A stretch of 25,652 bases of DNA from a virus. The notes under the pieces are model-generated. The model had not been told where the DNA came from and did not search any database. It saw only the letters and a list, made by a program, of their open reading frames with translations. This document shows, piece after piece, positions 1 through 25,652 of this stretch (its first letter is position 1; the number at the start of each line of letters is the position of its first letter). The stretch spans positions 1 through 25,652 of the IMG/VR virus record IMGVR_UViG_3300012929_000042; one strand, given 5' to 3'. The position numbers and the translations under genes were made by a program.

Positions 1-252
1 CATCAATTCCCATACAAGGTTTTCTGGCTCGTCGCATACCGAGTCCGCGTATTCTTTGGCCAATCTCATCAGCCGTTTATAATCTTTGGTTGCCGATACA
101 AGCCCCTCTCCAAAGCTCCATTCGTTGTCTTCGGCACTTAGACAGCACGTGATTTTGCTCCTGACGTCAATAGCAGCATTGCAAAGAGATTCGATCAAGG
201 CAATAAACCTTGCCTCCCCTCCGCCCTTATTCCTAAGTTCTTCTACGTTCAT
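1..252 (-). CDS. Hypothetical protein, 3' end beyond window
   Basis: The frame is open from an ATG at 252 to the left edge (84 codons visible), so the C-terminus is missing. Its ATG overlaps the TGA of the upstream glycosyltransferase gene as ATGA, the coupling used throughout this strand, which supports both the gene and its start. The visible product is acidic and soluble-looking, begins MNVEELRNKGGGEARFIALI, and has two adjacent cysteines near residue 40. I recognise no family. It is the last visible member of the glycosyltransferase array. Confidence 0.7.
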   Translation of the reverse strand, partial: MNVEELRNKGGGEARFIALIESLCNAAIDVRSKITCCLSAEDNEWSFGEGLVSATKDYKRLMRLAKEYADSVCDEPENLVWELM

Positions 253-1121
253 AACTCCAACCCGTAACTGTTCAGCCCATCCGCCAGCCTCGGATTCTCG
301 GCTAGCAGTCGCTTCACCCCTGCCATCTGCCAGGGCCGCGCGTCCACGTGGAGGTGCTCCATCAGGTCCACGTAGGGTGCCCACCAAGATTCGGGAACGC
401 GGCTCATGAGGCCGAGGCCTTCGACGGTCGGATCGTACATCGCGTTGATCTGTGCGGCCGTCATGCGATTCGGCCAGCGCTTGCGCTCGGTGAGCTTATA
501 GAGGAACTGCTTCCACTTCAGCCGCTGCTCGCTCACCATTTGAAAGTGCATCAGCCCACCCGTGCGATTCCCTGGCGATAGCGGAGCGCAAGGCACGAAT
601 CCGCGCCCCATCGGATGCCGGTGGTGATGGTCGTAGCCCTCACGCGCCTTCCAGCAGTACGCGGGCTCGTCGCGGAACGCCGTGCTGACATCTTGCGTGC
701 CCCACAGGCCGTCGATGTGAACGGTGTAGATGGAGCCTCGAAGCTGGAGCCATGGCAACTGGAGTATCGCGCCGGGCGGAATATTCTCGACCCATGCGCG
801 AATCTTCGGGAGCAGGTTGCCAGATAAAACCTCGTCATCATCGATTGTCACGATGTGCGTGGCATCGAGCATCCGCGCCGCGTCAAGCAACCGCTGCCGA
901 TGCGCCATCTCGGCCCAAGTCGGCAACCCGTCGTACAGATAACTGACGCGCTCTTCGCCGTATTCGATCGCCAGAGCGATGCAAATGTTCGGTGTCGCGT
1001 CCGTGCTGCAATGGTCAAGGATTATCAGATGGTCCACCCACATGAGCAGCGCCCGCGCAGAGAGCCCCAATATCCAAGCGGAATTGCGACACGGCATGAT
1101 GGCGATTATGCGGGAGGTCAT
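249..1121 (-). CDS. GT2-like glycosyltransferase (GT-A fold)
   Basis: The 290-residue product resembles family 2 glycosyltransferases of the Glyco_tranf_2_4 kind. The N-terminus RIIAIMPCRNSAWIL is the usual first strand and nucleotide-binding loop. It is followed by HLIILDHCSTDAT, the typical 'D.S.D.T' segment, and near residue 95 by THIVTIDDDEVL, whose DDDE is the DXD-type metal/nucleotide-sugar site. A His-rich stretch (YDHHHRHPMG) and a Trp-rich C-terminus follow. No membrane segment is visible, so it is probably cytoplasmic. Its ATG overlaps the upstream stop by one base (TGATG) and its stop overlaps the next start (ATGA). Donor sugar and acceptor cannot be read from sequence. It is one of four such transferases in the array. 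Confidence 0.8.
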   Translation of the reverse strand: MTSRIIAIMPCRNSAWILGLSARALLMWVDHLIILDHCSTDATPNICIALAIEYGEERVSYLYDGLPTWAEMAHRQRLLDAARMLDATHIVTIDDDEVLSGNLLPKIRAWVENIPPGAILQLPWLQLRGSIYTVHIDGLWGTQDVSTAFRDEPAYCWKAREGYDHHHRHPMGRGFVPCAPLSPGNRTGGLMHFQMVSEQRLKWKQFLYKLTERKRWPNRMTAAQINAMYDPTVEGLGLMSRVPESWWAPYVDLMEHLHVDARPWQMAGVKRLLAENPRLADGLNSYGLEL

Positions 1122-1495
1122 CAGTCCCGTTGCTCCAATTCGTAGATGATTCTCAGCAGCCGATCGATTATGTCAGCAGCCGCCCCTTCGAGGCAGTCCG
1201 ATCCTGCTATGGAGTGAAGCCTGAGGTTTTTGCTAACGCTTTCCGACCGCCTTAAGAATTGCTGCGAGGATTCTTGCGCCTCTGCGGCCCATTTCGCGCC
1301 CTGCCATTCCCCACACCATTCCTTAGCAGTCACATCCGGCCACTCCGTTTCCGGTCCAAGATCCGAACTGCCGGTTACAGTTGGCGGATGCGCCCTGCAC
1401 TTGCCGAACACTCCACCGCCCTGCTCTGTGGGATTGTCGGCCTTGAAGAATCGGCAGTTTTCGCAGGATTCGAGTACTGGAGTTGAGCTACTCAT
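1121..1495 (-). CDS. Small Cys-rich protein, probable metal-binding N-terminus
   Basis: The product has 124 residues. The first 65 hold a four-cysteine pattern: CENCRFFK, then GKCRAHPP, then WPDVTAKEWCGEW. This CxxC...C...C layout with flanking aromatic residues and PP recurs in small phage and bacterial proteins that probably bind zinc or an Fe-S centre. The C-terminal half is helical and charged and ends in LLRIIYELEQRD. The stop shares a base with the glycosyltransferase start, and the start lies inside the end of the upstream gene (8-base overlap). Metal binding is inferred from cysteine spacing. No function is known. Confidence 0.72.
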   Translation of the reverse strand: MSSSTPVLESCENCRFFKADNPTEQGGGVFGKCRAHPPTVTGSSDLGPETEWPDVTAKEWCGEWQGAKWAAEAQESSQQFLRRSESVSKNLRLHSIAGSDCLEGAAADIIDRLLRIIYELEQRD

Positions 1496-1670
1496 AATCC
1501 ACCGGAATCGCTAGAATCGGGCCGACGACCATAATGTCCCTGTGCCTCGTCTCGACCCTTCCAGGCAATCTCCATTCGCGTTTGGCCTCATTCCAGAATC
1601 CCACAATCCATCGAGGCATTCCTTCATCGGGCTTCACGAGACGCAAGCAATACCAGCCACATTTTCTCAC
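1488..1670 (-). CDS. Small Trp-rich hypothetical protein
   Basis: A 60-residue product beginning MRKCGWYCLRLVKPDEGMPR, followed by alternating aromatic and basic residues and a closing VVGPILAIPVDYE. The pattern of an aromatic GWY start, W at regular spacing and a final '.I..I.P' resembles the small protein encoded near 11247-11435 (GFYWIKF...WIIAEW...IGERIELP). The two look like distant paralogues of a short beta-rich phage family. The ATG overlaps the upstream stop as ATGA. Function unknown. Confidence 0.6.
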   Translation of the reverse strand: MRKCGWYCLRLVKPDEGMPRWIVGFWNEAKREWRLPGRVETRHRDIMVVGPILAIPVDYE

Positions 1671-1882
1671 CAGCAGACCTCCGAATCGGGCATCGTAATC
1701 ATGACGGTCCAGATGAGACTTTCGCCCTCATGGCCAGCCTTAGCGTCGTAGCCGGTAGCCAAGTAAAACTGACTGGCCGCCAAATTGGCCGTCGCGCGAG
1801 AGCCGAAAATGGCCTTCATTTGAATGACTCCTGGCGTAATATCCATATTCACGTAGAGCCCTCCGCGCCACTCCAAATTCAA
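1667..1882 (-). CDS. Hypothetical protein with unclear start
   Basis: The C-terminal 50 residues (from MKAIFGSRATANLAASQFYL) end in PDSEVCW, and the stop overlaps the next ATG as ATGA. The start is uncertain. The TTG at 1882 is the outermost standard start. A GTG at 1846 lies 6 bases after GGAGGG, and the ATG at 1819 lies 8 bases after AGGAG. Coding-like codons continue upstream to about 1942 (LIPLFKAHKPEGWIDFRDRE) but without ATG, GTG or TTG, so a CTG start at 1942 or a lost start codon is possible. No family recognised. Confidence 0.5.
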   Translation of the reverse strand: MNLEWRGGLYVNMDITPGVIQMKAIFGSRATANLAASQFYLATGYDAKAGHEGESLIWTVMITMPDSEVCW

Positions 1883-1947
1883 CTCCCTATCACGAAAATC
1901 TATCCAGCCTTCTGGCTTGTGCGCCTTAAAAAGCGGAATCAGGTTCT

Positions 1948-2043
1948 CTAATCCTGCAAGAAGCTACTCTTGCTTCGCAGCCAGTGATCAGTGCCAGAAT
2001 GAACTCCTTGATGAAGCGATAGCTCCAGCGAATTCAAGCTCAA
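1948..2043 (-). CDS. Possible 31-residue micro-ORF
   Basis: A TTG at 2043 overlaps the TGA of the oxidoreductase gene as TTGA, an overlap type also used by the genes at 19633 and 21827. It opens 31 codons starting MSLNSLELSLHQGVHSGTDH and ending at a TAG just before the coding-like stretch of the next gene. No SD site is clear and the composition gives no family. Alternatively the segment is a decayed or frameshifted N-terminal part of the following gene. Confidence 0.3.
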   Translation of the reverse strand: MSLNSLELSLHQGVHSGTDHWLRSKSSFLQD

Positions 2044-3041
2044 CGCGTTCCATAAACCTCCTCGACCACTCTCAACACCGCTTGCGCATCCCTGATTCCG
2101 GGCTCCGGCTCTCGATCCTCGCGGATGTCGCGCAGGAATTCCGCCCACTCCGTCTCGAAGCTGTCGTCTTCGCCGAGATACTCCCAACTGGTGACCTGTG
2201 GCGGCCCCATCTGCGGCGACATCTGCGATAGCGTCAGCCGCTCAATCCCGTAGCTTCCGCCGAGGCCGTTAATTTCGAGCTTTCCGCGAGTGCCGAAGAT
2301 CTCGAAGAGGAAGGTATTGCGCCATTCGGTCCAGGAGGCGTGAAGCTGAATGGCTTTCGGCGGATCATCTTCTGTACGCATTAGCAGAAAGATATTATCC
2401 TCCACCTCTGTATTCCAAAAGCAAGTAGGTGCGGCATAAGCTTTCTTAGTTCTATTGAAGTCTCCAAGAAACCACCGACTCAGGTCAATCAAATGCACGC
2501 CCTGGTCGATCAGTTCGCCGCCGCCTGAAATCTTTGGGTCGCAGCGCCACTCCTTCTCCATTCCAAGTCGGCCGCCATGGCCGTAGACGCCTCGAATATA
2601 CATCAGGTCGCCAAGGAATGGTTGATGAAGGACAGCGAACTTATGCGCCTCGCGGATTGCCCGGTGGTAGCGGAGATTGTAGCCGACGCGGACCTTAACC
2701 TTCTGCCACGCAACATTAAAGACTTTCTGGAGGTCGTCTGCGTGTGTGGCTCCCGGCTTCTCGATGAGCACATGCTTGCCCGCTTGGGCCGCCGCGAATG
2801 CGATCTCCGGCGCTACATCCGGCGTGGTGCAGACTATCACGATGTCGATGTCCAGATCCTTGCATGCATGCCGCCAATCTGGATATATGCCAACATCGTT
2901 TACGATAGCTTGCATATGGACTGCCTTATCGACGTCCAGATCAGAGACAGCGATCAGCACCGCCGTATCGCCCAGCGCATTGGCTCTCCGCTGGCCCATG
3001 CGACCGCAGCCGATTATCGCAACGTTCGGGCGCTCTCTCAT
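2040..3041 (-). CDS. Gfo/Idh/MocA family NAD(P)-dependent oxidoreductase
   Basis: The 333-residue product has the family's normal length and order. It starts with an N-terminal Rossmann fold, NVAIIGCGRMGQRRA, the GxGxxG dinucleotide site. IDIVIVCTTPDVAPEIA and AGKHVLIEKPGAT follow, where EKP carries the lysine typical of the active site. The C-terminal domain has GGGELIDQGVHLIDLSRWFLG, whose Asp and His match the catalytic pair. Such enzymes oxidise or reduce the sugar ring of nucleotide sugars or free sugars, for example 3-keto sugar formation. The ATG overlaps the small gene upstream as ATGA. Together with the neighbouring dehydrogenase, methyltransferases and glycosyltransferases it fits sugar tailoring. 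The substrate is unknown. Confidence 0.9.
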   Translation of the reverse strand: MRERPNVAIIGCGRMGQRRANALGDTAVLIAVSDLDVDKAVHMQAIVNDVGIYPDWRHACKDLDIDIVIVCTTPDVAPEIAFAAAQAGKHVLIEKPGATHADDLQKVFNVAWQKVKVRVGYNLRYHRAIREAHKFAVLHQPFLGDLMYIRGVYGHGGRLGMEKEWRCDPKISGGGELIDQGVHLIDLSRWFLGDFNRTKKAYAAPTCFWNTEVEDNIFLLMRTEDDPPKAIQLHASWTEWRNTFLFEIFGTRGKLEINGLGGSYGIERLTLSQMSPQMGPPQVTSWEYLGEDDSFETEWAEFLRDIREDREPEPGIRDAQAVLRVVEEVYGTR

Positions 3042-3217
3042 TTGTCCAAGGCTCCAATGAAGATCCGAGCCTCTTCTCGGCGTACGGCTTTGTACATGGC
3101 CTCGGCCAGCGCCCGTGACATTTCCTCTTGCATGCGTATTTCTGACCCTAAGACCACATCGGGATCGGGATCGACTGGCACTATTTCGGTGGAATACTTC
3201 ACATCGTAGGTTTTCAC
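3038..3217 (-). CDS. Small hypothetical protein between the two dehydrogenases
   Basis: A GTG at 3217 overlaps the TGA of the short-chain dehydrogenase (GTGA) and opens 59 codons, and the stop overlaps the oxidoreductase ATG (ATGA). The product starts VKTYDVKYSTEIVPVDPDPD, followed by an amphipathic, Glu/Arg/Ala-rich helix (about residues 28-50) and ends IFIGALDK. It is acidic at the front and helical behind. Coupling at both ends is the main evidence. No family recognised; it could be a small partner of either enzyme. Confidence 0.65.
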   Translation of the reverse strand: MKTYDVKYSTEIVPVDPDPDVVLGSEIRMQEEMSRALAEAMYKAVRREEARIFIGALDK

Positions 3218-3930
3218 GGCGTCACTCTCCGCAGCGTGTACATGTCCGCTCCCTTGCTCAAATTCCGCTCCAACTCCGGCCACGGGTCCCAGACGGCAGA
3301 GATCAGCTTGCCAGTGATGGGGCGTGAGGCATCCGAGGCCAGAAATGTAACGAGTTGCGCGGCGAGGGCCGGGTCCGCAAATTCGCGCTCTTTGTTGGTG
3401 GTGATATCCGCAGCGCCAAGCCTCGTGTCCATCGCTCCCGGAGACACGCAGTTGACGCGGATGCCAAACTCGCGGCACTCCTCGGCCACCGTCTCGCTGA
3501 AGCGCACGAGCCCGCACTTGGAGGTCGCATACGCCGAGAATCCTGGCCTCGGGTTGCAGGCGCCGCCGCCGCTGATGTTGATGATGCTCCCCTTGGTTTT
3601 GGATGCCTTCATGTTTGCGACCGCGAGCGCACACAATTGCATAGGCGTGAATAGATTTACCTGGAAGCACTCGCGCCAGTCTGCCAGGGTGTTTGTCTCT
3701 GCCGGTCCCATTGGCCCGATCACTGCGGCGTTATTGACAAGAATGTCAAGCTTGCCACCAGCCCGGAACCACATGCGAGCCGGAACGGTGCTGTCAGCAA
3801 GATTGAACTCTCCACGGCTCGGTGCATAGACCTTCGCGCCGGCCGCCTCGAATGCCGCCTTGATCGCAGCGGCGAGCCCGCGGGAGGCTCCCGTCACGAT
3901 TGCCCGCTTGCCGGTTAGGTCGTAGGGCAC
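3214..3930 (-). CDS. Short-chain dehydrogenase/reductase (SDR)
   Basis: The 238-residue product is a classical SDR by size. It shows TGASRGLAAAI (cofactor loop, with GLA in place of the usual GIG), DILVNNAAVIGP (NNA motif), IINISGGG (catalytic Ser region), YATSK (catalytic Tyr and Lys) and the SPGAMDT loop. The start is a GTG at 3930, five bases after AAGGAG, overlapping the upstream gene by 16 bases. The family carries out NAD(P)-dependent alcohol/ketone interconversion, here perhaps on a sugar given the neighbours. The C-terminus ends LRRVTP. Substrate unknown. The altered GLA loop does not look disabling. Confidence 0.9.
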   Translation of the reverse strand: MPYDLTGKRAIVTGASRGLAAAIKAAFEAAGAKVYAPSRGEFNLADSTVPARMWFRAGGKLDILVNNAAVIGPMGPAETNTLADWRECFQVNLFTPMQLCALAVANMKASKTKGSIINISGGGACNPRPGFSAYATSKCGLVRFSETVAEECREFGIRVNCVSPGAMDTRLGAADITTNKEREFADPALAAQLVTFLASDASRPITGKLISAVWDPWPELERNLSKGADMYTLRRVTP

Positions 3931-4205
3931 GGCTGCTCCTTTTCGATTTGCTTGACCAACTCCATTTCCGGATGCCGCTTTCGGTAGGCAGCAATCGCTG
4001 CTATCCGTGCTCGCACCTCCGACCTGGAAGATTCAGTCCAATCGTTCTCGGCAGGGAACCACAGGTCCATCGAATGTGCCTGAATACGAAGCTTGTCAAG
4101 CAAAGCAAAATCTTCGACGGTATCGGCTCCACAGCCTTCGCCGGCAGCGGCCTGATACCAGCCGGTGAGAATGCCAATCTCTTCGGCGCTTAGGTCGTAG
4201 GTCAT
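3915..4205 (-). CDS. Hypothetical 96-residue protein
   Basis: The start at 4205 ([20 protein letters not shown]) was chosen because it overlaps the TGA of the HNH gene as ATGA. A longer frame exists but runs into that gene. The product is acidic at the front and highly charged and helical at the end ([20 protein letters not shown]). Its stop lies just after the SD of the SDR gene, so the two are probably coupled. No domain recognised. Confidence 0.7.
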
Positions 4206-4633
4206 ACAGAAAGTCTTGCCCTTCTGGCTCTCATGTAGTTGCGACTGTAGCAAGTCTGGCATTTTTGGCAGTTGCATTTCGCGGGCATAGGCCCTCTCTT
4301 TCTTGGTTTCTTATGAGAGCGTTGATTTGCCCGCTGCTCTTTATGTGTTGACCATTTACAGTTCTCTGGGGAGTACGGCCCGTTATTGTCCTTGCGGTCA
4401 AGAGTCATCCCGTCAGGACGCTCGCCCATGTCACTGACGAACGTAGCTGGATCGTTCAGCCATCTTTCGCAAACGGTTATGCCACGGGCGCCATAAAGAT
4501 AGTAATCAGAATTGCCAGGAGAGCAACATCGAGATTTCATGGCCGCCCATATATCATAAATCTTGGTTTGGCAAAGTCCGTGCCTGTACTTCGGATTGGC
4601 TGAGCCCGCGTACTGTCCTGGAGAGGCGCTCAC
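4202..4633 (-). CDS. HNH nuclease with C-terminal Cys cluster
   Basis: The 143-residue product carries the phage HNH signature [20 protein letters not shown], then ITVCERW, then [19 protein letters not shown] followed by EQRANQR. The D..N..G.Y.PENC.W block is the metal-binding and catalytic core. A basic tail holds CNCQKCQTC, a likely zinc knuckle. It is a close relative of the HNH protein at 22430-23002. Such free-standing HNH enzymes nick or cut DNA and often behave as homing elements. The gene overlaps both neighbours by four bases, so it has been built into the operon without breaking coupling. Confidence 0.85.
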
Positions 4634-5235
4634 TTTGCGATCACCGCATTTTCCTGGTTGAGGTGGACCATTTTGTAGCCGTACTTCTCGGCCACTTGCA
4701 TGACCTCCACGGCCCTGCCATTATGCTCCCAGCATATTACCCTGGGACGGTGGTCGGTTCGCAGCAGCGCTATCGTCACCTCGGTAGAGTTGCCTTCGAT
4801 ATCGATGCTGGCGAAGTCGATCTGTCTGTCGCCAAAGAACTGATCCAGTAACTTCCGCACCGTCAGCGTTGGCACCCAAAGATTGCCATAGAATCCGCCG
4901 TCTTTCTCCCAGAGCTTCAGATGCTTCGCGTCGTTTCCGCTCAGTGCGTCGTCAGTGATGCGGAACTCAGCGACGTGGCCCGGCTCTGCGGTGATGGCCG
5001 CCGCTATGACCTGCACGCGCTCGAAGATGTGGGCGTACTCGCGAATCAGCTTGCTCACGGGGATTGGCGAGAACTCGCACAGCACTGCGCTCCAGCCGGC
5101 CTCGATGAGTAGCCTAGAGTTGCTGAGGTTGATCGGCTCCCATGCACCAATTTCCAGGAGCGTGCCTTTGAAATCGGGAGGGAACTGCGCCGCTACGATA
5201 AGATCTTCGCCGTTCTGGCTTCTCGATTCGCTCAT
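4630..5235 (-). CDS. FkbM-family SAM-dependent methyltransferase
   Basis: The start at 5235 ([20 protein letters not shown]) is set by ATGA overlap with the upstream stop and gives 201 residues. Features are SQNGEDL at the front, [17 protein letters not shown] (SAM-binding motif I region), then [25 protein letters not shown] (the D.DIEG signature of FkbM enzymes) and [10 protein letters not shown]. FkbM proteins O-methylate sugars or polyketides, so this enzyme probably methylates a hydroxyl on the product of the neighbouring glycosyltransferases. No membrane segment is seen. Target inferred only from context. Confidence 0.85.
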
Positions 5236-5498
5236 TTCGAAGTCACCACCCAATAGCCTGCTGTGTTTTGGAGCCGGACATCTGTTGTGATAGAGATAAT
5301 CTGACGGGTCCTGGCGAAGTCAGCAAGCGCCTTGCCGAACTCTGACGAGCACCCGAAATAGTAAACACCGCTTCCGTAGGCATCGATTCGGCAACCGCTG
5401 TCTGGAGTAAGCCTTCCGATTGCGCCTTCCGGCGTTCTGCTGGAAAAATATATTAGGATGCCAATAATCGCCGCACATCCGAGCATCACGTATTTCAT
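5232..5498 (-). CDS. Small N-terminally anchored or secreted protein
   Basis: The start at 5498 is set by ATGA overlap with the methyltransferase upstream and gives 88 residues. MKYVMLGCAAIIGILIYFSS is a hydrophobic N-terminal segment acting as signal peptide or anchor. The rest is a small domain with two cysteines (SGCRID and YYFGCSSEF) that could form a disulphide outside the membrane. It ends in a beta-like [11 protein letters not shown]. The Cys at position 8 lacks a convincing lipobox. It is the only clearly membrane-targeted product in the glycan-modification array. Confidence 0.68.
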   Translation of the reverse strand: MKYVMLGCAAIIGILIYFSSRTPEGAIGRLTPDSGCRIDAYGSGVYYFGCSSEFGKALADFARTRQIISITTDVRLQNTAGYWVVTSK

Positions 5499-6256
5499 TC
5501 GCATCTCGACCAATAGTCCTGAAAGTCCACCATCGCCGCCTTGTGAGGCGCGAAGTCCATCGCCGGGTCGGGCGTGTGGTTTGGCGGGAACCAGCCGCGC
5601 TCTGCTTGCTCCACTAGTGGCATCGGATCGTTCATTCGCAAGGTCGCCACGTCATGCCCCCTCCAGCAGCACGCCACCCCATTGGGCGTCCAGTACACCC
5701 GGCAGCGCCAGCCGTTATCCATCAGCCAGCGAACGCCGTCGCGAATAGCCGGCCCCAGGAAGTCGTGGAACATGATGATGCAGTCCGGCTTCGCGTGAGC
5801 GTGCGCTCCCATGGCATCGTTCAGTGGCTCTGGACTATCGTGGCAGCCGTCGATTACGAAGCCGTCGTATTTGTTGGTATCGAATTCAAAGAATCGCGAT
5901 GCCGTGCAGGCGTGAATCCATATATTCCATTCAGGCCCGACATTTTCCAAGAACCGCTTGCGAAATTCGGGCTGTTTGAGCTCCGGATCAACACACCATA
6001 CGATACCATTCGTCATCCAGTTAATGTGCTTTGCGGTCCAGCCGAGGCGACATCCGATGTCAACCCATTCGGAATGGAGCGGCAGAGATCCAGCGATGGT
6101 GCAAAGAATTGCACATTCATCAACCGTCCAATAGGTGCAGTTCGGATCGAATTCCGGATCGCTCGGCGCATCGTAGCCGCAGTGCTGCTTTGGCGGGTCG
6201 AGGAGTTTGAAGTAGGGGCGCAAGTCTGGAGCCGACAGATTGCTTTTGTAGATCAT
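5495..6256 (-). CDS. Class I SAM methyltransferase (Methyltransf_24-like)
   Basis: The 253-residue product has EWVDIGCRLGWTAKHI as SAM-binding motif I, IVWCVDPELKQP as motif II with the acidic residue that holds the ribose, YDGFVIDGCHDSPEPLNDAM, and CIIMFHDFLGPAIRDGVRWL. This ID..H....D....G....HD pattern is typical of Methyltransf_24 enzymes found with glycosyltransferases. The N-terminus IYKSNLSAPDLRP is repeated at the front of the next gene upstream. The ATG overlaps that gene's TGA (ATGA). Acceptor unknown. Confidence 0.78.
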   Translation of the reverse strand: MIYKSNLSAPDLRPYFKLLDPPKQHCGYDAPSDPEFDPNCTYWTVDECAILCTIAGSLPLHSEWVDIGCRLGWTAKHINWMTNGIVWCVDPELKQPEFRKRFLENVGPEWNIWIHACTASRFFEFDTNKYDGFVIDGCHDSPEPLNDAMGAHAHAKPDCIIMFHDFLGPAIRDGVRWLMDNGWRCRVYWTPNGVACCWRGHDVATLRMNDPMPLVEQAERGWFPPNHTPDPAMDFAPHKAAMVDFQDYWSRCE

Positions 6257-6498
6257 ATCAGGTTTACATAAAACCGAACTTCGAATTCTTTTAGTTCGGC
6301 TTTGATTGAAGAGTGGTTTTCTCTCAGCCAGTTAGTGAGTTGCGCGCTTGTATCGAAATACTCTATGATCAGTTGCCAGCTAACACATACTGGGCCACGA
6401 TCCATAACGCGCTCGAAAATCTCCCACATGAACGCCTTTATCTCTTGATGACTGGGGCGCAAGTCAGGGGCGCGGAGGTTGCTTTGGTAGATGGCCAT
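6253..6498 (-). CDS. Hypothetical protein sharing the N-terminus of its neighbour
   Basis: An 81-residue product. Its first 15 residues, MAIYQSNLRAPDLRP, match the start of the following methyltransferase (IYKSNLSAPDLRP) in protein and closely in DNA, after which the two proteins are unrelated. The remainder is a mixed helical domain (SHQEIKAFMWEIFERVMD, later LTNWLREN) ending FEVRFYVNLI. The ATG lies just after the stop of the upstream gene and the stop overlaps the next start (ATGA). Function unknown. Confidence 0.7.
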   Translation of the reverse strand: MAIYQSNLRAPDLRPSHQEIKAFMWEIFERVMDRGPVCVSWQLIIEYFDTSAQLTNWLRENHSSIKAELKEFEVRFYVNLI

Positions 6499-6499
6499 T

Positions 6500-6688
6500 T
6501 TAATCGCTCGTGACGATCATTCTGTACTCTGCATAGCCGTCGCGAATTGTGTAGGAAGAAAAGACAGCATGCACGGTAATGTTATTTATCGAAAGCCGCA
6601 CCGCTCTCGGAACATCCCCTTTCGACAACTCGGACTCCAAACGTGAGTCTTTAGTCATAATCACCACCTCTTGGCGTCTGCTGGTCAT
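6500..6688 (-). CDS. Small hypothetical protein
   Basis: A 62-residue product. The ATG at 6688 overlaps the glycosyltransferase stop (ATGA), so this start is preferred over the internal ATG at residue 11. The beginning is charged (MTSRRQEVVIMTKDSRLESE) and the end is beta-like (YTIRDGYAEYRMIVTSD). No motif or family recognised. Confidence 0.58.
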   Translation of the reverse strand: MTSRRQEVVIMTKDSRLESELSKGDVPRAVRLSINNITVHAVFSSYTIRDGYAEYRMIVTSD

Positions 6689-7485
6689 ACGTTTCTGAAC
6701 CTACTCCCTTTCCCGTCGTCTCTGCCGCTCGCTCCGACTTGCAGGAATAATTGCTGATACCAATCGTCAGTCCCGTGCGCTGCCAACTCCGCGTTGCCAA
6801 ATTGGCACGCCTCGCGGTAGAGGTGATAGCCGTACTTATGCGCCAATAGGCTGAGGATCGCTTGCTCCGTGCGGTGCTGTTCGAAGCCTTTCAGTTCCTT
6901 GCCATTGCAAATCACGCTCGGGCCAAAGGTGGTGGCGAGTGGATTTAGGCAGTAGCTCAACCACTCCATGAGAAACTGCTGAACATGCCAATGGCCTTTT
7001 TGAAACAGCATAAACCTTGCAACGGCGTGCTGGGAGTCGGGCAGCACGGGATGCCTGTTGGGCGGCAAATATCCTTCGGCCGCCATCGTCACCCAGCAAT
7101 CAGCCTTCACCCACTGGCGATTACTGCACCCCTGTGCCGCGAAGAGCATCTGCCCACCGTCCTGCGCGCAGCGTTCGTACAGCGGAGAGAGGTCGGCAAT
7201 GGGGTAGCAATCACCATCGAGGTAGCATACAACATCGCCCTTTGCCGTTCCCTGGTTCTGTAGGGCATCTAGGATTACCAGCGGCTTCCAGGCGAACCAG
7301 CAGAGGCCGCGGACGCCAGGAAGCTCGAACAGCCAGCGGTTGAGTTCGTAGAAGGGGTGCGCCTTGAGGAATACATCATCGTAAACGAGCACCTGATCGA
7401 CACCGAACTTCGCGGCATCGCGCACGGTGATGGCAGTGGTGGCTTCGTAAGCGCTTCCGCCGAAGGTAATAAGGAAACGAGTCAT
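6685..7485 (-). CDS. Glycosyltransferase-like protein (DXD type)
   Basis: The start at 7485 (MTRFLITFGGSAYEATTAIT) is set by ATGA overlap and gives 266 residues. The product has a GT-A-like layout. WFAWKPLVILDAL precedes GDVVCYLDGDCYP, where DGD is the DXD metal site. EQHRTEQAILSLLAHKYGYH is the late acidic/helical segment common in transferases that use UDP- or GDP-sugars. It has no membrane segment. It differs from the GT2-type proteins in the array, so it probably adds a different sugar. Donor and acceptor unknown. Confidence 0.75.
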   Translation of the reverse strand: MTRFLITFGGSAYEATTAITVRDAAKFGVDQVLVYDDVFLKAHPFYELNRWLFELPGVRGLCWFAWKPLVILDALQNQGTAKGDVVCYLDGDCYPIADLSPLYERCAQDGGQMLFAAQGCSNRQWVKADCWVTMAAEGYLPPNRHPVLPDSQHAVARFMLFQKGHWHVQQFLMEWLSYCLNPLATTFGPSVICNGKELKGFEQHRTEQAILSLLAHKYGYHLYREACQFGNAELAAHGTDDWYQQLFLQVGASGRDDGKGSRFRNV

Positions 7486-7976
7486 GCGCACTCCAGTTTC
7501 AGGCGTGGCAATGAATCAAAGAACCGCATGCCCGCTGCCGTCAAGCGCACCGTAATCCATCGTTCGCTGTAGAGATACATGTAATATTGGACCAGTTCGA
7601 AATATCCAGCCACGATGGCGGCCTGGGCTGCGGCGATGTCTTTGTACCAGCGATACGTGATCTCTGCACCGATACCCTTGCCATCCAAAAGAACGCAGCC
7701 GTCATAGCGCGGATACGCCAGGGACTCTATTGGGGACGGCTCCGCTTTCGCACGGTCATTTGCCCACCAAAGCACGCCAGTCGGAGTTACCTCATATTTT
7801 AGATCGCCAAGCTCGCGAAGTCTGCCGTCGTCCACAAGCGGCTTTAGCCAATCCACATACCAACCCCTGCGCTTGCGCCAGTCCTTGACATCTGACACGG
7901 TGCCCATGCCGTTCATGAAGCATTCAATAACCCACCAGTCCGGCGCTGGCGTCGTGGCCTCTTCTTTTCTGGTCAT
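7482..7976 (-). CDS. Hypothetical protein with two winged-helix-like halves
   Basis: A 164-residue product with ATGA overlap at both ends. Two segments look alike: WLKPLVDDGRLRELGDLKYEVTPTGVLWW and, near the end, a YFELVQYY segment running into WITVRLTAAGMRFFDSL. Both have a helix, a short turn and a beta strand leading to 'T..G', as in winged-helix domains. This suggests an internal duplication and possible DNA or protein binding. This is inference from pattern only. Confidence 0.62.
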   Translation of the reverse strand: MTRKEEATTPAPDWWVIECFMNGMGTVSDVKDWRKRRGWYVDWLKPLVDDGRLRELGDLKYEVTPTGVLWWANDRAKAEPSPIESLAYPRYDGCVLLDGKGIGAEITYRWYKDIAAAQAAIVAGYFELVQYYMYLYSERWITVRLTAAGMRFFDSLPRLKLECA

Positions 7977-8350
7977 AGCGACTCGCTCCCCGGAAGCCCC
8001 AGCCGCTCTACAAAATCATGCGCGGCATGGTAGCAGTCCATCACATCGGATATTCGCCGGTCAATTGCATCGCGCTTTTCTGGAATGGTCGTCGCGTCAA
8101 GCTCGGCCAGCAGCGCTTTGGTCTTTGGCGCAAAGACTTCCCGCCACAGCAGATCGTCAGACATGTTCATTTTGGTCTTCCTAAAGAACCGACTATCCAG
8201 CGCCTCGTTGGGACAGCCAGGAAGTGGAACGCCGTCCTTAGTGCCAGCCTCAGCATTGCATCGCGGGCAATGCAGCCTAGCTACCGAGCCCAGGGCGACA
8301 AGGTCTTCGCGGTCGCCTTCCCACCCACAATGCAGACACCTTAGTTTCAT
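7973..8350 (-). CDS. Zinc-ribbon hypothetical protein
   Basis: The start at 8350 (MKLRCLHCGWEGDREDLVAL) is set by ATGA overlap and gives 125 residues. CLHCGW, then LHCPRCNAEAG form a CxxC...CxxC zinc ribbon, followed by GCPNEALDSRFFRK and a helical half with EKRDAIDRRISDVMDCYHAA. It ends LPGSESL, whose codons hold the GGGGAG SD of the next gene. The role may be a small nucleic-acid or protein binder, and the family is not known to me. Confidence 0.7.
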   Translation of the reverse strand: MKLRCLHCGWEGDREDLVALGSVARLHCPRCNAEAGTKDGVPLPGCPNEALDSRFFRKTKMNMSDDLLWREVFAPKTKALLAELDATTIPEKRDAIDRRISDVMDCYHAAHDFVERLGLPGSESL

Positions 8351-8553
8351 AGCGGTGCACTCCCTGGAATCACATCGCCTTGCTGCGGCCACATCATCTC
8401 GTCTCCATAATCGCGGTTAACCTCTATTTGCGAGATCTGATTACCGCGAGCCGCAGCCATCCGCGCCTGCGGCTCATTATCAAAGAGGCCTACAATTGAC
8501 CAGCCTGTTTCTGCCCAGTTCGGCTGAAGGCTTCCGACTATCCACAGTTTCAT
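8347..8553 (-). CDS. Small hypothetical protein
   Basis: The start at 8553 (MKLWIVGSLQPNWAETGWSI) is set by ATGA overlap and gives 68 residues. It has the look of short phage proteins with an 'LWIVG' first strand, a 'VGLFDNEPQA' turn and an alanine-rich helix. It ends IPGSAPL, where the AGGGAG in the codons serves as SD for the next gene. No known function. Confidence 0.68.
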   Translation of the reverse strand: MKLWIVGSLQPNWAETGWSIVGLFDNEPQARMAAARGNQISQIEVNRDYGDEMMWPQQGDVIPGSAPL

Positions 8554-9317
8554 AAAGGCTCCGATCCCGGAAAACCAGCAGCCTTTCGCGCCCTGAACAG
8601 CGGCTCGAACTTGTGGTAATCCGCTGTCGCTCCTGCCAAGTGCGGAGCCCACTGGCCAGTAGTGCGCACGCAGTGGTTGTGGTAGTGCGTGAGATCGCGG
8701 CGCTGCCAGAAGCAGCCGTACTTGATTGCCACGTTCTGAAGCTCCTCATCAACCCAGTTGTGGAAGTACTCTGGCCAAAGCGGGCCGTTGCCTTGGTTGA
8801 TGCGTTCGCAGAAGGATCGCCCCATCCACGGAGAGCCGCAGATCCTGTCAATCATGGCTGGCGCGTCGGGCCACATCTGTCGCGCATATGGCTCCTCTTC
8901 GCCCCAACGGTCGCCGGTCGGCTGCATGACACCGAAGGTAGTCCAATCTCCCGGTTTGGATAGCCGCTTACCTCCGAAGTGCTCGCTGCACTGCGCCGCG
9001 ATTTCATCAGCCGTGTGGTTGGGGTCGGGGAAAACATCGTCGCCGCCAGTGACAATCCAATCGCACTTCGGATCTTCATGCAGCACTTGGCGCACGAGCG
9101 TGTTGACGGCTTGCGCATAGCCGGGGTAGCGGCCGGGCAGGGCAGGAACGTGCATCAAATCCACCGCCCCTACTCCGTGATCGCCAAACGCCCATGCAGG
9201 CACGTCCTGTGCATCAACCATGATGATGGTGTTGTAGCCGCGCTCTTTCCACTTGCGCAGACACGCCACGGCCTCAGCAGGCGGGCGCTTCGATGGAACT
9301 GCAAACCATACGCTCAT
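8550..9317 (-). CDS. Glycosyltransferase-like protein (GT-A fold)
   Basis: A 255-residue product. MSVWFAVPSKRPPAEAVACL begins the nucleotide-sugar fold. YNTIIMVDAQDVPAWA follows, then CDWIVTGGDDVFPDPNHTAD, where GGDDVFPD is a DXD-like metal site. A Trp/His-rich C-terminus holds WVDEELQNVAIKYG and HYHNHCVRTTGQWAPH. The position of DD and the later histidines matches GT-A enzymes, but the exact family is unclear. ATGA overlaps occur at both ends. Soluble, third of the transferases in the array. Substrates unknown. Confidence 0.72.
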   Translation of the reverse strand: MSVWFAVPSKRPPAEAVACLRKWKERGYNTIIMVDAQDVPAWAFGDHGVGAVDLMHVPALPGRYPGYAQAVNTLVRQVLHEDPKCDWIVTGGDDVFPDPNHTADEIAAQCSEHFGGKRLSKPGDWTTFGVMQPTGDRWGEEEPYARQMWPDAPAMIDRICGSPWMGRSFCERINQGNGPLWPEYFHNWVDEELQNVAIKYGCFWQRRDLTHYHNHCVRTTGQWAPHLAGATADYHKFEPLFRARKAAGFPGSEPL

Positions 9318-9859
9318 CTTCCACCTCCCAGTAGCCGCTTCACCTTGGCGATGTCGCCCTCGTCAATCGTGGCTGCCTCCGTCGCGAACTCGAAGACGCC
9401 ACGCTCGATGGCGGCTCCGAATCGTGTGATGTTGAACACGAGCGCGATCTCCGCGCTGCCATGCGCGAGAATCATCCCGCGGCGCTGGGCGTCGAACGTC
9501 AGGGTAGCGCAGTGCTTCGCCAGCACCTCCAGCATGGACTTGATGATGTCCTCCACCTGGGCGTGGTCGATAGGGCGAATCATGTTGGGCTGGAGCACCG
9601 GGTCGGCTTCGAAGATGCCTTTGTCGTACTTCGTGCCGACTTGAGCGATCCGCTTCAACAGCCCAACCACTTTGTACCTCCCGCCAACAGCCTTCGAGCG
9701 GTCAGCCGCCATCAGCAGCATCGCCCGTTGCTCGTGGCGGTAGAATAGCTCAGCCTCGAAGCGCCGGAGCACCGCGTGGAGGTCTTGCAGGATGTCGCGG
9801 GCAAGCTCCAGGTCTTGGCCGAGCAGCATATTCGGGCGGAAGAGATTGGGCTCAGGCAC
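9314..9859 (-). CDS. Hypothetical protein
   Basis: I place the start at GTG 9859 (reading MPEPNLFRPNMLLGQDLELA) because GGGGA lies eight bases upstream and the overlap with the upstream stop is only 8 bases. The frame is open for 37 more codons. The 181-residue product is helical with many Leu/Arg (LARDILQDLHAVLRRFEAEL), two internal 'NM' turns and a basic end VKRLLGGGR. No family recognised. The ATGCCTGAGCC-type start sequence is shared with the glycosyltransferase at 10807. Confidence 0.65.
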   Translation of the reverse strand: MPEPNLFRPNMLLGQDLELARDILQDLHAVLRRFEAELFYRHEQRAMLLMAADRSKAVGGRYKVVGLLKRIAQVGTKYDKGIFEADPVLQPNMIRPIDHAQVEDIIKSMLEVLAKHCATLTFDAQRRGMILAHGSAEIALVFNITRFGAAIERGVFEFATEAATIDEGDIAKVKRLLGGGR

Positions 9860-10028
9860 GTGGACGATCCCCGAGACGTCGCATAAACTGGTCAGCCACG
9901 ACGAAGCAGCCGTCCACAGTCGCGTCTCGATTGCGAAAATAGATAACCAGTGCCAAGATCGTTCTGACATATGGGTAGAGGTCCTCAGCGAATTGCTTGC
10001 CGGTTGCCATCTCTGCTTCGGTTTTCAT
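9852..10028 (-). CDS. Small hypothetical protein
   Basis: The ATG at 10028 overlaps the TGA of the glycosyltransferase gene (ATGA) and opens 58 codons (MKTEAEMATGKQFAEDLYPY to LGDRPRA). A hydrophobic stretch VRTILALVIYF may be a buried helix but is too short to call a membrane segment. Coupling at both ends is the main support. Confidence 0.62.
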   Translation of the reverse strand: MKTEAEMATGKQFAEDLYPYVRTILALVIYFRNRDATVDGCFVVADQFMRRLGDRPRA

Positions 10029-10807
10029 AGCTTCATAGTCTCCCGACAGTACGAGTCCCACTCCAGTGCCCGCTTCCACTCCTGCTTCCCTGGCGCGATG
10101 TGGTCGCCCGTGTTGCCGCCATGGATGCCTGCGATCATGCGAGGCGACTCACCAAAATCATCACGGCAAGATAGCGGCCAGCCAGGGCGCGGCCCATCTG
10201 GAATGCTGCTCACAGCTTTGACGCTGAGACCCGCCACGAAGTGCAGATCCTCGCCGCGCTTGACGTCAGTCCTGAACGGCTTCCGCTCCCACGTCCTGCG
10301 CCAATAGCACAGCGAGGTGCCGAGGATCTCGCCAGTGTAGAGCCACGCTTCGCCAACAGGCTCGTCAGCGCGATGAGAGCGCAGGACGCCACTCTCCAAG
10401 CGCATCAGCCCCGCGTTCTGGTCCCAGAAGAGCATCTGATTGTAGCCCACGCAGTCCGCGCCGGAGGCTTGCAGCAGGGCGACTTGCTCGGCCAGGCGGT
10501 TGGGATGCGACCAGTCGTCGTCATCGAAGTGGCAAAGAATATCGGGAGGCGCAGGGAGGCCGCGAGCCATCTCAACGGCCCACTCATTTGCAGAGTTTCG
10601 CTGTTGGCCGATGGTCTCTTCTGGATGGCTTCCGTGAACATGCCGTTCCATTTTGCCAGTAGCAATGTAAATCCATGGCTCGGTGGTGTCCCAGATCACC
10701 AACTCTTTGCGCTCGTAAGTCTGCCGCCGAAAGCCCTCTACGGCGCGCGCAGCCATCTGGGCGCGATCCTTGGTGAGCATAACACATGCCACTGTTGGCT
10801 CAGGCAT
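10025..10807 (-). CDS. Family 2 glycosyltransferase
   Basis: Start at ATG 10807 (MPEPTVACVMLTKDRAQMAA), overlapping the upstream stop by 8 bases, gives 260 residues. The layout is typical of GT2: ACVMLTKDR, then the RRQTYERKELVIWD segment, GQQRNSANEW, and ILCHFDDDDWSHPNRL, with DDDD as the DXD metal/UDP site. GEDLHFVAGL is in the position of the catalytic acidic loop. No membrane helix is seen. It is the most typical glycosyltransferase of the cluster. Its donor and acceptor remain unknown. Confidence 0.88.
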   Translation of the reverse strand: MPEPTVACVMLTKDRAQMAARAVEGFRRQTYERKELVIWDTTEPWIYIATGKMERHVHGSHPEETIGQQRNSANEWAVEMARGLPAPPDILCHFDDDDWSHPNRLAEQVALLQASGADCVGYNQMLFWDQNAGLMRLESGVLRSHRADEPVGEAWLYTGEILGTSLCYWRRTWERKPFRTDVKRGEDLHFVAGLSVKAVSSIPDGPRPGWPLSCRDDFGESPRMIAGIHGGNTGDHIAPGKQEWKRALEWDSYCRETMKL

Positions 10808-11243
10808 ACGTGCGGTGCTCCTTCTTGTGGCAACGATCACATAGCCACTCTAAATCGAGCCTTTTTGCATAATCACTGTGATGGGCATGTGTTTTGGGGT
10901 CGCCACAACATTGGCACTGCATTCGCTGTAAAGTACCCCTCCGCAGGGCGTACGCTACGGCGTTATGGGCCGCCTTCTTATGCGGGTTCCTTTGTGACCA
11001 CGCTTTTATCGTTTCGTATGAAGTCTTTGACTTAGGTCGTTTTCCATCAGAAACATACTTTTGTAACCTGATGGCCCGACATCTAATGCATGGACTGCAT
11101 GGCTTACCCCGACAGCCGACCTGAAATTCTTCTGGCCCCTTGTCTTGTCCGCAGTCATAACAATGCACAAAACCGACAGGTGGACGGACGCGAGGCCCGG
11201 ATCTATGCGTCTTGATCGCGCAGACTGCCGGCTCATTTGCCAT
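10800..11243 (-). CDS. HNH-type nuclease with N-terminal zinc ribbon
   Basis: A 147-residue product. The N-terminal part has HCYDCGQDKGPEEF and CSPCIRCRAIRLQKY, a zinc-ribbon pattern. The C-terminus has CQCCGDPKTHAHHSDYAKRL and WLCDRCHKKEH, the Cys/His-rich HNH core seen in phage HNH proteins. The start at 11243 lies 10 bases after GAGGAG. The stop overlaps the glycosyltransferase start by 8 bases. It differs in type from the HNH genes at 4202 and 22430. Confidence 0.75.
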   Translation of the reverse strand: MANEPAVCAIKTHRSGPRVRPPVGFVHCYDCGQDKGPEEFQVGCRGKPCSPCIRCRAIRLQKYVSDGKRPKSKTSYETIKAWSQRNPHKKAAHNAVAYALRRGTLQRMQCQCCGDPKTHAHHSDYAKRLDLEWLCDRCHKKEHRTYA

Positions 11244-11246
11244 GGC

Positions 11247-11435
11247 TCATTCACTCCTCGGAGCGCATGTCGGCAGTTCTATCCGCTCGCCAATCTCGAC
11301 AAAGTCATGACTGGCATAGTTTCGCCCGGGCGCGCGAGTGAGCCACCAAGCAGCCGCAAACCATTCAGCGATTATCCACTGCTCGCGGAACTTTATCCAA
11401 TAGAATCCTTCTGGGCGTTGCACCGTGTCGCTCAT
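11247..11435 (-). CDS. Small Trp-rich hypothetical protein
   Basis: Start chosen at ATG 11435 (MSDTVQRPEGFYWIKFREQW) because GAGGTGAT lies seven bases upstream, an excellent SD. The product has 62 residues with GFYWIKF, WIIAEW, AAAWWLT and a final VEIGERIELP. It looks related to the small protein at 1488-1670. The same reading frame stays coding-like for about 40 codons upstream, see the possible broken segment at 11448-11578. Function unknown. Confidence 0.65.
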   Translation of the reverse strand: MSDTVQRPEGFYWIKFREQWIIAEWFAAAWWLTRAPGRNYASHDFVEIGERIELPTCAPRSE

Positions 11436-11447
11436 TTTCGTTATCAC

Positions 11448-11578
11448 CTCGGTCTGCTTTGCCTTTTGCCCGGCCGCCTTGAGCGCATCCTGAAAGGCTG
11501 CCTCGATGGATTCTCGTAGCCCGCCAGGAAACTCACCACGCCCGCGAGCGGTGAAGGCCAGGGCTGCTCACTTGCCAT
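11448..11578 (-). pseudogene. Possible frameshifted N-terminal segment
   Basis: In the frame of the 11247-11435 gene this stretch reads RGRGEFPGGLRESIEAAFQD and on to KQTEVITK, with codon use like a real helix, but it has no start codon. An ATG at 11578 with a normal short overlap begins MASEQPWPSP in another frame and soon becomes Arg-rich. Joining the two with a one-base shift near 11560 would give one protein of about 105 residues. It may be a true frameshift, a sequencing error, or chance. Confidence 0.35.
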
Positions 11579-11741
11579 CGGTGCGCTCCTTCTCCAATTC
11601 CGCTTCGATCCGCTCCATGCTGATGACCCGCAGCCAGATGGTCAGCGGCATCCCGCGCTGTTTGGCGATACGCTTCGCCACCTTGAAATCGTGATGGTGG
11701 AAGCGGACGTATGCGCCGGGCTCTTTCTTGTCAGGCTTCAC
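11568..11741 (-). CDS. Small protein, possibly ribbon-helix-helix-like
   Basis: A GTG at 11741 overlaps the TGA of the RNA ligase gene (GTGA) and opens 57 codons. The product starts VKPDKKEPGAYVRFHHHDFK, with a short strand YVRF, then helix KVAKRIAKQRG, a turn and helix LTIWLRVISMERIEAELEKE. A strand followed by two helices at this size resembles ribbon-helix-helix DNA-binding proteins. The assignment rests on shape only. Confidence 0.6.
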   Translation of the reverse strand: MKPDKKEPGAYVRFHHHDFKVAKRIAKQRGMPLTIWLRVISMERIEAELEKERTDGK

Positions 11742-12400
11742 CGCTTGCCTGCCTGGAAGTCTTTGGTCTTGAGCTTTATTATCAGACGCTCGCCACGACG
11801 GTCAAAAAGCGTCTCGATTGGACGGGCAACGATGCCTTCTGCCATACTTGTCCCGATCTTCGACGCGAACGGAACGCGAACAAGCTCGACAATCTCAGGC
11901 AGCGACATGCGCCCAAGATATGGCACGAGATCGCAGCCTAGCTTTCCAGCCACGTCCTCAAGTGCCGCCTTGTCCAACCACCATTTACCAGCCACCAGAA
12001 CATCGAATAGAATGAATCCCTTGTCAGGCCGGTACGTTCCGCCCTTCTGAATTCCTGCCCCGTACCCTTCGCCATAGAGCACTGCAGATACAGGCCCGTT
12101 CGCAAAGAAAGCAGATTGCATTTTCGGGATCGTGAATTGCTGCATGAGCTTCACCACAAGATCGGCTGGCATCTGGGCATTATTCGAGCGCCCCCCGAAT
12201 GTCACATTGCCTTGCTCAGAGAGCATCACACGAACATTCGTGCCGTCGATCTTTTCCGTAACGTCCCAAACACTAATCGTGCCAATGACGGGGCTTTTGA
12301 GCCTTGCCTCGTTTACGCGGAAATCCTCGCTACGCTCGAAGATGGTGTCGATTTTGTGATATTCGGCAAATCCCTCTATCGAAGTTTGAAACAGTGCCAT
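11738..12400 (-). CDS. RNA ligase (T4 Rnl2-like nucleotidyltransferase)
   Basis: With the ATG at 12400 the product has 220 residues. It shows the ligase motif I as TEKIDGTN with the AMP-accepting Lys at about residue 50, motif III near LYGEGYG (108-114), motif IIIa as GFILFDV (128-134), motif IV as AEGIVARP (187-194) and motif V as LIIKLKTKDF with two Lys (209 and 211). This is the adenylation domain of the RNA_ligase family, which seals nicks in RNA. No C-terminal extension is present. Phages use such enzymes to repair tRNAs cut by host defence, usually with a kinase-phosphatase, which is not seen here. It follows the terminase by 43 bases and has its own predicted promoter. Confidence 0.88.
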   Translation of the reverse strand: MALFQTSIEGFAEYHKIDTIFERSEDFRVNEARLKSPVIGTISVWDVTEKIDGTNVRVMLSEQGNVTFGGRSNNAQMPADLVVKLMQQFTIPKMQSAFFANGPVSAVLYGEGYGAGIQKGGTYRPDKGFILFDVLVAGKWWLDKAALEDVAGKLGCDLVPYLGRMSLPEIVELVRVPFASKIGTSMAEGIVARPIETLFDRRGERLIIKLKTKDFQAGKR

Positions 12401-12407
12401 GCGTGAA

Positions 12408-12436
12408 ATGCTAGCACCATCTCGCACCGAACGCAA
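12408..12436 (-). promoter_or_regulatory. Predicted promoter of the RNA ligase gene, leaderless
   Basis: In the short gap after the terminase, read on the minus strand, TTGCGT (12431-12436) and TAGCAT (12408-12413) are separated by 17 bases. The -10 box ends seven bases before the ATG, so the transcript would start at or next to the start codon, and no SD site is present. This would drive the RNA ligase and the glycosyltransferase array apart from the terminases. Confidence 0.5.
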
Positions 12437-12443
12437 GCCAGCC

Positions 12444-13850
12444 TCAGTACTGCCCGATCTGGTAGCTGCCTGCGGGGTTGAGGATATGCGTTTCCTGCTT
12501 CGGTACCAGCCTTGCCCATGCCATGATGAGGGATTCCGCCCTGTCTGGTGACGACCCGCCCCTTGCCCTGAGTTCGTCCTTGTGCTCGATTTCAATTTGG
12601 CCACCCGGCAATTCGCGGTAGCGGATGTCAGTCAACTGAGCGCGCGTGTCTTCATCTTCCACGCCAAGCACGTGCCCGTCCCGCATGCACTCCCGCAACC
12701 ACCAGTAGGCTTCCGCCTTCGCATTTCGGAACATCACGCTATCAATTGGCGCAGCTCCAGCGATGAACGCTCTCACGTCATAGCCCTTGTGCGCGATGCC
12801 GCGCATGAAATGATAGCCAATGCCCACAGTGTCACCGAGCACAACGACAGACGCTCCAGGAAATCGGTTATGCAGTTCGCTCAGGAACAGATGAACTTCC
12901 TCAAGCGGGTCGGCCTTCATCCACGAGTCGCGGAGCACCACGTACGGGCCGAGGCGTGCGGTCGCTGTCGTTTCATCCGCGCCAGGGCCTGCAACGTCGA
13001 CGCCCACCTGAATGTACATGCCGGGACGGAAGTACGGCTGGAGGTCCTTCTTCTCGTATGGCAGGCCGGCCGCTTCCACCCATTCCAACCTGAACACCGC
13101 ATTGTCAGCCTGCGTTGGAAACTCGCCCAGCACACGCGACATGAAGCGGGGATTGTTCGGACCCCACTTGTAGTACATCTCGCGCACCCAGCGGCGGCGC
13201 GTCAGATGCGGGAACGGTGCGTAGTCAAGTTCGCTGTCAGGTAGCTGTAGCAGCGATTCCATCGTGAGCCCCGCAAGGTTGGGGGTGTCGAATGCTGAGA
13301 TCGTGAGGCAGTATGTTGAGCCACGAAGCTTCGTGAAATCCTCATATGGCGCACCGCTTGGCACGGTCGGGTTGCACATCTTGACAATGCGCACATCGCC
13401 CGCGGCGCGTATGCCTTCGATAGCTTCCCAGACGTCGGCAGATACGCCAATAGCTTCATCCACAATAATCAGCACGCGCTTACCGTGATAGCCCTGTGCG
13501 TTGACACCCTTAGCTGAAGAGAATCCGATGGCCTTGCACTTCTCGCTCAGTGCCCAGCCGGTCGCCGTGCGGTCAGGAACGCACATTGGCAACGCCTGGA
13601 TCGCCGCCTCAATCTCAGACCAGAGATTCTTGACCTGGCGCAGCGTGGGCGCTGTCGTAATGACGATGGTCTCTTCCTGCGTGATGAGTTCGTAGGGCAC
13701 CATGCCGGCGACACAGAAGCTCTTGCCGGATCCATGGCAGCCCTTGACAGAAACGCTGCGATGCGTGGCGATTGCGCGACACAGTTCCTGCTGTTTACTC
13801 CAGAGTTTGCGGCGCAGGAATTGGCGCTGAAAGGTTTCCGGCGAGATCAC
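12444..13850 (-). CDS. terL: Terminase large subunit
   Basis: The 468-residue product is the DNA-packaging motor. The N-terminal ATPase has Walker A GCHGSGKS (37-44) and Walker B VLIIVDEA (126-133, Asp131-Glu132), with APTLRQVKNLW between them. The C-terminal RNase H-like nuclease has VGVDVAGPGADET (Asp285), VVVLGDTVGIG (Asp340) and GGSSPDRAESLIMAW (Asp436), the three acidic residues expected. It translocates and cuts concatemeric DNA into proheads with the small subunit. The ATG overlaps the small terminase stop as ATGA. Unusually, no portal gene follows; RNA ligase and sugar enzymes do. Confidence 0.95.
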   Translation of the reverse strand: MISPETFQRQFLRRKLWSKQQELCRAIATHRSVSVKGCHGSGKSFCVAGMVPYELITQEETIVITTAPTLRQVKNLWSEIEAAIQALPMCVPDRTATGWALSEKCKAIGFSSAKGVNAQGYHGKRVLIIVDEAIGVSADVWEAIEGIRAAGDVRIVKMCNPTVPSGAPYEDFTKLRGSTYCLTISAFDTPNLAGLTMESLLQLPDSELDYAPFPHLTRRRWVREMYYKWGPNNPRFMSRVLGEFPTQADNAVFRLEWVEAAGLPYEKKDLQPYFRPGMYIQVGVDVAGPGADETTATARLGPYVVLRDSWMKADPLEEVHLFLSELHNRFPGASVVVLGDTVGIGYHFMRGIAHKGYDVRAFIAGAAPIDSVMFRNAKAEAYWWLRECMRDGHVLGVEDEDTRAQLTDIRYRELPGGQIEIEHKDELRARGGSSPDRAESLIMAWARLVPKQETHILNPAGSYQIGQY

Positions 13851-14284
13851 TTGGCTTCATCGATTGTCTTGCAGTATTGGCGGACAGATGCGACATCGAA
13901 GAGGGGGTTGCCATCCTTGCCGGTGAGTTCGCCGGTCCACCGTTCTCGGAACTTCTCGGGCAGATTACCCTTTAGCAGTGTCTGCATGAGCGCATCGGAG
14001 TATTCATACTCCCACCCAACGATCTTTCCTTTGTATCGCACAGCCTTGCGCAGCCCCTCATGGGCTCGACGTACAGCTTCATCTTCGAGAGTGCGTCCAG
14101 CAACCTTTTCAGCCCTTGCGAAGGCATCAGAATACACCCCGCTATCCATCCACAGGTAATGCGTTTGCCTTTGGATCTTTGCCCACCTGGCGGCTTGCGT
14201 CACGCTAGCACAAGCTTCGAAGCAGCGCAGAAACCGGACTTGTTTAGGCGTCAATTCGTGAGTGAGGACCGGTGCCGCTTCCAT
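13847..14284 (-). CDS. terS: Terminase small subunit (DNA recognition)
   Basis: The ATG at 14284 (MEAAPVLTHELTPKQVRFLR) gives 145 residues. A TTG seven codons earlier is the alternative. The N-terminal region holds a helix-turn-helix, QVRFLRCFEACASVTQAARW, followed by a helical centre (FARAEKVAGRTLEDEAVRRA) and KGNLPEKFRERW, all typical of phBC6A51-like small terminases that bind the packaging site. Overlap with the large subunit is ATGA. A -10-like TACAAT lies nine bases upstream, so this probably heads the packaging transcript. Confidence 0.85.
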   Translation of the reverse strand: MEAAPVLTHELTPKQVRFLRCFEACASVTQAARWAKIQRQTHYLWMDSGVYSDAFARAEKVAGRTLEDEAVRRAHEGLRKAVRYKGKIVGWEYEYSDALMQTLLKGNLPEKFRERWTGELTGKDGNPLFDVASVRQYCKTIDEAK

Positions 14285-14293
14285 CCGCCACCG

Positions 14294-14299
14294 ATTGTA
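14294..14299 (-). promoter_or_regulatory. -10-like box upstream of the small terminase
   Basis: TACAAT on the minus strand ends nine bases before the ATG at 14284. There is no good -35 at 17 bases. A perfect TTGACA lies at 14334-14339, but with a 34-base gap it cannot pair with this box. If active it would give a leader of about three bases. Confidence 0.3.
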
Positions 14300-14367
14300 G
14301 CGCAACGGGTGCGGGCTATGCGCGGCGGGAATCTGTCAAGTGCCATTTGGCGTACGGATTGAACGGG

Positions 14368-14397
14368 TTGCGATTGTAAAGACTTTTGCTGTAGAAT
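14368..14397 (+). promoter_or_regulatory. Predicted promoter of the plus-strand island
   Basis: TTGCGA (14368-14373) and TAGAAT (14392-14397) are separated by 18 bases on the plus strand. Transcription would start near 14404, divergent from the terminase operon. The first good start after that point is TTG 14432, with AGGGG seven bases upstream. Confidence 0.45.
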
Positions 14398-14431
14398 GCA
14401 CAGTGCCATCGCGGCTTTCAGGGGTTTTTCC

Positions 14432-14926
14432 TTGGCATCTGGATACAACCGTAAACCGTTCAGGCTCGACGTTGGGCTTCCTTCAAAGCTCCAGCGTGGC
14501 TTTGTTCGCGGTCGCCGAAAGGTTGACAGCGAAGAGGATAAGCCCGCTCCAGTTAAGATCATTTGCCTCGATGGGCAGGCACTTGCCGAGCCTCGCGTTG
14601 CGGCTGTAGAGGGTAAGCATGACATCGCCTTCCGCCTACGTGCCAAAGCTCCCGCGAGTGAGCGGGCGATTGCTGCGGGAATGAAGGAACTCGGGTTCGC
14701 TCATTCGGTTTCGGTCTGCGGATTCATCGCGGATTTCTTTCACGCCAAGCTGCGGATTGCAGTTGAGATTGACGGGCCGTGCCATAAAGGGCGAAAGGCT
14801 TACGACCGTCAGCGAGACGCGGCCTTTTGGCGGAAAGGAATTCATACAATCCGATATGGCGCGGATGACGCCTTCCTGAGGCCAGAATACATTCTCGACT
14901 GCGTTCGGCGTGCCATCGCCGTTTGA
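14432..14926 (+). CDS. DUF559-type PD-(D/E)XK nuclease-like protein
   Basis: The start at TTG 14432 (reading MASGYNRKPFRLDVGLPSKL) is chosen for its AGGGG SD and its position after the promoter. An in-frame ATG at 14396 overlaps the -10 box. The product has 164 residues. The C-terminal 80 carry FIADFFHAKLRIAVEIDGPCH, then YDRQRDAAFWRKGIHTIRYG, matching the D...E.DG..H and the following helix-strand of DUF559, a VSR-like endonuclease fold. The N-terminal half is basic and may bind DNA. It is divergent from the terminases. It could be a packaging, recombination or homing nuclease. Confidence 0.75.
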   Translation: MASGYNRKPFRLDVGLPSKLQRGFVRGRRKVDSEEDKPAPVKIICLDGQALAEPRVAAVEGKHDIAFRLRAKAPASERAIAAGMKELGFAHSVSVCGFIADFFHAKLRIAVEIDGPCHKGRKAYDRQRDAAFWRKGIHTIRYGADDAFLRPEYILDCVRRAIAV

Positions 14927-14979
14927 AGTTGCGTTTGTGCCTCTTGGGCGTAATGATATGCTGAAGAGGTTCAAATCCA

Positions 14980-15010
14980 ACGGGCTCTAAACATTGAGCG
15001 GCTAGCCCGT
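14980..15010 (+). promoter_or_regulatory. Hairpin in the leader of the 15033 gene
   Basis: ACGGGCT (14980-14986) and AGCCCGT (15004-15010) form a perfect 7-base stem with a 17-base loop, between the nuclease stop and the SD AAAGGAG (15018-15024) of the next gene. A TATGCT box at 14957-14962 could be a -10. There is no U-tract, so it is not a standard terminator. It may shape the mRNA leader. Confidence 0.35.
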
Positions 15011-15032
15011 ACGCTGTTAAAGGAGCTTCAAC

Positions 15033-15803
15033 ATGATGTATCGCAACAGCCTCGTTCTCGCGATCAAAGTAAACGGGCGAATTCTTCGTGAAGTAGGCGA
15101 TGAAGTCTCGCTTCCCTTCGGGTGCGAATATTCCATCCTGATCAAAAACCTGGATTCAGTTAGGGCTCAAGTCGAAGTTTCGGTCGATGACGTCATTGCT
15201 TCTGGTCGCGGGAAGATAATCATCGCGCCAAACTCAGATCTGGAGCTTGAACGGTTCATCCGGGATGGCAATCTGGATTCTGGCAACCGCTTCAAGTTCA
15301 TCGAGCGCACTGAAGAGATTGAGGCTCACCGAGGGGCAATGGTGGACGATGGGGTTGTACGTGTCGAAGGATGGCGCGAACGTGTCGTTGAGTATCGACC
15401 AGCAACGGACTACACGCCTCGGTATGAGCATCCCCAATTTCGCCAATCACCTCTCCGTGGCGGCAATGACACGTTTGGAAGCCTAGGCCCACGGCGACAA
15501 CACCCGATGAGAGCCAAGGCGGCTGCACCCCCTGCGCGACCCCATGCATCATCCCGCTTGGCCGCTCCTGGGATCACAGTTCCTGGCAGTGAAAGCTCTC
15601 AGCGCTTCTACGTGGCTGGCGGGTTTCTGCTGGAGCCCCAAAGCTCCGTGCTCGTGCTGCATTTGAGAGGAGCGGTCGGAGAATTGCCTATCGCGGATCC
15701 GGTTACCGTTCATGACAGCCCGATATGCTCTACCTGCGGCAAGACCAATCGGCCGAAGCACAAATTTTGCTTCGCGTGTGGAACAGCGCTTCAGCTAATT
15801 TAG
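15033..15803 (+). CDS. Beta-domain phage protein with C-terminal zinc ribbon
   Basis: A 256-residue product with SD AAAGGAG seven bases before ATG ATG. The N-terminal 110 residues look like a beta-sandwich: a YSILIKNLDS strand, EVSVDDVIASGRG in place of the frequent 'SVDG' motif, then NRFKFIERTEEI. A Pro/Ala/Arg-rich linker follows. PGSESSQRFYVAGGFLLEPQ and VLVLHLRG match the 'G..S.Q.F.......VLVL.L.G' block often found with that domain in phage and bacterial proteins. The end has CSTCGKTNRPKHKFCFACG, a zinc ribbon. Role unknown, and a virion or accessory surface protein is possible. Confidence 0.7.
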   Translation: MMYRNSLVLAIKVNGRILREVGDEVSLPFGCEYSILIKNLDSVRAQVEVSVDDVIASGRGKIIIAPNSDLELERFIRDGNLDSGNRFKFIERTEEIEAHRGAMVDDGVVRVEGWRERVVEYRPATDYTPRYEHPQFRQSPLRGGNDTFGSLGPRRQHPMRAKAAAPPARPHASSRLAAPGITVPGSESSQRFYVAGGFLLEPQSSVLVLHLRGAVGELPIADPVTVHDSPICSTCGKTNRPKHKFCFACGTALQLI

Positions 15804-15812
15804 GAGAATGAG

Positions 15813-15971
15813 ATGATAGGTGATCCCGAAGACTTCACATCAAAGACCATACTTCTCATGACGACGTTGTTGCGCCTTATGAGACACCTTGGGAATGGTT
15901 CTACGCCGGAGGAGAAGTTTAGCTTTGTAGACGAGCACGGCACCAAACACGCGGCGCGCCCTGGAGATTAG
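15813..15971 (+). CDS. Small hypothetical protein
   Basis: A 52-codon frame starting at ATG 15813 (MIGDPEDFTSKTILLMTTLL) follows the zinc-ribbon gene by nine bases, with AGGAG six bases upstream. It has an acidic start, a hydrophobic/basic helix (TILLMTTLLRLMRHLG) and a polar tail. The strong SD and tight spacing are the main evidence. The 149 bases after it, up to the convergent gene, show only weak inverted repeats and no clear terminator. Confidence 0.6.
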   Translation: MIGDPEDFTSKTILLMTTLLRLMRHLGNGSTPEEKFSFVDEHGTKHAARPGD

Positions 15972-16120
15972 CCCCGAACGCTGTAAGGCATTTGCCGCGC
16001 AAGACGCCCCACTTCGGCGCGCTCAATCGGATTCTCATATTGCGCACCACGGCACTAACGTATAGGAGCAGAGCGTTCCTAAACTTCAGCGCTAACTGTC
16101 ATTCGTTCCAACAGTATATT

Positions 16121-16459
16121 CTACTTTGGGGCCTTCATGAGCATGTTGATGAAGGCGATGAGGGCAGCGGTTCCGATGGCGCCGGCGACGGCCCAGATGA
16201 TTCCGGTCTTGCTGTCGATGCGGGTGATTTGGTTGGAATCAACAGCTCGCGCTTCGACCAATTTGGTTTGCAGTGCGGCTTCGCTTTTAACGGCATCGAT
16301 TCTGGTCTGGGCAATTTGCAGGGCGAGATCGTTTTGCCCTTTGTTGAGCGCAGAAATTGAGCCTTCAAGCGCGGTCAGGCGCAGCCGAAACTCGTCTTTG
16401 AATTCGCGGATTAGGTCTCGAAATTCGCCAACAGTAATGGGGCGCTCGTCTTCCGGCAT
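16121..16459 (-). CDS. Coiled-coil protein with C-terminal membrane anchor
   Basis: The start at 16459 (MPEDERPITVGEFRDLIREF) overlaps the upstream TGA by one base (TGATG) and gives 112 residues. Residues 12-80 form a long charged helix with heptad-like spacing (DEFRLRLTALEGSISALNKG). IIWAVAGAIGTAALIAFINM near the end is one membrane helix, and the tail is LMKAPK. The layout recalls phage XhlA/holin-associated proteins and tail-anchored partners. It is coupled to the ethylene-receptor-like gene, so the two probably work together in the cytoplasmic membrane. Confidence 0.75.
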   Translation of the reverse strand: MPEDERPITVGEFRDLIREFKDEFRLRLTALEGSISALNKGQNDLALQIAQTRIDAVKSEAALQTKLVEARAVDSNQITRIDSKTGIIWAVAGAIGTAALIAFINMLMKAPK

Positions 16460-16833
16460 CAGATTCTCAGTTTCGTTGTCGCTTCGCGGAGCAAGACCGT
16501 TAATTCGGCCACGGTCAAAGCTCTCTTCATTTCTTCGATATAGACCCGGAAGTACGTTAGAACAACCCATGCTGTTACAGCAGATACTAGCGCAGTGAGG
16601 GCGTTCCACCAAAGAAAAATTGTGTTGTATCTCCCGCATTTTCCGCGAAAGCCAAACCAGGCCTCCTGGCCATGGCCTAAGCCGCAGAGGAAAACAAAGG
16701 CCGCGCAAAGAACAAGAAAGGCGCGAAGAGGACGTTTGAAGCTGGGGACGCCAGTCGCGGCAACGATGCCAGCTGGGATAACCAAGTAACTCAAGCAGAT
16801 AACGAGGTCAGAAATCCAAGGGGCCGATGTCAC
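16459..16833 (-). CDS. Stand-alone ethylene-receptor-like membrane domain
   Basis: A GTG at 16833 opens 124 codons. Three membrane helices follow the order of the ETR1 ethylene-binding domain. Helix 1 is WISDLVICLSYLVIP (ETR1: YISDFFIALAYFSIP), keeping Asp9, Tyr16, Ile19 and Pro20. Helix 2 is AAFVFLCGLGH (ETR1: GAFIVLCGATH), keeping Cys50 and His54, the Cu(I) ligands. Helix 3 is LTALVSAVTAWVVL (ETR1: LTAVVSCATALMLV). After it comes only a short charged helix, with no kinase, GAF or PAS domain. In known receptors this domain holds Cu(I) and senses ethylene. Here it might sense, bind copper, or have been recruited as a membrane effector. Function is inference; the motif match is direct. Confidence 0.8.
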   Translation of the reverse strand: MTSAPWISDLVICLSYLVIPAGIVAATGVPSFKRPLRAFLVLCAAFVFLCGLGHGQEAWFGFRGKCGRYNTIFLWWNALTALVSAVTAWVVLTYFRVYIEEMKRALTVAELTVLLREATTKLRI

Positions 16834-16839
16834 GTGCTG

Positions 16840-16845
16840 ATTCTA
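16840..16845 (-). promoter_or_regulatory. -10-like box of the ethylene-domain gene
   Basis: TAGAAT on the minus strand lies six bases before the GTG at 16833. No SD is visible and the -35 region is weak. It matches the leaderless arrangement at 12400 and 18482. Confidence 0.35.
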
Positions 16846-16858
16846 ACAGAACGTGTAG

Positions 16859-16864
16859 TACGAT
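16859..16864 (+). promoter_or_regulatory. -10-like box of the proline-rich gene
   Basis: TACGAT on the plus strand lies six bases before ATG 16871, in the same 37-base divergent gap as the box at 16840-16845. The -35 is weak and no SD is present. Confidence 0.3.
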
Positions 16865-16870
16865 TGAGCC

Positions 16871-17017
16871 ATGGCAAAGAAAGAACCGGTAAAGACGCCA
16901 CCCTGTGAGCCAGAGCCGCCACAGACGCCGCTGCACGATCCTCAGCCCAGGCCGCGCACTTCGTCAATCGACCCAGGCCCGCCCGCGCCGAGCACAAAAC
17001 CGCCCGGCGAGCCGTAA
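16871..17017 (+). CDS. Small proline-rich protein
   Basis: A 48-codon frame starting MAKKEPVKTPPCEPEPPQTP. Nearly a third of residues are proline, with scattered charges and one cysteine. It ends STKPPGEP. It lacks a signal peptide or lipobox, so it is not a normal Rz1-type spanin despite the composition. A -10-like box lies six bases upstream and the next gene starts six bases after the stop. It is probably disordered. Confidence 0.45.
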   Translation: MAKKEPVKTPPCEPEPPQTPLHDPQPRPRTSSIDPGPPAPSTKPPGEP

Positions 17018-17023
17018 GCCATC

Positions 17024-17296
17024 ATGGAAACCACGGTCGGCTGGGGGACCGCTTTGCTGCTGGGCTGCTGCGGAGGGTATCTTCTCGGCGGCGTGCGTTG
17101 CCGTGCAGAAAGAGCACGAATGCGGGCAGCGATTAAGGCTCGCGATGAGCAATTCTCAGCCGATGCGCGCGAATATCTTCGGCTGGCGTCAGAACTCCGA
17201 GGGCTAAAAGACTGGCATCATGGGATCTTTCAATGGATTGAGCAACATGAGGTACAATGGCCCAGCACAGTAAGACCACCGCGTCCACCAGCGTAG
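17024..17296 (+). CDS. Single-span membrane protein with coiled coil
   Basis: A 90-residue product. WGTALLLGCCGGYLLGGV near the N-terminus is one membrane helix, followed by a charged helix (RCRAERARMRAAIKARDEQF onward) and a Trp/His segment before a proline-rich end. The topology is like an inner-membrane spanin or similar phage lysis accessory, but no endolysin or outer partner is visible. Its last 164 bases overlap, in convergent orientation, the end of the seven-helix protein gene. The start follows the proline-rich gene by six bases without SD. Confidence 0.6.
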   Translation: METTVGWGTALLLGCCGGYLLGGVRCRAERARMRAAIKARDEQFSADAREYLRLASELRGLKDWHHGIFQWIEQHEVQWPSTVRPPRPPA

Positions 17297-17888
17297 CAAT
17301 CCAGTCCGCGGTGCGCCAAACTCCTCCAGTTGGGTGCTTGGTCATCGCCATCAGGGAGTTGGCCGCATGCGTGAACGCGAGTGAGAAGAGCGCGGCAGTG
17401 TGCCAGTCCTCCAGCCTGTTTCGCCACCAGCCGACTGAGAGCGTGAGCCACTCTACCGCCAGCATCACCATGAAAATCCAGATTTGCAGGTAGCGGCGGT
17501 ACTCGGTGAACAGCCCCGCCCATTGGCCATCGCGCGACAGGTGAAGGGCCAGCACCACACCGAAGGCGAGTGTGTATGCGCCGAGGTTAGTCATTGACCA
17601 GGAGCGGCCATCTCGGTCATGCGTCTGGTAGTGGAGCGCTTCGAGACAGGCGAGCGTCCGCAATAGCAGAATTGCCACCATAAGGCCGGCGAAACTCTCC
17701 TCGAAGTTCGGCCAGATTTCCGCCACGGATGGAAAACTGAAGTATGCCGAGTAGATCACCGCGAACGGGGCGGAGACGCCCAGGTAGGCTTGCCAGAGGG
17801 GATGGTAGCGCCAGCGATGCGTCCACACCTCGATGAGGCAGAGCAGATGCGCGAGAATCCAGAGCAAGCGGACGGCGTAGACGATCAC
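17133..17888 (-). CDS. Seven-helix integral membrane protein
   Basis: The start GTG 17888 overlaps the upstream TGA (GTGA). The 251-residue product has about seven membrane helices: LLWILAHLLCLIEVW, AYLGVSAPFAVIYSAYF, LMVAILLLRTLACLEAL, AYTLAFGVVLALHL, IWIFMVMLAVEWLTL, AALFSLAFTHAANSL and LVDAVVLLCWAIV. Charged loops and a soluble 45-residue tail follow. I recognise no transporter or receptor motif. It lies in one array with the zinc-finger and basic small proteins and next to the ethylene-domain gene. The last 164 bases also encode the end of a plus-strand gene. Confidence 0.72.
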   Translation of the reverse strand: MIVYAVRLLWILAHLLCLIEVWTHRWRYHPLWQAYLGVSAPFAVIYSAYFSFPSVAEIWPNFEESFAGLMVAILLLRTLACLEALHYQTHDRDGRSWSMTNLGAYTLAFGVVLALHLSRDGQWAGLFTEYRRYLQIWIFMVMLAVEWLTLSVGWWRNRLEDWHTAALFSLAFTHAANSLMAMTKHPTGGVWRTADWIATLVDAVVLLCWAIVPHVAQSIERSHDASLLALGVLTPAEDIRAHRLRIAHREP

Positions 17889-18061
17889 TGGCCGGCTCTT
17901 TTTTTAAGCAGGCGCGCTGCTCGATTCGAAGGATACCGCTTCCGTAGCTCAATTTCGGCTACCAGCGCTATTCCTGCATTGCTGCATGTTGTGGCAATTG
18001 AGATTAAGTCGTCATCCGGTATGCGGTATTTGCCACGTGTTGGAGGTTTTTTATCGCTCAT
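17885..18061 (-). CDS. Small basic hypothetical protein
   Basis: ATG 18061 overlaps the upstream stop (ATGA) and the stop overlaps the next GTG (GTGA), giving 58 residues. It begins MSDKKPPTRGKYRIPDDDLI, then has a helix rich in Ala/Ile (LVAEIELRKRYPSNRAARLL) and a Lys/Arg end. This looks like a small helix-turn-helix-like fold (DLISIATTCSNAGIALVAEI) with a basic tail, possibly DNA-binding. No family recognised. Confidence 0.62.
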   Translation of the reverse strand: MSDKKPPTRGKYRIPDDDLISIATTCSNAGIALVAEIELRKRYPSNRAARLLKKRAGQ

Positions 18062-18207
18062 GCGGACACCGGTGCCTGATACCCGTTTCTTCGCAGCAGG
18101 GCGTCATTTGACCTTTCGGGCTCCCGAACCACCAGCAGAAACAACTGCCGCTGCCAAGGGCGGAACTTTGGCCGCTTGCGGCGCGGAAGTCGGAGCTTGA
18201 GCGTCAC
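18058..18207 (-). CDS. Very basic 49-residue protein
   Basis: GTG 18207 overlaps the TGA of the zinc-finger gene (GTGA) and opens 49 codons (VTLKLRLPRRKRPKFRPWQR onward), followed by LFLLVVREPERS. The N-terminal half is mostly Arg/Lys/Pro. It could bind nucleic acid. Coupling at both ends is the main reason to call it, since another frame over the same bases also stays open. Confidence 0.5.
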   Translation of the reverse strand: MTLKLRLPRRKRPKFRPWQRQLFLLVVREPERSNDALLRRNGYQAPVSA

Positions 18208-18482
18208 GCCACTTTGCCGCGCGGATTTCTCGAATCCCATGCTTTCCATCGGCATTTTCCTGAACAGTAAAGCGCGGGCTTCTTCGATCTGATCCTGCCA
18301 CCGCAAGACTTACAGATCAGATTTTGCCCAACTGGCCAGGGCCGCGATCCCTGCCCGAATCTTTTTTCCCACTTCGCTCGGCGACAAGCTGCGCAACAAA
18401 ACCGTTTGGAAATTCGCTTGTAGATGTACTTTTCTCCGCAATCCTCACAGACGCCCTGCTTTGGCTGTTCAGGTTCGCTCAT
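18204..18482 (-). CDS. Double Cys4 zinc-finger protein
   Basis: The 92-residue product has two similar units: CEDCGEKYIY followed by RFCCAACRRAKW, and CKSCGGRIRS followed by LYCSGKCRWKAW. Each is CxxC...CxxxC with a closing Arg/Lys-Trp, so it looks like a duplicated zinc finger, with a Gly/Pro linker between. It is likely to bind DNA or RNA. It heads the membrane cassette, directly after a well-formed promoter, and could be its regulator. Confidence 0.78.
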   Translation of the reverse strand: MSEPEQPKQGVCEDCGEKYIYKRISKRFCCAACRRAKWEKRFGQGSRPWPVGQNLICKSCGGRIRSKKPALYCSGKCRWKAWDSRNPRGKVA

Positions 18483-18488
18483 AGATAC

Positions 18489-18517
18489 ATCATAGCTAGC
18501 GTGGCAAGGCGTTGCAA
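18489..18517 (-). promoter_or_regulatory. Strong sigma-70-like promoter, leaderless
   Basis: On the minus strand TTGCAA (18512-18517) and TATGAT (18489-18494) are 17 bases apart. The -10 ends six bases before ATG 18482, so transcription would begin at the start codon, and no SD is present. It sits in the only sizeable gap (90 bases) on this part of the strand and would drive the membrane cassette. This is the best promoter in the window. Confidence 0.62.
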
Positions 18518-18572
18518 CATGTCCAGAACGATAATTTGATATACGGCCACGTACGGGCCATCCCAGCGAGGC

Positions 18573-19046
18573 TCAGGGGTTGCCTTTTGCCGCCCGGAAG
18601 CGCCTGACAGCCTCTTCGAGCCGATAGGCTTCTTCGTCCAAATCCTCATTTCGGCGAATGTTCCGCAAAGCCGACGCTCCGCGAACGGCCGCCGTCAGCA
18701 GCAGTTCCACCTCTGCCTCGGCTTGGGCATCTGTTAGCGGTTCTACATTCGGCCTGCCACATTCGGCAATCGCTCGTGCTCGCTCATTCAAAAAATCAAC
18801 CTGCCTGCTCATCATCGCTCCTCTCCCAGCAGCCACTTTGATGTTTGCGCCCTGCCGCTGGAGCCATAGCGCGAAATGCTGCGGAAATTCGCCACCGTCC
18901 TTGCGCCAGTAGCCGTCGCCCAAGGCAATCCAGCCATGCGAGGCGAGAAATAGCCGATCATCAGCGCCCGTCATCTTCGCCGACATCGCGTCCACCCGTT
19001 CGCGCCGGGCCTCTGCGTGCGGTCGTGCCTTGTTGGCGATTTTCAT
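18573..19046 (-). CDS. Hypothetical protein
   Basis: A 157-residue product with ATGA overlap at the start. The front is basic (MKIANKARPHAEARRERVDA), the middle has a compact WIALGDGYWRKDGGEFPQHF segment with paired aromatic residues, and the C-terminal third is a Glu/Ala/Arg helix ending RRFRAAKGNP. No family recognised. It is the last gene of the right-hand array before the promoter gap. Confidence 0.72.
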   Translation of the reverse strand: MKIANKARPHAEARRERVDAMSAKMTGADDRLFLASHGWIALGDGYWRKDGGEFPQHFALWLQRQGANIKVAAGRGAMMSRQVDFLNERARAIAECGRPNVEPLTDAQAEAEVELLLTAAVRGASALRNIRRNEDLDEEAYRLEEAVRRFRAAKGNP

Positions 19047-19300
19047 GCGAGAACCGGAGGCATATCAGCTAATTTGCACTTTCGCGATTTCGTCCACGCT
19101 TCCATCCTATCGGCATGGGCCATTGCCGCGAGGTACACCGTATCGCTACCGCCGTTCACGCGGTGCAAATGAGCATAGGCCCTAACCGCCATGTGGCCGA
19201 CCAGATCTTGGCCGCGAATCAGGAACACAGGTTCATCCTCGGGAATTTCCTGTGCCAGATCTTGAATTCTCTCGTTGTAGTCTTTTCTCGCGTGTAGCAT
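19043..19300 (-). CDS. Hypothetical protein
   Basis: An 85-residue product. AAGGAG lies five bases before ATG 19300. It is charged and helical (YNERIQDLAQEIPEDEPVFL, then VGHMAVRAYAHLHRVNGG). The 'PVFLIRGQDLVG' plus later histidines form a neat small fold, similar in feel to short phage proteins of unknown role. It overlaps the upstream gene by 68 bases, more than usual here. Confidence 0.68.
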   Translation of the reverse strand: MLHARKDYNERIQDLAQEIPEDEPVFLIRGQDLVGHMAVRAYAHLHRVNGGSDTVYLAAMAHADRMEAWTKSRKCKLADMPPVLA

Positions 19301-19418
19301 TTTTCTCCTTCATCGGATCAGACAATTTTGCCAGCGGCCACGGCACGAAGCGCTCTGCCAACAGTTCGCGCCGCCGCTCGGGGGTGACGAAGCGCTCATC
19401 AACACCATACGGATTCAC
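19233..19418 (-). CDS. Small protein with PYGxDxRFVxPE start
   Basis: ATG 19418 overlaps the upstream stop (ATGA). The 61-residue product starts MNPYGVDERFVTPERRRELL, then FVPWPLAKLSDP, and ends in a polar Arg/Ser/Gly tail over the overlap with the next gene. The first 13 residues match the 23-residue ORF at 19630-19701 (SSPYGTDPRFVSPE). The tail may be only weakly constrained. Confidence 0.58.
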   Translation of the reverse strand: MNPYGVDERFVTPERRRELLAERFVPWPLAKLSDPMKEKNATREKRLQRENSRSGTGNSRG

Positions 19419-19633
19419 GCTTCCACCGCAGTAGATAGAATCTCTCGTGCGATTGTGCGACAGATCAAATCCGCGTCTTCGCTCTCAATTTCATATGAAG
19501 CGGCGATCTTTGATGCCGCTACCATGCCATCCTTGTGCTCAGTTTTGATTATCGTACTCAAAATCGAGACAATAACATTTCGTTCTCCACCAACTAACGC
19601 AGGAAAAGTTGCAATCCAGTGCTCTGCCCTCAA
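19415..19633 (-). CDS. Hypothetical protein with TTG start
   Basis: TTG 19633 overlaps the upstream TGA as TTGA, and GGAGAGGTGA just before it is a strong SD. The 72-residue product (MRAEHWIATFPALVGGERNV onward) has a hydrophobic strand/helix IVSILSTIIK and an acidic helix near IESEDADLICRTIAREIL. No family recognised. Confidence 0.6.
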   Translation of the reverse strand: MRAEHWIATFPALVGGERNVIVSILSTIIKTEHKDGMVAASKIAASYEIESEDADLICRTIAREILSTAVEA

Positions 19634-19701
19634 GGTCTCACCTCTCCATGGATTCCCTCGGGGGAAACGAAGCGCGGGTCGGTACCGTATGGGCTGCTCA
19701 T
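19630..19701 (-). CDS. 23-residue ORF, leader peptide or remnant
   Basis: A 23-codon frame starts at ATG 19701, just after the HNH stop, and overlaps the next TTG. It reads SSPYGTDPRFVSPE then GIHGEVRP. Its front repeats that of the gene at 19233-19418. Its last codons contain the SD of the following gene. It is either a truncated copy or a short coupling peptide. Confidence 0.42.
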   Translation of the reverse strand: MSSPYGTDPRFVSPEGIHGEVRP

Positions 19702-19705
19702 TCCG

Positions 19706-20236
19706 TTATTTTCTCCGTTTCTTGCCATGACGGTTTCCGTGACATGCTCCACATAAAACCACCAAGTCCTTAAGATGATCGGGCCATTCCCTGCCCCTGT
19801 TTTGGTAGGTTTTATGATGCACTTCAAGTTGGCCCAGTTTTGAAAACCTTCCATAGCAATCAAAACACTGCATGCCAGCAGCACGTTTCATCCACGCCGC
19901 TAGTCCCAGCCAATATGCTGTGTCGCAAAACTCATCGTGAGGCAAATGTTCAAACACGTCCTGATCGTCCGCGTCACATATGCGTGCGTATCTGCGACAC
20001 TCAGAGTCAAGTTTTTCGTGAGCCAGGGCGTAGGCAGATCGATGTGCTTCAATCACATCTTCGTTATCTTTGTCTTCATCGAGCTCGGGCCAACGAATTC
20101 CATTTTGGCGAAACTCTCTGCGTTCTGCTCGCTGCGGAAATCCGTCTGGATGCCAAGGGAAAGACCGAGTGTTTAGCCATTTGGCCAGTAGCGCTTCGAC
20201 GCCGCCATTGCGTTCAATGATTTCGCCGATAGTCAC
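19706..20236 (-). CDS. HNH endonuclease
   Basis: A 176-residue product. The C-terminal 55 residues hold CFDCYGRFSKLGQLEVHHKT, then HLKDLVVLCGACHGNRHGKK: a CxxC...HH...N-like...CxxCH.N.H core of the classical HNH type. The N-terminal 100 residues are helical and acidic without known domain. The ATG overlaps the upstream stop (ATGA). It differs from the HNH family of 4202 and 22430. It is placed in the replication-like array and may be a packaging-associated or homing nuclease. Confidence 0.8.
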   Translation of the reverse strand: MTIGEIIERNGGVEALLAKWLNTRSFPWHPDGFPQRAERREFRQNGIRWPELDEDKDNEDVIEAHRSAYALAHEKLDSECRRYARICDADDQDVFEHLPHDEFCDTAYWLGLAAWMKRAAGMQCFDCYGRFSKLGQLEVHHKTYQNRGREWPDHLKDLVVLCGACHGNRHGKKRRK

Positions 20237-20862
20237 AGACCAGCCTCTTCTCTCGCTCTCTTATCGCGGAGTTCCTGAACGGTTCGATCAATATCCGCCT
20301 GAGTGATTGGCTTAAAATCTGGGCTCGCAGGGGGAGCCTTAAAGCGCTTCCGCTTGTGGTCGAAGGTATTCATAACCTCACGCAGACGAGCATTCTCATC
20401 GGGCCTTTCCGGATGCCCTGGAGGTAGCGCCTTCAACGCTCCGGCTGGCAGCGCCAAGGGATCGTGACCTGTTTCGCTCGGCAACCCCTCAGGGAATTGA
20501 TCGGTCGGCCCGCTCTCGATGCCGTCTACCGGACGGTATCGCGCACAGACGATCTGTCGCAATCCCAAGACCCCACACTTGTCCCATGACCGATACAGAG
20601 CCACGGCTCTACGCACCATGTACCGCAGCGATTCCACGCTGGGACACATTGATGCGATAGCGTCTCCAATCACCGTCTGGGACGGCTGGTCTTGCGGGAA
20701 GAAGGCGATGGCGCCCAGCGACTTCGTAGCCGCGGCCACGGCCTGCGGATTGAGCGGCGTACAGGTCTCGGTTTCCCGCGTCGGCTGTTTCGTATGACGG
20801 CACCGCACAGCGCCGCGTTCGGTTGTTTCCCAACCAGTGTCTTCGCAAAACTCACAGATCAT
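20233..20862 (-). CDS. Zinc-finger protein, possible replication accessory
   Basis: A 209-residue product. CEFCEDTGWETTERGAVRCRH at the front is a small zinc-binding motif of the 'C..C.GTGW' kind. The middle helical region has FFPQDQPSQTVIGDAIASMC and then RYMVRRAVALYRSW followed by LRQIVCARYRPVDG, a pattern I associate with phage/prophage proteins next to DUF1376 or helicase-loader genes. The C-terminus is charged (RTVQELRDKRAREEAGL). ATGA overlaps both neighbours. A role in loading replication proteins is inference. Confidence 0.7.
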   Translation of the reverse strand: MICEFCEDTGWETTERGAVRCRHTKQPTRETETCTPLNPQAVAAATKSLGAIAFFPQDQPSQTVIGDAIASMCPSVESLRYMVRRAVALYRSWDKCGVLGLRQIVCARYRPVDGIESGPTDQFPEGLPSETGHDPLALPAGALKALPPGHPERPDENARLREVMNTFDHKRKRFKAPPASPDFKPITQADIDRTVQELRDKRAREEAGL

Positions 20863-21827
20863 CGTGTCCTCCCAAAAGCTTCTATGGAATCTGCCAGCTC
20901 GTCAATAGTGGCCCGTCCGTTCTTTCGAGGGATTAACTCCGGCATTCGGTTTTCGTCCTCGTAGCGCTCGTCGTTTAGCCAGCCTTGCGCAAATTTTATC
21001 TTGATCGTGGAATCGGCTGCGCACTGCTTTGAGTACCGCTTAGCTCCTTTGAAAACCTTGACGGCCAACTCGTGAGTATGGACTTTTCGCTCGAAGGTGT
21101 CCATCCCAGCTTGTTTGCCATCTCGACCAGGGAAAACGTCCCAGAAGGCATCCCACCATTTCCCGCGCTCTTCGCCCAGCGCCTTGCGAATCTGTTCCGT
21201 GGTACGGTGCCCGTTTTTCCGGGCGTGCCCATTCGAGGAAGGGGACGTCAAAACAAGCGCCGTAGGCGCGGGGGGCTTAGGGGGTTCTTCTTCTATAGCA
21301 GTAGGAGAAGCAGAAGGAGAGCATTGCACAGCGGATGCACGTGCATCGCTCTGCTCTTTTAATTTCTTGTATTTATCCCATCGCACCGTAGCGGCCTCAG
21401 ATTTTATTTCAGAAAATTCTTTCGATTTTTCTCTAGAATTTTCCTGTTTTTTGTTAAAAAACCTTCCGTCCCGCTCGAAGAAACAGGGCGAAATCGAAGG
21501 CCAAATCTTGGTGACATACCCAAAGGTTCGGCCCATGATAACCGCGAGGCGCTTGAGGTCGGACGGGACGCCGTTGTTGAGCCAGGAATGGTTCAGGAGC
21601 CGGATGTAGAATCCGAACTCTCGATCATCCATTGCCTTAACGTTTTCGTCTGTGTCGCAATCCTTTGGATACCATTGGAATGCTGGAGCCTTTTCTGACG
21701 TATGGTCTCTCCCTTCGATGAGAGGTGCGTGTGGGCCGGCAGGTCGAAGGTTCATGACCGGCCCGGTCACGCGGAGTCGGGAGCTACCCGACGTGTCTAT
21801 TTTCGCACGGGCTGCCACCCGAATCAA
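20859..21827 (-). CDS. DUF1376-type phage replication protein
   Basis: The TTG at 21827 overlaps the upstream stop (TTGA) with GGTGAT eight bases before it. An ATG at 21755 is the alternative. At 322 residues it has AFQWYPKDCDTDENVKAMDD, then REFGFYIRLLNHSWLNNGVP, the DUF1376 winged-helix-like N-terminus. A Lys/Glu stretch (KKQENSREKSKEFSEIKSEA), a Pro-rich linker and a C-terminal helical domain with WWDAFWDVFPGRDGKQ follow. Proteins of this type stand where lambda O-like initiators do. The low-GC linker contains inverted repeats that could be an origin. Confidence 0.8.
   Translation of the reverse strand: MIRVAARAKIDTSGSSRLRVTGPVMNLRPAGPHAPLIEGRDHTSEKAPAFQWYPKDCDTDENVKAMDDREFGFYIRLLNHSWLNNGVPSDLKRLAVIMGRTFGYVTKIWPSISPCFFERDGRFFNKKQENSREKSKEFSEIKSEAATVRWDKYKKLKEQSDARASAVQCSPSASPTAIEEEPPKPPAPTALVLTSPSSNGHARKNGHRTTEQIRKALGEERGKWWDAFWDVFPGRDGKQAGMDTFERKVHTHELAVKVFKGAKRYSKQCAADSTIKIKFAQGWLNDERYEDENRMPELIPRKNGRATIDELADSIEAFGRTR
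21412..21462. repeat. Inverted repeats in an AT-rich patch, candidate origin
   Basis: GAAAATTCT (21412-21420) and AGAATTTTC (21435-21443) are a perfect 9-base inverted repeat with 14 bases between. Next to it GTTTTTT and AAAAAAC (21446-21462) form a second one with a 3-base loop. The whole patch is much richer in A/T than the surroundings and lies inside the replication protein gene. Confidence 0.4.
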
Positions 21828-22006
21828 GTGATACTATCACCGTTTGCGCGTGAAAGCACGTCCTTGAGAGCCCGCGCCACGGTGAAACAGTCGCGATGTC
21901 CCGGCTTGCTCATGAACCACTCACGCTGCTCTGAGGGCATTGCCAAGACTTCTGCCTCGGTGGCTAGCAGCCGGTCGCATGCTTCAATGAGACCCTCAAC
22001 TCTCAC
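21824..22006 (-). CDS. Small hypothetical protein
   Basis: GTG 22006 overlaps the TGA of the helix-turn-helix gene (GTGA). The 60-residue product (MRVEGLIEACDRLLATEAEV onward) is helical and acidic, with SEQREWFMSKPGHRDC in the middle and ARALKDVLSRANGD at the end. The stop overlaps the TTG start of the replication protein. No family recognised. Confidence 0.62.
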   Translation of the reverse strand: MRVEGLIEACDRLLATEAEVLAMPSEQREWFMSKPGHRDCFTVARALKDVLSRANGDSIT

Positions 22007-22185
22007 TTGGCTCCACACGCAATTGCAAGGGCCTTGCGGCGTTCCTGGTCCACGATCTTGGCGACATGCTGACGGGTGCAGCCAGCTAACTTGGCGATGT
22101 CATCGGGGCTCAGCCAAAGAGCCTCACAATGCAGCCGCCAGATGAGCGTTCGGCGGTTGCTGATGGCCAGGCCGCGGGTGGTCAT
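22003..22185 (-). CDS. Small helix-turn-helix protein
   Basis: ATG 22185 overlaps the upstream stop (ATGA), giving 60 residues. After MTTRGLAISNRRTLIWRLHC comes LSPDDIAKLAGCTRQHVAKI, a clear helix-turn-helix of the sigma-like/Crp type, then a basic helix VDQERRKALAIA. It is probably a DNA-binding regulator of the array or an origin/packaging-site binder. Confidence 0.72.
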   Translation of the reverse strand: MTTRGLAISNRRTLIWRLHCEALWLSPDDIAKLAGCTRQHVAKIVDQERRKALAIACGAK

Positions 22186-22433
22186 GACTTGCGCTCTAGA
22201 GCATCGATAGCGGTGCAGCACGCCAAGCACACGGTACAGTGAGCTGGGTCGCAATCATGTACTGGAGCAGCCTCTAAGGCCCGCTGTATGCTCATAAGCG
22301 CCGCCCGCAGCCGCTCGTTCTCACCATCAGCCGCAACTATCCGCAGCGCATCCTCATCTGTTTGGCATTGGCCGACCAGTCGGTCGCCTTCGTACAGGTT
22401 GCGCGTGACTTTGGTGCCGGTCCGATAACTCAC
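22182..22433 (-). CDS. Hypothetical protein with Cys/His cluster
   Basis: An 83-residue product with ATGA overlaps at both ends. The start MSYRTGTKVTRNLYEGDRLV is beta-like, followed by a long helix (ENERLRAALMSIQRALEAAP). The last part HDCDPAHCTVCLACCTAID carries five Cys and two His, a possible metal site. This layout of helix plus Cys cluster is seen in small phage early proteins. Confidence 0.68.
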   Translation of the reverse strand: MSYRTGTKVTRNLYEGDRLVGQCQTDEDALRIVAADGENERLRAALMSIQRALEAAPVHDCDPAHCTVCLACCTAIDALERKS

Positions 22434-23002
22434 CTAATTGCCCCAGGATTTACATTACTGCTCCTGCGTGGGCTGGTTCTTGCCACGTTCGCATCCCATC
22501 CAGCTTTAATCCTCCACCTTATGGTGCTTTCGCCAAGATCCTTACTACCATATACCTCAGGCTGGCGAAGAAACACCTTGTCGATACTCAGTCCTATCCT
22601 TAAACGGCGGCGAATAGTGGTCACCGCTATTCCAGTTTCTCTTGACCACGCAGAAAGCGACTGTCGTTTTCCTTCGTGCTCGATATATGAGCACTGCCGT
22701 GTATTATTCTGCTGCTGAATTGGCGTAGCCCATCGAAGGTTTCCAGGCTCATAATTTCCATCGTTGTTGATACGGTCAACAGAATATTCGGGGGAAGGCC
22801 TTGGACCGATCTCGGCGAGTAACTCCGAGCAAAAAACCACCGCGCTTGCTTTCCATTCAGGGGACATTTTAATGCCGCGACCGCCGTAGTAATTTCTCTG
22901 TTCATACTTCAGAGAATAGCAGCGCTTTTTGATTTGCTTCCACGCCCTATAAAACACACGGGTTTCCTCGTTAGATTCCAACCTAGCCGTTCTAATCGCC
23001 AT
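22430..23002 (-). CDS. HNH nuclease with DNA-binding C-terminus
   Basis: A 190-residue product. YRAWKQIKKRCYSLKYEQRN, YYGGRGIKMSPEW, then YSVDRINNDGNYEPGNLRWA and QQQNNTR match block by block the HNH protein at 4202 ([39 protein letters not shown]). After the core, SLSAWSRETGIAVTTIRRRL is a helix-turn-helix-like repeat segment as in homing nucleases. SD GGAGG lies before ATG 23002. It probably is a mobile intruder; a 16-codon ORF upstream may be a remnant of the site it entered. Confidence 0.85.
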   Translation of the reverse strand: MAIRTARLESNEETRVFYRAWKQIKKRCYSLKYEQRNYYGGRGIKMSPEWKASAVVFCSELLAEIGPRPSPEYSVDRINNDGNYEPGNLRWATPIQQQNNTRQCSYIEHEGKRQSLSAWSRETGIAVTTIRRRLRIGLSIDKVFLRQPEVYGSKDLGESTIRWRIKAGWDANVARTSPRRSSNVNPGAIR

Positions 23003-23052
23003 TACGCTTTTGCCTCCTCAATGTGAATCACGGCCCCTGGAACTACAACCAC
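23002..23052 (-). CDS. Possible 16-residue ORF before the HNH gene
   Basis: GTG 23052 follows GGAGG by five bases and reads VVVVPGAVIHIEEAKA, ending TAATG with the HNH start. It overlaps the VRR-NUC gene by 10 bases. Its codons look protein-like, so it may be a coupling peptide or the stump of a gene displaced by the HNH insertion. Confidence 0.3.
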   Translation of the reverse strand: MVVVPGAVIHIEEAKA

Positions 23053-23498
23053 TTCGACCTCCGCATGAGGCCGCTCATCTCATAGTGCGTCTTGAAGCCT
23101 TCCACGCTGGCCGGGAAATCGACACTGGCGATCCAGGTGCGAAATCCCCGCGCCCGCTCTTTGTTGTGCCAGTCGAGTTGCGCTTTCGACGGCTTGCCGT
23201 TGCGTGCCTTAAATTCTACCCATAACATTTCACATGCGCCCAAATGACCACAATTTCCGCTCATTGGTCTCATGAAAAGATAGTCAGCCATCCCGATCTC
23301 GCCGAAGCCCTTGCCGCGGCTCTTGTCGCTTACCGGGTCAGTGCGGAGCGCTCGCCAGCCGTCTTCCTGCATGAGCTTCACACACTCATCCTGTATGTCG
23401 TCCTCGCTAGCATCAGGACAGGGCGCGGGTTGCGCCCCCTCGGGTGGTTGCTTAAGTCGCGCGTAGTGCTCGTCCAGTTGCTCTTGTGTCCATCCCAT
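23043..23498 (-). CDS. VRR-NUC-type PD-(D/E)XK nuclease
   Basis: A 151-residue product with AGGAG six bases before ATG 23498. The C-terminal 100 residues match VRR-NUC: E.DIQDECVKLMQEDGW, then GKGFGEIGMADYLFM with the metal Asp, then MLWVEFKARNGKPSKAQLDW containing the E.K and Q of the active site, and HNKERARGFRTWIAS. VRR-NUC enzymes cut structured DNA, e.g. junctions. The N-terminus is a short charged helix. Likely job: processing phage replication or recombination intermediates. Confidence 0.82.
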   Translation of the reverse strand: MGWTQEQLDEHYARLKQPPEGAQPAPCPDASEDDIQDECVKLMQEDGWRALRTDPVSDKSRGKGFGEIGMADYLFMRPMSGNCGHLGACEMLWVEFKARNGKPSKAQLDWHNKERARGFRTWIASVDFPASVEGFKTHYEMSGLMRRSKWL

Positions 23499-23507
23499 GA
23501 AAAGCTC

Positions 23508-24131
23508 CTAGAACGGCACGTCATCGCTGCTCGCGCTGCCATCGGCCACGGCCTCGGCAGCCGGGTTGCGCTTGTTGCGCTCCTTGCGCGTGCCCTTCTG
23601 GTGTGAGCCGCCCATCTCGATAACCGACGCCAGAGGAGCGCCATTCTCGGCGGCGACATCAGCCGCGCTCATGATTTCGGGCTCTGCGATGGCGATAGGC
23701 GTTGGGGTCGGAAACGGTGGTGGCGTGATGATAGGCTCCTTCTTCGCCTGCTCGGCATCTTCCTGCGCTTGCGCCTTTTCCTGGAGGTCCAAGACCATCT
23801 GGCGATCAGTGTCGGTCATTGCCTTGACCGCGACCTCTTCGCCAGTGTCGTTGCGAATGATGCGCTTCTTTCCCGGCTCTGGGCTATCAAGCTCCACGCG
23901 ACACTCGATCATGCGGTACTCGAATCCGTTGTCAATGAGTCCGCTAAGTCGAACTACTATACCTTGCTGGAGAGCTATGTCGGCCTTAAGCTGGCTTACT
24001 ATCTCCTTCTGGCGAAGCTCGATGCTCTGCTGCATCTTACTCGCACGGGCGGATTCTTTAGCCATTTCGGCTATTTCTGAGTCACTGAACTGATACTTCA
24101 GGTGCTCCGTGAACTTCTGGTTTTGTTGCAC
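23508..24131 (-). CDS. Coiled-coil protein with SSB-like acidic C-tail
   Basis: GTG 24131 lies four bases after AAGGAG. The 207-residue product has a long N-terminal helix (FSDSEIAEMAKESARASKMQ to LKADIALQQG), a small beta domain (FEYRMIECRVELDSPEPGKK), a Gln/Glu/Ala helix, a Pro-rich stretch PPPFPTPTPIAIAEPE, a basic patch KGTRKERNKRN and a disordered tail ending SSDDVPF. The last residues copy the acidic tip of bacterial SSB (DDDIPF), which recruits repair and replication enzymes. It has no OB-fold. It overlaps the upstream gene by 50 bases. Confidence 0.72.
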   Translation of the reverse strand: MQQNQKFTEHLKYQFSDSEIAEMAKESARASKMQQSIELRQKEIVSQLKADIALQQGIVVRLSGLIDNGFEYRMIECRVELDSPEPGKKRIIRNDTGEEVAVKAMTDTDRQMVLDLQEKAQAQEDAEQAKKEPIITPPPFPTPTPIAIAEPEIMSAADVAAENGAPLASVIEMGGSHQKGTRKERNKRNPAAEAVADGSASSDDVPF

Positions 24132-24270
24132 TTGTCTCCTTCGCTCTTACTTCGTTGATAACATCAAACTCTACAGCGTAGGTCCTGAGGCATCGCCAGC
24201 AGCGATACCTTCCGTTTATCGGGAGGCTTATAGCGCCGTGAAAGTGTGTGCAGATCCAGCGGCCTATCAT
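24082..24270 (-). CDS. Small protein with CxxC pair
   Basis: ATG 24270 overlaps the upstream stop (ATGA). The 62-residue product starts MIGRWICTHFHGAISLPING, then RYRCWRCLRTYAVEFDV, giving C...H.H...CxxC, a likely zinc site. The tail from about residue 40 lies over the start of the next gene and is Thr/Val/Glu-rich. No family known. Confidence 0.62.
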   Translation of the reverse strand: MIGRWICTHFHGAISLPINGRYRCWRCLRTYAVEFDVINEVRAKETSATKPEVHGAPEVSVQ

Positions 24271-24422
24271 TCTGCGTCACGATCCTTGATTTTATCTAGC
24301 AGCGTAAGTAATATAAGATCTTTGGGATATAGCTCTAAAATAGCTCGGATTTCTGCGATGATAGCCCTACGCTCTTGCCGAGCCCCCTTTTCTCGCTCAA
24401 TGTTTTGCAGAGCCGTGCTCAT
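24267..24422 (-). CDS. Small helical protein
   Basis: ATG 24422 follows GGAGG by eight bases and overlaps the stop of the membrane micropeptide gene (ATGA). The 51-residue product (MSTALQNIEREKGARQERRA onward) is one or two amphipathic helices with IIAEIRAILELYP, ending DRDAE. It resembles small coiled-coil phage proteins. Confidence 0.62.
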   Translation of the reverse strand: MSTALQNIEREKGARQERRAIIAEIRAILELYPKDLILLTLLDKIKDRDAE

Positions 24423-24499
24423 CTGTACATCCTCCTGACAGCCAGGGCAATGCAGCAAAATACGAGGAACAGGGCGATGGGCGCGAATATTCTAAGCAT
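24419..24499 (-). CDS. 26-residue single-span membrane micropeptide
   Basis: ATG 24499 lies inside the end of the upstream gene (8-base overlap) and the TGA overlaps the next ATG (ATGA). It reads MLRIFAPIALFLVFCCIALA then VRRMYR: one hydrophobic helix with a basic end, typical of a membrane micropeptide. Its codons also contain the GGAGG used as SD by the next gene. It may be a membrane effector, small holin-like element or coupling ORF. Confidence 0.58.
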   Translation of the reverse strand: MLRIFAPIALFLVFCCIALAVRRMYR

Positions 24500-24722
24500 T
24501 GGGCGCATCCTTTCCCTGTCGCTTATTGTCTAACTCCATAGCCTCAGCCTGCGTCCACGGCTTAGGGCGCCGCTTGCGCACCGCTGGCGTAGTGCCGTTG
24601 CCCGCTGCCAGGCACCGAGTATGCGCGTAGACCATATCCTTGAAGCGTGCCTGCTCCTCTGGCGTAAGGCTGGCCCAGAGCTCGAATGCTGCGGCGACTC
24701 GGTCATTACGCTGACGGCTCAT
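24492..24722 (-). CDS. Small hypothetical protein
   Basis: A 76-residue product with ATGA overlap at the start. DRVAAAFELWASLTPEEQAR followed by FKDMVYAHTRCL forms a helix pair, then a basic linker (VRKRRPKPWTQAEAMELDNK). The 'W.SL.PEEQ..F' segment is common in small DNA-binding or assembly helices. Function unknown. Confidence 0.65.
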   Translation of the reverse strand: MSRQRNDRVAAAFELWASLTPEEQARFKDMVYAHTRCLAAGNGTTPAVRKRRPKPWTQAEAMELDNKRQGKDAPNA

Positions 24723-25045
24723 TTGCTCACCGCGTGCCAGCAGGATAGAGTTTTCTTCATGATGGTGTCTGGGCCGTTGGGCACATGGATCGAAGAATAG
24801 CCGACCTTGTTGACCACGACCGCCGTCTTATAGGCCCAGCACTCCTTCACGTTGTACGGATTGTTGCCGTTGTAAAAGTTGTCCTCGCATCCATCGCACA
24901 TAGCCTTGTTTGGATAGACATATTCTGATGGATGGTTGAAAGTTCGAGTGATTGTTCCTCTGCCGTGGATGCGCTTGCCCTCGCGCAGCTTGTTGTCTGT
25001 GTGGATAGCCGTGCCGTCCACCATTACCAACGCCATGCTACTCAT
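24719..25045 (-). CDS. Hypothetical protein with Cys motif
   Basis: A 108-residue product with GAGGAG before ATG 25045, which overlaps the upstream stop (ATGA). The front is beta-like (MSSMALVMVDGTAIHTDNKL), the middle has CDGCEDNFYNGNNPYNVKEC, a CxxC with a later Cys, and the end is TLSCWHAVSK. A small metal-bound fold is possible. No family recognised. Confidence 0.68.
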   Translation of the reverse strand: MSSMALVMVDGTAIHTDNKLREGKRIHGRGTITRTFNHPSEYVYPNKAMCDGCEDNFYNGNNPYNVKECWAYKTAVVVNKVGYSSIHVPNGPDTIMKKTLSCWHAVSK

Positions 25046-25179
25046 TTGCGCTCCTCTCTCCGCACCCGATTCTCGATGGTCGGGTAGGTCGTAGTGCCAT
25101 TGGACGCCCCATCCTTGGTGTACGTCAGCCTGGATTGACCGACTCGCTTCAGATCACGTACTCGTTTGTTGGCCTTCAT
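25042..25179 (-). CDS. Small basic protein
   Basis: ATG 25179 follows AAGGAG by five bases and overlaps the upstream stop (ATGA). The 45-residue product (MKANKRVRDLKRVGQSRLTY onward) is rich in Lys/Arg/Thr and ends NRVRREERK. Probably nucleic-acid-binding or structural. Coupling and SD are the support. Confidence 0.6.
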   Translation of the reverse strand: MKANKRVRDLKRVGQSRLTYTKDGASNGTTTYPTIENRVRREERK

Positions 25180-25325
25180 TTTGTCTCCTTCGCTTCTTTG
25201 CGCTTCTGATTATTGGCCCGTAGCCTCTGCTGAATCTGCTCCTTCACCTGAGCGCACCTGGGGCACTTACACGGAGAATGTGCCGCCAACAGGTGAGCCG
25301 AACTGCGAGAGATGTTCAGCCGCAT
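25176..25325 (-). CDS. Small Cys-rich basic protein
   Basis: ATG 25325 follows the upstream TAG directly, and the stop overlaps the next ATG (ATGA). The 49-residue product has HSPCKCPRCAQVKEQIQQRL: three Cys in CxCxxC, then a basic helix and a Lys-rich end EAKETK. Possible zinc knuckle with coiled helix. Confidence 0.58.
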   Translation of the reverse strand: MRLNISRSSAHLLAAHSPCKCPRCAQVKEQIQQRLRANNQKRKEAKETK

Positions 25326-25652
25326 CTACTTCACCTGCGACCATTCGCGGCAATCGCCGGCCGTTTCGACCACTTCCCAGAGCTTCCCTTGAGAACGCAC
25401 CTTGTACCCGATTACGTGCTCGATCGCATCTGGCAGGGCGTCAACCTCGGGGATCTGCAACCACGCAACCTCAAGCTCCTGGATGGCCAGCGAAAGTTCC
25501 TTGTAGCAGCCCCTGGCCGCCTTTATGCCCTCCGTGGTGGCCGGAAACTGGTTCGACTTCTCGACTCCCCACTTGCCCAGGATCGTGTAGTAGGCCACAG
25601 CCTCCTTGTCAAGCGCCTTGAAGCGCTTCTTGAGCACAGCGAAGGCTTCCAG
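25326..25652 (-). CDS. Hypothetical protein, 5' end beyond window
   Basis: The frame is open to the right edge, so the start is outside. The visible 108 residues read from LEAFAVLKKRFKALDKEAVA through YYTILGKWGVEKSNQF and LSLAIQELEVAWLQ to a beta-like end VIGYKVRSQGKLWEVVETAG. It is mostly helical and charged. A GTG at 25637 could be an internal start but the upstream codons are equally protein-like. No family recognised. Confidence 0.65.
   Translation of the reverse strand: MEAFAVLKKRFKALDKEAVAYYTILGKWGVEKSNQFPATTEGIKAARGCYKELSLAIQELEVAWLQIPEVDALPDAIEHVIGYKVRSQGKLWEVVETAGDCREWSQVK

Follow-up and report, generated by a model that had tools for sequence, protein, structure and literature searches.

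The window analyzed here is a stretch of 25,652 nucleotides from IMG/VR virus record IMGVR_UViG_3300012929_000042, and the features described below lie on its minus strand. Positions 249 to 10840 hold an array of glycan enzymes comprising four GT-A-type glycosyltransferases (GT-a to GT-d), FkbM-type and Methyltransf_24-type methyltransferases, a short-chain dehydrogenase/reductase (SDR) and a Gfo/Idh/MocA oxidoreductase, along with a number of small genes and a pair encoding HNH endonucleases. An earlier note, made from the letters alone, had named the transferases, methyltransferases and oxidoreductases at about these coordinates, and all are present: GT-a and GT-d were called with Pfam, GT-b and GT-c with confident AlphaFold models, and the remaining enzymes with Pfam. 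The same note had described the genes as coupled by 4-base overlaps, and the stretch between GT-a and GT-d has 19 junctions, 13 of which are exact overlaps of this kind (ATGA or GTGA) with the next frame. Its reading of the array as glycan tailoring was borne out, and the array belongs to the late operon of a phage.

Read from the terminase side, the small subunit (13847-14305; phrog_4044, E 1.5e-20) is followed by the large subunit, TerL (12444-13850; phrog_2, E 6.9e-24; relatives at 55-100%), which bounds the array on its upstream side. Next, still ahead of the array, comes an RNA ligase (11738-12604; PF09414, 65.2 bits) whose listed start overlaps TerL and whose true start is probably further in. 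An HNH-type endonuclease gene (10800-11243; phrog_2340, E 1.9e-19), probably an insert, precedes GT-a, a family-2 glycosyltransferase (10025-10840; Pfam Glycos_transf_2, 28.0 bits, cut-off 23.3). A 58-aa ORF (9852-10028) overlaps GT-a by 4 bases and is followed by a coupled gene whose protein has no convincing family in Pfam or PHROG (9314-9859; listed ORF start 9970) and by GT-b (8550-9317), a GT-A-fold glycosyltransferase outside any Pfam family that was recognized from its model and its conservation. Three coupled ORFs of 68 aa (8347-8553), 125 aa (7973-8350, with a CxxC...CxxC zinc-ribbon-like N-terminus) and 164 aa (7482-7976, function unassigned) lead to GT-c (6685-7485), a GT6/GT8-like GT-A-fold enzyme called from the same two kinds of evidence. 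The initial residues of an 81-aa ORF (6253-6498) repeat the N-terminus of the following gene (direct repeat D2), which encodes the Methyltransf_24-type enzyme (5495-6256; 30.1 bits, cut-off 26.3; blastp relatives at 36-37%). A small ORF, coupled and hydrophobic at its N-terminus (5232-5498), the FkbM-type methyltransferase (4630-5235; PF05050, 25.4 bits, cut-off 22.7), the second HNH endonuclease (4202-4633; phrog_3377, E 1.1e-37) and a small coupled ORF of unassigned function (3915-4205) precede the SDR (3214-3930; adh_short, 123.6 bits), which is coupled through a 59-aa ORF (3038-3217) to the Gfo/Idh/MocA gene (2040-3041; Pfam 66.8 and 68.9 bits). A 124-aa ORF (1121-1495) then shares a 1-base TGATG overlap with GT-d (249-1121; Glycos_transf_2, 23.9 bits, cut-off 23.3), the transferase on the portal side, to which the start of a last small ORF (1-252) is coupled. 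Weak Pfam matches to MreB, DUF1249 and UPF0029 were set aside as chance (E >0.01). Three consecutive proteins share a C-terminal PGSEPL/PGSAPL/PGSESL; we dropped its reading as a signal, since the likeness probably comes from an embedded ribosome-binding site (GGAG/GAG-like) ahead of the overlapping ATGA.

The earlier note had proposed looking for a structural gene outside the window, and a near-identical second contig shows the portal gene (L015:5750-7951; phrog_10963, E 1.6e-54) directly past the window, about 60 bp beyond base 1. The two independent contigs differ by 3 mismatches over 21.4 kb. The nearest cultured portal/TerL relatives, at 25-32% identity, are the phages LuckyBarnes (Brevibacterium), Montesquieu (Glutamicibacter) and Amigo (Arthrobacter), which have the same downstream head gene order as the window phage; in these three the array is absent and terminase adjoins portal, whereas in the window phage the array stands between them. 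The terminase-portal gap is 10-57 bp in LuckyBarnes, Montesquieu, Amigo and Jojan60. Because the portal follows outside the window and terminase and portal are adjacent in these four near cultured relatives, the array is inserted between the two genes, and its placement after the terminase is as unusual as had been supposed. As evidence for virion decoration, a location in the head operon is a correlation only.

By a Pfam GT2 match or a modeled fold, together with an invariant aspartate motif, GT-a to GT-d are assigned to the GT-A-fold glycosyltransferases. The motif residues are kept in every relative aligned: D106/D108/D109 of the GT-a DDDD motif in 79/79, D93/D94 of the GT-b GDD motif in 87/87, and D94/D96/E97 of the GT-d DxDE motif in 96/96. 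Asp90 of the GT-c DGD motif (counted from the Met at 7485) is kept in 72/72, a loose count because the GT-c alignment merges at least two subfamilies, whose members are about 50% and about 20% identical to the protein in the window. Profile searches of PDB sequences with alignments of GT-b, GT-d and Methyltransf_24 were uninformative, and folds alone helped. The GT-b model (pLDDT 93) has a GT-A fold with GalNAc-T2 as its top match (Z 15.4), and that of GT-c (pLDDT 87) has a GT-A fold with GT6 enzymes at the top (Z 12.9). The structure comparison that had been suggested for predicting specificity thus yielded the fold; the GT-b acceptor is not fixed by it, because a lipopolysaccharide fucosyltransferase and heparosan synthase lie within 1 Z of the GalNAc-T2 match.

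The two oxidoreductases exceed their Pfam cut-offs, and active-site motifs can be read in both. The Gfo/Idh/MocA protein carries an EKP motif and has glucose-fructose oxidoreductase and inositol dehydrogenases among its PDB relatives. The SDR carries YxxxK, and its glycine motif reads TGASRGLA in the window versus TGASRGLG in the sister contig, a change due to one base difference at 3872. The run of SDR, Gfo and GT-d was found again in L129.

Relatives of the cassette are present at 117 non-redundant viral loci, where the four conserved transferase families keep a fixed order on the same strand as the head operon genes, with variable methyltransferases and oxidoreductases between them. The common order is GT-a, GT-b, variable methyltransferases/GT-c, GT-d and portal: GT-a precedes GT-b in 69/70 cases, GT-b precedes GT-d in 78/78, and GT-d lies at most 5 kb upstream of the portal in 53/53. 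Where at least 6 kb lies ahead of the portal, a glycosyltransferase is located there in 45 of 46 loci. In a second head type (TerL phrog_9, portal phrog_12, capsid phrog_10) the same cassette follows the major capsid gene or the connector, so that it stands immediately next to the portal or the major capsid gene in two head types; one example, behind the major capsid gene, is carried as a prophage by the isolate Acidobacteriaceae bacterium KBS 96, with the cassette at about 152-155 kb of scaffold KB906767. At least seven changes of head type (I/K) are required on the GT-d tree, and, judged from these sequences, unrelated kinds of phage head have exchanged the cassette repeatedly. Cargo at other loci, as matched in Pfam, includes GDP-mannose dehydratase, epimerases, DegT aminotransferase, TylF methyltransferase and pyruvyl transferase. 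A 'PGM' cluster considered as a phosphatase was rejected, being mostly a Mu-F-like minor head protein.

The carriers form a large, mostly uncultured phage group whose hosts so far are mainly soil Acidobacteria. The host evidence consists of five genome matches, because no tRNA was found in the window and the record is a fragment. In a literature search that covered mainly openly available papers, we found no description of the cassette.

We consider it rather probable, at roughly 60%, that the cassette is exchangeable, is expressed late, serves to build a modified oligosaccharide on proteins of the virion and is functionally similar to the Corndog/Che8 system, with acceptor and sugar as predictions. 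Its proteins would be translated late, in the cytoplasm, along with the structural proteins. One conserved transferase, the GalNAc-T-like GT-b, may place the first sugar on Ser/Thr of an abundant virion protein, for which the capsid and the major tail protein, which can be common to both head types, are candidates. The remaining conserved transferases would lengthen the glycan, the FkbM and Methyltransf_24 enzymes would add O-methyl groups, and the window's SDR/Gfo pair may supply a donor sugar in keto, deoxy or epimerised form. The particle would then be coated by a glycan that differs among phages because cassette members are swapped.

The earlier note had left three uses side by side: decoration of virion proteins, change of the host surface and hypermodification of DNA. 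The first is now the best supported and the last the least. In the host-surface reading, cytoplasmic transferases would add or alter a lipid-linked or LPS sugar at a late stage of infection, or in a lysogen, and so block superinfection by sister phages and trapping of progeny on debris. Surface glycans are also built by cytosolic GT-A enzymes, and among the VIA structural matches to GT-b are WrtF, an LPS fucosyltransferase, and TarP, an enzyme of wall teichoic acid; the KBS 96 prophage also has, separately, a gene that reads, on inspection, as an OafA-like acyltransferase (L233:8643-9707). In uncultured 'Gratiaviridae' gut phages a glycosyltransferase lies inside the head operon as here, between portal and capsid genes, and was interpreted as modifying the host capsule, although it is a single transferase with a HipA kinase and an ATPase, unlike the multi-transferase cassette (PMC8008677). 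Most cassette proteins, however, are without membrane segments: no long hydrophobic segment was found in GT-a, GT-b or GT-c, and a membrane segment is absent from 92 of 99 GT-d proteins. The Pfam cargo matches contain no flippase, polymerase or GtrA-like protein, nor the membrane-anchored GtrB/Gtr of gtr-type serotype conversion, and the cassette tracks structural genes into different head types rather than lysogenic-conversion genes. We regard change of the host surface as unlikely.

Hypermodification, in which glycosylated or methylated bases would escape restriction, appears very improbable. Base glycosylation does occur in phages, and within the clade a Mom-family gene is found in one cassette and DNA methylase genes in two. 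The window phage being a fragment, base-hydroxylating enzymes were sought in a relative, G003, whose genome is probably complete as judged from a 127-bp terminal repeat; a cytosine DNA methylase is the one such enzyme among its 22 Pfam families, which contain neither a thymidylate-synthase-like hydroxymethylase nor any other base-hydroxylating enzyme. Base glucosyltransferases would also not be expected in a fixed order with sugar methyltransferases in a head operon. The genes might instead be bacterial cargo (morons) without a joint function, or the contig an assembly chimera, as the earlier note had itself raised. SDR, Gfo and FkbM are variable members from families common in bacteria, and the HNH genes show that the region takes inserts. 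Against this stand the agreement of the two contigs, the order kept across the 117 loci and the recurrence of the SDR-Gfo-GT-d run; moreover, a search of 396 genomes of the phylum of KBS 96 gave one full-length match to the GT-b marker, which is the KBS 96 prophage. A chimera or bacterial island was rejected on the second contig and the conserved synteny, and function-less cargo is scarcely credible.

Decoration of virion proteins, the preferred reading, may be extended to a more tentative one, in which the cassette is a phage counterpart of bacterial O-antigen/capsule loci, with a fixed a, b, d frame, a fast-exchanged middle and an own virion glycan type for each phage, that moves as a unit between unrelated heads. 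If so, the surface chemistry of the particle and the lineage of the capsid would evolve separately in phages of soil Acidobacteria. Glycosylated phage virions have been described for a handful of mycobacteriophages. Work on the glycan there dealt with how it affects animal antibodies, and such an effect cannot account for selection in soil. A conserved, exchangeable cassette in a large clade of soil and sediment phages offers a natural system for the purpose of such glycans, be it stability, adsorption or escape from surface or secreted binding proteins, and this purpose is testable because a cultured isolate with a sequenced genome harbors one of the carriers as a prophage. The abundant non-cassette families common to both head types are the major tail protein and neck genes only; shared tail genes could reflect ordinary mosaicism.

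The placement of the cassette is not without precedent, since Corndog (cluster O) carries an O-methyltransferase and three glycosyltransferase genes (gp35-gp38) in its head operon, between portal and protease rather than between terminase and portal (PMC4351075). Corndog gp38 and Che8 gp110 are reported as essential for capsid glycosylation, and the system as glycosylating capsid and tail tube proteins (PMC12363180, citing Freeman 2023). The window cassette likewise has several glycosyltransferase and O-methyltransferase genes inside a late structural operon; it is longer, also encodes oxidoreductases for sugars and is found with several head types, and the Corndog/Che8 hosts, by contrast, are actinobacterial. 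With either GT-a or GT-b as query, tblastn found no match among 50,697 phage records, which leaves homology to proven virion-glycosylating enzymes unsupported. Paramecium bursaria chlorella virus 1 (PBCV-1), a eukaryotic large DNA virus unlike the cassette phages, has glycosyltransferase genes that are not known to form a head operon cassette. Its virus-encoded cytosolic GT-A enzymes (2p6w, 2p72, 2p73) decorate the capsid, a role that is predicted for those of the cassette. A PBCV-1 capsid glycosyltransferase is among the Foldseek matches of GT-b (E 4.8e-5), and GT-c matches with a VIA Z of 12.6; sequence identity is about 11%.

A run of about 20 genes on the minus strand of this 25.7-kb virus record, itself a fragment, follows the genes for small terminase, large terminase and RNA ligase, and 13 of the 19 junctions within the run are exact 4-base overlaps. 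GT-a (10025-10840, minus strand) and GT-d (249-1121, minus strand) are family-2 glycosyltransferases by Pfam, which also identified an FkbM methyltransferase (4630-5235), a Methyltransf_24 methyltransferase (5495-6256), an SDR (3214-3930) and a Gfo/Idh/MocA oxidoreductase (2040-3041). GT-b (8550-9317) and GT-c (6685-7485) lack a Pfam glycosyltransferase match and adopt a GT-A fold in AlphaFold models (mean pLDDT 93 and pLDDT 87, respectively); the best structural match was GalNAc-T2 for GT-b (Z 15.4, rmsd 3.4 over 213 residues) and GT6 enzymes for GT-c (Z 12.9, rmsd 3.3 over 195 residues). An Asp motif was invariant among aligned members of GT-a (79/79), GT-b (87/87), GT-c (72/72) and GT-d (96/96), and no hydrophobic segments were found in GT-a, GT-b or GT-c. 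Three successive proteins at 7973-9317 end in PGSEPL, PGSAPL and PGSESL, probably because their junctions all contain a similar sequence that combines a ribosome-binding site with ATGA. Five HNH-endonuclease-like genes occur in 25 kb of the window (4202-4633, 10800-11243, 18204-18482, 19706-20236 and 22430-23002), two of them within or beside the array.

The sister contig IMGVR_UViG_3300015264_000040 matches window positions 2447-23850 at 99.99% (3 mismatches) and runs 8 kb past window base 1. The first large gene there encodes the portal (phrog_10963, E 1.6e-54), with a head maturation protease homologue further downstream, which places the array between terminase and portal. One difference, at 3872, gives the window's SDR the glycine motif TGxxxGxA where the sister contig has TGxxxGxG, and reflects strain variation or assembly error. 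The last ~100 bases (25555-25652), unlike all preceding sequence, have no match in the sister contig and are probably either an assembly end artefact or a real variant. Beyond window base 1, between portal and protease, the sister locus (L015:1063-2640 and 2637-4220) encodes two proteins of ~525 aa that both start like signal peptides, one of them with a weak resemblance to BamB/PQQ proteins; such secreted-looking products are odd inside a head operon.

Among the nearest cultured relatives, four have terminase and portal 10-57 bp apart, and two small genes separate them in Methanoculleus virus L4768; inserts at this position are already known from Microbacterium phages Quhwah and Hendrix (PMC7302621). 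Scanning viral contigs with GT-b, portal, GT-d and TerL yielded 221 loci, which fall into 117 non-redundant groups. Fifteen groups held both TerL and a portal of the window's type, and in 14 the gap measured 4.7-13.0 kb and contained all or part of a cassette in the order GT-a, GT-b, variable methyltransferases with GT-c, GT-d. The exception, L163, carries the cassette upstream of TerL (1184-9984), the sole locus so shifted, and only 17 bp separate its TerL from its portal, a spacing like that of cultured phages.

GT-a preceded GT-b in 69/70 cases and GT-b preceded GT-d in 78/78; GT-d lay at most 5 kb upstream of the portal in 53/53, and a glycosyltransferase was found before the portal in 45 of the 46 loci having at least 6 kb there. 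Among 85 cassettes, GT-d was present in 85, GT-b in 80, GT-a in 71, GT-c in 66, FkbM in 54 and Methyltransf_24 in 25. Further cargo included GDP-mannose 4,6-dehydratase, epimerases, DegT aminotransferase, TylF methyltransferase and polysaccharide pyruvyl transferase, with Mom, DNA methylases and others occurring singly. The SDR-Gfo pair directly upstream of GT-d recurs in the window's closest relative (L129). Two loci with few canonical glycosyltransferases (L132:7738-8325, L110:4301-7053) hold different glycan genes in the stretch from GT-a to the portal, one of them alpha-1,2-fucosyltransferase-like by eye, so this position as such looks like a hotspot for glycan genes. The N-terminus of a short ORF repeats that of the next gene at two unrelated cassette genes (window 6253-6498 and 5495-6256; L023:6210-6791 and 6788-7642; 39 nt, 79%), possibly a footprint of gene insertion or replacement through short homology.

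In a scan of genomes, Acidobacteriaceae bacterium KBS 96 and a Candidatus Sulfotelmatobacter MAG proved to carry the cassette, while three Planctomycetota MAGs contained more distant GT-b relatives. The KBS 96 cassette lies downstream of the major capsid gene, among head genes of other PHROGs than the window's (terminase phrog_9, portal phrog_12, capsid phrog_10). This head type recurred in 32 groups, with the cassette before the connector gene in 19 (and in a further 3 where the capsid alone was seen) and after it in 10. On a GT-d tree of 51 members with the window's head type and 28 with the KBS 96 type, the head-type label requires at least 7 changes, indicating that cassette and head type have repeatedly recombined. 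Apart from the cassette, the only abundant families common to both types were the neck protein and the major tail protein (phrog_158).

GT-a, GT-b and Methyltransf_24 had no match among 50,697 phage records, and the few phages matched by GT-c and GT-d were marine phages and an uncultured jumbo phage. No description of this cassette turned up in a search of mostly open-access literature. Functions of this kind are already known, but its lineage, its set of genes and its movement between head types appear to be new.

We infer that the cassette would act late and in the cytoplasm, building an O-methylated oligosaccharide on a virion protein that is abundant. Corndog offers a precedent, having O-methyltransferase and glycosyltransferase genes between portal and protease (PMC4351075); glycosylation of its capsid reportedly requires gp38 (PMC12363180). 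Modification of the host surface is a less likely role for the cassette. Hypermodification of DNA is unlikely, since Pfam shows no base-hydroxylating enzyme in the relative G003, whose genome has a 127-bp terminal repeat and is probably complete. Virion-protein glycosylation is the reading we prefer. Shortly downstream of the portal, two relatives carry a histidine-phosphatase-like gene not seen in the window phage (L021:16094-16735, His_Phos_1 by Pfam; L018:5238-5882, similar by eye), which could encode a sugar-phosphate phosphatase.

Follow-up and report, generated by a model that had tools for sequence, protein, structure and literature searches.

Free-standing endonucleases carry flanking sequence along with them by co-conversion (PMC2988022), and nuclease genes mark exchange boundaries between phages (PMC10448857). 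The papers cited by PMC number are drawn on here as excerpts, and what is said of them extends to those excerpts. The closest described systems each resemble the locus reported below in one respect or another. The likeness to intronless homing by free-standing HNH and GIY-YIG enzymes, represented by mob and seg in phage T4, lies in the placement of endonuclease genes between conserved genes and, perhaps, in the exchange of neighbouring sequence (PMC2988022). HEG-bounded exchange regions of phages likewise have nuclease genes at the exchange boundaries (PMC10448857), and the HNH endonucleases of lactococcal Skunavirus are comparable in their recurrent insertion locations and variable flanking genes (PMC12724721). 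Amplification of segB in T6 offers a further likeness, in that duplications there are associated with an endonuclease locus and the ends of two genes share microhomology (PMC13096335).

The locus described here lies in IMG/VR virus record IMGVR_UViG_3300012929_000042, positions 1 to 25,652; this whole stretch of 25,652 nucleotides is called the window. In it, the start of a methyltransferase gene is present twice, once on the methyltransferase itself and once on a small adjacent gene, ORF81.

A duplicated gene start

The features under discussion are the following.

4202 to 4633, minus strand: HNH endonuclease gene (phrog_3377); in six relatives a homologue adjoins or overlaps the start of the methyltransferase
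5495 to 6256, minus strand: SAM-dependent methyltransferase (P0002, Methyltransf_24); the shared motif forms the N-terminus of its family
6215 to 6256, minus strand: methyltransferase start now in use, MIYKSNLSAPDLRP, its first 20 nt identical to those of L022
6253 to 6498, minus strand: ORF81, chimeric, with a methyltransferase-type start and an unrelated 66-codon tail
6454 to 6498, minus strand: extra methyltransferase start of 15 codons, MAIYQSNLRAPDLRP, agreeing with the start in L005 at 43 of 45 nt and with that in L008 at 37; probably the older of the two
6253 to 6453, minus strand: ORF81 tail, GC 0.43 against 0.56 for the window
6500 to 6688, minus strand: ORF62, a small ORF found only in the window and its twin contig
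6685 to 7491, minus strand: upstream gene, glycosyltransferase-like by eye only, which in L005 directly precedes the methyltransferase (TAATG junction)

As read from the ORF translations, ORF81 begins with MAIYQSNLRAPDLRP and the methyltransferase with MIYKSNLSAPDLRP, and the two frames overlap by four bases, ATGA. The DNA copies at 6454-6492 and 6215-6253, which are 239 nt apart, align without gaps and are identical at 31 of 39 positions (79%). Direct BLASTP comparison of the two proteins found 11 identical residues among 13 (E 1e-5) and no significant similarity beyond the first 15 residues, the other two matches having E-values of 1.3 and 41. When the starts of 15 chosen window genes were compared with one another (105 pairs), the ORF81/methyltransferase pair agreed at 28 of 36 nt at its best offset, and the runner-up at 18 of 36. 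The match is not a product of chance, which is excluded by both the BLASTP result and the 105-pair comparison. An earlier note, made from the letters of the DNA, had claimed that the two adjacent genes have a common 5' coding segment after which their proteins share nothing, and it was correct on both counts. Homology over the full length of the two proteins, which would have made the match an everyday one, was looked for by BLASTP and was not found; for the first codons alone, ordinary homology is the explanation.

The duplicated start is unlikely to be an artefact of one assembly. The twin contig, 3300015264_000040, differs from the window by one mismatch over 10,759 nt and contains the 1,997 bases of 5495-7491 exactly, so that a fault in a single assembly is improbable. 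Among the 24 related records, only the twin has a second methyltransferase-type start.

ORF81 carries Y-x-S-N-L-x-A-P-D-L-R-P, the conserved N-terminal motif of the P0002 methyltransferase family. A SAM-binding Rossmann domain was not found in it, as there is no Pfam match up to E 0.1 and nothing resembling P0002 after residue 15. Judged from its sequence, ORF81 is not a methyltransferase. The GC content of the region 6253-6688 is below that of all 505 sampled segments of equal size. A scan of viral contigs for close relatives of the tail (residues 16-81), which can miss distant ones, returned none; phage records gave no match better than E 3; and in 16 related records nothing besides the twin matches ORF81 past residue 24. 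ORF81 has a weak match to phrog_26658 (E 0.046), and in these scans it is known from one virus only, represented by the window and its twin. The methyltransferase and other neighbouring phage DNA were considered as sources of the tail and set aside, no match being found. A single-sequence model of the tail (mean pLDDT 65.6) has the order helix-strand-helix-helix-strand-strand. This order hints at a winged helix, a reading that is not claimed here, the best match to PDB folds reaching only E 0.88.

ORF62 and ORF81 together fill the 428 nt between the methyltransferase and the gene at 6685-7491, which has no family match above cut-off. These two flanking genes are directly joined in L005. The spacer between the methyltransferase and the homologue of 6685-7491 is thus absent in L005, consists of an HNH gene in L008, and consists of ORF62 and ORF81 in the window. 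In another relative, L032, an ORF that looks radical-SAM-like by eye (it has a CxxxCxxC stretch) lies 625-25 nt before the methyltransferase.

The methyltransferase family and its two starts

The window methyltransferase scores 30.1 bits against Methyltransf_24 (PF13578), above the curated cut-off of 26.3. Its predicted model (pLDDT 87) has a fold nearest to those of methyltransferases and O-methyltransferases. First among these is MeT1 of Mycobacterium hassiacum (PDB 6g7d, 6g80), which is the best match by sequence as well as by fold. Identity to MeT1 is 15-17% among the matches listed, and the match by sequence does not begin until profile position 38, which places the shared N-terminal motif outside it. 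MeT1 acts on a sugar. Near the window methyltransferase are two GT2-type glycosyltransferases, a MocA-type oxidoreductase, a short-chain dehydrogenase and an FkbM methyltransferase. A small ORF at 5232-5513, with a third-position GC of 0.57 and no family match, overlaps the end of the methyltransferase and the start of the FkbM ORF.

The 5' end of the methyltransferase encodes Y-x-S-[N/K]-L-x-[A/C]-P-D in 23 of 23 contigs in which it is readable. This tally counts the window and its twin once and leaves out L025/L045, which is without a 5' end. Nine of the 23 lack the form of the motif that served as the search pattern and were found through another pattern, yet still carry the motif, which is therefore not merely an artefact of the search. 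A degenerate DNA pattern for Y-x-S-N-L-x-A-P-D-L-R-P found eight sites in seven viral contigs; seven are starts of methyltransferases related to that of the window, and the eighth is ORF81 in the twin. A scan with a variant of the motif returned six contigs, all within those seven. The second-pattern scan returned twelve, of which eleven are known methyltransferase contigs (assigned by contig name, not each re-read). The remaining one, L062, has no methyltransferase; its motif-like letters stand in a chance frame that ends 14 residues further along. The shared peptide is thus the N-terminus native to this family of phage methyltransferases. That family was not found in the phage collection, and none of 29 pattern matches in bacterial genomes was confirmed as belonging to it.

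The two starts in the window differ in their closeness to the methyltransferase starts of relatives. Both of the changes that separate the first 45 nt of ORF81 from L005 (43 of 45 identical) are silent; the same stretch is identical to L008 at 37 of 45. Over the motif block, ORF81 agrees with L005 at 35 of 36 nt and with the window's own methyltransferase start at 28 of 36. Among 1,874 segments of 15 codons in eight genes aligned between the window and L005, none reaches 43 identities, the maximum being 42, in the methyltransferase; among 1,872 such segments aligned with L008, one reaches 43, also in the methyltransferase. In the nine motif codons, all 27 nt of ORF81 are identical to L005, against 19 of 27 for the window methyltransferase (Fisher P 0.004). 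The window methyltransferase itself matches L005 at those 19 of 27 nt in codons 2-10 and at 92 of 105 nt in codons 11-45 (Fisher P 0.04 for a break), while compared with L008 it has no break between the same two blocks (Fisher P 0.61). With 12 of 14 identical codons, the ORF81 start is unusual when set beside other genes (P 0.002), though less so beside the methyltransferase average (P 0.024); codons 11-40 of the methyltransferase have 20 of 27 identical. The comparison with L005 lends modest support to the suggestion that the older start is the one on ORF81, the methyltransferase having acquired a new one. The comparison with L008 does not support this argument.

Ribosome-binding-site values in the window are -2.2 for the ORF81 start and -2.4 for the methyltransferase start, neither stronger than the background median of -3.0. 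In-frame ATGs inside ORF81 at codon 24 (-3.7) and codon 32 (-6.9) have better values than its first start, and in life ORF81 may be translated from inside its tail.

As a separate observation, the L005 and L008 methyltransferases are only 11-56% identical in amino acids over alignment columns of about 80-140, between flanking blocks of 84-100%, as if a segment in the middle of the enzyme had been exchanged. The DNA identity of the neighbouring upstream gene in this pair falls too, in its second half.

Insertions at the methyltransferase start

An HNH gene abuts or overlaps the methyltransferase start in six of the 23 contigs (L008, L009, L011, L022, L026 and L030), its reading frame ending 0, 1 or 4 nt into that start. 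A census of phrog_3377 counted 12 HNH genes in nine of 24 records, half of them (six) at the methyltransferase start. The chance of finding six HNH genes at this start is 2e-8 to 1e-6, a figure calculated for 23 methyltransferase starts and for genes of 500-1000 nt treated as independent of one another, and made optimistic by the relatedness of the phages. Identities between pairs of HNH genes disagree with those between the corresponding methyltransferases, as in the pair L011 and L009 (49% for the HNH gene and 76% for the methyltransferase), a disagreement which indicates that the HNH genes arrived or were exchanged repeatedly. Insertions of another kind occur as well. L055 and L056 have an unrelated small gene (MDKQEIANKLK...) within about 290 nt before the methyltransferase, aligned flush with the methyltransferase ATG and with its stop 5 nt before it; this gene is missing from L044 and L051, which are closely related to them. 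The start of the methyltransferase has taken up insertions repeatedly. At the ORF81/methyltransferase junction of the window phage itself, an HNH gene is absent. The HNH genes that the window has elsewhere, at 4202-4633 and 22430-23002, have third-position GC of 0.53 and 0.49, against 0.66-0.77 in the eight cassette genes compared.

Carriers and non-carriers of the HNH gene also differ in the distribution of their mismatches near the methyltransferase start. Between L008, which has the gene, and L005, which has none, 10 of the 13 mismatches in 120 nt are confined to a 19-nt stretch, nt 36-54 (simulated P 1e-5, or 2e-4 with third positions only, for a patch width that was picked after seeing the data). 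This patch comprises seven changed codons with one amino-acid change, and it is centred on the point at which ORF81 departs from the methyltransferase. Over 150 nt counted from the Tyr codon, the carriers L011 and L009 differ from the non-carrier L010 at 17 and 20 positions, of which 10 and 9, respectively, lie in the first 24 nt; between L011 and L009, both carriers, only 2 of 10 mismatches lie there. L051 and L055, which differ by an insertion other than HNH, show no mismatch cluster. Clustered changes accompanying the presence of HNH were seen in two groups of relatives, the two that were compared.

Origin of ORF81 and comparison with known systems

We consider it likely that the ORF81 start is an old methyltransferase start, left behind by recombination with incoming DNA at an exchange point. 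Direct support comes from the nativeness of the motif to the methyltransferase, the presence of its start in two copies, the different composition of the tail together with the lack of relatives found for it, and the recurrence of insertions. On these grounds the earlier note's suggestion of a recombination scar at gene starts stands as far as its marks are concerned: ORF81 is an extra copy of a native start followed by unrelated low-GC sequence, at a place where relatives have repeatedly taken up insertions. Against this explanation, no donor with the ORF81 tail or ORF62 was found among viral contigs, phage records and related records, and the event therefore cannot be reconstructed.

The course that we infer, including a foreign origin for the tail, would be as follows. 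Phages of this group would swap upstream genes at a boundary formed by the methyltransferase start, with crossovers falling inside its first 10-20 conserved codons. The incoming piece would have consisted of the 3' part of a small gene followed by a replacement start, of the MIYKSNL type, for the methyltransferase. It would have recombined into the methyltransferase gene at the conserved 5' block, its other end being joined behind codon 15 of the old start without demonstrable homology. The new start would then have come to head an intact methyltransferase, and the old start, in frame with the incoming piece, would have come to head ORF81. Through the ATGA overlap, ribosomes finishing ORF81 could restart on the methyltransferase, a putative translational coupling. 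Further observations speak against this course: the junction has no HNH gene, the insertion in L055 and L056 came with no cluster of changes, and the motif of ORF81 is undecayed, when in an old dead scar it should have decayed.

The undecayed motif, with both differences from L005 silent, would suit the earlier note's other proposal, a targeting or docking tag, in which the 15 residues would serve as a transferable N-terminal module directing the two proteins to one partner or complex. Strong conservation of the motif in the methyltransferases also favours a tag. A recent copy would be intact as well, however. The motif sites that could be read, which do not include the pattern matches left unconfirmed as relatives in two family searches (8 of 25 and 5 of 29), were methyltransferase starts, ORF81 in the twin and the single 14-residue chance frame in L062, and ORF81 was found in one virus only; we regard a tag as very improbable. 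The arrangement of the copies, in tandem and in the same orientation, would agree with a plain tandem duplication of the phage's own methyltransferase start, the first copy then having changed into the tail. Such a duplication is quite unlikely, given that the ORF81 start is nearer to L005 than to the window's own start over the motif block and that the tail is without similarity to the methyltransferase protein and deviates in GC content. Hardly credible is a self-splicing intron, with the 15 codons of ORF81 as exon 1 and the part of the methyltransferase that follows its own motif as exon 2. The spliced product would begin like the L005 and L008 proteins, but the methyltransferase already has a full start, which leaves splicing unneeded, and no Rfam covariance model, that of the group I intron catalytic core included, matched 5400-7600 at E 5 or better.

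A special case of the favoured explanation, recombination with incoming DNA, would assign the initiating double-strand break to an HNH endonuclease that cuts the methyltransferase 5' end or nearby, ORF81 being the result of one-sided illegitimate repair. The HNH genes at this start in six relatives, the seven-codon patch of the HNH-bearing L008 centred on the ORF81 breakpoint, and the head tracts in L009 and L011 are all consistent with this, as is the movement of flanking sequence with free-standing endonucleases by co-conversion. However, the cut made by such endonucleases is described as falling hundreds or thousands of bases away from the endonuclease gene (PMC2988022), no HNH gene is present at the junction in the window, and ordinary phage recombination could give the same result. 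HNH-driven homing at the methyltransferase start is plausible but unproven, and as the origin of ORF81 we rate it possible, though doubtful. It is unlikely that the methyltransferase 5' end around nt 36-54 is the site cut by a family of HNH homing endonucleases whose genes insert at the start codon, and that carriers protect themselves by near-silent recoding of this site, as L008 may have done. ORF81 would then be the fossil of a cut made there, after which repair with a foreign end left the old start at the head of a new gene.

If recombination with incoming DNA did produce ORF81, the phage would have gained a chimeric small gene without losing the neighbouring enzyme, the incoming substitute start freeing the old one to head something else. 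The relatives, which have an HNH gene, other small genes, no insertion or a scar, would together be a compact system in which to study endonuclease-guided exchange of accessory genes at one start. The event is of a known kind, of which this locus is a clear example, and the set of relatives with varied insertions adds interest. Searches of a limited text collection found no literature on the motif letters, on genes of bacteriophage partially duplicated by or along with illegitimate recombination, or on an insertion hotspot joining an HNH endonuclease with a methyltransferase and a glycosyltransferase.

Set against the described systems, the locus has features of its own. Unlike intronless homing (PMC2988022), it has no enzyme at the scar; the trace consists of a duplicated start and an unrelated tail. 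The HEG-bounded regions involve essential genes and large islands (PMC10448857), whereas here it is an accessory methyltransferase, part of a cassette of sugar enzymes, whose start makes the boundary. The Skunavirus endonucleases concern other phages and other loci, and the excerpted account of them does not describe a fused gene start (PMC12724721). The segB locus of T6 underwent tandem amplification under selection (PMC13096335), whereas in the window phage a single start has been duplicated.
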